Origin: Rozella allomycis CSF55 | Taxonomy: Eukaryota > Rozellomycota | NCBI GenBank assembly: GCA_000442015.1 | Contig: KE560959.1 | Coordinates: 1-64,000, forward strand | Length of the DNA: 64,000 nt | Reading direction: 5' to 3' | In this document: positions 1-64,000 of the stretch, piece after piece | How the letters are laid out: each line of letters begins with the position of its first letter | Numbering within the stretch: the first letter of the stretch is position 1 | Position numbers and translations under genes: made by a program | The notes under the pieces: model-generated | Databases searched by the model: none | What the model was told of the DNA's origin: nothing | The model's input: the letters and a program-made list of their open reading frames with translations, nothing else

Positions 1-3000
1 GGATGAATGGCTACCTTTAAGTCTGATTTAAATGAATTCCACGTTAAATCTGAATTATTATCAATTTCAATTGTATTTGGAATGTTTAAATATTTCAATA
101 CTTGTTGAATAGTGAACGCGTATTTATCTTGTAACGATGAATCCTTTGTAGACATAAACAAGGGTCCCAATTTATTTGAAATAAACTCTACAGCAAATTC
201 ACGACAAACTGAAGCAGTTTCTAGAGTTTGAAGCGTTAAAAATTCTGATTTTGTCTCGATCATTTTCAGTTCCAATCTTTCAGGGTCAATAGCACCAATC
301 AATCCAATGCATTCAACAATTAAAATTCTAATTTCTTTGTTATCTTTAAATGAACTTCCTATGGCTAATAGACTCTTAAACACTGACGATAAAACTCCAA
401 CATTTTCAGACAAGACTGATTCATAAATAAAACTTTGTATTTCATCACTCAATAATTTATTTTTGAAAAAACTTAAAAGGAAAAATGTAAAATAGAATGA
501 TTTACAAAATTTGAATCCTTGTCTAATACTCTTGAATAGATCAAGAGGCGAAATTTCATTATTTTCAAACAAAACAACAAATTTTGAAAAGTTTGCTGAT
601 TTTTTCAAAGCTTGAATCATTTTATTAAACAAAGTAGAAATATTGAAATGATGGAAAATTGATGTCAACTCTAATCCGTTATTCTCCAAACTACTTCCAT
701 TCATGTTCTCAATAATTATATTCCATAGAGAAAATAAAATCTGCTCCTTTTCTAAATCTTTATCTTTCTGAAAATTTATCATTTGAGAAACGATCTAATC
801 TAGAAATTTCTAACCCGATTACCTGGTTCATAAAGGTACCAATTTGATTTCCCAACAAAGTCATTAAATTTTTCATACAATTGCATAAATCAATCTTTGT
901 ATATTTTTGTGAACTTTTAAAACATTCATTAATCTTATAGAATATTCCCAACGCAAACTTTGACACAAAATTTTCAATTGGAATTTTTTCTGTTTTAACT
1001 TTCTCTATCGCATTTCGTAATTTTGTTAATCCAGCATTTTCAACTGAATAATGAAATATAATTTGAGACAAAAGGGACGAAATGCAACTCTTAACTAAAT
1101 CTTTAATTTCAACTTTAATTTGTCCCTTTTCAGAAATAAAATCAATAAGAAATTTTTCCAAATCCTCATCCTTTTTGATAACTGTTTCACTTAAAATGAC
1201 AGCTATATTATCAACAACCAGATTTATTGGTTTAATTCCAATCAGTCTGCTCACATGCTCAATCCATCCCCTTTTTATTGTTATTACTAGAAATAAATTT
1301 AAATTGTTTCTCAAAAAGGTTTTAACATTCATTCCATAGCATTTCTCGGCAACCACACTAATCTTTATTTCCGAAATTTCATTAAACAACAAATTGCAAA
1401 GTTTAGTCAAATCAATCTTATTTTTTCCTCTTTCAAAGATTTTAGATACCAAATAACATGTTTCAGAGTTTTCTATGCCATTCAACAAATACTCTAACAA
1501 CTTGTGTCTCATCAATATTTTATCATATTTCTGGACAACAAAATAGATCAACTGAACAGTATTCAAATTTAACTGATTCAATTCAGATATAAAAAATTCT
1601 TCATTCAAGTTGTTATCATTCAATAAATTTGTCAAAGTCTCTGAAATGCCAAAAATGAAGTTCTCATCATACTCAATCTTACCAAGCAATGATAAACAAA
1701 CTTTAAAATCTCCATTATGGGCAGCTTTTTCTAATAAGCATTTTAAAGGGACTCCATGCTTTATTTGTTTTCCAATCAATTCAATTTCATCACTCCTCAT
1801 GTTGGCCTTTTCGAAAATACTTATCAAGTCATCTTGGCTTTTGAAAAGTATCCCAGAATCCATCATGGATCGTAAATTGAACTTTTCGCTGTTCTTAAGA
1901 ACCACGCTGGTCAAATAACAGGGATGCTCAAACGCATAGTCAACTAATTTTGAAATTGCTTTATTTATCTTTTCATCATTTAATTTCATCAAAAAATCTA
2001 AACTTTTCTTTTGCTCCTCTTGCTTCATTACATTCAACTGGCTTTCTGTTATTTCTTCAATAAACCCAATCTGATCATCTTTCGCATGTATCATTTTATG
2101 ATCATGAAATGGCTTCATTAAAATATGCAGACATTGAAACGGACTGTATTTAAATCCATAAAATGCCAATTCAATATCCTTTACACTTGCAATAACACAC
2201 TCTAAACAATCTTTCATCCCTGGCACATCTTTTGTAAATTTTAAAAGATTTATTAGTTTATCTTTCCTTCTTTCTACCTTTAATCTACAGAGCAGAAAAT
2301 TTATTGCTTCAGTGTCGTCCCTAACCACCTGTAATTCAAGAGTCTCATAGCAAAACTCAAATGAAGCTTGCAAATTCATTTTATTAAAAATGGCTAGAGC
2401 CAATTGCTTGTAGTTGTTTTTGCACATATCAAGTAAAAATTCCATAGTAATCTTATCCTTGACAAGTTCTACATGAAGATGCTCCACTAATTTTATTAAA
2501 TCGTTCTCATTTCCATGCTTTGAATAATTAAGTAATATCATGCTACTGATTATATCTTTACTGCTGATAAAAGGTAGCGCTAAGAGTTTTGCACAAGCCT
2601 AGGAAAGTTGAATTTTGAAGATTACTTTAATAACCATTGGTTCATTGTATTCAATCAAGGATTCAATAATTAAATTGGGATATATAGATCTACATTTTCT
2701 AAGCGATAGTGCCACAGGTCCCTTTCTGTAGTAGATTTCCATGCTTAAAGTACAAAGTGAGCAAATATATTGTAGACTTTCATCTCGTTTGTTAATTGCA
2801 ACATAATTAGCGGTATAGGGTAAATTATTTTCATTAAGAATGACCTTCCATGATTTTATTAGCTCAAGATACACGCTTCTAATCTTCTCGTCAAAACCTT
2901 CAGACTGATTTCCCAAACTCATAAAGCATGCAAGAAGCTGACATATTCCTTTCAAATTGTTTTTCATATCATTTTGTGGCAACCAAGATATTAGTCTTTC

Positions 3001-3279
3001 AATAATGTCCAAGACATTGATGTGTTTTTCAAGTTCTGAATGAAAATACTCTACGTGTTGTAAAACATTCATATATATTTTTAAAACACCTATAATTGTA
3101 TTTTATAGAACATTTACTTGCTAGATGGGTTTTTTCAAAGAGAAAGTTTGTCAAAGGTCTTAAAAAAGGCAGTAAGCTTTGCTCATCTTCATCCTATTTT
3201 AGACGACAATTTTTTATACTTCACATTGCTTTTGTAGCTCAAGAACAAAATTATTCCAGCCGTTGTCGTCAACAGACAT
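1..3279 (-). CDS. ATR: ATR/Mec1/Rad3-family PIKK kinase, N-terminal part (runs off left edge)
   Basis: About 1056 residues of the helical N-terminal region of an ATR-type checkpoint kinase; the FAT and kinase domains would lie beyond the left edge. Exons on the minus strand: 3279-3220, 3193-3118, 3089-2626, 2598-823, 794-1. The four introns are 26, 28, 27 and 28 nt and all junctions keep frame. The family is shown by a UME-like stretch around 700-900 (FMNQIVSQMINFQKDKDLEK) and, nearer the left edge, GLIGAIDPERLEL and DKYAFTIQQVLKYLNI. These correspond to the 'LGAIDP.RLD' and 'D.AAYAIQELL' motifs of ATR. The start is the first ATG (MSVDDNGWNN) joined through two tiny 5' exons. ATR is recruited to RPA-coated single-stranded DNA and controls replication-stress checkpoints. 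The first 500 residues alone would not be recognisable. Assignment to ATR rather than TOR or ATM rests on the UME and AIQE-like motifs. Confidence 0.75.
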
Positions 3280-3325
3280 TCCAAAAATTTAAATTGTAAA
3301 ATCAAGAAATGTTAAATACACTGAT

Positions 3326-4486
3326 TTATTCAGCCAACTTCATCTTGATAACTTTCTGTTTCTTTGGTTGAATTGTATTGTTCGAGACTTTTATTGGCGT
3401 TGACAAAGGAACAGACTTGAATGATTTGATTTTAGGAGCAAGCTTCAAAAGTCTTCGAGCATAATTTGATTCCAAGAACATAGTAATCCCAAAAGACACA
3501 ATTCTTGATACAAAAAAGTATAACGCCATGCATGATGGCATCATCATGAAAAATGGAAAGAACAAGGCGGGCCCGTATTGTCGAATTTTCATTAAGAATT
3601 TGGAGTTTGACATACTTGGCATCGTTCTTGAACGTATAACCTAATAAAAATAAAATTAATATGTTACATTTTCAATGTATTGAAATAACAGATAACCTAA
3701 TGGAAGAATAAGGGTAAAATCAGGCTGAGTTAAGTCAGTAAACCACAAGTACCCTCCTGTGGTTAAAGATGGAATCATTGGAGTAGCAATGGCTTTAAAA
3801 GCAATAAAGTTACACATAGGGATGGCGGCATAACTTAACTTTATGAGCGTATCGGTAATTGTCGACAATTGGCCTCTTGAACGTTTCAACTTGTCCAATG
3901 CCCTCGTTCTTTCCCTTGCTTCTGCGAAATTCCTTTGCTGCTTCAGCTGATTAATCAAGGTTTGTTCCCTAGTGTATTCATCTAGATATGGTTTCGCTCT
4001 TTCTGTATTGCGAAAATCAATGACGTTCAAAGGAAAGTATGTCAAACGTGTAATAACTGAATAAATGACTATCTAAAAAATATAAAACCAAATGGATACT
4101 GCGTGAAACCAAGGTAAACCAAATGTTGAATGTAAACTTTCTATCCCCAACCGAAGCCAACCTATGGGACTCCAAAGGCTAATGAGTCCTAATGCCTCAA
4201 ACTCCGAACTAAAAGCTTCCGTCATTGGTTCTTCTAATTGCGATAGCTCTTGTTTAACTTTCGCGACGATATCAGTTGTTGATTCAAGTACAGAATTATC
4301 TGTTGAAACAGGTGTCATAGAAATCGGATTATCATTAATTGGATTAGTGGCTACATTATTTGCTTCAATTTTAGTTGAGAAAGCCCTATATGAGACGTTA
4401 TTACGACATATTAATGGATTTAAGTTTAATCTGCACCCGTTTAATGAATTGCATGCTCTCACAAAAATTCTTTGCCGGACAAACAT
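3326..4486 (-). CDS. OXA1/Cox18-family mitochondrial membrane insertase, copy A
   Basis: Three exons on the minus strand, 4486-4100, 4072-3668 and 3640-3326 (368 residues), with two 27-nt introns. The first join restores FHAIVIYSVITRLTYFPLNV, the family's 'GLPWW..I...T...R....PL' core. The N-terminus is basic and Ser/Asn-rich (MFVRQRIFVRACNS), as expected for a mitochondrial presequence. A coiled segment rich in Arg, Gln and Leu follows TM2, and further membrane spans come later (FFPFFMMMPSCMALYFFVS). Oxa1/Cox18 proteins insert mitochondrially encoded and conservative-sorted proteins into the inner membrane. A second family member lies 55 bp upstream on the same strand, so this is a tandem pair. 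I cannot tell which copy is the OXA1-like and which the COX18-like one. Confidence 0.75.
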
Positions 4487-4541
4487 GAAACAATTTGATT
4501 TGACTTCGCCACATCAAGGATTAAAGAACAGTTAAAGATGT

Positions 4542-5652
4542 TTATTCAGTTAATTTTTCCTTTTGTTTTGCTGCCTCTATGTCAGCTTTTTTTAATAAAT
4601 CAAATTCAACTTGGACTTCTTCATTTAGCAGGGCCTTTGGCGGCGCTTGCTGAAATATAGAAAAGACATTGTACTTTCCAGTAAAGACAAGCTAATCAAT
4701 TATTTGTGTGGATAATACCTTTAGCCATTCAAAATATGAGGTGTATTTCATTTTTCGCTCTGGCAAGGGAATGGAGATCCATTCAGAGACCCGATTGATG
4801 GAGGTCAAGTAATTAAGTCCGGTAGAAATAATTGCGTTTGTAAATACATACAATTGTATGTGCTAAAATGAAAAGGAATTTGTAATATTACTGCTGAGGT
4901 ATATAAACCTAGCCCAGTATAGACAATAGATGTTATTAACATGGTCGACCTGCTTCGATCAAGTGCGTCTTGGGTGGTTTGATATTTCCTGTTCATAATC
5001 TAAAAATCAGGCCAAAACAATTTACTTCAATGTTCATTATAAATGGAATACATGTAATTGCTGCTAATAACATTGAAGGCTCCGCTAAATTTTGAAGGAA
5101 CATGAAGCCGGATGAAGAAAGATCGACATAATAATGTAATTTGGATACCCCTAAACCGACTGGAAACGCAATGCAAAATTGTTTAGCTAGATTAATGAAA
5201 GGGCGTATCGGATTAAGTTTGTGCTTCTGTAAGTACTCCACTATTTCCTTTTGCATCATACTAGCTCCCATTGTATTTCCTTGCTTTTTTTGTTTAGCGA
5301 ACTCTTCGACCATTGCCAAATAAACAGCATTATGTTCTTTATATTCGATAGAATCTCTCAATGAGTCTAAACTGAACTTTAAAGTCGCCAATCGAGAAGC
5401 AATAGCTGCAGTAATGATAGTTCCGGCCCATGGAAGCCCTGCCGCGTCGTGGAATGCGCTTAGGCTATTTACGAGAAAGGACTTTGCTGGCTCTTCAATA
5501 ATTGTTTCGGGAACCTGGGAAACTACATTTGAAATTGCCGTCAAACTTTGTGTGTCTAAAGTATCTGGAATCGTGACTTTGTGTTTCATGAATATGGAGT
5601 AGTTATTCATTATAAACTTGGAGCTGTTTCGAAGACCATAGCGGGTATACAT
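4542..5652 (-). CDS. OXA1/Cox18-family mitochondrial membrane insertase, copy B
   Basis: Four exons on the minus strand, 5652-5026, 4999-4892, 4862-4719 and 4691-4542. The introns are 26, 29 and 27 nt. The protein has the family pattern: FHDAAGLPWAGTIITAAIAS for the first membrane span, a basic loop with KQGNTMGASMMQKE, then spans around FCIAFPVGLGVSK, AEPSMLLAAITCIPFIM and STMLITSIVYTGLGLY. The C-terminus is a short charged tail (KKADIEAAKQKEKLTE). A cryptic GT..AG of 25 nt lies in the last exon, but using it would introduce a stop, so it is read as coding. Copy A lies directly downstream. The two share layout but little identity, so the duplication is probably old or the two are distinct OXA1 and COX18 orthologues. 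The POLD2 gene diverges from a 144-bp shared upstream region. Confidence 0.75.
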
Positions 5653-5796
5653 TACGATTTAGGATAGGTGGCTAGGAACTCTATAAATTATTTGACCCAT
5701 TCAATTTTTCGCCTAAAAGGTATATTTTTATTAAGATATATTCTGAAGAGGCAATTTGATGTTAATTATTTCAACAGTTTCCTTTCCGAAAATTCC

Positions 5797-7399
5797 ATGA
5801 CCAACGAGGATCCAAATAATTTAAAGTCTAAAAAGTAAGAGTTTATAGTGTTATAGAGAAGTGTCGAATCTTTTCTTGAGGCAGACTGGGCAGATTTAGA
5901 CAAAGAAGAGATTCTCGATAGTCAGCAAGAAAGAAAATTGTATACTGAAACCTACCAAGATAGAAATGATGTTTTTAAAATTAAGGAAAGAAATTACAAT
6001 CAGCAGTTTGATAAGCTCTATATGGCTCGCTTGGAAGCACTGAAACCGCTTGTCCTGTCATCTGCAAAAGCAAAATGGGGAAATTTAAATCGTAAAATGT
6101 TAAACATTTATAAAATAGCTCAACCAAACTTTGTTTCAAAAGTGCTGGATGTTAAGAATAATGAATTAGCCGTAGTTGTTGGTGCGGTTTATAAAGATAT
6201 GCCTTTAAAGCCTAATGTATTAGCAGATTTAAGTAAAGAGGTAAATTAAAATACATTTTATTATAGAATAACCTTGGTGACATTCCACCCAAGAAAAGAT
6301 TTGTTGGTGACAATGATAAGACCCTTTTAGAGGATATTTCAGGCAGAATTGTTTTGAATACTTCAAAATTGAAAGATTTTTTAGTAACTGGTAACAAAAT
6401 TTTTTGCGATGCAATAAAGGTATCATAATTGGTGCTCTTGGTATTGACGCACCCGATGGAACCTTTGAAGTTTTAGAGATTTGTTACCCTGAAATGTTAG
6501 ATGTGGTACCTCGTTCCTTTATTCCAGAAGGTATATCCATAAAAAACCTTTTATGAGATGATGTGTTTGTTGCTTTAGTTTCTGGATTGAATATTGGACG
6601 CGAAGACGATGTAAGATTGGCAGCACTTGTAAATTTTTTGAGTGGGGAAATCGACAGTCAAAAAGTAAATTCCCTTATTGAGAAAGAAAGGAATTATCTT
6701 CCAAGATTTCACGAGTTATAGTTGCTGGAAATTCAGTTGTAAAGGCCGTTAGAATGGACGATCCAACCAAACCCAAAAGATATGGCGTGGATCAAACCAA
6801 AATAGATATGAATCCCTTAATTACATTAGACGAAATTCTATCTAGTATATGTGAAAATAACTGCGTGGATATAATGCCGGGTAGCAATGACCCAACAGGT
6901 GCTGCTTTACCACAACAATCTTTACACAGATTTTTGTTTCCAAATGCAGGTTCATTCGATAGCTTAAAATGCGTGTCAAACCCTCATTCATTTGATTTTC
7001 TAGGAGTGCAATTTCTTGGCACCTCAGGCCAAAACCTGGAAGATATACTTTGTTACACGGAAGACCAATCTTCTCTTGAAATCAGTGACAATATTTTAAG
7101 ATGGAGGCATTTATGTCCAACATCTCCCGACACACTTTGTAAAATATAGTCAATCTAATGACAGGGTCTTATCCATTTAAAGACATTGATCCTTTTATTA
7201 TCACCAGTCGTCCTCATGTCTATTTTGTAGGAAATCAAAGTAAATTCGAGTATAAGAAATTAGATGGTAATAATTGTATTAATCAATGATAAAAGATGAT
7301 TCATCTTTGATACTTCACATCCCCGATTTTTCTATAACTGGAAGCATAATTCTATTAAATCTTAAAACATTAGAGCCTCGTGAAATACTATTTAATTAA
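5797..7399 (+). CDS. POLD2: DNA polymerase delta small (B) subunit
   Basis: Eight exons: 5797-5834, 5859-6240, 6267-6390, 6420-6530, 6558-6664, 6691-7138, 7165-7266, 7296-7399. Introns are 24, 26, 29, 27, 26, 26 and 29 nt. Joined, the protein follows POLD2/Cdc1/Pol31 from end to end: QFDKLYMARLEALKPLVLSS (OB-fold entry), VVVGAVYKDMPLKPNVL, KLKDFLVTGIIIGALGIDAP, ISRVIVAGNS and then the inactive phosphoesterase domain (VDIMPGSNDPTGAALPQQSL, VQFLGTSGQNLEDI, CPTSPDTLWSYPFKDIDPFI, RPHVYFVGNQ). The subunit holds the catalytic and Pol32-type subunits of the replicative polymerase together and is nuclear. The first ATG gives MTNEDPNNLKSK. No break is seen. Confidence 0.95.
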
Positions 7400-7484
7400 C
7401 TTTGACTCTCTCTACTAAATAAACATATTGCCAGATATAGGCCTATTTAACTTTAAATTCTCTAAGCCACAAACACTGCTATAG

Positions 7485-8944
7485 ATGTTGTTAAGGACTG
7501 TTGGTTCAATCAAAAGATGTCGTTTTAATAAGAATCTGATGACCATGGTCGGCAGTAAAAATAACGCTATTAAATTAAGAGGCGATCCTAAAGTGGTCAC
7601 CGCAAAAGAGGCGGTACAGGTAGTAAAATCCAATGATCGTGTATACATGCACGGGATTGCCGCTTTTCCCACTGTTCTTGCTCAAGAATTGAGTTTAAGG
7701 GCAGGGGAATTATCAAACGTAGAAATCAATCATTTGCACGTAAAATTTGCAATTCTGTAAAAATCAGATTGAACATGACAATCCATGCAGCAAATCTGAA
7801 TACAAGAATGCTTTTAAAACTAAAAACTTTTTTATTGGAGCAAATCAAAGAAAAGCAGTTGCTGAAGGTATAAGCTCTTTGATTCCATGCTTTTTGTCGG
7901 AGCTTCCCAAATTGATGAGAATGGGGATCAGGCGGTAAATTGTTTTATTATGTATAAAAAGTCCCGATGTAGCTTTTTTAAATGTATCTCCTCCTGATAA
8001 GCACGGTTTTTGTTCATTGGGGGTTGAAGTAGCTACTGCCTATGCGGCTGTTGAAACGGCCAAAGTAGTTGTGGCGCAAATTAATCCAAACGTACCTCGA
8101 ACACACGGGCACGCATTTATACCTTACAAGGCATTAGATTATGCTGTTCATGTAGATGAGCCAATTCATGCCCTAGAGAAAAAAGAACCAAGCGAAATTG
8201 AAAAGCAAATTGGAAAACACTTGGCCGCTTTGATCGAAGATGGCGCGACTTTACAAATGGGAATAGGAGCCATAGCCAATGCTGTTTTATCTTGTTTAAA
8301 AGATCACAAAGATTTGGGAATCCACACCGAAATGTTTTCTGATGGTGTGATGGATTTGATTTCAAGAGGCGTTATAAACAATAGCAAGAAGACATTTTTT
8401 CCTGATCGAATAGTCACATCTTTTATTATGGGTAGCAATGATTTGTACAAATTTGTCGACGATAACCCCGAGGTCATGTTTATGGATGTCGCTATAGTCA
8501 AGTAATTTAAATTATGAGTTGTCAAAAAGCGATCCCAGGATTATTGGAACAAATCCAAAAGTCACAGCCATTAACGCAGCGGTTGAAGTTGATCTTACTG
8601 GACAAGTTTGTGCTGATTCTGTTGGAACAAGAATGATTTCAGGGGTTGGTGGGCAAGTCGATTTTGAAAGAGGAGCAGCGCTATCACCAGGCGGTGTTCC
8701 AATTATTTGTTTACCATCTACAACAAAAGACGGGAAATCAAGAATAGTTCCCACACTTAAAGTAGGCGCTGGTGTAGTAACCACAAGGAACCATGTTCAT
8801 TGGGTAGCCACTGAATATGGTGCAGTCAATCTTTTTGGAAAAGATCTTTTTGAAAGGGCAAGAGCGTTAATAAATATTGCTCATCCGAAGCATCGCGCAG
8901 ATCTCGAAAGATCGGCATTCGAACGATACAAAGTACTCGTGTAA
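7485..8944 (+). CDS. ACH1: Acetyl-CoA hydrolase / acetate:succinate CoA-transferase, mitochondrial
   Basis: Four exons: 7485-7739, 7768-7934, 7962-8501, 8530-8944 (introns 28, 27 and 28 nt). The family is clear from VAFLNVSPPDKHGFCSLGVE, INPNVPRTHGHAFIP, LQMGIGAIANAVL, HTEMFSDGVMDLI (with the glutamate that carries the CoA thioester in this family), NPKVTAINAAVEVDLTGQVC and GGQVDFERGAALSPGG. The N-terminus (MLLRTVGSIKRCRFNKNLM) is basic and lacks acids, as in a mitochondrial presequence. Enzymes of this family move CoA between acetate and succinate in mitochondria, which lets acetyl-CoA be turned into acetate with recovery of succinyl-CoA. Whether this copy prefers water or succinate as acceptor cannot be read from the sequence. 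Confidence 0.92.
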
Positions 8945-8982
8945 AAATAAATCGATAACATGAAAGCTACCTAATTTTTTAT

Positions 8983-11367
8983 TTAATCTTCTTTAATAAT
9001 AGTTATTAAAGGCTTCTTTGGGGAACCGATTGCGACTTCTGGAATGAATTCTGCAGCTTGAATTGCATGATACTTTGCAATAGTGTCTTCTTCAAACGGA
9101 TCTTCCTTTATTCTTATTATTATTTCATGAATTTCTTGTACAAAATCATTATTTAAAAAGTTGTAAATGTCATCACCAAATCCGTTTAAAATGAACTTTA
9201 AAAGGCACAAAGAAGCCCTTCGAATATCAACGTTCGGTTCCATTTTAATGCAATCAGCACAAAATTTAGAAATATTAAATATCTCAAATCTAAGTGAAAA
9301 TGGCGACGCTTCGGCTATTGAGGAAAGTAATGATAATGCACTAGAAACAAGTCTACTAGAACGTTGTCGATCTATAAGTCGCAATAAAGTGGGAAGAATC
9401 ATGGTCACTATATAATTTGAACACAATGTGTTTACCATAACAGTCTACAGCAGATCCGAGCCTTTGAATAGTTTGTAATAATGATTCCCCCAGTCGAATT
9501 TGATATTCATCATCACCGGTGTATACATCCTCACTAATTTCAATATTTTCAAATTTCGATGCGTATTCAGTAAATATTTTTGGAATAATTTTGTCTGGAA
9601 ATAAATCAGTCAATGTGGACAAACATTTAACCGCGTTCAAATAGACAAAACTATCTTCGTCTTTCAAATGATGCAAAAAGGTATCAAAACATTGTAATAA
9701 AATTTCTTCATTTATCAAAAATTTGTGTTTTCTTATAAGAAGTTTTAATTTATAAAGGGCGGCGGCTCTGGCGGGCACATGTTCACTATTCAATTGCTTC
9801 ATACATTGCTTTAGTTCAGAGAAGAATGCCTCTTCTTCTTTTGATTTGTTCTCATTAATAAAATTATTGTACGATAAAAAATAGATTGAAATCAGTTTGT
9901 GTAGATTTTTGGCATCGCTATCAGTCAAATTAGATTCCAATTTTTCTTTCAACAAAATCACGGAATGCTGTTCCAAATCTTTTACTGATTCTGGATCTGA
10001 AAACATGATTGTGCACAACTCTAAAACTGTAGCCTTGATAGCCTCAGATTCTGTTTCACATTTAATATCCAATACGCTGATTGATAGATTTAACAGGTAA
10101 TTTGGATATTTTAGAAAACTTTCACCAAAATCGTCGACTAATCGGATTACTAGGTCCAATAAATCATTTCCTGGAGATTCAAGTAGCTCCATTACCATCT
10201 TGGATGTGACTGATATAATCAATTCCTCGCTTGAAAGCTCTTTCAAAAATGTGAAAAAAGTTTCATTGATATTTATTGCTTCCTGGGACTCTTTGGATGG
10301 TTCTAGACAAAGACCACCTCCAGGGCCAAGTTTGAATCCGTCCAAGGCTATTGGATTACGAATATAATTTAAAAAGAAAATCGACATCATTTCTAGTTCA
10401 TTATCCCTGATCAAAAGACTAAATATTTCTTTCATAATAGCCTTAAAATAAGATTTTGTTACATATGAATGAATTGCCATAACCGTTAATGAAATTACCA
10501 CTAATGTAAAAACAATGTTCCAAAATTACGGTTTTCGATTACAAAGTTGCGAAAAAATATATTGCTCTGTAATTGAAGCATTGTTTTCAATAAATTTAGA
10601 CTCTTTAAAAAATCTTTTTCCGATATGCAAATATCAAGAGATTTTGAATTGATAGTGTCTAGAATGCATAAAATGGGCCTGAAAGCCGATCGCAAAACTG
10701 TTTCGCCGTCCTCCGTACTCTTTCCATATAATTTTAGAGAGAGGTAACAGTAAAATTCTTTAACATATGCATCATGATCTGTTTGCAATTGACTTTGAAG
10801 CATTTGAGAGATGTACTGGAAATATTTCTAATAAAGGATTAACAGATTCCATACATTATAGTCCAATTTGGCTGGTCTAGTAAGAATTAAAGAACATATT
10901 TGATTCCAATTTTCTTTAGATTTCACCTTGCCTTGGTTCAAGAGAAACTCTACGATGGCAGGAAACCACCTCCTATCCATTAATTTGGTAGATAGACATT
11001 CCGAAAGCGTTACTTTGTTCTTGGTTGCACAAGACAAAAGTATCTGTAAAATAATATCCAATTTTCTGATGTTCGGTTCACTATGTTAAAAAACATACCT
11101 CACTTACCCGTCCAGTAAGTCAAGTATCAAATCTCTTTTAGATAATTTATCACTTTGAACACTCAATATAAGATTTAAATTAAAACTAAACAGCAGGTGG
11201 TCAAACTTTGAACTAATTTCCTTCAACTGACAAAACAGAGCTTTCTGAGAATCTAAATCTAAATCAAACAATTTTGAGCATATTTCTTTAACTTTTTTCA
11301 ATTCTTGGCGACATTCCTGAGGCTTTTTAGAAGCTAAAATAGTTTCGACCGTTGTCTGAGAAATCAT
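8983..11367 (-). CDS. TANGO6: TANGO6/RTP1-like HEAT-repeat protein
   Basis: Five exons on the minus strand: 11367-11108, 11080-10855, 10827-10530, 10500-9436, 9407-8983. Introns are 27, 27, 29 and 28 nt. The C-terminal half carries the two RTP1-type domains: HVPARAAALYKLKLLIRKHK and LKDEDSFVYLNAVKCLSTLT, with FPDKIIPKIFTEYASKF and ESLLQTIQRLGSAVDCYG following. TANGO6 is the animal name; yeast Rtp1 helps RNA polymerase II assembly and nuclear import. The start is MISQTTVETILASKKPQE. Its ATG occupies 11365-11367 and overlaps the ATG of the divergent NOL12 gene by two bases. A longer open frame exists upstream, but it lies antisense to NOL12 and has no ATG of its own. Confidence 0.75.
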
Positions 11368-11674
11368 GAAAAAGCCATCCAAAGCAAAGTCTTCTATAGA
11401 ATTCAATATCGAAGAAAGAGAGTAAAAAAATATATTATCTTTTATAAGAAAATATTTAAAATCAAAAAATATTGCGAATAGAAAGAAGAAACAAAAAAGA
11501 GAAGAGGCCAAGAAAAAACCGAAAAAAGCACCTCCATCGGAGGAAACAAAACAAAGATTAAAGAGTTTACGTGAGATCGCTAAAAAATTAGAGGAAGGAA
11601 ACGACGTTGATTTTCTGCAACAAACTGAAACAAGAACATATGAAGACGTTAAGGTTGAAGTTACAGCATTATGA
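11366..11674 (+). CDS. NOL12/RRP17-like nucleolar protein
   Basis: Two exons, 11366-11421 and 11449-11674, with a 27-nt intron, giving a basic protein of 93 residues. The N-terminal part IEFNIEEREKYLKSKNIANR followed by KKKQKREEAKKKPKKAP matches the Nop25/NOL12 pattern 'f....R.eyL...kKRK....k', and the end TRTYEDVKVEVTAL matches the family's 'T..YED.k.tVTV' tail. Yeast Rrp17 and human NOL12 act in 5' end processing during large-subunit rRNA maturation. The protein is shorter than usual (about 200 residues) because the central linker is reduced. The ATG overlaps that of TANGO6 on the other strand in one CATG. The match is to a low-complexity basic family, so confidence is moderate. Confidence 0.6.
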
Positions 11675-11895
11675 TCACAAGTATTCTATATCGTGCTATT
11701 GTGTTTGAATGTGAAGATTTTGTTAAATAAACCCTTTAATTTGCATACGTATATACTATCGTATCAAAAATCGAACATGAAAGTTTTTAATATGCAAGTT
11801 TACACCGCTTAGCACAAGGAGTTAATTTAGTTATCAATTCATGTGATAAATTTTTGAAAGACATTTGTTTGTTTACATTACTGCATATTGCCATC

Positions 11896-14800
11896 ATGGA
11901 GGACATTGGCAATAAGCTCACAGGAGCCCTAGCGAGTAATGAAGTTAAACTAAAAACCATAAAAAATGATAAAATAAATAGAAAAAACAAAAAAATAACT
12001 GAAGCTGTCGACAGCATTGACAAATCGCTTAGAGACATCAAGGCGAGCAAAAAGCCGACCAAGGCATCCAATTTGATAAAATTTAATACGGAAAAACAGC
12101 CAGCTCAATTGTCATCGGTGTATTTGAAAGAAATAACAATGTCATTGGAGGACAGGTTAGCCTTATGCGGCAAACAATCGTCTATCCCTGAGATTGTTGA
12201 ATTTGTTGATATTGGAGAAAATTCTTGCCACAAGGAAACACAAGTGCCTGTTGATCAGCCTTTATTTCATGCCACACCATCAAAAGTCGTCTTTCAAAAT
12301 TTTGACCCGTTCAAAAAATATGAAGCCATGTTAAGTTTTAGGAATAGAGATAAGGTTGCCAGAAGATTAAAGGTAGAGTCTTTGGAAAGCCCATATTTTT
12401 CTGTTGTTCCACTAAAGTCTGGACCACCAAACGGAAGTAGAGTCGCCCCAGGGATGGAAATATGTTACATTCTTCAATTTAAACCTGAAGTGAAAAGAGA
12501 TTACTTTTGTCAAGTTGTATGTGTTACTGATCGTGAAAAGTTTGTTATACCTGTTGAAGCCAAAGGAAGTCGTGGGATATTGGACTTTCAAAATGAAATT
12601 AACTTTAGTGAATGTCCAGTTAAGTTTGTTAGCAATCATACATTGTATGTTAGAAACATTGGAAATGCACCTGCAAGAGTTATTATTGAAGCCGAAGAAC
12701 CTTTTTCAATCAGTCCATATCAAACAACGGTGATGCCTCAGCAAGCCGTTCAGTTTGAAGTTTCATTCTATCCCCAAGTATATAAGCTTCAAATTTAAAA
12801 CATAGTCTATTGGAAAATATGAAAAGTATATTTCCATTCTTTATGACACTGGTGAAAGTGTTATTGTCAAAGCTGTTGGTTCTGCTGAAGATGTAGCCGT
12901 CGGAAGTGAATCTGATATGTTAGTCATGAACAATACCTACATAGGTCTTGCTTCATCTCAAAATGTTCGCCTTTATAACAGGTCAAGAATTGTGGTAAAA
13001 ACTATTGCATGATTTTATAGTCTCGTTATCAATGGAAGCAGTTTCAAGATATGCAATCTGAATTGGAATACAAAAGACGGCAAATTGCAGAATTGAAGAG
13101 TGATGAAAAAGAAGGTCTTGTAAGAATGAGTGCGACAGAAAACTCTGGAGAACACTCACTTTTGGCGAAAGTTTATGAAAACAAGAAGCGTGAAATTGAG
13201 GAAGATTCATTACTTTATAAGGATCCTATTGTACAAATAGAACCAGTCCAAGGTGAAATATGGCCTAATTCATTTATTGATCTAACCGTTGTGTTCCAGC
13301 CTTCCAAGGCTTCAAAATATGTGAAGAATTTGTATCTGGATATGTCGGGTCGTCAAGATAGAATACCACTTATTGTTAAGGGAGTGGGAATAGGACCTAA
13401 AGCCAAGTTTGATTTCGATGTTCTTGACATTGAAGTTGTCTTCATTAACTCATCTCACATATATGAGCTATTACTTCAAAACAAAGGTGGAATTGACGTT
13501 CATTATTCGTTTGTAAAGTCTAATACGGCTTTTGGATCTTGTTTCCGTTTTGAACCAGTAGAAGGTGTTGTTGATTTTGCAAAATCTCTGCCTATCAAGG
13601 TATATTTTGAGCCTGACAAACTTGGTCAATTTCTTGAAGACTTTTATTTGCAAATGAGAGTAAATATTATGGATGTAGCTTATTGTAGGGATCTGATGAA
13701 ACGGTTAAACTAACGATCAGAGGTAATGTCGTTGGACCCACGTTTGAGTTTAATCACAATATCATTAATTTTGGAGTTGTATCTTTTGGATTCCCGTATG
13801 AGAAGAAGTGTCTTTTGAAGAATACGTCTGAGATCTACATGGATTATTGGTTAAGTATAAGTCCCAATTTGGACGAGGAAATTTCCTTTCATCCTGCCAA
13901 AAGCAGTTCAATACCACCAGGAGGAACACAAGAGATAACTGTGAAAATTCTTTCAAAACAACAGATAAAATATAATGCAGATTTGATCGTAAATGTTGAA
14001 GGAGTTGGTGAAGACATCTACAGAGTTCCTATTACAGCGGAGTCAATTATTCCAAATGTAAAGAATGTATTAATTGTTTAATAGGTTATTTTGAAAGATG
14101 AGTCCATTGAGCTTGGTGATTGTTATTTAGATTTCCCATATGAAAGTGAAATCATTCTTGTTAATCAGACGAATCTTCCTGCACGTTACAATTTAGTTTC
14201 AGAGGCAGAGATTGAAGATAATATGTATCATTTCAAAGCTAAATCCACTTCCGGGATTATTCAACCTGATTCTTCTATAGCACTGGGTTTCGAAGTAGTG
14301 TACAAGCAACTTGGATCTATTCAATTTTCACTGTTCATAGCAACTATGGGCCAGGAGAGCCATCCATTAGAGCTTTTAATTTCTGCGTTTGCATGTGGTC
14401 CCAAAGTGTCAGTCCCGATAACCAAAGTTGATTTTGGAAAGGTCAATGTACTTTCTCCTGTGCATTCTACTATCCAATTGATAAATGAGTCATTAATTCC
14501 AGCCAATTTTATTTGTGATTTGGGAAATCCATATTCAGTTTTTCAAGTTGAACCATCACGTGGATGTTTGTTGCCCAATGAGAAGCTAGATGTTGCAATA
14601 ACAGCCTTTTTAGATGATAATCTCAAATTCCAGGATACTCTTAAAGTTGGTATTCAGAATGGTAGTGTGACAAATGTTGTTTTGACAGCCAAAGGAAATG
14701 GTTCAACTATTGTGTTTGATGAAGATATAAAGAGAATCAGTTTTAATGACATTTTTACAAACAAAGTTGCTAGACGCGAGTTTTCTTTGGTGAATCAAGG

Positions 14801-17800
14801 AAGAAGAGCGCAGATTCTTACATGGACAATGGAGGAAGTGAGAGGGGCTATGAAGGATGTGGTTTCAAAGGGATCTAGTTTGTTCTCTGTTATTCCAAAT
14901 AGATTTCAAGTTAATCCCGGGGAGCATAAAGATGTTGTTATTGAAGCGTTTTCAACTGTTGCTATTGATAATTGTAAGCAAATGATATTGTGCAGTTCAT
15001 CCATTGACAAAGATCCATCAAAGCATTTGATTCTTGCTACAGAAGTGAGTGCCACATTTGTAAGACCTCTAGTTCATTTATCTACCGAGAGAATATACTT
15101 TTATTCAGAGCAGGGTGTCAATTCCAAACCAGGTGTATTGTCTGAGCCACTTGTATTGAAGAATGTTTCATCGCTTCCATTAGTAGTGAGTATGACAACT
15201 GCATCGCCGTTTTCTATTCTCCCGTATAAATCTGAATATATTTTACTTCCGAAAGAAGAAGAGAAGCTAAAGGTGTGTTTTGATCCTAATTTTATTGATA
15301 CCAAAGAGTCTTATGAGCAGTCTGGCAAGATTTTTGTAGCTTACAAGGATCATCCACAGAAAGACACGATTGAATTGATGGGCAAAGTGTGCTATCCGAA
15401 TATCTCCGTTTCTGTGAGTTCTTTGGATCTTGGGTGTGTTGAGCCAGCTATTGAAGCTAGGAAAAAGTTTACAATAACTAATACTGGAGTATTGCCTGTT
15501 GAATATGACTGGTCGTTTGAAATTGAAGAGGATTATGAAATCAATCCATTTGACGTGTTGCCTTTGCGAGGTAGTTTACCGCCTGATGAGTCTATTGATA
15601 TTGAGATTAGTTTTAGTACATTGAAAGTTGGAGAGTTTAAGTCTGTTGCGGTTTGCACAATCAAGGGAGGACCTGTTTATAATATACCGATTTCTGTTGA
15701 GACTTCGAATGCTAGTTATGAATTTGATACAAAGATTGTAGATTTTGGAAAAGTGTTGTATCTTGATGTAGCCGAGAGAGTCCTTTGTTTGATTAACAAT
15801 GGAAGACTGCCACTTCCATATAAATGTTATTTTCCGAGGAACAGTACACTTCCATATAGGACATTGATTAACCCAGAGAGTGGCGTGTTGATGCCATTTA
15901 AAGTTCAGAAATTCTCTGTAAGATTTTGTCCATGTTTGCCTGATGTGATTAATGGTTATTTTCTTGTGCAAATAGCGAATGATGAGCCTGTGAAAATAGG
16001 AATACAGGGGCAAGGGATGTTTTCGTTTATGAGATTTAATTTGCCCGCGAGCAATTCTAATGAGTATAGTGGGTTTATGGATGAAGCCAAGGAGATATTG
16101 AAACGGGAGGGATTGGATGAGCCAGAGGAGCAGGAGATTGAGACTGAGGCGATCCGACTGATGGCCAAGATGAAGGTTCTGGAGGTTACTAAAAACCCTG
16201 ATTTTCAAAAGAGTGTGAATATGCATTTGACTAGTTTTGGCAAATCATTGAGAAAGAAGAATATGACAGAGACGTCTATGGAGGGGCTAGGATTGAGTAA
16301 TTTGAATTTTATTGATTATGTGTGTGATTTTGGGAATGTGATAAAGGGCACTAGCAGGAAGAGGGTGTTCAAGGTGACGAATCATGGACCGTTGCCAATG
16401 TCTTTTTCTATGGACAAGAGTGTGTTGAATGGAACTAATTTTGTAGTTGAGCCTGACAAGGTGCGAGCGTTGGGGTCTATGGAGTCTACAGAGATTACGA
16501 TATCGTTTGTATCAAAGTCTACTGTTGAGGGCAAGTCTGAGGTGAAGATACCGATATCTATTGGCAATGGAACGGGTGTTAATTTGATTATAAAGGCGAA
16601 TGTAGCTGTGCCTAGTATTGAAGTTGGCACGACTGAACTGAATTTTGGGGATATAATGTATGGCCAGAGAAGAAGGAAGAGTTTTGAGTTGAGTAATAAG
16701 CATCTGGTGCCTTGTGAGTGGAGTTGTAGTTTGGTGTATTATGAGGGATCAGCCAAACAAAGGAAGAGAAAGAATGATGCTAGTTTGAGTGATTTTGAGA
16801 TATTTCCAGAATCGGGGGTGCTGCAGCCGAATGAGAATTGCGAGGTTAGTGTTCAGTTGACGCCATCGAAGCCCAAGCGATACGAGTATGAGTTGCAGTT
16901 GAAGATTGGCAATAATCCAAAGCCATTTGTTATTCCGGTTACTGGACTGGCGTACAAATCCATGATAAAGATTGAGCCGAACAATTTAAAGTTGCCGCCA
17001 GTGTTGCCGTATTCAGAGGGTGTGAGTGCAATGTTTTCTATAGAGAATGTGACTAACCATGCGTGTGAGGTTGTGTTGTTGGAGTTTGATAAGCAGTATA
17101 GAGAGGAGGATGAGATTATGAAAAAGACTGGAATGTTTAAAGAGGGTCCGTTGTATTTTCCGCCAAGAAGGCTGGGTGAGGGACTACCGCAGGAGATTAT
17201 AGATTTGCTGCCTGTTGAAAAGTCGATGGAGAATGTTAGTTGTGGGCAGAATGATGGGGTGTTGTTGGAGGAGGAGATTGGGAGAGTGCGAACCATGTCG
17301 TTTAGTGTGTCTAGACAGAATTCAGTGAGCAAGGGGCCGTCGCCAGTGAATGTGATTATCCATGGGCCGCCGTTGTCTGGAAAGACGTTGCAAGCGAAGA
17401 AGATTGCGGAAGAGTATGGGTTGAAGCATATTCATTTTGATGATATTGTTGATGAGTTATTAGATCGAGACAAGGAGAACAGGGAGAAGGAGAACAGGGA
17501 GAGGGAGAAAGAGAAGGAGAGGGATAGAGAAAAGGAGAAGGAGAAAGACTTTAACAAAGACAAAGACTCCAATAAAGACTTTAATAAAGAATCCATTAAA
17601 GATGTTAATAAAGATTCCAATGTAAAATTTGAGGTTGATAAGTTGCATACGTCATCTTCTAATGTGATTGGAGGGAATGTAGAGTTGGGAGAAAAGATAT
17701 ATCAAGTGTTGAGAGGCATAAAGAGTGAGAATGTAGTTGAAGAGACGAGTGTAGAGTTGAATGAGGGATTCCAAGTGTGTGAGTATCCATTACCGTTTGA

Positions 17801-20800
17801 TTTGATTGTTGAGATTTTGAATTTCTATTTGCAAAAGAATGATTTGAGTTGCAGTGGATTTGTGTTTGATGGGTTTGATAGCAAGTATATTCAAAGGCCG
17901 ATTCAGTTGTTTAAGGAGATAATGAAGTTGATACCTGATAAGAAGAATACGCATTTGATTGTGTTGAATGTTAACAAGGAGACGATTATAGAGAGAAGAG
18001 AGTTGAGAAAGCAGATGATTATTAAGAATGAGAAGATGTTGTTGAAGGAGTTGGAGGTGTTGAGTGAAGAAGAGTATGAGAGGATGAGTGAGAGTGAGAA
18101 GAAGGAATTTGATAGTAAAATGAAGGGGATTAAGAAGAGAATTCAAGAAGCGATGAGCAACAAGCGAGAAGAGAAGAGAGACAGAGAAAGAGAAGATAAA
18201 AGAGATAAAGAGGAAAAGAGGGATGATAAACTTGATAAAGATAAAGAAAAGTTGCTGATAAAGAAGGATAAAGAAAAGAATAAAATAAAGAATAATAAAA
18301 ACTTGAATAAATCAAAGATTGAATTGGATCAAATTGAAAATTCACAATCTATAATATTTGAAGACAAGGTTGGCATTTCATATGAATTATTCTTAAAAGT
18401 GAAGCAAGAAATATTAGAATTTATTAAAGAAGTAGAAAAGAATAAACAACAAAACCAAATTAATGTAAATGAAAACAAAAAGAAAAAGGCAAATCATCAT
18501 GAAGCAGTTTCACCCTTTGAAGAAACGTTGAAGGAAGAATTAATGATAAATATTCATGAGATTGAAGGAAATAAAAATGAGAAATTGATTTATGAAGAAA
18601 TTAAAAGTTTTCTGCCGCAAATTCATTTGAAGGTTGTTGAAAGTGAAGAGATTGTGTTGCCAGGGTTTCAGCCTGTTGATTTATTGGAGCAATCTTATGG
18701 GTTTGTTTCTAGTGGTGATGAATATAAGATTGATAAATCATTTCAAGTTCAAATTGAAGAATTACAAGAAGAGGGAGATAAGGGTGATAAAGGAGTTGAG
18801 AGGGTTGAGAAGGGAGATAAAACACTAGATAAGACACTAGATAAAACAATAGAGAAAGCAGTAGACAAGACACTAGATAAATCACAAACACAAACACTGG
18901 AAAAGACTACGTTGAATACTATTGCTAATAATTCATTTCAGAATACAAAGATAATAGTTGAAGAATCCACAAGTGAAAAGTTTAGATGGATTTTCAAACC
19001 AAAAGAGAAAAAGAATTTCACGTTAAAGTTGTTTGCTAGTAACATTGGAAGTTTTGAACAAATATTCCATTTCAAAGTGAATGCCAACAAGGAAACATTT
19101 GATTTAAAAGTTGTTGGTGTTTGTGAATATTCCTTTATAAGTTTTGACTACAAGAAGCTATTCACTAAATGGAGAAAGAATAGAGAAGATTCATCAATCA
19201 TTCAAAAAGAATACATTCTGCAATCTAATACATTTGAATTTGGTCCATTATCTATTAATAAACCACGAGAGAAATCAATTGAAAGAAATCTGGATAACAG
19301 AGCGACTATAAAGATTTATAATCCATCAAATTCTATTGTTAAAATATTGTTTTGTTTTAGATATGATTTGAAGCAGGAATTATTTCAGTTGGAGCCAAAT
19401 CAAATGGAGTTGAAGCCGAAAGAAGAATTGGATTTGAATATTTGGGCGTTTCCTAAATCACCGGGAAAGTTTGATGATTCTTTGTTGTTTCTTATTAAAG
19501 ATAATCCTGAAGTGTTTTTTATTAAATTGACATGTTTTGGTGTCAAACCTGAACTAGAAGTTGACAAAAAGGTAAGAGTTTTAGAGGGAGGTTACAAATA
19601 GGTAATCAAAGTGTTTAAAGGTTACAAATAGGTAATCATAGTGTTTGAAGGTTAACAAAGGTAATTAATTCTCTTTAAGTCTCAACTAGGTAATTAATTC
19701 ATTTCACCTCTCAAATAGGTGGTTCAGTTTGATAGGTTATTGCTGCAAAAGGTTGATGTGAGAGAATTAAAGATTAGANCCACTATAATGTCTGCTGGAT
19801 GGAAACTAGTGGGACATGAATTGCTTGGTGAAGAATTTGAAGTGTTTCCTGTTGAAGGGGCAATTGAATATGGAAAAGAAGCGACTGTGCAAATTAAATT
19901 TAAAGCAATGAAACCAATTGTTATTAAAAGAGCATTAAGATTAGAAGTTTATGACTTGGAGAGAATAGGTAAATTAAGAGTTGTAAGGTTATATAGGTAA
20001 TTAACGAGTTGTAAGATTATACTAGGTGATGCTTACACTTCTTATTCAATGTAGGGAATCCGTTGCAGTCAGATAATATTATTGTTACTGCTGAAGCTTA
20101 TGACATTTCAGTTGACATTCACTTTCCTAAAGGATGTGAAGGTGGATTAGATTTTGGTGTATTAAAAGTATTTGAAGAAATGAAACAAACAATCACACTC
20201 AAAAATAAAGGTAACAAAGAGTATTTAGTTCTTTCTAGGTAAACTTAATTCTCTTTAATTCTTTCTAGGTAAAATTAAATCTTAAACTCTATGAAAGGGA
20301 AATATGAAACAGGGTTTAGATTTGTGTTTGATAAGGATCAAAGTGAATTCATAACAATTAATCCAACATCTGGACTATTAATTCCATCAGAGAAAACATA
20401 TCCAATCCAAGTCTTGTTTAAAGGAAACAGAGAAATCTATTTAAAAGATTGTTTGAATCTAAAGTGTTTAATAACAGAGCCATCAACCAATGAAACAATC
20501 GTCACAATTCCAATCAAAATAAACGCAAAATCTGTTTTCAGCAAATACTCTATAATCCCAACAAGAGATTTAAACTTTGGATCTCTAGTGTATGGCTCCA
20601 AGGGAAACAGACAAATAATCATTGAAAATTTGGGTGAATACGATTTCAAGTTTAGTTTGATTAGAGGTGAAATAGATTCCCTAGCTGCATTCCCCTTTCC
20701 ACGAACTGGCAGCAAAACTAGAATGAATGCGGGTGGATCGTTTATGAAGAAATCGCACAGACAGTCTTCAAATTCACCGCCGCCACTAAGATCTAATTAT

Positions 20801-23800
20801 CGCAAGGAAGGAATAAAGAATGAGTCGCAAGTTGTGTCGAGTCCTTTTTCATTTTCAGTGTCTAGTGGGTCTATATCGCCTGGCAGTCGACAAATTGTAA
20901 ATATTGAGTTTCATCCAGAGAATCCGGGGAATTTTGAAGAAATTATTAATATTGACATTTCTGACAAGGGTTCCAACAGCGAAGGTAACATATGAGATTT
21001 AGAAGTGAACATAGGTAATATATGAGATTAGTATTTAAAATAGGTAATAAAGAAGCTTTAAATGTGAACACAGGTAATTTTAATTGTTCCAACTAACTGC
21101 AAGGAAGCGAGTATAAATTGATGGGAGAGTGCTGCATGCCAGGTATTAATAATACAGACTATTCATCCATCTTTGAAGAAAATTCCGTTAGAAAGAGAAT
21201 AGATTCACTATTTAACCAATCGTTTGTTTACATTGAAGATGAAAAGGTGTTTCATTTTGGATCTTTTCTTGTTGGTCAAATTGTTCAGTCTAGAATAAAG
21301 ATTAGCAATCCATTCAAAGTTTCTTGTGAAGTTTTGATTAATGTTAAACCGAGAAGTAAATCTAAAAATGATAGCAATGATTTTGCATTTGATGTTGAGC
21401 CAAAGAAGATTTTATTGCCCAGTCATGAGCACAGGTAATCAATTGGTTATAAGGTATAATATAGGTAATCAAATGGTTTAAATGTAATTAAGGTAACTGT
21501 TTAATTCTCTTCATTATCATTAGGTAACTGTTTAATTCTTTCATTATCATTAGGTAACTGTTTAACCTTCTTTAATAATAGGTTTGTTACGTTGTCTTTT
21601 CATCCATTGGCTATTCAAACTTATCAAGGAATCTTTGAAGCATTGGTAGAGAATATTCCAGAATCAAAATCAAAATCATTATTGTTTGAATTGAGAGGAG
21701 AAGGTACTCTACCAAGAATAACAATAGAAAAACCAACTTTAAAATCCAAGAATGGAAATCNCAACGTTAAAATCCAAGAATGGAAATCCATTACTAAAAT
21801 TTAAGAAAACATTAATTGGAAATTTACAGCAAATGTCAATAATAATTAAAAATGATGGAATAATCCCATGCAAAATAAAATTTGAATTTATTTCTTCTGA
21901 ATTCACAGACTTTGAAATGGATCAACTAGTTCCACTGATCCAACTATCTCCAATGGAAATAAAAACATTCAATATCAAATTTAAACCAACAATTGTTAGA
22001 AAATATGAAAGTGAAATTAAACTAAAAGTTTATGATAATCATTTTGAAGATTCATACATCCAAATCCAAGCAGAAGGATACATGGATGACATTTCAGTTG
22101 AAGATTCATCCGATGACACTTGCAATGAAAATGAAATTGTGTTGAGAGATTGTTTGGTTGATAAGAAACGCATAGAGTCGTTTGTTCTTCGTAACAATAC
22201 TTCAAATTATATTAAATGCACGCTTGGTCAGTGTAATGAATTTGTTTTGAGTCCATCTGTTTTTCATATTAGGCCGAGAGATATTAAAAAGGTTTTTGTG
22301 CAATTTCATCCAAAGCAGCCTTGTAGAGTTTCTGCTGTTGTTAATTGTAGTTCTAGTAGGATAAAGTATAATGTTAATTTGCCTCCTGATTTTGAATGGG
22401 ACAACAGCAGAGATAGAGATAGAGATTTTACAAGAGAGATTAAAGACGTAAAAGAAGTGAGGTCTAAACAAGGCTTGAGTGAACCTTCTTATAGTGTTAT
22501 TGAAAATTCAAATTTTACTCTTCCACTTTCTATTCAAGCTATTTCTGATTATGGTGATTTTGAACTTGAAACAAATTCAATTCAATTTAAAACTACTTTA
22601 ATGTTTCAATCTAGAGTATTTTCATTTCCTATAAGAAATACTGGCAAAATTTCTATTCCATTTGAATTCTATTTCACTCTTGATGATTCCACAATGACTA
22701 ATTCTTCTACAATTAATTCAGCTGTGAATCCATTTACTGTTAATCCATCAAATGGAACTATTTTAGCTGGTGAATCTTTATTAATTACAATCAAATTCCA
22801 ACCAATAGAAGTTGATGATTATTCTCTCTTTCTTCATTTAAAATTATTAAATCTTTTACCTGGCAAATCTTATCCAATAATTCCAATAAGAGGAAAAAGT
22901 TTGAGACCACTTTGCCACTTTGAATTGGAAACTAAAGATTATTTATTCGACAGCATTCAAAATTTAAGTAATTCTTTGGATCCAAATACCCGGGTTATTG
23001 AAATTGAAACTATAGGAATTAAAAAAGTAAATTTACAGATTAGATCTATAATTTAGATTATTAAAAATTTTTATATTTTGAATCCAACTAGCATCACTTA
23101 TGACTTTGAATGGGTTAAAGAAGGAAACGAACAAGGCAAATTGAAATGTTTAACAAGGCAGGGAACAATTGTTGGTGGCAAAAAGAGTGAAATAATATTT
23201 GAATATTCACCCGACAATATCGATGTATTAGAAACATTTTGGAAATTTAAAATTCCATCTCAAAATATTCAAATTCCATTCATGATTTTATGTAGATCTT
23301 TGGAACCTTCAATCTACTTTGATAAAACAAGTGTTAATTTCAAATCTATTCTAGTTGATTGTCCAGTTAAGGAATCATTGAATCTTGTCAACCAAGAAAA
23401 CATTCCATTTTATTTTTCATTCAATGATATTCTAAATGAAAATTCATCTGTTATTCAAATCAATCCGAATTCTGGGTTCATTGCACCTAAATCTGAACAA
23501 ATTATCACTGTTATGTTTCAACCGAGATCTGAAAAGATTTATAATTACAATTTAATCTGTAACGTTAGAAAGAAACCAAATCCACTCGTTATCAATATTA
23601 AAGGGGAGGGGTACTTGATCCATGAAAAAGTTTACTGTCAGAATGTTGATAATTCGCTTTATTTACTTTCAAACTCTGATTTTAATTTAATTGATTTTGG
23701 TAGAGTGTTTTTAAATGCTAAAAGTTCTAAAAGAATCACAATCAAAAATGATGGCAGATTTCCTTTTGATTTCTCTTGGAAAATTAAAGGAAACAAATCT

Positions 23801-26431
23801 AACTGTATTTCTATCAACCCGGAATTCGGTAAAGTAGGGAAAGATGAGATTGTTAATTGTGATATTGATTTCTCACCAACTGTTCATGTGAATCTCAAAA
23901 ATGTAACAGCTGTTTGTCAAATAAGCAATGGAAGGCAATACACTCTCTCATTTGAAGGTATTGGCGCTAAACCTAATCTATTAATATCTGAAGATTTCCA
24001 TGATTTCGGTCCTTGTTTCATATTCAGACCTGGCATGAAACCACTAGAACATCGATTCAAAGTTACAAACAAGGATGAAAAGGAAATCTCACTGGATGTT
24101 TCAATTTCAAATTCATCTGCTTTTGAAATAAATGCATTTGGTCCACCTTGTATAGCTCCCAACGCATCCACATTTATTACTGTATTGTTCTTTCCAAGAG
24201 AAGCAACGAAATACCAAGAATATTTAACTGTTGATATTAATGGACTGTCTAAAACTAAATTAACAGTCTCTGGTGAAGGAGTTGACATGAATTTGGATTT
24301 GGCGCATTCCGATCATAAAAGCATTGGATTCGGTGCCGTTAGAGTTGGCCACGTTGTCACTAAAACAATAAAACTAGTCAACAAGAGTATCATCCCTGTT
24401 AAATTCAATCTCGGTACTACATCTGTTATTGAAAAATTGTTGAAGAATTTTGTCACCTTTTCGCAAACACAGGATATTACTATTAGACCCAAAGGGTATT
24501 TCAATCTAGAGTTCAAGTTTATTCCAACTGTGCGGGTTCAGCCATTCTTTGAAGAAATCCATTTCGAGTGTCCAGGGTATTCAAAGCCGTTGTTTGCTGT
24601 GCATGGTGCGTGTCATGGCATTGAAGTGAAGATTGAAAACCAGAATATATCGTTTGGCGCTGTTGTATTAAACAGTTCCAATGCACGCAAAGTTCAGTTG
24701 AGAAATGTTGGCGATATTGGTGTAAAGTTTAAATGGGATGTTTCAAGGTTCTATCCACACTTTAGCATCACTCCATCGGAAGGATACATTTCATCTGGAA
24801 TGGAAGTGCCTCTAGAATTCACATTTCATCCCAAAGAATTGGACCACGATATTAGATTAGATTCCATTCCTTGTTTTATTGAAGGTGCTAATCCGCTGAC
24901 TATTAATCTATCTGGTGTTTGTATCCCGCCAACTATTCAAAGTGAAGTTTTGAAATTTAGTACAGCGGTTAGAGAATCTGATGTTAAACAGATTCCATTA
25001 ACTAACAAATATCCATTCACTTGGATGGTTAAACCGGTTATTGATAACGAGTTTTGGTCTTGTTTGGAATCATTGGAAATAGAAAGTGGCCAAACAAAGC
25101 AGCTGGAAATTGTGTACAAGCCTCTGCAAATGACAAACGATGAACACAAACATGAAGGTTCTATTTTCATTCCCCTGCCTGATGGCTCTGGAATGCTGTT
25201 TAGGTTGCTGGGTACTGCTGATAAGCCAACTGCCGTAGAATCACACACTTTGGAAATACCTTGCAAGACTCATCACGTTCAATCTCTTAAAGTTCAAAAC
25301 TGGCTGAAATCCTCACAAAGATTCAAAGTTGTCATTGAACAAGCGAAAACAGATCTATCAGTTCTACTCAAAGGCCATTCTTACATTGATATTCCGCCAT
25401 CAGCAGCCTACGATTACAAATTGAGCTATTTCGCTTACAAGGAGGGGCTATTCAACGTTAAAGTTACTTTTAGAAATGAAGATACAGGAGAATACTTGTT
25501 TCACACACTGCAATTCAAATCAACGCCGCCAGCTGTTTCTGCTGTATATGAAATGTCAACTATAGCCAGGCAACCTGTTCTGCAAGAGATTTCTATTCTC
25601 AATCCACTGCCAATAACAGTGTCGTTCAATGTTACTTGCACACATCCAGATGTAAACTGCCCCTCTCAATTCAATATCGCACCAAGGTAATCCAAGCATA
25701 TTAAGATTAATAGATCGGAAGGTATTTGCACGGTTGAATTTCTGCCACTTCAAGCAAAAGAATCGTCCACGCGCGTCACTTTATCTTCTAATGAACTGGG
25801 TGTCTACAACTACGACCTAAAGCTGATCGCCACTCCAGCTGGCCCTGAAAGAAGTATCCAATTCAAAGTATCACTAGGTGCCTCCCAAACTCAAAGCTTC
25901 AGATTCACAAGCTATGCTAAATCGAAAATTGAATATTTATGCAAAATTGATAGTCCAGACTTAACTTGTGAAAAATCTGTCATTGCTCCGCCAGGTAATC
26001 AAATGAGTTTAAGTAAATTAGCTCTTGCTTCGGGCGGCGTTGAAGTTGTTATCGATGTTGTCTACGAACCTTCAAAATTAGGTGATACCAAGTCCTTTTT
26101 ATCTGTCTCCTCGCCCCAAGGTGGTGATTATATCTGTCCACTGATTGGACACTGTATCGCTCCTAAACCACAAGGTCCGTTTACTATAAAGGCAGGCTCT
26201 TTTGCGTCCATTCCTTTTAAAAATGTTTCTGCGCAGACGGCAAATTTCATCATGACAATTGACAATGTAAATTTCACTGTAAAGAACCAGGAATCTATCG
26301 GGTCAAAAAAGATGGTGCACATCAATGTCAATTATAAAGTTGTCAATTCGAAAGCGCCAAAGACGGCTAAAATGGTTGTTAGTCAGGTGGGGTCGAATGT
26401 TCAATGGATTTACTATCTTAAAGGGATTTAA
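11896..26431 (+). CDS. HYDIN: HYDIN, central-pair apparatus protein of motile flagella
   Basis: Thirteen exons, about 4585 residues (human HYDIN is about 5100): 11896-12777, 12806-12994, 13021-13659, 13689-14057, 14085-19571, 19719-19968, 20055-20210, 20298-20984, 21104-21434, 21582-23026, 23057-25686, 25714-25994, 26022-26431. The N-terminus has HATPSKVVFQNFDPFKKYEA and CVTDREKFVIPVEAKGSRG. Dozens of ASH/MSP-type beta domains follow. The adenylate-kinase-like domain is at 17340-18060 with P-loop IIHGPPLSGKT, and the end is VQWIYYLKGI as in the family. HYDIN sits on the C2b projection of the central microtubule pair and is needed for flagellar beating, so the organism makes motile cells. Seven introns are ordinary (26-30 nt); the five between 19571 and 21582 are multi-unit arrays listed separately. 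The ADK domain holds Lys/Glu/Asp-rich inserts. A contig-join artefact near 21761 disturbs the frame, and one ambiguous base is at 19779. Confidence 0.96.
17452..18906 (+). repeat. Charged low-complexity inserts within the HYDIN ADK region
   Basis: Three stretches of HYDIN coding sequence are made almost only of Lys, Glu, Asp, Arg and Asn: about 17452-17640 (repeats such as ENREKENREREKEKERD and NKDSNKDFNKES), about 18160-18310 (REREDKRDKEEKRDDKLDK) and about 18780-18900 (DKTLDKTLDKTIEKAVDKTL). The DNA shows matching short repeats. They interrupt or follow the adenylate-kinase-like fold. They are probably flexible or single-alpha-helix linkers grown by slippage; no function is known to me. Confidence 0.75.
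19572..19718 (+). repeat. Tandem intron array A in HYDIN (five GT-AG units)
   Basis: Five abutting units, 19572-19601, 19602-19631, 19632-19660, 19661-19689 and 19690-19718 (30, 30, 29, 29, 29 nt). Each starts GTAA and ends AG, with no base between units. Removing the whole block joins VDKK to VVQFDRLLLQK in frame (phase 0), which matches HYDIN. Units 1-3 share the end GGTTACAAATAG or a variant of it; units 4-5 share the start GTAATTAATTC. Each unit is the size of a normal intron in this window. Confidence 0.9.
19969..20054 (+). repeat. Tandem intron array B in HYDIN (three GT-AG units)
   Basis: Units 19969-19996, 19997-20025 and 20026-20054 (28, 29, 29 nt). Units 1 and 2 share AGTTGTAAG followed by TTATA. 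Unit 3 starts GTGATG, the only donor in the HYDIN arrays that is not GTAA. Removal joins ERIG to NPLQSDNIIVTAEAYD in frame (phase 1). Confidence 0.9.
20211..20297 (+). repeat. Tandem intron array C in HYDIN (three GT-AG units)
   Basis: Units 20211-20238, 20239-20268 and 20269-20297 (28, 30, 29 nt). Units 1 and 2 end in nearly the same 12 bases (GTTCTTTCTAG and ATTCTTTCTAG). Removal joins LKNKG to KYETGFRFVFDKDQ in frame (phase 1), the 'LKNKGKYE' motif of a HYDIN domain. Confidence 0.9.
20985..21103 (+). repeat. Tandem intron array D in HYDIN (four GT-AG units)
   Basis: Units 20985-21014, 21015-21043, 21044-21073 and 21074-21103 (30, 29, 30, 30 nt). Units 1 and 2 share ATATGAGATT; units 1 and 3 share the end GTGAACA.AG. 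Removal joins GSNSEG to SEYKLMGECCMPG in frame (phase 1). Confidence 0.88.
21435..21581 (+). repeat. Tandem intron array E in HYDIN (five GT-AG units)
   Basis: Units 21435-21464, 21465-21492, 21493-21523, 21524-21553 and 21554-21581 (30, 28, 31, 30, 28 nt). Units 3, 4 and 5 all start GTAACTGTTTAA, and units 3 and 4 also share the end CATTATCATTAG. Units 1 and 2 start GTAATCAA. Removal joins SHEHR to FVTLSFHPLAIQTYQ in frame (phase 2). Confidence 0.9.
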
Positions 26432-26541
26432 TAAAGTTTCAACTCATTCAATTTTCTACTAAAAATAATATTTTAATTGATTAAAATTTTATAGTTGTTC
26501 AAATATTTTATTACCACAAGACGATAGGTGAGATCGTATCA

Positions 26542-27765
26542 TCAAAATTCTTCATCCCCTTTCGGAAATGAATTAGACGTGGGGAATTCTCTAATGTCAC
26601 CTTGGTTTCTATCATAGTTTGATGAATATCTTCCTATATGCTGCACAATATTTGGAACTATCAAATACTGCGTCCATTTATTGAAATTCGCAATGTCATC
26701 CAATAGCATATCAACAGCTTTTAGTTTTATCATTCGGTTTGTATCCAGCTGATTGGAATAGTAAAATAAGTTTTCAGATATTGCCTTGAGATGTCTCTTA
26801 GGGTATACTTGTCCTACCAAAACTGACAGAGAGTTTGGGATCTTTAACAATCCGGGTGTAGTTCTCTGTGGAATTAAAGCTTGTTTAGATATTAAATACA
26901 TCAATGAATATATCACCAAAATAAAATATAGCCATATGCCAAGATAGTTATGCCATTGTTTTCTTCCGTAAATTTTCCTTATACCCAACGTAATGGCAGC
27001 CGATAAACAAACTGAAATTAATAGCATCACACCAAGATCATCCAAAGACCATCCATCAAAAATATCAGGGTAAAACAGTTTCAAAGCATACCAATTGGGA
27101 TCGCCAACATTAAGATCTTTAACGGACTCGACTATTCTTTCATAAAAATCTTTAGAGACTATCGCGTCATCTTGCAAAACCAAAAGATAATCTGAAGAAA
27201 GTTTCTCGTATGCATAGCGGGCAACAGAAGCATAATCAAAGATTTCATGTCGATACCATTTTCTATGATTGGAACCTTTCCAATCATCAAATGAACCTAT
27301 TTTAAATATCTCGTCCATCACATTGATAATGTTCCCGCGTGTTTCCAAATTATAGTCTCTGCCATTTACAATCGGCAGTATATTAAGGGCTTTGTTGTTC
27401 ACCAGATAATTATTGAAAGAGCTATTTCTGTCATTATTAAACAAAATGACATTAACTTTGGCATCTTCAGGTATTCTTGACAGCAGGTACCCCATTGTTC
27501 TGATTAAATACATTGATGTTCTTCTCTGCTTTGTTATAACTATAACGTCTAATAAAGTATTTGTATATAAAGGTCTTTTGGGTAGATCATGAAGGAATTT
27601 TAAAGAATTCTGGTATGATATTGTTTCCCGCTCTTCTATTTCAGACATTGGAGTCAAATAGAAAGCACTGTATTTACAATTGCGACCCAGATAGAAAGAT
27701 ATTGAAAACAGAAGAGAGTGAATAGTCAGTATTAAAGCATAAAAAGATTGACTTTTCCTTTTCAT
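26542..27765 (-). CDS. PGAP4/TMEM246-like GPI-anchor glycosyltransferase
   Basis: One uninterrupted frame of 407 residues. There is an N-terminal membrane anchor (residues 8-25). A split GT-A domain follows: LLDVIVITKQRRTSMYLIRT, SSDYLLVLQDDAIVSKDFYE with its DD metal-binding motif, then WYALKLFYPDIFDGWSLDD. Two closely spaced membrane helices (about residues 250-300) are inserted in the domain. After them come SVLVGQVYPKRHLKAIS and YLIVPNIVQHIGRYSS. This order, with a transmembrane pair inside the glycosyltransferase fold, is typical of PGAP4, which adds GalNAc to the first mannose of GPI anchors in the Golgi. No intron is present, unlike most neighbours. A decayed copy of the 3' half lies about 350 bp upstream of the start. 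Confidence 0.7.
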   Translation of the reverse strand: MKRKSQSFYALILTIHSLLFSISFYLGRNCKYSAFYLTPMSEIEERETISYQNSLKFLHDLPKRPLYTNTLLDVIVITKQRRTSMYLIRTMGYLLSRIPEDAKVNVILFNNDRNSSFNNYLVNNKALNILPIVNGRDYNLETRGNIINVMDEIFKIGSFDDWKGSNHRKWYRHEIFDYASVARYAYEKLSSDYLLVLQDDAIVSKDFYERIVESVKDLNVGDPNWYALKLFYPDIFDGWSLDDLGVMLLISVCLSAAITLGIRKIYGRKQWHNYLGIWLYFILVIYSLMYLISKQALIPQRTTPGLLKIPNSLSVLVGQVYPKRHLKAISENLFYYSNQLDTNRMIKLKAVDMLLDDIANFNKWTQYLIVPNIVQHIGRYSSNYDRNQGDIREFPTSNSFPKGDEEF

Positions 27766-28118
27766 AAACTGTGGCGTTTTAGATTAGACAATTGATCGTG
27801 CTATTTTGGCCATTATATTGCATGGTTTCTCCTTTGTAAACTTACTATAAAGTTAAAGAATAAAAACATGTGGTACAATACATTATTTATTCCTATTTAA
27901 TCATAGCTGGTAGTCGGTAGAGAAATGTACATATTGAGCGCATATATCTATTGAATTTGTAGAAGATATGACTTATAAAAGTAACTGAAAATAGCGGTAC
28001 TTAAAATTGATACAATATCTGTAACTAGCGCGTCAAACCTGTTTTCCATTTCTATCATTTTTTTAGGATTCAGCTCATCCGATCTTAAAATCATGATGTT
28101 GTTTGACGCACGTTATAA
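27766..28118. other. Intergenic stretch upstream of the PGAP4-like gene
   Basis: No supported gene. The sequence is AT-rich with stops in all frames. It holds the upstream region of the PGAP4-like gene and borders its degenerate copy. No clear promoter motif was identified. Confidence 0.5.
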
Positions 28119-28560
28119 TTATTCAATGGCTTCAGTTAATGTTGATTTGTTGATTAAAAGGCTCTTTGAAAACGGAAACGTGAAAAATCGGATTAGTTGT
28201 CTAGCGTAATTCAATGTGATTGCTATCATAGTTTGATGAATATTTTCCTTTGTGCTGTGTTCGTAACTAATAACTATCAAATCTGCGTCCTTTATTGAAA
28301 ATTTTAAATTCACAATGTCCTCCAACAACATATCAAGAGTCTTTTATTTATCATTCTGTTGTATCCAAATGATGGGAATACTAATGTGACATGTCTAATA
28401 CTAATAGTAAACTAATTACTAAGAGTCTAAGTTATTGGATATCGCCTTGAGATGTCGTCCTACCAAAACTGGCAGAGAGTTTGGTATCTTTATTCTTTAG
28501 TTGTCCGGGTGTAGCTCTGTGGAATAATAGCTTGTTTAGAATAAGCGCACATGATGAATT
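28119..28560 (-). pseudogene. Decayed copy of the 3' half of the PGAP4-like gene
   Basis: DNA at 28201-28380 lines up with 26591-26760, and 28435-28550 with 26775-26900, in the same orientation. Both contain ATCATAGTTTGATGAATAT and CTACCAAAACTG.CAGAGAG, and the peptides EDIVNLKF, SVLVG-like and PNSL-like survive in pieces (compare DDIANFNK). Frames are broken by indels and stops, and about 50 extra bases (28381-28434) sit between the two blocks. This is a local tandem duplication that lost function. A short frame (28119-28331) runs through it but does not match the parent over its length. Confidence 0.75.
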
Positions 28561-28717
28561 TGTTTGTTGGTAGGGATGGCGTACAAGGGGCATCCATAAA
28601 AATACAGTATTTGAGCTGATCATTACAAAAATTTTCAGGTAAAATATATATTTATTGTAAACGGGAAGTTACATCCATATTTCTAATAAAGGATTCAAAA
28701 TTCTCTCACAACTTGGG

Positions 28718-30525
28718 CTACTCTAGTAACCGCCAGGAGAAATTTATCATCTTCCAAATAGCCTTTCTTGGAAGCGTGCCAAAGAGCTTAATTTCTTCTG
28801 GATCTGTTTTGGAGTCCGCTAACAAAACCTTAACAACTTCGGCATGACCGTTCTCAGAGGCACATCTAATAGCATAATTACCCCAGGCACTTGGATTAAC
28901 TCTAGAATCCTTCAGCAAAGCTTTCACAATTTCAACATGACCATACTCAGCAGCACGAACAATAGATTCATTGTACCTGGCTCCAGGATCCACTCTAGCA
29001 TCAGTTAACAGAACTTTGATGACTTCCAAATGACCGTTCCTGGATGCATGTCTAAGAGCATAACTCCTTCGTACACTCGGGTCTATTTTAGGATGTGTTA
29101 GCAAAACTTTAACAACTTCATAATGACCATTGGCAGAGGCACGCCTAATAGCATAGTTTCTTCTTACACCTGGATCTACTCTAGGGTCTCCAAGCAGAGT
29201 TTTAACAATTTCGACATGGCCAAACTCAGAAGAATGCATAATAGATTCATTGTACCAGGCCCCAGGATCCTCTCTAGCGTCTGCTAACAAAGTTTTAATG
29301 ACTTCCAAGTGACCTTCCTTGGAAGCATACCTACTAGCACAATTGACACCGAAATTTGTATCTACTCTAGGGTCCGCTAGCAAAAGCTTAAGAACTTCTG
29401 CATGACCGGCTTCAGAGGCATTACCAATAGCGTAAGTTGGATTCACTCTCGAATCTTGTAGCAAAATTTTAACAATTTCCACATGACCGTTTTCAGCGGC
29501 GCGTATAATGGAATAATCGTCTCGAGCGTCAGGCTCTACTCTAGGATCTGCCAGTAAAAGTTTAACGACTTCTGCATGGTTGTTCTCGCAAGCACGTCGA
29601 AAAGCATAATTGCATTCTTGCGTTGGATCTACTCTCGGGTCTGTTAGCAAAATCTTGACGACTCCGGCATATCCGTCCTCTGAAGCAACTTGAATGGCAA
29701 AATTTTCACCTGCGCTTGGATCTACTCTGGGATCTTCAAGCAAAATTTTAATAACTTCCGTGTGATTGTTCTGGCAAGCATCCTGAATAGCAATATTTTC
29801 CCAAACACTGGGATCTACTCTAGAATCATCCAACAACAATTTAACAACATGGGCATGGCCATTCATAGAAGAATATCGAATAGCATAATTGTCCTCTAAA
29901 GTGGGGTCGACTCTAGAATCGGCCAACAACATTCTAACAACTTCCACGTGGCCATTTTTAGAAGCATACTGAATAGCAGAATTTTCTCTTGCACTTGGAT
30001 CTACTGTAGCATGTTTCAACAAAATTTGAACAATTTCTCCATGGCCGTTTTCTGAAGCCAGCTTGATAGCTTCATTATCACATGCGCCAGGATCAACAAT
30101 TGGCAAAATAGGTTTCGTTTCATACTTTTGATTACACCTTCTAATCTGCCTATCATCGATCATGAGTGATACGTATTCTATGATTCCATACTGGCACACA
30201 AACTGAAAAGCATAGTTTGCACTTTGCGGAGAATTGGATTTTCCTACTAGAATGTTCAGAAAATTGACCAGCCTTTCACATATTTCGCTATTATGTAGGA
30301 TTTCAGTGCAAGTATCTATGCTGAACAATATGCCACATCTATGGTCGATTATTTTTTGAATAATATATGGGCATTTCCACGAGCAACAAGTTTCTGGAGA
30401 TTGATGAAGGACGGAATCCAAGCAAAGTGAACGAAGCCAGCAGATGCTCTTGAGATTTTTTTCACGTCATTTAGACTTAAATGCGACAAAATTATGTGCC
30501 AAACCTCAAACGGGAAGTGTTCCAT
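28718..30525 (-). CDS. F-box/ankyrin-repeat protein, broken by one frameshift
   Basis: The start MEHFPFEVWHIILSHLSLND is an F-box-like motif, which in other proteins docks to Skp1 of SCF ubiquitin ligases. It is followed by about 14 ankyrin repeats with a 31-residue period (for example DPSARENSAIQYASKNGHVE, VVRMLLADSRV). Repeat 8 is four residues short. The F-box frame ends at 30349 in FKK-stop just after an A6 run; the ankyrin frame overlaps it, shifted by one base. One extra A in that run would join them. No GT-AG intron of suitable length fits. So it is either a sequencing undercall, a -1 shift, or a recent lesion. Upstream codons to 30693 lie antisense to a tRNA gene and are not counted. 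A related truncated gene lies at 62811. Confidence 0.75.
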
Positions 30526-30621
30526 GGGTGTGTGTGGCTTACTAGTGGCTGGTGGAGCATCGGTAGCCGAGCTTTCATATTTTCTAACGATAAAAGCTTT
30601 TCTTTGAGTTTTATCATCAAG

Positions 30622-30692
30622 GCATTCGTGGTTCAATGGTAGAATTTTCGCCTTCCAAGCGAAAGACCTGGGTTCGATTCCCAGCGAATGCA
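30622..30692 (+). tRNA. tRNA-Gly (anticodon UCC)
   Basis: A 71-nt cloverleaf: acceptor GCATTCG pairs with CGAATGC and the discriminator is A. The D-arm is GGTTCAATGGTAGAA, the anticodon stem TTCGC/GCGAA has loop CTTCCAA (anticodon TCC), and the T-arm contains the B-box GGTTCGATTCC. No intron and no encoded CCA. A T6 run follows at 30693-30698 as the Pol III terminator. It sits between the divergent ankyrin and MRM3-like genes. Confidence 0.95.
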
Positions 30693-30748
30693 TTTTTTAG
30701 ATTTTTCCTAATTGAATGTCACTTTTAGTCCAGTAAAACGTGTGGCTT

Positions 30749-31737
30749 ATGAAATTACCATATAATTACCCAATTAGGTTTAAGAGTGTTTTTATTGAAT
30801 CAGAGAGAAACAAAAAATTGCAACATTTCAAGGAACTTTTAATATCTCCCTCGAAATGTCGAACCGCGAAAAGATTAATCTTGACAAACCAATTAGTACA
30901 AAAGGCTCTGCCTTATGTTCAATACCGGACCTGTATGGTTTCCACTGATTATGAAGACTCTTATGAGATTATAGATGCGGTAGAGTCCAGATACCCCGAA
31001 TGTACAATTGTTCGAGCTCCAGGCGCGATAATGGAAAAGCATTTAAGATCAAAATTGGTAGTTGAGGCAGATCTTCCGGCTGGGTATGTGAATTTGGAAT
31101 CTCGCAAGACGAATTTGAATAAGTTGCTTGTGCTTGATAACGTGCGCCAACCCGAGAACGTTGAAATGATTCTCGCAGCTTCTAGAGAATATAGATTTGA
31201 CGGGATTATAACTTTGAACTCTGCTTCATTTTTTTCACAAAGAATATTAGAGAATTCAAGGCTGGTACCATTGTCGATTCCAGTGTTTCATGCAAATGAG
31301 AGGAAAGATATATTCAAATTTTTGCGAAAGAATCCATCGCATCATGCTTTGGTTGCCACTAGTAATACTGTTGACGAGCCATTGGAGCATTGTGAAGGTG
31401 GATTGCTCTTTTCATCACCGTTGAGAAAGCTTTCAAGATTTGCACTTGTTTTGAGCAATGAGAGTAATGGAGTGAATGAAGAATGGAACGATTTTCATTT
31501 AAAGAGACTTATTAGCATCCCCATGAAGAATAATGTCGAGTCATTTGGTGTATCAGCTGCTGCTGTTGTGTTGATGGATAGGTTGTCAATGATGAAACTG
31601 CAGAACACAAAAGAAGATAATAAAACTTCTGAGATTGGTGCAAGTAAACAGAAGAGCCTTAAAGTTGAAATAACCAACGAGAAAGAAGAGATTGAAAAAA
31701 ACGATGCAATNGATTGAAACAAACGATGCAATAAAAA
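30749..31737 (+). CDS. SpoU-family 2'-O-ribose rRNA methyltransferase, MRM3-like
   Basis: About 325 residues. The SpoU knot motifs are present: KLLVLDNVRQPENVEMILAA (motif 1, N and R), then a long linker and RLISIPMKNNVESFGVSAAA followed by VVLMDRL (motifs 2-3). The N-terminal part (FKELLISPSKCRTAKRLILT) fits the substrate-binding domain. These enzymes methylate a ribose in rRNA using S-adenosylmethionine; the mitochondrial members MRM1 and MRM3 are the closest by layout. The first in-frame ATG is at 30749. The end is disturbed by an N at 31711 flanked by a repeated AACGATGCAAT, probably an unresolved contig overlap; collapsing it gives a stop near 31737 after a Lys/Glu-rich tail. Confidence 0.75.
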
Positions 31738-31757
31738 CATAATAAAAACACAATCAT

Positions 31758-34450
31758 TTATTGTTCCAATACAGCTCTTACAACATTACAAATAAGTTTT
31801 GCTTTTCTTGCCAATTGATCTTTTCCTAAACCACTTGGTTCGCGAGTTGAAGCGAAATTTTCTAAATTTTGAACGAGTCCATTTAGAACTGCGCTAACAT
31901 GATCAGCGATTTCTTCGTCGTTTGGTTGAATGAAAAATAAAGCTTCTCTTATCCAAGAGAATTTTAAATCAATGTCAGAAGTGAGATCATAAGCCAACTG
32001 TTGAATGAGAGCCACAGCTACTGGCTGGTTAAGTTTACCAGGGCCAGATTCTTTAAATGTTTCTTTTGGATTTAAGCTTGAGCATAATTGAACAACTAAC
32101 TCTAACTTTGATGCATTTAAGACCTTTATCAACAATACTTAATAGATTACTTTGACGAAAGCTTCAATGTAATTTTTATTTTCAATTAATAGAAAAACTT
32201 CCTTCATAGGATCATTTGGTGTTTCTTCATTGGAAGATCTTAAAATTAAAGGTTTAAGGGATGCTTCAACTTTCTCAGCCACTGAATCAGCGATTGAAGA
32301 AGAAAGATTCTTTTTGATGTCAAGTAACAAATCTTTGGTTTCATTTCCATTTATTCCATTTGAGATTTGTTTGATCATTTGTTGTGTAGCCCTTTCATAA
32401 GCAGGAACTAACTTTGTTTCAAAGTTTTTGCGAACTGTAGATTCAATTGAAGGAATGATCCCATTAACGATCTTTTCAGTGACATTTGGTTTAGAAAGTG
32501 TTTTCACAAGAGCATCTTGAATAACTTTTTCAAACAATGAAGAGTTTTGAAATGTTTGTTGAATAACAGAAGAAATATTCTTGTCTAGATATGAAGACAC
32601 AGATTTTTGAATGCAAGGAAGAATAGATTTTTGCATTTCACTTTTTATTAAAGGTTCCATAAAGGCAGCCATCCCAGAAGATATTGTTTGGTTTACATTC
32701 ATTATTAAACTCTCATTAAATTCGTTTGATGGGCTTTTTTCATTTTGTGATTTTATTTCAATTTGAGTTTTTATATCATTTTGTGTTTTCATTTTTGGAC
32801 TGGTAATCTTTTTATTCTTTTCATTCTCTTCAATTGAGACTTTCAACAAAGGCTTTTGAATATTCTTCTTTGGAAATTTCATCATTGCAGTTGGTGACAA
32901 CAAACCAGTTATTTCAACATTTTCTTTATCTTTTCTTGCTTCTTTTTCTACTTTGAATGGAATATTTTGAACTGAAATAGTTTGAAGACAGATAGATTGA
33001 GGATGAACGCAATAGAAAACTAAATTGTCTTCATTATTCATACTTCTTAAAGTAAACGCAAATGATAAAACTTGTTGGTTAATTGTAAATTCAGCGATAT
33101 TAGACAACACTTTTTTATCTAAATTTAATTGGATCAAATAAACAGAGCGTCTAGCTGCATTTCCAAGTGCCAACAGATTTGTTTCTTTATCAAAATAGAC
33201 TGCATTAAAAGGTGGAATTATCGTTGGTTTTAATCCATCATCTAATTTGAAATTTATTGTTTGCAAACATTTTTGACCTTCAACATCCCACAAGTGAATA
33301 ACATTATTATATTCACTCAATGCAACCAACAACGATGTTTCCTTAAAGTAGAACACACGAGTCACTGGATGATTCTGAGCTACATTTAAACTAACTTTAC
33401 ATGGCTCTTGTTCATTAGCATCAAATATTCTGACCATCCCTTCATCCGTTCCTACAATCAGCAGTTGGTTATCCTCGCTCACAACTAGATCCCTTATCGG
33501 AGCAGATATCTTTCCTAAAAACACAAATCCTTTCATCCCCATAAAGTTCTTTTCATTTAAAACTAAAATTTCTCCTTGTTTTTCGGTCTCATGGATCTTT
33601 ATTTTGTATATCTCATTTTGACTGGTCACAAAAAACAAAATACCGGGGTTTGTACGGTGCCAGCTCACTTTTCTAAATCTATTAGGCACCATTTTCGTCC
33701 CCTTCAACTCGAACACAATCTTATAATGCATGATATTCTCTTCAACATCTTTTTCAATCTGCCACACAATCATAGATCCATCAACAGAAATACTCGCCAA
33801 AAACTTTTCATTCGATGGACAAAATTCCATATCCAAAACTGATTGTGTATGTCCCTTCAATAATGTCTTTTTCCCATTCTCTTGATGGAAAACCCTAATC
33901 TTATAATCTAATCATTTTGATCCATCACTTTTACTTTTATATGGGTATGCAATAAAATTATTCGAAAGGCAAACTAATCTACCGGGATGGTAACTAAAAT
34001 CCGTTTGAATAACATTAAGTGAAGTTTCAGTAAATGTACCCGTAGCTAACATTTCTAAATTAGGTTTCTTCACATCAATTTCAAGCTTATCTCCCTTAAT
34101 ATTACTATTCAAACTCTTATTTCTGGTCTAAATAAATATTTCTAGTTACTCGTCTTTAACAAGCTTCAAGTATTCCTTGGCATAAGGAATTTCAAATCTA
34201 TTTTCAATATCCTCTTCAATAATCTCAACTTGCTCATATTCCTCGGCTTTAACTGCAGTTGTTCTATCAAAGAACATGTAATATTTTACTCTATCTTTTC
34301 AGTTGCACTTTTTAAAGTAGAAAGAAAGTTCGTAGGAGAATTCTCACTGTTTAAAGAATTCGAGCTCTTTTGTTGAATCAAACTCATAAGCGTTCGCGTG
34401 GAATCCGTCATTTCCTCGATTTTCGATTTTCCGGTTTGCTGACTTGCCAT
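31758..34450 (-). CDS. EDC4: EDC4 / Ge-1, enhancer of mRNA decapping
   Basis: Five exons on the minus strand: 34450-34290, 34263-34150, 34122-33935, 33907-32151, 32123-31758. Introns are 26, 27, 27 and 27 nt. A WD40 domain (KIRVFHQENGKKTLLKGHTQ, ASISVDGSMIVWQIEKD, IRDLVVSEDNQLLIVGTDEG) is followed by a Ser/Lys-rich linker. Then comes the long alpha-helical region (FETKLVPAYERATQQMIKQI) and the conserved C-terminal domain (LNQPVAVALIQQLAYDLTSD, DLKFSWIREALFFIQPND). EDC4 is the P-body scaffold that brings Dcp1/Dcp2 together. EDC4 proteins are widespread in animals and plants but absent from Saccharomyces. The N-terminal 90 residues are less certain, but the 27-nt intron 34123-34149 joins them in frame. 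Confidence 0.88.
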
Positions 34451-34693
34451 ATTCAAAAGCTTATCTCGCAAAAAAAATTCAAAGTTTAAATGGCATTTAC
34501 TCCATTCCTTTGCTCTTTACTCGATAGACTTCCTTCGCGATAGATATCCAGATAATCTATCGGCCATAGATTACTGGATCATATTCAAGCAATCTTTCAA
34601 GAAGATAGAAGATTTATCTATTATTTCTTAAATAAATTTTTTACTAATTTAAAAAAAAAGTCAATTTTTAAAATTGGGATAGACAATTTAGTT

Positions 34694-35607
34694 TTATTGG
34701 TTTTCTGCTAAATAGGCTTCATATTCTTCTGATTTCATAAAATCCCATAGATTTGATACACTTATTTTTAAGGATTCAACAAGCCCACCCAACAATGAAT
34801 TTCCTGCAAGTCGCAGCATCCCTCCTGGTCTGTCCAGGGGTAATTTGCTTAACTAACGATGTTAAATCGATATAATTATGTTACAGACGCAGGTAAAGTC
34901 CGGATTTTATTTCCCTGTAAGAATAATTCACGTAACGACTCGCAATCACCAATTTCTTTGGGGATATATGAAATTTTGTTGTCCCTCATGTTCAACTTGA
35001 AATATTGTAGAATCATGTTTTACAGTCACCAAATTCTTCAATTTGCTGATCTCATTTGGAATAGATTCAAATTCATTATCAGATAAATGGAGGGCCTTTA
35101 AGGAAGCTGGAAATTGGAAACTTAAATCGTTACTCAAAAGAAAAAAATTTGGTCTCAAAGTAGAAAGTTTGTTGCAACTCAAATCTAAAATAATCAGATT
35201 AGCAAAGTTGCCAAAGCCTTTTGGAAGGTCCGTTATTCTATTCATGCTAGCAATACATACTAAATTTAAGGTACTTAAAATTTAAGAACTTTAAGCTATT
35301 CATTTGTGAAATAAATTGTGACACATTTTCAATTCTATTATTAAATAGATACAGCTCTTCGATCAATTTCAACAGGCCTGCACTATCTGGAACGGCTTGT
35401 GTAATATTTACTTTAATTTTACAGTCAATTTTATTGTTAGAGAGTATCAAGCGTTTTACATGAGGAATTTGGACATCTAATCTGTGCCAATAACTTGCTT
35501 ATACTTATCACCTCCACTGGGAATTCTTTGAGTCCTTTGTTTTGCAGATTGATTGTTCTCTCTCCAGATGAATTTGCAGATGAAACTATAGAGCTTACAG
35601 AAGGCAT
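34694..35607 (-). CDS. Leucine-rich-repeat protein, RSU1-like
   Basis: Five exons on the minus strand: 35607-35505, 35476-35275, 35246-35024, 34995-34885, 34852-34694. Introns are 28, 28, 28 and 32 nt. The repeats read TINLQNKGLKEFPVEV, VKRLILSNNKIDC, LIEELYLFNNRIENV, NLIILDLSCNKLSTL, LKALHLSDNEFESIP, LNMRDNKISYIPKEI and LRELFLQGNKIRTLP. After the last repeat, ISVSNLWDFMKSEEYEAYL resembles the C-terminal motif of Ras suppressor protein 1, which binds PINCH at integrin adhesions. LRR proteins are easily confused, so the orthology is tentative. The start MPSVSSIVSS lies 53 bp from the divergent SWT1 ATG. Confidence 0.65.
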
Positions 35608-35660
35608 TATTATCAATTTTTTCACAGTGTTTACGAAAAGAAGTAAATGAAATTTTCAAA

Positions 35661-36535
35661 ATGCAGGTGGACTGTCGTGTAGTTGTAGACACCAATATCC
35701 TGCTTCTTTATCCTAACATATTGTACAATATGCAACAATATGTTCCTTTTGTTATTCCGATTGTAGTGGTTAGAGAACTTGACAAACTGAAGGTAAAAGA
35801 GAAGTTTTAACATATCAAGGGTTCAGAAAAACAAATGGAAGCTAGAAGAGCATGTGAATTTCTTACTAATCATTTAAATTATGTTTACGCTCAAAAAGCG
35901 CAAGACACAATTCTTAAAGACTTTTCAGTAACAGATCTGCTGTCATATAAATGAATAACGATGATCGAATATTAGATTGCTGCTTGTTCTTCAATCAGCA
36001 ATATCCTACTATACTTCTTTCAAATGATCACAATCTTGCATTAAAGGCGAAAGTTGAAAAGATTCCATGCATAGTAGATTGGAATGGAGATGGGGATTCT
36101 TTAATAGAACGAATAAATTACGAGCTTCTAAATCAAGGAAAACTTGAGTTTCAGGTAAACTATAAAATTTAGTTGAAATAGCATACTAACGGAGACGTGA
36201 TTATGATGGATGTGGATTCTGCCTATGATAAATTAAATGAAATTGTTCAAAAAATTGAGCAAAGATGGCCAAATAGAATGCAGTATTTTTACAAGAAACA
36301 ATTTGGCGACGATTGGACTTATTTAGTTGATCCACAGCCGCCCTGGACCTGGAAAATAATATGTAGATTAATGGAAAAGCATTGGCTCTCAGTTTTTAGC
36401 GAATATTTTCCCCGACACAGCAGCAAAATCGTTAGTTCTCTTTTTGGTTTTTCCAAACTGAAAGACTTCACATCATCGCAAGTCGATGATTTTGCCAAAA
36501 TCGTGGATCAGGTATCTGTGTTTCTTAATGCATAA
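35661..36535 (+). CDS. SWT1: SWT1-like PIN-domain endoribonuclease (one frameshift)
   Basis: Exons 35661-35792, 35820-36154 and 36182-36535, with two 27-nt introns. The PIN nuclease is clear: VVVDTNILLLYPN (first catalytic Asp), FVIPIVVVRELDKLKGSEKQ, NNDDRILDCCLFFNQQYPTI (acidic cluster) and LLSNDHNLALKAKVEKIP. The C-terminal helical part has PPWTWKIICRLMEKHWLSVF, as in Swt1. Swt1 is a perinuclear quality-control endonuclease for defective mRNPs. In exon 2 the frame breaks at LLSYK-stop (about 35950); the conserved NNDDRIL continues in the -1 frame. One added A in TATAAATG would join them. No AG acceptor is available there, so an intron does not explain it. It is probably a base-calling error. 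Confidence 0.8.
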
Positions 36536-36723
36536 GTTAATTAAACCATTTTATCTTGCCTTTATTAACCCACACACCGCATATTTTATGGATACTGACT
36601 TATAAACTCTAATTCATCAATATTTTGAATGATATATAAATTGGCTTGTTAATCAATGATATGCTAAATTATGGAGCCCTATTTAATTTAAATCTTTTAT
36701 ACGTTTCTATTTCCCGAAATTTC

Positions 36724-37219
36724 ATGACCAACATTCCTCCTGTAAATATTTCTTCTTTACCAAATTCAAGGACCTTACAAACTTTCTAGATCTATCTGCA
36801 AATAGCGCAAAAAATTTTGTCAAATCTTTCTATCATGACTTAGATAATCAAAGGCAAGTAACTTTTTAAACTTGCTGGAACGATAGTCTGTTGCAAAGTA
36901 TTATGACAATAGCTCGGCAATTGTGTGGAACGGACAACCTTTCCAAGGATTCAATAGCTTTATACAATTTTTTTCTCAACTTCCTCCAAGTCTGCATGAA
37001 ACTCTAAGTTATCATTGCCAACCAATATTAGGTAATAAAGCGTGTAATTTTTGGATAGCTTTTGGTACATGTTTTCAAATAATGGTAAATGTGGATGGGT
37101 TGGTTACATTTTTGGGAAAGTCTAAACCACGGCTGTTTAATCATTGTTTCATTCTCGTTGTTGATTCTAACTCCTCAAACATCACATGCATCAAAACTGA
37201 GAGGTATAGAATATTATAA
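36724..37219 (+). CDS. NXT1: NXT1/p15, NTF2-like mRNA export factor
   Basis: Exons 36724-36741, 36771-36857, 36887-37031 and 37059-37219; introns are 29, 29 and 27 nt. The protein reads MTNIPPDLTNFLDL, NFVKSFYHDLDNQRQ, SVAKYYDNSSAIVWNGQPFQ, FSQLPPSLHETLSYHCQPI and FNHCFILVVD, which is the NTF2-like fold of p15 (compare 'IWNG', 'LPSSEF....DCQP', 'FNQNF.L'). NXT1 pairs with the NXF1/Mex67 export receptor at the nuclear pore. The third intron (37032-37058) is a multiple of three without a stop, so retention would add nine residues (GNKACNFWI). The spliced form matches the family length better. Confidence 0.88.
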
Positions 37220-37254
37220 AATTCCATTTTTATGTCTTTAATTTTATTGATAAT

Positions 37255-38204
37255 TTATTTTAGGATTTCTTCATCTTCCGTTATGCTATTCCAAAATAAG
37301 AAAGTCAATATTCCTGTAAGTAGAAAATAAAATGTACCAATGGAACTTCCATCAAGAACTCCTTGACTTATATAAGAAATGGGCTTCACAATTACAAAAT
37401 TGAATAAAATTCCTAACCCGAAAGTTGTAGACATTGCTGCCAAGTATCCTAGTGGCAAATATACACCCAAAGATTTTAAGACTAAAATAACTTGTAAAAC
37501 AATGTAGATAAAAACGCAAACAAAAGGGAAAATCATTCCAATAGCTTCAAGAACAACATTTCCCTTCAAAAACTGCAAAGCCGGAATCTCAAGGAAATTA
37601 CTGGCACATGTAATAAAACTTGTAACTCCAACAATTAACATCCCAATGATCATTAAAAACAATGAAGCAGCTTGCCCATCTATCAATATTTGATATCCAA
37701 CAAATCCATTGAATAAAACTAACCACGCTAGACAAGATACTAGTGTAATATGCACTGATGCGATATATTTTGGAATAAGCGGATGCCCATTGAAAAAGAG
37801 CTTCTGCGAGACGAAAACAGTAGAAATCATACATAACGAAAAGATAGTAAAACCAGTCGCCATTTCTCGTCTTCCTAATATTGGATTTATAATGTTAATT
37901 TACCTACAGCCGCAGTTTTTCTATTTGCTTTCCATGCCAATATAATAGATATCAAAAATCCAAGTGTCGCCACAAGGAAGTCCACAAAATTTGCAAAACT
38001 AAAGTTATCAGTTACTTTAAATGGGTTTAAAATATTTTCTGGGGCTGAATTTAAAATTATACACAGAGCTGATGCCTGCTCGCAGGTCAAAATCATCATG
38101 AGAGTTGAGTCTTGAGAATTCAGCAGTGGCTGATGCAGTAACAAAATAATTAATTTACTTGCCCGCGACATCAAATTAATACTTATCAATATACCATTTG
38201 TCAT
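37255..38204 (-). CDS. CHS7: Chs7-type chitin synthase export chaperone
   Basis: Two exons, 38204-37904 and 37874-37255, with a 29-nt intron. Seven membrane spans are visible. Conserved Chs7 segments are FVDFLVATLGFLISIILAWK, KTAAVGRREMATGF, HITLVSCLAWLVLFNGFVGY, QILIDGQAASLFLM, FIYIVLQVILVLKSL and GTFYFLLTGILTFLFWNSIT. In yeast, Chs7 lets chitin synthase III leave the endoplasmic reticulum. The family is fungal, which makes this the best single marker that the window is fungal. The first ATG is 11 bp after the stop of the Sec2-like gene on the same strand. Confidence 0.9.
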
Positions 38205-38215
38205 TTTATTATTTA

Positions 38216-39134
38216 TCAAAGATCTATTTCTTTGGTTAAGATGAGGGTATTTATAGTGTCAATTTTGCTACTTCGTCCAGATGTTTCAGAATATATGCAC
38301 GAATCAGTGAAATTTAACTTAATTTTTCGTTTTGGCTTATTATGTTTTCTTTGAGTACTCGAGTAGCATCTCGTCAAATGGTTATCCGCTAATCTTGTCG
38401 TTAAAATGTTTTTACGGTAACTTGTTGATTTTTGAGGAAAGGACTCCACCCTACGGAGATACCTGGAATTTTGAGAAAGACTGTTCCAATTTGATTGAAG
38501 CGAGCTATGTAATTTATTCATAGTTTTGAGTAGTGCATCAGATAATGTTACGTTACATTTTTCAAGTTGGAATCGAAGTTTCGTTTCAGTTGCAACCATT
38601 GAATTTGCTTCTTCAAATAGTCGAGATGTCAAGCTTTCTAGCTCGCTCATAATTTCATCTCTTTCCAAAACAGCTTTGGAAGCCTCTTGAATCTTCCTCA
38701 TTGCATAAACAATATGTTACCGCTGCATCATATAATTGAGTTATCCGATCCATTTCATTTTGGAGCTTTTGCAAGTCATACTTTGTATCGTTTTTAGGAA
38801 ATCGATTTTTAGAAAGAAAAGGGATTATGCAAGTGTACAATGACCCTCGGCTATGTTCACTTGAAGTAATCTTGTCACTTTCCAACACGCTCATTTCCTT
38901 TTCATATTCCATACATTTTCTTTCATATAATTGTCTAAGATTTCTTTCGTTTTCTAAAATAACGCTAGTTTCTAAATCTACAAACATAGAAAAGGAATTT
39001 GAAAATCGACTGGCTAGTATTTTCTGGTTTCAATAAGCTATTCGCGTTACTTTGTATTCAGTAAACTCTGTTCCATAAATATCCTTACTACCGTCAATTA
39101 TTTTTTCGGTCGCTTCTTTAATTGCAATTTGCAT
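38216..39134 (-). CDS. Sec2/Rabin-type Rab GEF coiled-coil protein
   Basis: Exons 39134-39051, 39023-38721 and 38692-38216; introns are 27 and 28 nt. The coiled coil contains ELESLTSRLFEEANSMVATE followed by TKLRFQLEKCN, which matches the Sec2p/Rabin8 GEF signature 'ELE.LT.SLFEEAN.MV'. Sec2-type proteins activate Sec4/Rab8 on secretory vesicles, and in ciliated cells Rabin8 also promotes cilium growth. The C-terminal 100 residues are basic and Ser-rich with no recognised domain. The N-terminal 60 residues (IKEATEKIIDGSKDIYG) are not recognised. CHS7 starts 11 bp downstream. Confidence 0.7.
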
Positions 39135-39202
39135 AATTTAATCTCCGTACCATTCAAAATATAATTTTGATAAAAAAAGCTTCTAAAATGAACGTCATTT
39201 AT

Positions 39203-40129
39203 TTACATTTTGGTAATAATTTCTCCAAGTTTTTCATACGCAATGGTAATATCTTTAAGTTTCTCAGTTATTTTTGAATTTATCTCTTGGTAGCCTAGCA
39301 TTTGTTTTTTATAATTTTCCGCAGTAATGGAGCTTTGCTCAAGAGCGGCTTTAAGTAAGTCATTATCCTTCGTGAGCAACGAAAGCTGCTTTTGGTAAGT
39401 TTCATTTGATTTTTCCATGGTTTCACGGAGCTGGACGTTAGTTTCCTCTAAGAGAGTGATCTTTTCTTCTAAATTTTTAACCCTTTGTTGAAGAACATTA
39501 TTCATGCCAGAGTCGTTGGTGTCAAAATCCTTTAATTGGTTTTCTAGATTACTAACCTATTGATAATCAAAAAAATATATGTACAAAATTCAAAAGTTTT
39601 TCAGAGGAAGAATCTGATTTCAAGACTGGCTTCGAGGGATTGGCGTTTCTATTAGGCTCAACAAGAGGCCTCTGCGGCGCGTTTATCGGATCATCCTTCT
39701 TAGGTTTCACATTTATATCACCAGCCTTAGGCATTTCAGTGACAGATTCCTCCTTTTTAACGTCCAGCTTCTTAATTCCTTCTGCGAAAAAGTTCTCGAT
39801 CTATTTATTGATATATTATAAAAATATACCTTTGGCGCATCGGCTTTAAACTTTAAATTCAGACCGTACATTTGCTTCAAAGTTGAATCATACCATTGAA
39901 CAAAAGCTTCGCCTGATCTTTTAAATATCGTGGACGATTGGATTGTGGTTTCTACAGCAAACTATTATATTTAACCCACACTTATTACGTTTTTATTTGA
40001 ATCCACTGCTCTCACAATAAATTTATCACCAACAACAAACTCCACAGGTAAAATTGCGTCAGACATTGAAACCCACGTTTTCTGTTGCTTATCTAAGTTG
40101 TACACTTGAGCCTGAGCGGTAAAAGACAT
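39203..40129 (-). CDS. EVH1 domain plus coiled coil (Homer/VASP-like architecture)
   Basis: Four exons on the minus strand: 40129-39989, 39961-39830, 39800-39585, 39556-39203. Introns are 27, 29 and 28 nt. The N-terminal 90 residues fit an EVH1/WH1 domain: MSFTAQAQVYNLDKQQKTWV, then EFVVGDKFIVRAVDSNK, then SGEAFVQWYDSTLKQMYGLN (compare Homer 'FGQWADSRANTVYGLGF'). A Pro/Lys-rich linker (KPKKDDPINAPQRPLVEP) follows, then about 110 residues of heptad coiled coil (QRVKNLEEKITLLEETNVQL). EVH1 domains bind proline-rich ligands such as FPPPP or PPxxF, and Homer tetramerises through its coiled coil. Homer is best known from animals and their relatives. An Ena/VASP-like or WASP-like origin cannot be excluded. 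Confidence 0.65.
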
Positions 40130-40202
40130 TTGATTATTTAAAGGTTAAAGACCTTGGCAACAATAACAACACACTCAAAATTTTAACATCGAAATTTCCC
40201 AC

Positions 40203-41429
40203 ATGGATCTCACAACGGGCCTTAAAGAAGAAGATCGACTCAAAGAAAAAATTAATATTGAAAAGGAGTTAACAAAAGGTAAATGCTCTAATGCACTTTT
40301 AAAATTTAGAGATTAACAAGTTTTGTGTAAACAGAAATGATGTCGCTATTGGAACCTATCCTTTATCTCTTTTCGACAACGCAGAAGACTTCAGGAGAAT
40401 TGATTTGCATTTTAAAAGGGGCGAAAATATATTGGATGATATATTCACACCTTCTGATCGATCATCTTGGTTGAACTATTTTCCTCCGGGTATTTAAGTA
40501 TACATAAATTGAGTAGAAGAAAAGTTAGAAAAAGACATAAAGACCAAAGGAGTATTAGTAAGGTGCAGGAAATGCAATAGGCCGGTTTTTGAGAAGGCAC
40601 ATATGCAACACAAGGAAATATGCCAAGGCGAGAAAGCCCGCTCTAAAATAAAAACGCCTGTATTTCAGAGTCGGGTTAGCTCAGTACAAAATAAAAGTCT
40701 AAATTCCAACATTGAAGAAAATACTTCAATGGACGCATTTGAAATGAAGTCAAAGCTAAAAAAGCGGGCGCCTTCAAAGAAAGGTATGGCAACGATCTAA
40801 ATATTTCATTAAGGATCAAGCATAGAATTAGATTTAAATAAGCAATGCGGAGTTTTGTTAAATGCTTCGGGTGCCCGTTGTACAAGGTCCCTAACATGCA
40901 AGTCACATTCAGCAACATCAAAAAGAGCGGTCCAAAGAGATTATGATTATGATTATTTATTAAATATGCATAATACCAGACAGCAGATGCTGAAAAATCA
41001 AAAAGCAGCAGGCATAGGTAATATGAACACCAGGCCCGAAAAATAGAGCACGCAACAGCTGTATCAAATGTCGCTAATGCTACATGCTTTTTAGAATTGG
41101 ATGAACCTATCGTTGATTTATATGAAGCGGTAAGAGGTTCATGCCCCAGCAAAATTGTTGACGAACCATTGCCATTTTCACCTTATGCTAGTGTCAATGC
41201 GCATATACTTCAGAGTGTATTTATAACATTTTTACCATCCCTCGCTAGACCATCTATACCTAAACCAAGGCATATGATATCGAAGAGGCTTGAACAACTT
41301 GACGAACATTTTCCAGAGACTTCAACTCCGACAACAGAAAAGAAAAGGAAAAAGAAGACCTTAAATGGCAAAGAAAAAAAGAAAACAAAAAAATTGGCGG
41401 CTGATGATTTAATATCAATTGATGAATGA
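40203..41429 (+). CDS. SGF73: SGF73/ATXN7-like SAGA deubiquitinase-module subunit
   Basis: Five exons: 40203-40278, 40310-40489, 40517-40783, 40814-41017, 41047-41429; introns are 31, 27, 30 and 29 nt. A first zinc finger reads VRCRKCNRPVFEKAHMQHKE, ending IC. The SCA7 domain reads CGVLLNASGARCTRSLTCKS followed by HSATSKRAVQRDYDYDYLL, which is diagnostic for Sgf73/ataxin-7. This subunit anchors the Ubp8 deubiquitinase module to SAGA and so affects H2B ubiquitination and transcription. The C-terminus is lysine-rich (KKRKKKTLNGKEKKKTKKL). The gene diverges from the EVH1 gene across 73 bp. Confidence 0.88.
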
Positions 41430-41508
41430 TTTTGCACACTTTTGATCTTCATTTTCACACACGTTCATTGTAAACAATAAATAAAATGCAGAATATAATT
41501 TATTTTCT

Positions 41509-42966
41509 CTATATAAAAAATTGCAAAAGAGCCCCCTGTAGCAAAAGAAATAAAGTAATCCAATTGGCGAGTTGCATTGAATAAGCTTTGTTAAATGGAG
41601 GGTATACACAAATGCCATCCAATGCTCCCATCGAAAATATCAATATTATTCCAAAAAATTGAGCCGAAGTATTCAACAAAAAGGAGCTGGTTGCTTCGTC
41701 TATATCGTTGAAAGATTTTGCAGCTAATTCAAATCCACTTGGCATCATTGCGGAAAGAGATCCCCCAAGAAAGATGCTAAAAATTGTATCCAAATATATT
41801 TTACATAGCTAGGACCACGTATTCGAAAGAAAGAAATTCTAACGCTATGTTGTAGAAAGTGTATGAAAGTATGGCCAAGATATATAGCCAGCGACAAGCA
41901 GATGCATACTTTTTAGTTCTATCCAAATAATTTCCCGCAATTAATATAAATATCATGCCAACTCCAATGAACCCTAATCCGAGAAAGCCAACGTCGAACT
42001 ATATATGTTAGAATTTAAGTCTTCATACCTCTCTGCTTGGATATATTGGCACAATCATTTGCGCCATCAATGTAGTTACGCTATATTGAACACCAATATT
42101 TATCCCGTAAGCGACAAACAAGGCCGCAAATCTAGCATTTTTCATCGCCTTAAAAATCAGTGATCCTACTCCATAATTCCTTTTAATCGATTCGACAGCA
42201 TAAAATGGAGAATCAGATTCAAAAAACATAACAATCAAGGCGAAGATTACACAGCAAAATATAAATTGAATAAGAAAATAGCGACTTATATCTGCTGCTT
42301 GGTTATTTGAAGAAATTGCCAATGGTGTAATGAAGAATCTATATTCCTGATATAATAATTTTGTTACGCTAATAGCACTCCCATAGTGTTACAATTAACC
42401 GCGATACTTGTGGCCAAACTTTGAAGCTTCTCCGGAAACCAGCAACTAGCCAATTTTGAAGGTAAACCTTTCATTGAAATGAATATATATTACCGAGAAT
42501 AAATCCCTGTGCTATCGCGGAAACGCATTGCCCGATTAGACAAATATTGTACTCGTTTGACCAGTACCACCTGATAAATGTCCCCAGAGCATTTAAAAAC
42601 GCGCCTATACAAATTCCTAGAAATTATTTTCAGTGAAAAACATTACCTAATTACGACCGCAATAATTTTCTTACCTGCTTTGATTCCATTAGAGTTGGAA
42701 GCATCCACTGGATAAACCTTTGCTCTTTGAAACCAGGATCTAATTTTCCTATCATTTTCAACAGTCCACAAGCACGGGAACATCATAAACGGATATATGA
42801 TCATGTACACGAGCGAAAAGAGATTTATGTACAGTATATCCGACTTGCCAAAGTGTGTTTGGAATACATAGGTGAGAGGTGCAAAGGTGTTCCACTGAAA
42901 AGAATTTGAAGCAGACAAGAGACCGAACAGAGCCAGCATCTGCCATTTTTTAAAGGAATTTTTCAT
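41509..42966 (-). CDS. SLC49 (FLVCR/DIRC2-like) major-facilitator transporter
   Basis: Six exons on the minus strand: 42966-42675, 42616-42494, 42467-42368, 42338-42029, 41998-41807, 41778-41509. The first gap is a two-unit intron array; the other introns are 26, 29, 30 and 28 nt. Family motifs are LFGLLSASNSFQWNTFAPLT in TM1 (FLVCR: 'LFSL.SASNAFQWIQY'), LIGQCVSAIAQGFILGLPSK, ASCWFPEKLQSLATSIAVNC and SLSAMMPSGFELAAKSF. Animal members carry heme, choline or other small solutes; the substrate here cannot be inferred. The first in-frame ATG is at 42966, but a TTTTTAG acceptor-like site just upstream could mean an additional 5' exon. Confidence 0.8.
42617..42674 (-). repeat. Two-unit tandem intron in the SLC49 gene
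   Basis: On the minus strand the intron is two abutting GT-AG units, 42674-42647 (28 nt) and 42646-42617 (30 nt), with an AG|GT junction. The donors are GTAAGAA and GTAATGT. Removing both joins SNGIKAG to ICIGAFLNALGTFIRWY in frame, which fits SLC49. The two units show little similarity to each other, unlike those in HYDIN. Confidence 0.85.
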
Positions 42967-43251
42967 GGCGGAAAAGAAGCGATGGAGCAAGCCATTTATC
43001 CTAAAAATAGAATTATATGTGCAATGAGAATTAGGTTTATGAGTTTAATTTAAATGAGTTGCATCCGTTTTGAGATTGAAATTCGTAACTGACACTTCCT
43101 GTCCATTGAAAGATTCAAGATATTAAATGAAACTAATCAATGACTCATCAAATTTTAATTAACCAAATGAAATTGAATAATCTATTAATTTTTAATCCAA
43201 TTATTGTGCATAGAATACTCCAACAATTATGTCAGAATTTGTTTACAAATA

Positions 43252-43959
43252 ATGCCACCCAAAAAAGAAAAGAAAAAGGCAAAATCAGCCTCCAAATCAT
43301 CCGGTAACAATCTCGCACACTACGCAAAGACAATGCCCCTACCGCGCAAGACCGCCTCTTGCAAGCAGAAACACAAATAGAAACACTACAACGCGAGCTC
43401 GGTAAATAACTTCCCAACAATGAAAAGAATTTCGTGACGAGCTAATAATGCGACTAAAGACGCGCAACGAAGAGATGCGGCGGCAGGTGANGACGCGCAA
43501 CGAAGAGATGCGGCTTCAAGTGAAGACGATGGAGACGTTTGTGGAGAGCAAGGACCAGGACCGCATAGATGTAGCTGCTGGTATGATATGAGGTGATTTA
43601 TAGTAGATATGAATCGGCAGTACCAGTTTATGCAGCATGAGATGCTTGAGCGGGTGAATAGACTGGAGGATAAGATTGAAGAGTTGAATAGGAATATTGA
43701 GGATAGGGATTGTAAGATTAAAGAGTGGGAGAGTCGGTTTGAGAGTATGGTCAAGGAGAAGGATGATATAATATATGAAAAGGATGAAAAATTGGAGTAC
43801 ATGTCGCAAGAGTTTGAGAGTATGTTGCATGATACGCTGGATAGGATGACTAGAAAGTTGGAGCATGTTAGTATGAGGTGGAAGGAGGATGTTGATTTGA
43901 CAGAGACTAACCAGAGAAAGTTGGCGAGAGATTTCAATTTTGCTCGATTAAAGATATAA
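43252..43959 (+). CDS. DRC12: DRC12/CCDC153-like dynein regulatory complex subunit
   Basis: Four exons: 43252-43303, 43330-43401, 43428-43580, 43607-43959, with three 26-nt introns. The product is about 209 residues and almost all coiled coil after a basic start (MPPKKEKKKAKSASKSS). Family-like segments are DMNRQYQFMQHEMLERVNRL and MSQEFESMLHDTLDRMTRKL followed by EHVSMRW. DRC12 belongs to the nexin-dynein regulatory complex, which links outer doublets and limits flagellar bending. An N at 43492 lies between two copies of GACGCGCAACGAAGAGATGC; reading N as A keeps the frame and gives an 11-residue coiled-coil repeat (KTRNEEMR). The repeat could be real or a contig overlap. Together with HYDIN this supports a motile flagellum. 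Confidence 0.75.
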
Positions 43960-44053
43960 AAGTAAAAAGGTGAAAATAAAACAGACAATAAATTTCATTT
44001 TAAAAAACATTTTCATTTTAAAAGACTTTTCAGATAAACTTTAAAATTCTAGT

Positions 44054-47000
44054 TTATTCCTTGTCTAGAGAAATCATACAGCTTTTAGCAACAGAGTCAA
44101 AGAGTCTTTCAATGTCTGGAGCAACATGGGTGAAGCTGTGACTCCAGAATGAATAGATGGGATTTTTGACTAGTTCAATAAAAGTGACGAGTAGACCCCA
44201 TGGATGTGGTCTATTAACAATTAATCTTTCCAACAGAACTCTAGAATAAGAAGGAATAAATATTAATACCGGGTGATGTGTTCTTTGATGGATTCAGATT
44301 TAGCAGATTGAAACAAATTCAAGATGATGGAGCTGAAATGGTTTGTGTGAATATTTGGAAATCTCATTTGATTAGCGATTGAGTCCAAGACAGAGTGAAG
44401 ATCTAATTTAAGAGAGAGTTTATAAAATTACTTGCAGAATCTAATTCAGAGCATAAAGTATTGAAAAAGACCATTGAAGAAGAAGAAGATAAATTTTGCG
44501 TGTGATTCAAATTGATACCAATGATACCAGCAGACAATACCAGTGCATGGATGGAAGCAAAAGAATTATCATTTTTAAAATAATCAGTAATGAAATCTTT
44601 TAATTCTTTTTCTTTAAATTCTTTTTCTTTTAATTCTTTTTCTTTAAATTTAGATTCTAAAATATTTTGTAATTTTCCCAAATGATTTGAAATTTCTTTT
44701 GGAAAATTCTGAAATTCATTTTTCTGATTAAAAAAGATTTTTGGCAAAAGTTTTGATTCATCTAGAGAATTCATTTTAAGATCTTTAGTGAATGGATCTG
44801 GCAACTTCATGTTTCTTGGGAAAGCAGATAAAACAAGATTTCTCAATTGAATGCAAGTGGAGGGAATTAAATTACAAATATCAAAATAATATTCACAAAG
44901 GAAATCTGGAAAATCATGTAAAATTACAAGTAATATTCTCAAAGTGCCTTTTAAAAATAGATTAATGAATTACCCCTGTAAATAACTCTGATAGATTCTT
45001 TAAGATCAGGTTTTTTAAGAAATGGATAAAGAAACTCAAGAGCATCCAACAATAAAGAATGAAATAGAGGCCTTTGATTAAATGAAGATTAAAGAGGTAC
45101 CAAGTAGATCTACTTTCTAATAAAACAAATTTCGGGTGAGTTATCATTTCATACCAAGCGAATACAAATTCAGGCACAACTGTTGGTCTTATTAAATGGA
45201 GCAATGTAGCAAAGCACTCCAACACTCTAAACCTAAACGCTTCACTAGTAGGAAGTGCAGTAGCGTTAGAAGGAGCAGTAGTTGAAGTATTAGCTGCATC
45301 AGTAGTTTCCATGTTCTTTTCGCCTTTATTTTCTCCTTTACTCTCACTTCCTTTATTTTCACGTACTCTACCCTCACTAATTCCATCACTAGTCCCTTCA
45401 CTTCCTTTGCATTCATTAATCATATTATTCATTAAACTAAGAAACAACCTACAAAAAGGCTTCTGCACCAAAAAATTTCTTCTATCCAAAGCTTGCACAA
45501 GCACCAATGAAATAATAGAAAGAACCTTGGACAACAATTGAATTCTCTTGTTATTTCCATTCTCATTATTTTCAAATCCATACTTTAACATTAAAACAAT
45601 TAATCTACTAAACGCTTCCACCGCTTGATAAGAAACAGACATTGGGTTGGATCTATTCTTTAAATAATATTCAATACAAAGTTCAGTGCAAACTCTAAAG
45701 AATAGAAAAGTAACTTGGTCGTCTTTAATGATGCCTTGTTGCTGCAATTGAACAACAAAAGGTGCTAGATTATCTTCAAGGGTGGAGGGATACTGAAACA
45801 GTCTCAACCAATCATTAAACACTACAGCAATTCTGTTTCTTATATCGTTTCCTTCTTCTTCTCTTCCAGTATTCAATTTTCTTGTAATGTCATGCAAAAG
45901 TCTAGTTAAACTTTCTGGGCCTTTAGTTCTCTGTGCAATTCTATTCAAAGTTTCAATTGAAAACACAAAATCAAATGGGGAAGCTATAGCTGGTTCATCT
46001 AATACACATCTTCTAATTAATTTAACACAAAATTCAATAGCTGATATTCTACCAGTTTCCATCACTTTGGCCATTTGCATGTCATATTCAACAACATTCA
46101 ATAGTCCACTCAATAGTAATGCTATTGTAACAGGAACATTATACTTTCTTTCATCATCTGCATAAATAATCCAACTAGTAACTTCTTTGGCTACTTTGCT
46201 ACTAATCTCACACAATTTATCCAATAAAATAACAGATATTTCTCTCAACAAGGGTGAATCTGATTTATACAATATTTGAACAACCTTTAATAACAACAAT
46301 TGAATCATTTTACTTTTTGACTAAAAACAAGGGCTACTTCATCTCTATTGTAAGCATGCAACACAATAACAAGAATTTGTCTTAATAAAGTTCTCAATTC
46401 ATGTTGTGTTGGAAATGTTGACAAGGATTGATTTGGACTAATTAAAACAATCTTTTCCACTTTTGAAATAATCATTATAAATCTTTCTAAACATTGTTGT
46501 GTTGATAAAACTGTCTTTTCATTTGAATTGTTTTCATTCTTTTGTAAATTCTTTAATAAATTTTGTATTCTTTCATATTCCCCTGGCTCAATTGGATTTA
46601 TATTGATTAATGGAATTGAATTCAATGAATTTCTTTTAAACAAATCATAAATATTCAATTGATTGCTATTCAACCCACCAACTTTACATTTCAATGCTTC
46701 TGGTATCAAACTATAAAAAGATTGCATATTAACAAAACTAGGATCTGTAAATGGCTGATTAGATCTTTCCTTGTGTTTTCTTCTCAACATCAACGCTGCT
46801 GACACATTCTCCTTCATTTCAACCAACGCCTTTTCTACACACGCCTTTTCAATAAAACTTGTCAATATTTGTAAATTATCTTCTATTATTCCAATTATAC
46901 TAGACTCTGTCATTCCAATTCCAATCTCAGCTATTTGAATAAAGTTTCTAACATTCGATATTATCGCATTCTTCAATGGATCTTTGGCTGTCACATTCGC

Positions 47001-50000
47001 TAGTTGTCCAGACACACTCATTATCATTTGGTTACACGCTTTCATCATTCTCTCTTCACTTCCTTCCATACAGAAATCCTTCAAAATAATCTCTTTACAC
47101 GTCAACACAGCTATTGAACTAGATCTCTCTACTACTGGCCCAATCACTTCTCTCAATGCAAATTCCATAGCCAACAAGATTATATTCTGCAACACTGGAT
47201 ATACATTCCCTCCAAAATTAATAAATGGTTGCAACAATGTTCCATCAATCGTTGTATTAGTTGANNNNNNNNNNNNNNNNNNNNNNNNNNNNNNNNNNNN
47301 NNNNNNNNNNNNNNNNNNNNNNNNNNNNNNNNNNNNNNNNNNNNNNNNNNNNNNNNNNNNNNNNNNNNNNNNNNNNNNNNNNNNNNNNNNNNNNNNNNNN
47401 NNNNNNNNNNNNNNNNNNNNNNNNNNNNNNNNNNNNNNNNNNNNNNNNNNNNNNNNNNNNNNNNTTGATTACATCTCCCTTATTTTCACTAGCTCCACTT
47501 GCACTATTAATAGCATTAGCTACAGTCAATTGCTTCAACACAGTAGATGGCTCAATACCTAACAATCTCATCACCAAATCTTACTTGCCAAATCAACTTG
47601 AATTTTATTACACAAAACCTCAACTTCAAACTTTAAATTCAACTTCAAATCAGCAAAATGATACATTTCAACCAACAATCTCAACAATCTCATGATCCAC
47701 GGATTATTTGGCTTAAACACCATACTACCAACACTCTGCTCAAGAAATTTACACACAAACGGTATCGCTACTATCAATCTATTACTCTCATATCCTTCAT
47801 TAATCATCCATTGTTTCATTACCTTCTATCAATAACTCTCTAAACGACATGTGCTTGTGCAAAACAACTTTATTCTCTCCCAACGTTAAACTGCCCAACC
47901 ATCCTGCTAAATTCTTCAAAATTTGTCTCTTATCAATAGATGACACTGTCTCCTCTGAATTCAACAACAAATAAATATTAGAAAATGTTTCCAAAAATAT
48001 AAATCTCTCCAGTTCTTTATTATTCAATCTCTTTATCAAATTATTATACACTCCATGATAATTCAACTCTTTACAAACTCTCTTTTCTATCAAATAATTG
48101 GCAAACCATCCTATAACATCTTCCTTCATCTCTTTATTCGCTTCATCTGCCTTTTCCACTAAGTTATTAACAGAAATATTATTCAAAATAAACAATAATC
48201 TATCCTGGACACTCTCTTCTGGTATCTTTTCATTCCTCGGTCCAAAATCTTTTTCTATTTGTTTCATCTTTACACACGAAAATATCACACCAGGGTCTTT
48301 CACTTGTCTGGGCAACACTGGCATTGGATTAGACACCAACTGCTGAATATACGTCACCAAGTCTGGAAACACTTGCTGCAAATGTGGAATAGACATCAAA
48401 TGCGAACAATACTGCGGCCACTCACCCAATCTGCTCTGGAACTGAATCAACGCTTGGAATCCAAACTTAAACATCTTTGATCCAACTGGCTTTCTCAATG
48501 ACTCCAACACATATCTCAATGCTACTCCAAGTGGTATATACGATATCAACTGATACTGAATCAACGATCCAAACAACACTGCTGTCAACGCCAACTCTTT
48601 CTCTGGATACTTTGGAAAGAAACGATATTCATCAAACAGATTATGAATCATACACGCAAATATCTCTTGTTCTCTTTGCAATCTAGACACTTTTAATTGC
48701 GCCAGTATATCAATCATTTGTTTAACAGATATTTCCTTTGAATAAACCTTTTCAAAATACATATTAGCTTCATTTTCTCTATCAGCTGGGAATTGAGCTT
48801 CTGTTTGATAAATTGGCTCTGCATTCCCACTCTCACTCTCCTGGCCCATCATTCCCAACACATCCTGATACACATTCTTTGCTTCTGCATTCATCAGATT
48901 CATATTAGATTTAAACACTCCCAAAAATATATTGACTACTTCAACTGACAATGGTATAAAGGGTGGAACTTGTTGCCCTTCTGCTCTTCTCAACTGCAAC
49001 GCCAATTTCACATACACAAAATCCAAACATGCCTTCATAAACACTTCCTTTAATGTTTTCAGCGTATCAATCAGCCACTTCTCCAAATTCAAATGCTCTC
49101 TTCTACTAGCTAATGCAGCCATATCAATTGCAAATGAAAATGGTCTAGCCTCTAAAATAACAGTCAAGCCACGAATCTCCTGCGCCACATCCAGCAATCG
49201 GGATAAACAAGTTGGATCTCTTTTGTGTAATTCAGACATACAATGAATCACCAAATTACTATTCAAATGCCACAATCTACTTAAAACTATTGATGAATTC
49301 TGTTGTCCAATAAGAAATCCACATGACAATTTAACTATCAACTCATGTGGCTTGGAATTCCATGCTGGATTCAAATGAGACAATCCAAGACAAATCAATT
49401 CAGGACATTGTTTAACTCCAATTTCTAAAATTCCAATGGCTTCCTTTTCCAAATTTGAATCAAAATAGCCAATCAATACTTCCATCAAATCTACACAATT
49501 CCATGTTTGATGATACATCACATTCAAAAGATTCTTAGAGTTTCCAGATATTAACGTAACCTCTTCAAATGTTATCACTTTTCTCAATGCATAGTTTGAA
49601 AAATTCATTAAATCGGACGCTTGCACTGTATAATACAGAAACGATAATTGCCCTTTTCCATTACTCCATCTAGTCATAAAAAATTTAGACGGAAAACTAT
49701 TCATATCCTAAACATATTTTAAACAGCTATAATCATACAGGCATCGCAATTCCCAAAATTCCCATCAAGCTTCTAAAGCACGTCATATCAGATATAAAAA
49801 ATTCTTCATTATCCAAACATTCAACAATCCTTTTCCAATTTAATTCATTATTCTTTTAAATCAAAATCATTATCTTACATGTTGATTCAAAACTCTACAA
49901 AACACTTCTCCATTCCAAACAGCAAATGGATCATTCTCTTCACTCGCCTTTTTCCTTGCTATCTGAATCAACGCTCCAGCCACATCTTCCTCTTTCAGCC

Positions 50001-50538
50001 TTCTTCCGAAATGGTCAACAACAGATCTCATCATATCAGCATTCGAACAAATCTTGGAACCAACCTCACCCAGGATGGCTCCAAAACTCAAATTCACATT
50101 CAAACTCTCCAGCAGCGTTGTCAAATCCTCGCCACTCATATACATCCTCGGTCTACACTAAATCAACCCTGGTTTGTTTACATGTGCTTTATCTTTAGTG
50201 CATACTCGTCCATACTCAACAAATTCAAATAATCATACACCCTCTCCACCTTTGAACTCTCCAACGCACTAAAATCTATCAACTCAAAGTTCTCCTCGAT
50301 AAGCTCACGACCTACTTTTTCTTTATATTATTTAACTACCTTTAATAGACTCGGGATCAAATAAACACAAATCAACACCCAACAACAGTAGCTGAAGGTA
50401 CGTCAGCTCTGATAAATTAATCTTTTCTTGCTTGTAATAATTTGCTAGTATTCCTAAATGCGTAGGCTCTTTGACATACAGAGCGAACGCTTCGAATACC
50501 TCCGTGGGTCGCTGTAAACGCTCCTCGGGTTGTGACAT
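44054..50538 (-). CDS. CNOT1: CNOT1/NOT1, scaffold of the CCR4-NOT deadenylase
   Basis: Twelve or more exons on the minus strand with eleven introns of 26-31 nt (50314-50339, 50153-50181, 49853-49878, 49708-49738, 47795-47822, 47559-47584, 46285-46313, 45072-45100, 44948-44973, 44403-44431, 44241-44269) and a 200-N gap. Domains follow human CNOT1 in order: HEAT region ([40 protein letters not shown]), [20 protein letters not shown], the MIF4G/CAF1-binding part (LSFLYYT upstream; [33 protein letters not shown]), DUF3819 ([20 protein letters not shown]), and the NOT1 C-terminal domain ([56 protein letters not shown]). CCR4-NOT shortens poly(A) tails. The first ATG is taken at 50538 ([14 protein letters not shown]); that end is weakly conserved. 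[17 protein letters not shown] insert lies near 44580-44650. Confidence 0.92.
47265..47464. other. Assembly gap of 200 Ns inside CNOT1
   Basis: Exactly 200 Ns. They lie between [10 protein letters not shown] and [15 protein letters not shown] of CNOT1, in the poorly conserved linker before DUF3819. The true length is unknown. Confidence 0.98.
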
Positions 50539-50685
50539 TCTGCAAGGGTCACCTGAAAATTCCAGATTAAAACCAACAAGTATAGAAATTAATACTGCTT
50601 TATACAATATAATAATTGTAATTTATTGATAATTTAAAAATGTTGTAAACATTAAATGATGGGAATCATCTACCTCGACTGCCTA

Positions 50686-52731
50686 CTATTCTATTATTAC
50701 ACAACAGTCACTATCGGTGTCAGATTCAATTGTATTAAGATTATCGTTTTGATATTTCGATCCATAATAATTTAACAGATCAAAAATCTGTTTTCGTTTT
50801 TGGAAAATGTCTGAATGAGAAAACCACTCTGAAAAGAAATCAGCCTTTTTCTTTGACGCCATGGTCAATAATTTAATTAAAGTATCTTTGTGATTTTCAA
50901 TAAAAAGTTCAAAAAACTGAAGAATGTAAACTCCACAATCGTATGCGTTGGGTTGCAGTGGTGTCTACTTAAATCTATATATGAGCATTACTTTGACATA
51001 TAATCCCTTTATTTTGGAAACATTGACAGTCTTGTTTAATTTTTCTTCTGCTTCAGCAGCCAGGTATTTTTTCAATGATCGAATAACACCTGGCGACCGC
51101 GTTGAACCCAGAGAGTCAAAAACAAATATTAAACATCTAATTAAAAGAAAATATAAATTTTACTTGTCAGAGTTATTAAGACTCGTTTCTTCTTCTTGTT
51201 GTACAACATCTGATCCAATATCAACAATCTCAAATGATTCCCCTTCATCATCGTTAACGCTGTTTGAGCTTAGAGGTTCATTGGACACCAACATTTCAAT
51301 CTTCTTTAATGTGCTCGAGTATTTATCTTCTGATCTTTTCCTTTTCCTTGTAATTTCATCCAACTCGTCCAAAGGCTCTTCATCTCCTAACAAACATCCA
51401 GAAGGATTATAAATGATGGCAAGCATCCAGTGCATACTAAATACTTATCCATTAATTGCGTTACCTGACGTGGATTGGAACAACAATAAACTCCTTTTCA
51501 AAGATATTTACATTTTTCGTCCATCTTTGCACTTTCCTATGTGGCCAAATAAAATCATTGCGATCCAAGTTAAATTCTTTCCCTTTTTCTTTCTTTTTTT
51601 CAGTGTACTCATTCAAACTTAACGTAAGCGCTGTGAAGAAATGTGTGTTCATTAAATGAATTGTTCGCGCCAATACTTCAGAGCATTTTTCCAATAAAAG
51701 ATATTTTAAATAAAAATATATAACATTATCAGGTAAAAACTCGCCGTCATTCAGCCTCAGTAAATCTGAATGGTACAAAGTTGTTCTACTTTGATTCGAT
51801 TGCTCTAAAGGATATAGAAAAAGTACTTTTGAAGGATCTTCAACGCTTTCAATAAACGGTTTTTCCCTGTAAGCAACAATTTGGCTTGGGTCTTCCTCTT
51901 CATTTTGTTTAATCTCATCCAAAATGTTCACAAGGTTTCTCTTTTGAGCCCTAGTTTTAAATACAAGATCATCGATTTTGGCAAACCCTTGTTCCAATAA
52001 ATTGGATAAGAATGATTTATTATCACTACACTTTTCAAATTTCTCTTTGGTGCTAGTGTTTTCTTCTTTCGCTGTAAATGACGTTTGTTCAAATACGGGT
52101 ATAGAAATCATTGTCTCTAGCCTGGAAAACTTGGTTTTAAATTCTTTTCCTTTGCTTTGAAACAGTTTGTAGCAATCTGTGGCCTTCATATAATCTTCTC
52201 CGGTGAGCAGTTTCAAATTTAATGACATTTTCTTCGATGCATCTTCTTCAAGTAAAAACAAAAATTTGTCTATTGAATTTGATGTTCTTGATGTCTTTAA
52301 TTCGTTTACACCGAACATCTTGCTATCGATCAAGGTCTACAATAATTTAAAAGTTACTCAATTACCTTTCCTAATATCACACATGATCTATAGTCTTTGT
52401 ATTTTACAAAATTGTTCTCCTTTTCATCATGTAATATATAGTAGAAACTATTTGCACCCGGTTCTTTTGAAACCCTCTCAAACTTCATTCTTTTTTCATA
52501 AAACTGGTCATTTAATACAAATGAGCTTGCTATAAATCGTAAAATAGGCTCTCTGCTTTCTTTTTTAATTGTTTTTATGCTTCTGAGTGATTTTAAGCCG
52601 TTTTCGGTTCTACCGAAATTAGGCGATTCGGATACTCTTGAAAAATTTTGTAATGTTGGATCTGGTATTTTAAATGGTACAGGCTTTTGTTGATCTGAAG
52701 ACGATTGACTTTTGGCCGAAACCTCACCCAT
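50686..52731 (-). CDS. ULP2: Ulp2/SENP6-7-type SUMO protease
   Basis: Five exons on the minus strand: 52731-52366, 52336-51465, 51436-51164, 51136-50992, 50964-50686; introns are 29, 28, 27 and 27 nt. The C48 catalytic domain is intact: GEFLPDNVIYFYLKYLLLEK, VQRWTKNVNIFEKEFIVVPI, SMHWMLAIIYNP (catalytic His), LIFVFDSLGSTRSPG (Asp) and QPNAYDCGVYILQFFELFIE (Gln and Cys). As in Ulp2 and SENP6/7, the domain is split by an acidic insert (LDELDEITRKRKRSEDKYSS). These nuclear enzymes trim poly-SUMO chains. The C-terminus ends in an acidic tail (ESDTDSDCCVIIE). The start MGEVSAKSQSSSD is the first ATG in frame. Confidence 0.9.
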
Positions 52732-52793
52732 GAAATTCCAAAACCAAAAATGTTCCAATGATTACATCTAAAATGACAAAACTATTTTATTTT

Positions 52794-54523
52794 TCACTGC
52801 AAATCGACCTCTTCCTTGTATTTTTCTTTTGATTTCAAAAAAGGCTTCTTGCTATGATCCGTGACATCGCTATCGTTGCTTTTGTCAGTCTTCGACTTGA
52901 CAATATTTTCTGGGAGATATATTGATTGAAGTTTTTCGTATTCATATCTTATTTCTTCAAGCATTTGATGACTGGCAGGAACGTGAACTTTTAGATAGTC
53001 GTTTTTGATAACAGTGTCTGTATTGAAGAATATAAGGCAGTTTACCAAGGTTCAGTTCTATAATTGAAAGCCTGTTACTTACTTCCTTCATTAGCATGTT
53101 CATCATCCCAAACTCGTTCTTTTCGGCGTTCATCTTTTGCTGGACTTCTTTTTCAATGCCATAATGATTCATCATGTTAGTTCTAAGTCTGTCAAAATCT
53201 CGTTTTTCTGTAAGTGTTAATCCATTCCAATCGGTTGTAACTGGACGATCAACCGCTTGACGCAAGAGTCTGTACGCTTGAGCTAATGGTAGCGGAGGAA
53301 GATCAATGTCTTCATCTTCAGAATTATCGCTGCTTATTGATTTGTTCATTCGAAGAACATTTTCTTGAATTGACTTTAGGCCAGTATCCAGTGACTTTTT
53401 GCGATCAGGATCTAATGTAACCTGAGTCAAGAAGAAATCATCTTTGGACCGACTTTGATTCAAGGATCCATTCACCATTTCTTTAGGTGACTCTTCTGCC
53501 GGTGGGGCTAAAGTTTCTTCTACTGGATAAGGATACAGATCCAACTTTGGCGGCTGCGTGAGTAACGGTTGTTGGACTTTAAATCGATTCCAAGGAATTT
53601 TCAAGCCAATTCGTTTGGGCCCTTTGATTACAGTAAACTTTTCTGCTTTGTCACGTTTAGGTTCAAGTTTTGTGATGAACTTGATTTCCCTATGATGGCC
53701 ATTCTCCAACGCAAAGGTCTCTCCATCTAGTTACAAAATATAAAATGGACCAACCTTTTAATCCTTTAACCAGCTCGTTCCCGGCTATATTAACTTGCGC
53801 GATATGAGTTAATTTGCTTAAACCTTCGATATCTTCATATGTGTTTAACTTATTCTTTGAAATGTCCAGCTTTTCGAGGTCAGGAAATAGGTCTGGTTCA
53901 AAATCAATTCTTGAAATCTTATTTCTAGATACGTTAAGTGACTTAATACTATCAAAAAAGATATATTTAATTACCACGGAAGCCTGCCCAGCATTGAGAA
54001 TGTATCAACATGAAGAAAATTGCCTTCCAAATTCAATTCTTTTAAATTTTGAAATACCATATCATTGATAACTGGTATCTTTGATATTTCATTATACGAT
54101 AAATTAAGTCTCTGAAGACGCGGTAGTTTTCCCAACTCGACAAAAGAATTCGGGTCATTCAGAACATTAAAAGACAAATCCAAGTCCTATCAACTAGATA
54201 GATGCATATTACTTCTAAAACCATAAAACTATCGTATGTGTATTCAAAAGACGAGATGCGATTACAGGGAGCTTTCAATGTTTTCAGCCCTTTCAACGCT
54301 CCAAACCCTTCAATGTGCAGTCCATTATTTTCTCCCGCATCAATTTCAACCAAGTTACAAAACTCTTCAAGGTTATCATCACAAAACCCATCCAAATTTA
54401 AGTCTGTGAGATTAGCAAAATATACATCTTCGGGCTTATCCGCTGCAGATTTTCTATAACAAATCATGCATCATCATACTCTTGAATCAATTTCTTGGAT
54501 ACTTTTCTATGTTTACCTGCCAT
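52794..54523 (-). CDS. Leucine-rich-repeat protein, XRRA1-like
   Basis: Six exons on the minus strand: 54523-54480, 54453-54213, 54186-53975, 53948-53755, 53726-53046, 53017-52794; introns are 26, 26, 26, 28 and 28 nt. LRRs occupy the first 240 residues: LTDLNLDGFCDDNLEEFC, LEDLDLSFNVLNDPNSFVEL, LPRLQRLNLSYNEISKIP, LKELNLEGNFLHVDTFSML, IKSLNVSRNKISRIDF and LEKLDISKNKLNTYEDI. A long acidic, Pro-rich tail follows. Layout and spacing resemble XRRA1 (LRR N-terminus, disordered C-terminus), a protein common in flagellated eukaryotes whose role is unclear. One intron (53727-53754) has an unusual GTTGG donor. Confidence 0.55.
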
Positions 54524-54662
54524 ATAACCTATTGTTGTCAAGCATTTTCTAAAAATAGCAATTATCATTCCAAGCAGTCCAAAAATATCATGAAACCAAC
54601 TTCAATTGGATCTTAAAAACCTATATATGCAAGAGTAGCAAAAGTTTGAACCAAAGTTGCAG

Positions 54663-55451
54663 ATGGCCATTTATACCAGTTTGGCTAATACCAAAATCCA
54701 GCCAAAAATTGGAACCAATACCAATGCGCCCTCAACTGTGAAGCAAGTCGAAGAGACAATGCAAGAAATGGATAAACTAAATCATACCAAATTTTGCGAC
54801 TATTTACTAAACCAAGAAAACTGTGACGAGATTGTCAGCCGCGTTAAACTCTTGAATGACGAGTGTTTGATCAACCCCACAAGTATAGCACGCGCACTAT
54901 CATGGTTTGGAAAGAACTGGAGTCTCCAAAAGTGCTGTGAATTTCTAGTAAAGCTATTGTACATGAGGGGATTCACTAGTGATTTCTTTGTGAACACTGT
55001 TCAGGAATGGATGATCTTGAGTTGCATGAATTCTAAACAGATTTTGGAAGCTACTATGATGTTTATGACAGCTGAGAATGAAGGAACGGCTGCATTGTTT
55101 TTCCACAAGTTGAGTGTGAAGTGGTCAGTGAATAGTAAAGTTAAGGCTATAGTTTCATTGAATAATAGGTTTAGATGGCATGAGAATTATAGTAGGGGGT
55201 TTTTGAAGTGTTTGACTGAATTGAGTGTGAGTGATGGGGTTGAATTGAATGCTATGAAGAGGATGTTGGAGAAAAGCAAGATGATTAATCAGGAAAGTAT
55301 GATGATGAATTATTTGAATCATATGTATAGCAGGAGTGTGAATTCATATCAACGGGACAATTTGATTGGACTCATGGTCAAGGGATTGCAAATCACCAAA
55401 AAAACTAGCAAGAATGCCAGAATATTCAACTTGAACTTTCCCAGGCAATAA
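54663..55451 (+). CDS. Unrecognised helical protein
   Basis: One intronless frame of about 262 residues starting MAIYTSLANTKIQP. After a polar 40-residue lead it is almost all alpha-helical and amphipathic (FCDYLLNQENCDEIVSRVKL, NSKQILEATMMFMTAENEG, KAIVSLNNRFRWHENYSRGF), like an ARM/HEAT or other helical-repeat fold. It is rich in Met, Asn and Lys and ends in a basic tail (TKKTSKNARIFNLNFPRQ). I do not recognise the family. It diverges from the XRRA1-like gene across 139 bp. The clean open frame and normal codon use make it a likely real gene. Confidence 0.6.
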   Translation: MAIYTSLANTKIQPKIGTNTNAPSTVKQVEETMQEMDKLNHTKFCDYLLNQENCDEIVSRVKLLNDECLINPTSIARALSWFGKNWSLQKCCEFLVKLLYMRGFTSDFFVNTVQEWMILSCMNSKQILEATMMFMTAENEGTAALFFHKLSVKWSVNSKVKAIVSLNNRFRWHENYSRGFLKCLTELSVSDGVELNAMKRMLEKSKMINQESMMMNYLNHMYSRSVNSYQRDNLIGLMVKGLQITKKTSKNARIFNLNFPRQ

Positions 55452-55589
55452 ATCAAAGTATGAAATAGTTGATTTAGTTAGTAAAAATAAATACAGTTAA
55501 CAGATTTTATTTAAAATAAGATAATTTAATAAATAAACTTAACAGTGAGAAATGAATATAATTTAATGAATAAATAATAGTTTATTGAC

Positions 55590-58500
55590 TTAATCCATTT
55601 CATCCATTTCGGAAGGTTTGATCAACCCTGGCACTTTCATGGCGGCTTCTTTTTCAGCAATCTTTTTTCTTTCTTGTTCCAATTCGAATTCTTCTCTGAA
55701 TAATTCATCGTTATTTTCAGAGAATTCTTTCAATTGAATGAGAAAGTCACGCAAGTGTAATTTGAATTGAGCAGCATCCCTGTTTAGATCAAAGAGACCA
55801 AGAACAAAAGTTTCAACTTGAAGTTTTTGTAGAGTGGGAAAAGCATTTAATAAAATGGTGCAAGTGAATTCTTTGAGAAAAGTAGTGTTGTTTAAATTTG
55901 GATTTGCAACAGGATCAAACAAGGGAACTTGAATGGCATTTCTTTGAACGAGCCCAAACATGTGAGCAAGAATGAGTGATTGCATTTTGAAACCTAAAAT
56001 GAGAAATTGGAATGAAGAATACCAGCCTTGTGATCTCTGTCAGTTAAAACAAAAAAGATGTCTTGTAAAAGAGGAATAAAATGATCTTGATAAAATCTAT
56101 TTGAAATTTGGGGATCTGCATGAGAAAACTTTTCCAACATTTCATAGCAAATAGAAAGCCCAGTATCAGTGATGTCTCTAATGGTATGCTTGAATGCCCA
56201 AACAACGCTATCTTTAATAATCTTGAATTGTTGAGGTGGAAGACTAATTAATGCTAAATAAAACAATGAAATAGTGAATTACCTTTGAAGCAATGATGGT
56301 TGACAGTTTTAATGAATTTGAAAAAGGCAACGCGATGATCTGGATAATCTGAGAAATCTTTATTTATCATGTTCAAAGTGCACTCAAATAAATAATCAAA
56401 GATTAAAGGAATTTTATCATTCAATGAATCACCAAGTTTGCTTAATAGCATTGAAACAAGATTTAAAACTTCAGGTTCTCTTGCAGGGTCTACGCTTTGT
56501 TTATAATCAACAAGAATAGTGTCAAACAAGGGTGGAACAACGTGTTGGATCGTCATTTGAACATCGTGGCTCTTTTCAACATAAATCTCTAAAAATTTTA
56601 ATGTTTCTTTTTTAATTCCTCTCATTCCTCTAACAAGGGGTGTTTTAGTAGCAATCAACCCTTGAGAAATCACAGATTCTGAAACAAATTTACTAATTGC
56701 ATTATAAACAGATAACAAATCATGATAAATTCTTCCCAACTGAGATACAAATGGACCTCCAATAGATTTACATGCAGCAACATTTGTTTTCAAAACATTA
56801 ACCAACACTTTAACTTTTTCATAATCTTTAAAAATCATTATATCTTGAGATGCTGATCTAACAATCTCATCCCATGTCTTATTGGGCAATTCCATCAACT
56901 TTGAAATCAACTGTGTTTGCATATTAGAGTCTCCCTCTGAACTAATCATACATCCAATAGCTTCATAAAACACATGGACTTGCGTTGGTTCTAAATCTTT
57001 TGTTATCTCTTCAATCTCCATCAATATCTCTTGAATAAATGGCCTCTCTTCTCCACTTTGTAAAATTACAAAATGTGTTTTGCATTTCTGAGCTATTTTT
57101 ATAAATGTATCACAAGCCATATCTCTAACACCCTCATGATATTCATGCATAAACTCAAACAACTTTCTAACTACTGTCTTCAAAAATCTCCAATGCGCTC
57201 TTAAAAATCTTGGGTATTGTCCAACGATATACATTATATTAGCTGCAACAATCGCTTTATTATCTTTCCCTCTCTTCAACTCTACTAATCCCAACAATTC
57301 TCTAATCACTGTAATCAAAAACCTCTTTTCACTCTCTTCATCCATCGCTCCACTAATAGACCCAATAGCCCAACACAGCTTATTCAAATTCTCCCAACTC
57401 CACTCACTCCCATTCACTTGTCTCGCCAACTTTTCCGTCATTATTCTTTCTGTATCTTCATAATCCAAATGCGTCAAATAAACTAAAACTTCCTTCATTG
57501 CTTTATATAACTGAATAGTATCAGTCTCTTTAATAAACTCTCTCACTACTTGTCCTGATTCATCCTCTACAACTAACACCTCCTCTGGTTTAGCCATTTG
57601 GTTAATCATCACATGTCGCAAATTACTCAACACTTGTCCATACATCTCTGCCCTTCTAGCCCCCTGCTCTCCAACCATCAGTGGCATCATCTGTATCCTT
57701 CTAGTATCCTCATACAATGACAAAACCAATCTACTCCAACACTCCAAACAAACTTTAAACAACTCTCTTTCTCTAATATCAGATATCTTCAACAAATATG
57801 AAAACCCATTAATCAACAAATCTACCTTGCCCTTCCCCTCTACAATACTCAAATGGGTACTCAAAAAAGTAGTCAAAAACATGGCCAAATTTTGTATCAT
57901 CTTTTGAAACTCATCACTAGCATTCTCATACGTCTTATTCCAACTATCATCACTAGGTAATGGCAACACTCTATTCACAGTCTCCATCGTTATCGAATAC
58001 AATACATAAAATCTATCATCATACTCACTTCCAACAGACAATCCAGCTATCTCAGTCAAACATCCAATTGCAATGTTCCTATACTTTGCATCAGCCAATC
58101 CCTTAAATCAAATCCAGTTCACTCCCTTACCTTGTCTCTCAACAACTCAATCAAATTAGTTTCAAATATATATCCAAATGGTATCCATTTCAAAAATCTT
58201 TGCAAGGCCTTCAATGTAGACGCAAGCAACGATGGCTTAGTAGCAAGTTCTAGAACTTCTGAACACAATTGATAAATCTGCGAAAATTCATTGCAAAATT
58301 GATCCTTCAAAGTTTTTGCTTTCAATGTAGTCATCTGCTCGGCTGAAAAATCAAACACTTCCTCACTCAGCAATTTCAAAATGTTCATGTTATTTTCACA
58401 AAGTGACAAGGATGTCCTGCTCGATTGAATCAACTCTGGCATAAAATTTGGCCAGTTCTTGGGCCACTCTTGCTTCAATATCTAATAAACCTATATCGCC

Positions 58501-58935
58501 AATTTTACTTGCACCAATATCATATTCAACTTTCCCAAAAACATTCGGTTATTCACAAGTGACACCTCATCACTGGAATACCTTATAATTAATCCAACAA
58601 TAAACTGCTTAATTCCATCACAATGCGCCCGTGGCAATATCTTCCAACGCGTTTGAATCAATTTTTCCAAAATACTCAACGCTATATACTAGTCAACTCT
58701 ACAAAACACACTTACTTTGGTATTATCAGACTTGCTTTGCTCTAAAATAGAATCCACTCGCTGCCACGCATCCGGATGGTCCTGGAATTGTGTCAACACG
58801 GCTTGTGCCTGTGCTCGCTGCGTAACATATACAAAACTCACTTACTTCAGCTCCTACACCAGTATAAAATGTCATAACAACACGGTCTAAAAGGTCGATA
58901 TCCAAGTTTTGCTGAAAGTTTAGAATTTGTTCCAT
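55590..58935 (-). CDS. XPO1: Exportin-1 (CRM1)
   Basis: Seven exons on the minus strand: 58935-58846, 58817-58716, 58688-58509, 58481-58131, 58101-56283, 56253-56023, 55993-55590; introns are 28, 27, 27, 29, 29 and 29 nt. It is colinear with human XPO1: [108 protein letters not shown] and [20 protein letters not shown]. The last holds the NES-groove cysteine that leptomycin B alkylates in human CRM1 and that is Thr in budding yeast, so the protein is predicted to be sensitive. XPO1 exports NES-bearing proteins and some RNAs with Ran-GTP. Its ATG is 5 bp after the uL10m stop. Confidence 0.96.
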
Positions 58936-58940
58936 AGAAT

Positions 58941-59630
58941 TTATTGACCAGGGTTTACCCTGCCTTGTTCAACAGCCAGCTGCAGGCATCGCAGTAAACG
59001 TTGCATCGGTGATTGCAGAATATTACTAATACTGGACGCTGGTTGGCTAAGAGCACCAACTACTTGGCCTTGCAAAGCGTGGTGACTGGGCATGCGGAGC
59101 ATTCGATTAAGAGTATCCATATCTACTAGATCTCGTCCAATTTTTGCTGCTATAGGCATTATTCGGTCTTTAGTCTTTAAATATTTGACCTACTGTATTA
59201 ATAAACTTGCACTTACAATTGGTTGAAGGTCATTGAGATCATGGTCGTTGTGAACTAGATACATTTTTCCATGTGCTACGCGTGATAGATCAGACAAACC
59301 TTCTGTCTTCTCAACACAGTCACGGAATACCTTGTTATTCAAAAGAGTGAAACCGGTATTGTCGTATTTCTTTTTAAGTTCACCTTTCATCACCCTATGA
59401 TCCCACGAATCAGCATTGAGAAATAAACAAAATATCATGTTCTTTCTCTTAAGCATACGCAACACATGGCTGTATTGAAACCTCACTGTGGGATTATCCA
59501 AGTCCTTGACATGGTCTAGGCTGGGACGTAATTGCTTTGGCAATTGCTCGAGATTCCTTTTTATTTCAGCGTCTACTTTAATGGGAGACTATTTAATACG
59601 GAATTGCCTTTGAAATATTAATTGCATCAT
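58941..59630 (-). CDS. MRPL10: Mitochondrial large-subunit ribosomal protein uL10m
   Basis: Three exons on the minus strand, 59630-59600, 59572-59217 and 59189-58941, with two 27-nt introns. The start MMQLIFQRQFHAEIKRN is a short basic presequence. The L10 fold is suggested by SHVLRMLKRKNMIFCLFLNA, NTGFTLLNNKVFRDCVEK and LKTKDRIMPIAAKIGRDLVD. The end LQGQVVGALSQPASSISNIL followed by QSPMQRLLRCLQLAVEQ matches the 'L...L..P...L...L..P...L...L.A' tail of L10, which in bacteria precedes the stalk-dimer helix. The stalk-binding C-terminal helix is short. The family is divergent in mitochondria, so confidence is moderate. Confidence 0.65.
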
Positions 59631-59822
59631 AGTTTAAACAAGGGTTTCAATTGCCATTTTGGGCATTTATCAATGAAATAAAAAGCAATTATATCCATTT
59701 TAATCTAATTTATTAAAACCAATAAGCATCCACAAAATCCTAGGGAATATCACCATTCTGAAATTTCTAACACCGCCACCTTTTTCTTTTCCGCATTTTA
59801 CAACCCTGGCTTATAATTTTCA

Positions 59823-60378
59823 ATGGCTCCAAAACTCGATCCAAATGAAGTAAAAATCTGTAAATAATATACATCAATATAATTTTAGTGGTACTTCGTA
59901 CCGTCGGTGGAGAAGTTGGAAACACCTCTGCTCTCGCCCCTAAACTCGGTCCTTTAGGTCTTGTAAAGCATTATAATAATTTTAATTCAAGTCTCCAAAA
60001 AAAGTTGGTGAAGATATTGCCAAGGTTTCACAAGAATGGAAAGGTCTCCGTATCACAGCCAAACTTACTATTCAGAACCGTCAAGCAACCGTTGAAATCG
60101 TTCCAAACGCTGCTTCTCTCATTATCAAAGCTTTGAAAGAGCCTGTTCGTGATAGAAAGAAGGAAAAAAATATCAAGCACTCTGGAAACCTTTCATTTGA
60201 AGAAATCTTGAACATTGCTCGTCAAATGCGCGACAAAAGTTTGGCTAGAGAATTGAAGGGAGTTGTTAGAGAAATCCTTGGAACCGCTTTTTCAGTTGGA
60301 TGTACCGTTGAGGGAGCCAGCCCACAAACCATCAGCGAAAAAGTTGCCAGTGGAGAAATTGAAGTTCCTGCTCAATAA
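59823..60378 (+). CDS. RPL12: Cytosolic ribosomal protein uL11 (RPL12)
   Basis: Three exons, 59823-59859, 59889-59962 and 59992-60378, with two 29-nt introns; 165 residues, the usual length. [66 protein letters not shown] and [20 protein letters not shown] are conserved across eukaryotes. uL11 forms the base of the GTPase stalk with P0. Both introns interrupt the first third, as often in ribosomal protein genes. Its stop overlaps the predicted end of the opposite-strand I78-like gene by a few bases. Confidence 0.97.
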
Positions 60379-60615
60379 ATCATTCCTCATAGCGTATTTT
60401 GCAATTATATAACCAGAATATATATTCTTTATTATATTGTCTTTATCAATTTTTATATTTAACCTGTTCTCACAGTAGTCCATCGTAACAAAAGTATTCG
60501 GGCCAATAATCCTAGTTTCTTTTGGGAAATTCGAAATATGAACATGATCAGGATCCGCGAATATTTGATCGCTTGGCTCTATTTGAAGCTTCTTACCAAT
60601 ATATTCTTGATTCAT
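60372..60615 (-). CDS. Small peptidase-inhibitor-I78-like protein
   Basis: Starts [19 protein letters not shown] and contains [20 protein letters not shown] followed by [20 protein letters not shown]. This matches the I78/potato-inhibitor-I-like motif 'R.I.P...VTMDYR..RLN...D....I..V.CG'. A 28-nt intron with a GTTATA donor (about 60392-60419) would end it as IYSGMIY, giving about 70 residues, the family's usual size. Read without splicing, it would run antisense through 80 bases of uL11, which is less likely. Proteins of this fold inhibit serine proteases in other organisms; a role here is unknown. Confidence 0.65.
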
Positions 60616-60709
60616 TAAGTTTCTGAAAATTCATAATACGATCTTCTTTAAAAGGCTAATTAATACAGATCACGAAATATTGAAATTTGTCGGAGTTCGC
60701 TATTTACCC

Positions 60710-61988
60710 ATGCTCATAGTATTTATGGTTTTACACCTATTCCTCCTTTTTCTATTTCTGATACCATCTGCAAAATGCTCTATTGTGTCAATTGTAGTGA
60801 AGCAAAAGTCGGATCAATCCAATCCCAAATTGGTCGACTTTGTTATCGATGATGATAATTTGATCGTATTTCATGGCTCGCCGGCTTCTCCAGATGATAA
60901 AGCAAGTTTTGAAGCACAATTAATACCATATTCTCCAATAGATGGATGCTCTTCATTAGCTGACTCTCCCTTTGTTTCAAATTTGTCGCCGCCCACTTTC
61001 AAGACTAAAAGGCCGGTTATATTGTTTATTCTACGAGGCAAATGTCCATTACCACAAAAAATTCAAAATGCTAAGTCGATATCAGGGATTGCAGGAATAA
61101 TAATTGGAAATGTTAATGAAACGAAAATAACTAAAGTTGAGCTTGATTCTGTCTCCGTTAATCTTCCAGCAGTATTGTTGAGCACTGAATATGCTGAAAC
61201 TGTCGGTTCGTACATAGAGCAGGTTTACGGAAATAAAAATCAGACAGATGATGATCCATGGTTAAACGCGAATATTGTGATAACTAATGACGGGCACTAT
61301 TCTGGTGTGATTGAAGTAACGCTGATAGTAATTATAGTCCTTCTTGGAATTTCATTTGTGGCATCCGTAGCAATGCATTGCCATTTATATAGACGAAGAA
61401 GAAATATGCAGCTGAATCAAGATGGAAATGTTGACCCAGAGTCGGGTAGGCCTCGCGCAAGTACTCTTAATACTGCTACTTTGGATCAGTTACCAATTAA
61501 AGTCTTTAAAAAATCAAGTAAAGATGACATACAAATGAAGAAAATTGAGACAAATGATGAAGAAAATAAGATCTCAGACGAGGAACACGAAAAATCTGAT
61601 TTTACTGAAGAGTTGAATGATTTATGTCCAATATGTATTGATGAATTCGACCCTGGAGATGAACTACGGGAATTACCATGTAGACATGTTTTTCATAAAG
61701 CTTGCGTGGATCCATGGTTAACTCAAAATTCATCAACGTGCCCGATGTGTAAGGGCGATGTATTGGAAGTTGTGCCAAAGTGTGAAACACCATTGCCAGC
61801 CCCAAGCAGTGCCCCAGGTAGAATTTTGCCTTCATTTATGGGAATTCATAGGACCTCTGTAGCTCTAAACAGTAAATTAATAAGTTTGCGATAAACAAGA
61901 TGAAAATAGCTCGGATATTGAGAATGATGGGCAGCACACACAACAACGTAGCTTCCTTAGGAACTTGTTTTCTAGACATTCGTGCTAA
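60710..61988 (+). CDS. PA-TM-RING E3 ubiquitin ligase (RNF13/RNF167/GRAIL type)
   Basis: Exons 60710-61871 and 61900-61988 with a 28-nt intron; about 416 residues. There is a signal peptide ([20 protein letters not shown]). The PA domain has [32 protein letters not shown] and [19 protein letters not shown]. One membrane span ([20 protein letters not shown]) and a basic stop-transfer YRRRRN follow. Then comes a RING-H2 domain [33 protein letters not shown] with all eight ligands. The start is the first ATG at the signal peptide. Such ligases sit in endosomes or lysosomes with the PA domain in the lumen and ubiquitinate membrane cargo. Without the last intron the protein would end in NSKLISLR. 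Confidence 0.88.
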
Positions 61989-62027
61989 ACTTAATAAATA
62001 ACTTAAATATACTGAAATATTTATTGC

Positions 62028-62726
62028 TTAGAAAATAAAGCGTTTTGGAGGCGTATAACCTCGTTTAGTTACTTCTTGAATCTTATCAAGCACTCTTTTT
62101 AAAATATTTGCGTTAAAATTCAAAAATCTTATGTCAGAATACGGCAATAAGCTTAAGGAATCAATAATGCTTTTTTCAATTAATGATCTTCTAATTTCAA
62201 ACCACTCTGCATTTCCATTGTGAGATTCATAGACAATCCTCTGAAATACATCTAATATCTTCTTATATACAGGCATGTAGTGAGTATTGGTTCCATTTAT
62301 ATTTTCGAAAGTACACAAATATTCAGGAAGACCAGAAGATGATAAAATTGCGTAAAATAATTCATATACCTTTGATAGTAAATATTCGTCGCCAAATAAA
62401 AGCTTTTGAAGCACTTTTAGACATTCAGCCATCATTCCATACTTCCTTAAAGCTGTTAGTTGTTCAATACAATTTGTAAGTATGAATATCTTTAGCTCTT
62501 TTAATTCATCTTCGATGTACTCTTTGTTATTCTCTATGATGTTGAGAACGGTTGAATATATGAGTAAACTAAAGGTAGGGTTCAACTCATGGTATAAGAG
62601 ACTCAACTCTGATAATACATTCACAGCAAGAATGATATCCTCATTACGAGACTTTAAAACCACAATCAACTTTTCGGATAGCTTTAACGTACAATTAAAC
62701 ATACTGCCATTATTCTCCNCAACCAT
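62028..62726 (-). CDS. Unrecognised helical protein, possibly truncated at its 5' end
   Basis: An intronless frame of 232 residues, helical and rich in Leu, Ile and Asn (ILAVNVLSELSLLYHELNPT, LLIYSTVLNIIENNKEYIED), ending SDIRFLNFNANILKRVLDKI then TPPKRFIF. I do not recognise it. The ATG is seven bases from an N at 62719 and just upstream is an ankyrin gene that also lacks its start, so an assembly join may have cut the 5' end of both. Confidence 0.55.
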   Translation of the reverse strand: MVXENNGSMFNCTLKLSEKLIVVLKSRNEDIILAVNVLSELSLLYHELNPTFSLLIYSTVLNIIENNKEYIEDELKELKIFILTNCIEQLTALRKYGMMAECLKVLQKLLFGDEYLLSKVYELFYAILSSSGLPEYLCTFENINGTNTHYMPVYKKILDVFQRIVYESHNGNAEWFEIRRSLIEKSIIDSLSLLPYSDIRFLNFNANILKRVLDKIQEVTKRGYTPPKRFIF

Positions 62727-62810
62727 AAAAGCGGTAAATTTCTAAACATAAAAACTTGCACGAATATCCTTGCATACGACGAAAAGGGCCTGTTGAGTTT
62801 CCTGAAAGTA

Positions 62811-63497
62811 ATGAAAGGAAAACGTATTTCTCAAAAAACTGTTGATTTCGCGTTTCAGTTTGCTTATGCTTATGGTCTTACTGAAATTGCTTGTAACCCA
62901 AAGCTATTTATTGTTGAAAACAGTATATTACCGGACCCGTCATCAAATGATAACTATGCGATATTGACCGCTGCGTATAATGGGTACACTGACATTGTTA
63001 AATATCTACTAACTCAAGAAAGAGTAAATCCAGGTGCAAAGGAAAATTATGCTATTCGAGATGCTGCTATAAAGGGGCATACGGAAATTGTCAAAATGCT
63101 GCTCGCCGATTCTAGAGTAGATCCAGCTGCAAATGACAATGAGACGATTGTTAACGCTGCCGATTATGGTCATCTGGAAATTCTTAAGATGCTGCTGGCC
63201 GATCCTAGAGTAGATCCAGGTGCCAGTGAAAATAATGCTCTTCGCTTGGCCTGCAAGGAAGGTCATATTGAAGTTGTTAGAATGCTTCTTGCAGACGCTC
63301 GAGTAGATCCTAGTGCCCGAAGGAATCAAGCTATTCGAACTGCAATAGATTATGGGCGTGCAGAAATTCTTAGATTGTTGCTTGAAGACTCTAGAGGAGA
63401 TCCAATCGCGAAGAGGACTCAAGCTATTCGAAGTGCCATCAAGTATGGAAATGCAGAAATGGTGCAAATTTCGTTGGAGTATAGCCTATATCATTAA
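62811..63497 (+). CDS. Ankyrin-repeat protein, 5' end missing
   Basis: The open frame already exists at 62763 (ILAYDEKGLLSFLKVMKGKR), with the first ATG at 62811. About six ankyrin repeats of 31 residues (DPAANDNETIVNAADYGHLE, ILKMLLADPRV) closely resemble those of the F-box/ankyrin gene at 28718-30525. The lead NYAFQF/DFAFQFAYAYG motif is shared too, but the F-box is absent. The last repeat decays (MVQISLEYSLYH). It may be a partial copy, a gene cut by the N-marked join at 62719, or a shorter paralogue. Confidence 0.65.
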   Translation: MKGKRISQKTVDFAFQFAYAYGLTEIACNPKLFIVENSILPDPSSNDNYAILTAAYNGYTDIVKYLLTQERVNPGAKENYAIRDAAIKGHTEIVKMLLADSRVDPAANDNETIVNAADYGHLEILKMLLADPRVDPGASENNALRLACKEGHIEVVRMLLADARVDPSARRNQAIRTAIDYGRAEILRLLLEDSRGDPIAKRTQAIRSAIKYGNAEMVQISLEYSLYH

Positions 63498-63816
63498 ATT
63501 TGAGAAGCTAGCTATCATTGAGGGGGTTATTGATCTTTCAACTTGCAATAAAAAGATTAGTCTAATTTTTATTGTTATCAGGTCCTTTTAATTGCTCACT
63601 GTAGCTCATAGTAGAAAATTAACATTTAACCGTTTGAGTCTTTGACGGTTGGTCATNCCCACTTTTGGGCTCGCGTAACAATTGCACTTTGGAGCCCATT
63701 GTTTTGAGTTTTAGAGCCCATCCAAATTTGAAACAGTGGGCTCCAAAGTGCAATTGCAGTAATGAGAATAAATAGAAAACGGAGCATTAAAATCACTTTT
63801 TAATAAATAGTTTTAT
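63498..63816. other. Intergenic stretch between the ankyrin and AT-hook genes
   Basis: No supported gene. It contains one N (63657) and the 20-bp inverted repeat listed separately; the rest is AT-rich with stops in all frames. Confidence 0.5.
63679..63756. repeat. Perfect 20-bp inverted repeat with a 38-nt loop
   Basis: CAATTGCACTTTGGAGCCCA at 63679-63698 is the exact reverse complement of 63737-63756. The loop contains a further GAGCCCA, so GGGCTC/GAGCCC occurs four times within 90 bases (63667-63742). The G+C content exceeds that of the surroundings. It could be a hairpin, a remnant of a foldback or MITE-type element, or a 3' end structure. Confidence 0.85.
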
Positions 63817-64000
63817 TTAAATATAAGATAATGCAGCACCCACCTTGCTTGGTCGCCCTCTTTTCCTTTTGGGGGCACCATTTTCGTCAGAATCAATTTC
63901 TGGTTCCTTTTCTCTCCCTCGTGGAATAAGACTTCGAATGTCAGGAATATCTTTATTAAATAATAAATAAAATATTTTTACAATTTAACGGAGGATTCAA
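63817..64000 (-). CDS. C-terminal end of an AT-hook protein (runs off right edge)
   Basis: Two exon parts on the minus strand, 64000-63982 and 63950-63817, with a 31-nt intron, give NPPLNYIPDIRSLIPRGR followed by EPEIDSDENGAPKRKRGRPS. PKRKRGRPSK is a classic AT-hook that binds the minor groove of AT-rich DNA. Such a hook near the C-terminus occurs in chromatin remodellers and other nuclear proteins; the family cannot be named from 50 residues. Confidence 0.6.

Follow-up and report, generated by a model that had tools for sequence, protein, structure and literature searches.

Head-to-tail chains of complete minimal introns in HYDIN and other conserved genes of Rozella allomycis

The HYDIN gene and its five intron arrays

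The window analyzed here, 64,000 nucleotides of Rozella allomycis CSF55 (GCA_000442015.1, contig KE560959.1, positions 1 to 64,000), carries a HYDIN gene on its forward strand at 11896..26431, with a putative ATG at 11896. The gene was identified from open reading frames, gene prediction, Pfam HYDIN/ASH domains, and a single continuous match to solved HYDIN. A single HYDIN exon used as the homologue query returned no match, probably due to the length limit of the method. The frame is interrupted near 21761 at an assembly join, with more open frames as far as 26431. Gene prediction places single introns, on the same strand, at 12778, 12995, 13660, and 14058.

Further along the gene are five arrays, all on the forward strand, in which short introns adjoin one another. 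Array 1 (19572..19718, phase 0) has five units of 30, 30, 29, 29, and 29 nt (19572-19601, 19602-19631, 19632-19660, 19661-19689, and 19690-19718). Array 2 (19969..20054, phase 1) has three units of 28, 29, and 29 nt (19969-19996, 19997-20025, and 20026-20054), and array 3 (20211..20297, phase 1) has three of 28, 30, and 29 nt (20211-20238, 20239-20268, and 20269-20297). The four units of array 4 (20985..21103, phase 1) measure 30, 29, 30, and 30 nt (20985-21014, 21015-21043, 21044-21073, and 21074-21103), and the five of array 5 (21435..21581, phase 2) measure 30, 28, 31, 30, and 28 nt (21435-21464, 21465-21492, 21493-21523, 21524-21553, and 21554-21581). Aligned with P0002, the junctions left by arrays 1, 2, 3 (NKGKYE), and 5 (HEHR/FVTL) are gapless, and that of array 4 has a small gap.

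The 20 units are 28-31 nt long (mean 29.3) and all have GT...AG borders. Their donors are GTAA in 19 cases and GTGA in one (20026-20054), and all 15 internal junctions read AG|GT. These arrays had been proposed by a sequence-only reading, and our sequence check agreed with it on the places, the unit sizes, the donors, the terminal AG, and the junctions. Its further claim, that frame and homology return when each whole array is removed, with phases 0, 1, 1, 1, and 2, was upheld by gene prediction and alignment: whole-array excision gave one HYDIN frame, with homology spanning all five junctions. Read-through meets stops in every array, and keeping any one unit produces a stop or a frameshift in 19/20 cases (the exception is 21044-21073), so the units must leave. 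The closest Ns are at 19779 and 21761, and the five arrays are therefore free of internal Ns.

Arrays and ordinary introns across the genome

At many places in conserved genes of R. allomycis CSF55, complete introns of ~29 nt form chains of two to about eight members, with no exon between them. The sequence-only reading described the arrays in HYDIN; they are not a feature of that gene, as the same architecture recurs genome-wide. Its description of the arrays as complete minimal introns set head to tail, with zero-length exons, is supported by the HYDIN homology and by this recurrence at many loci. The pattern AGGTAA..AGGTAA..AG occurs 218 times in the genome at a spacing of 26-31 nt versus 30 times in a reversed control, and 3 times versus 31 at a spacing of 20-25 nt. 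Triple sites number 112 versus 2. A looser single-junction pattern, GTAA(22)AGGTAA, showed no excess over the reversed control (79 versus 105), so the signal is visible only with at least two junctions. In 299 kb scanned for AG|GT sites 25-33 nt apart (donor GTAA, GTAG, GTAT, or GTGA), we found 44 chains with at least three such sites, a count that includes at least four pairs representing two assembled versions of one place (152747/152643, 153811/153706, L029 6827/7045, and L022 2422/2291) and that comes, outside contig C101, from loci mostly chosen for holding arrays. Order-2 Markov shuffles of the same 299 kb (n = 20) contained no chain in 17 cases and one chain in 3.

Arrays were found inside genes for dynein, topoisomerase II, DNA polymerase, and glycogen debranching enzyme. 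For example, the full AAA_6 profile (1-327/327) corresponds to residues 89-415 of a predicted dynein protein that has an array at residue 94. By eye, arrays seemed enriched near contig ends; two-fold TTAGGG was absent in the 13 pieces examined.

Assembly could in principle generate false tandem copies from collapsed or stitched reads. Where overlapping ends were joined without being merged, the assembly has a single N; some of these Ns fall within arrays, and an N is spanned by 7 of the 22 tandem repeats with a period of 25-33 nt that lie outside arrays, so some unit counts are unsafe. However, the units differ in sequence, the five HYDIN arrays contain no N, the pattern is consistent across many loci, and one would not expect stitching to hit AG|GT every time. 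We consider an artefact of this kind very improbable.

Introns were predicted with a simple gene finder of our own, with splice-site matrices trained on introns of 24-31 nt; predicted genes of fewer than 60 codons were excluded from the counts of singles, arrays, lengths, acceptors, and flanks. With array units allowed, it predicted 262 single introns, 32 arrays, and 18 introns of free length. This setting replaced a first one that gave 23 arrays, and it still misses arrays seen in the chain scan (for example, on C101 near 152-153 kb and in L027, L029, and L030). Single introns in this gene model are nearly all 26-31 nt. In a flat-length run, 99/242 predicted introns exceeded 53 nt; in our reading they are arrays, exons that were missed, or non-coding sequence, since nearly all of them are replaced once the model includes 25-33-nt units and arrays. 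When free-length introns were forbidden, only 46 of 6929 score units were lost, so longer undivided introns are hardly needed. This argues against the view that each array is one longer intron carrying a minisatellite, spliced in one step from the first GT to the last AG, with the inner AG|GT sites as relics.

Origin and removal of the units

The units had been thought equal in size to ordinary introns. They are in fact slightly longer, with a mean of 28.7 nt (n = 100) versus 27.6 nt for singles (p about 1e-6). Their acceptors also vary with position: TAG ends the first unit in 29/32 arrays and the last unit in 12/32, and a paired comparison of first and last acceptors gave 17 to 0. With about 1 nt of extra length and a different acceptor choice, units cannot simply be equated with ordinary introns; nor should relic sites inside a one-step intron differ from first to last. 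We dropped the idea of two unit length classes defined by acceptor, as TAG and AAG singles are equally long. No clear branch-point motif emerged when one was looked for in the introns. U2 and U6 RNA genes are present in the genome, and with GT...AG borders and in-frame removal the units fit U2-type spliceosomal introns as far as sequence can indicate.

Neighboring units are often related. A similarity score above 0.4 was reached by 36% of 94 adjacent pairs, 12% of 84 non-adjacent pairs in the same array, 2% of 700 pairs drawn from different arrays that share a piece and strand, and 0.1% of 8575 pairs from elsewhere. Neighbors are thus more alike than distant copies, the pattern by which tandem duplication is recognized, and this points to local tandem duplication, with support confined to the adjacent pairs above the cut (about 64% are at or below it). 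Units may instead have been added by excised or mobile introns inserted at AG|GT sites, including existing intron borders, through reverse splicing or in an introner-like manner. Such insertion would suit the mixed, apparently unrelated unit families in many arrays, the acceptor difference between first and last units, and the AG|GT found on both flanks of 17/32 arrays versus 7/262 singles. However, AGGT flanks predispose equally to slippage, and similarity drops sharply with distance, so we regard insertion as quite unlikely.

The near-identity of many neighboring units suggests that many arrays are young, and it would also suit a minisatellite within a single intron. There are precedents for the latter: fission-yeast introns built of 24-nt tandem repeats with AGGC, for which EST support is partly uncertain in extent (PMC3629103, in excerpt), and an excess of human introns sized as multiples of the surrounding repeat (PMC10809524, in excerpt). 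However, the junctions have outlasted divergence. Tandem repeats (TRF) with a period of 25-33 nt numbered 68, and 46 overlap arrays. Counting only repeats that overlap AG|GT-defined arrays, and dropping rows more than half overlapped by a better row, every AG|GT junction was kept in 41/42; among those with a match of at most 85%, all junctions were kept in 17/18, versus about 2.9 expected under drift by a rough estimate. Outside the arrays, two further repeats are arrays by inspection, and those not crossing an N are predicted coding or intergenic, two of them touching a single intron. The other 20 were inspected for intronic arrays in which a junction had been lost, and no such decayed array was found. 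One-step removal of a single long intron is therefore unlikely, although it remains the most credible of the alternatives. One dynein array, present in two assembled versions of equal length, has 7/29 and 1/29 changes, none of them in GTAA or the final seven bases. With versions differing within one assembly, the arrays seem to show ongoing intron multiplication.

In our preferred explanation, to which we assign a probability of roughly 70%, complete introns were duplicated in register, and every copy is still recognized and removed separately. Spliceosomal introns of R. allomycis would be held to about 26-31 nt, and at some positions one such intron would have given rise, without leaving its site, to a head-to-tail series of complete introns, two to about eight in number. 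The route would be tandem duplication in register with the intron's AG|GT borders, perhaps through slippage between AGGT repeats. As every unit would keep its own properly spaced donor and acceptor, each would be recognized singly, and the array would leave unit by unit as lariats of about 29 nt. Every splicing step would restore an AG|GT junction, and the last would bring the exons together. We infer the unit-wise removal, the order in which it proceeds, and the slippage; the sequence evidence leans toward unit-wise recognition. A bolder extension, which we offer as speculation and think rather unlikely, is a spliceosome that imposes a strict size limit near 26-31 nt and would clear chains of up to ~8 introns one by one in a set direction, with an internal TAG|GTAA meaning continue and a terminal AAG meaning end. 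Unit number would vary among alleles in the manner of a minisatellite, and the arrays would act as an evolving splicing delay.

Comparison with known systems

Tiny introns also occur in Stentor, Paramecium, Nyctotherus, and mikrocytids. The passages of the Stentor paper make no mention of arrays, and the main text of two further rozellid papers does not contain the word intron. The sequence-only reading noted no known description of such chains, and none turned up among the listed papers of our searches, which took in few subscription articles. R. allomycis is itself a tiny fungal parasite. Its lineage is related to microsporidia, which are intron-poor (PMC8476143, in excerpt). The arrays provide a natural genome-wide test of minimum intron size, minimum spacing, and repeated zero-length exons for one spliceosome. 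They also bear on how intron sequence can grow where every piece must stay spliceable.

The parallels that had been named (tandem duplication across AGGT, stwintrons, and ratchet points) are, in our judgment, the right ones. Introns of the Euglena plastid twintron are group III, not spliceosomal. That complex twintron, excised as four introns, likewise has several introns at one position (a title cited in PMC5572947). In fungal stwintrons, several U2-type introns share one position and leave by consecutive excision reactions (PMC7138796, in excerpt). However, stwintrons are nested, and the inner intron interrupts one of the splice signals of the outer intron, whereas Rozella units abut and each has a complete, unsplit donor and acceptor. 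In the Rogers model of intron gain, AGGT provides both splice sites and tandem repeats arise in genes (PMC4974935 and PMC3629103, in excerpt). There, exon sequence is duplicated into a new intron, while in Rozella existing complete introns would multiply in place. UBC and VCX3A have dual-specific splice sites in tandem repeats, where each AGGT of an array can act as donor or acceptor and introns are multiples of the unit (PMC10809524, in excerpt). Those repeats are coding and variably spliced, whereas nearly all HYDIN units stop or shift the frame. Related copies at unlinked positions, the mark of introner-like elements, were not found among the chain units of the 299 kb.

Ratchet points create zero-length exons in long animal introns, which are removed in segments through steps demonstrated in RNA. 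An AG|GT inside the intron acts there as an acceptor before it acts as a donor, as it would in the arrays, and the juxtaposed acceptor and donor within removed sequence that define a ratchet point are present at every internal junction of the HYDIN arrays. However, ratchet points divide long introns, whereas the arrays consist of complete ~29-nt introns, up to about eight of them adjoining, and stepwise splicing, seen in RNA for the former, is deduced for the latter. Removal of the units one at a time would mean that recursive splicing extends beyond long animal introns.

Arrays in HYDIN and elsewhere in the genome

Five consecutive HYDIN introns on the forward strand of the window (19572-19718, 19969-20054, 20211-20297, 20985-21103, and 21435-21581; 147, 86, 87, 119, and 147 nt) divide exactly into 20 units, each a complete intron of 28-31 nt joined head to tail to the next. 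The sequence-only reading had proposed this parsing, and it holds: all 20 units end in AG, and 19 start with GTAA and one with GTGA. Its proposal that removal of whole arrays restores coding frame and homology was likewise borne out, as the exons then share a single reading frame (phases 0, 1, 1, 1, and 2) and the spliced stretch gives a single continuous match (query 11-736) to the solved HYDIN 9ijj_4G. Against the homologue P0002, four of the five array junctions are gapless, with a small gap at the fourth. Translation across each of the five arrays runs into stops, and retention of a single unit leads to a stop or frameshift in 19 of 20 cases. We regard the array architecture as near certain. 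Also within HYDIN, 17430-18910 encodes low-complexity, charged K/E/D/R-rich tandem repeats beside a segment that reads as adenylate kinase-like, and at 21729-21807 a single N (21761) flanked by a near-duplicate of about 28 bases breaks the frame. Single Ns of this kind seem to mark places where overlapping contig ends were joined without being merged.

The arrays are real and recurrent in the genome, not a peculiarity of HYDIN. Across 9.97 Mb in 213 contigs (both strands), the pattern AGGTAA, 20-25 bases, AGGTAA, 20-25 bases, AG was found 218 times, versus 30 for a reversed control; with a third AGGTAA the counts were 112 and 2, the matches listed falling on at least 25 contigs, while gaps of 14-19 bases gave 3 versus 31. 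The looser single-junction pattern GTAA(22)AGGTAA showed no excess in the genome (79 versus 105), so that a lone junction gives no signal. In a 299-kb set, comprising 184 kb of C101 (the contig holding the window) and 12 pieces picked for holding arrays, there were 44 chains of at least three sites, among which at least four pairs represent a single place assembled in two versions; of 20 order-2 shuffles, 17 contained no such chain and three contained one. The longest chain (5169-5399 of piece L027) comprises seven units flanked on either side by AG|GT, and probably an eighth. In genes with arrays, the predicted proteins matched Pfam families that include DNA gyrase B (topoisomerase II), family-B DNA polymerase, glycogen debranching enzyme, a cation ATPase, and dynein AAA_6. 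The AAA_6 match spans the full profile and covers residues 89-415 of the predicted protein, with an array at residue 94. Our reading of further protein matches adds another dynein heavy chain, as well as HYDIN-like proteins, to the genes with arrays. Among the matches listed, array hits seem often to lie within about 10 kb of the end of a contig (C27, C65, C82, C87, C99, C152, and C169); arrays may simply break assembly.

The standard genetic code fits the long open frames, and a single-exon gene neighbouring HYDIN matches ROZALSC1DRAFT_30541 of Rozella allomycis CSF55 (95% over 239 residues). Family searches found a TLC-family nucleotide transporter and four places matching chitin synthase, which we take to be in line with the gene content of this species. 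We therefore assign the genome to Rozella allomycis or very close kin. Elsewhere in the window, the protein predicted at 26542-27765 (reverse strand) matches a partial Rozella protein at about 90% in its first half and at 100% in its last 118 or so residues, a split resembling gene conversion, a paralogue, or chimeric assembly. Open frames at 28718-30466 (reverse) and 62688-63497 (forward) read as ankyrin-like repeats, with tandem repeats of 93 and 279 bases.

Intron size and probable removal of single units

Rozella has 2.5 introns per kb according to PMC8476143. A gene finder that weighted all intron lengths from 15 to 400 nt equally called 242 introns: 119 of 26-31 nt, 13 of 32-53 nt, 11 below 26 nt, and 99 above 53 nt, the last including arrays and spans resembling missed exons. 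When 25-33-nt units and chains of them were allowed, the 299 kb yielded 262 single, 32 array, and 18 free-length introns. Among the free-length introns, several contain Ns or an apparent intron plus missed exon, and unparsed arrays lie in at least two; without any free lengths the score drops by 46 of 6929. As far as this simple model tells, introns here consist of one unit or whole numbers of units, and undivided introns of array length are almost unneeded. The equality of unit and ordinary intron size put forward earlier did not survive, since array units average 28.7 nt and single introns 27.6 nt, no simple fit with a unit being an ordinary intron.

Tandem Repeats Finder, which is blind to splice sites, reported 68 repeats with a period of 25-33 nt. 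Arrays overlap 46, and inspection showed a further two to be arrays. The remaining 20 fall in sequence predicted as coding or intergenic, or run across an N; thus none of the 68 looked like a decayed array. Every AG|GT is kept in 41 of 42 non-overlapping array repeats, the lone exception spanning an assembly N, and among those at 85% match or less junctions are intact in 17 of 18, against about three expected under drift. Two assembled versions of a dynein array differ at 7/29 and 1/29 bases, none in GTAA or the last seven bases. Together with the size gate, this conservation suggests that each unit is recognised individually. Unit-by-unit removal is, on sequence grounds, probable, and some arrays may be excised in one step.

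Growth of arrays and the last acceptor

Similarity above 0.4 was found for 36% of 94 adjacent unit pairs, 12% of 84 non-adjacent pairs in the same array, 2% of 700 pairs drawn from different arrays of one piece and strand, 0.1% of 8575 pairs elsewhere, and 0% of 3000 shuffled pairs. Likeness that is highest between neighbours and falls with distance points to local tandem duplication, likely the main source of arrays. Exonic AG and GT flank 17/32 arrays but 7/262 single introns in the 299 kb (2/7 and 2/148 in C101 alone). An intron with AGGT at each border lies between short direct repeats spaced by its own length, and slippage would come naturally at such a place. The addition of units by reverse splicing into AG|GT would fit equally well. 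Around single-N joins, several arrays (in topoisomerase II, a gene on C87, and others) occur in two versions with differing units, which may be alleles, strains, or paralogues. The same exon and array appear twice around an N at about 3100-3500 of piece L021, at 6825-7170 of L029, and near 151139, 152661, and 153719 of C101 (piece L017); these versions differ in unit sequences or numbers, possibly as alleles or strains.

Units also differ by position. TAG ends 29/32 first units, 140/262 single introns, and 12/32 last units; in 17 arrays the first unit and not the last ends in TAG, and the reverse occurs in none. Internal acceptors may need greater strength, or the last unit may be the founder intron, with others added in front. 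Alternatively, the last junction may need to stay distinct, because the downstream exon begins with GT in 18/32 arrays.

Relation to known systems

Among the open-licence papers that our searches listed, none was seen to describe chains of complete minimal introns or arrays in Rozella, and to that extent they are undescribed. The closest systems known include recursive splicing and stwintrons, as well as the AGGT duplication model, with its fission-yeast case, and dual-specific splice sites. The Rozella arrays fall outside the definition of stwintrons because no splice signal is interrupted; they resemble spliceosomal introns whose junctions are ratchet-like.
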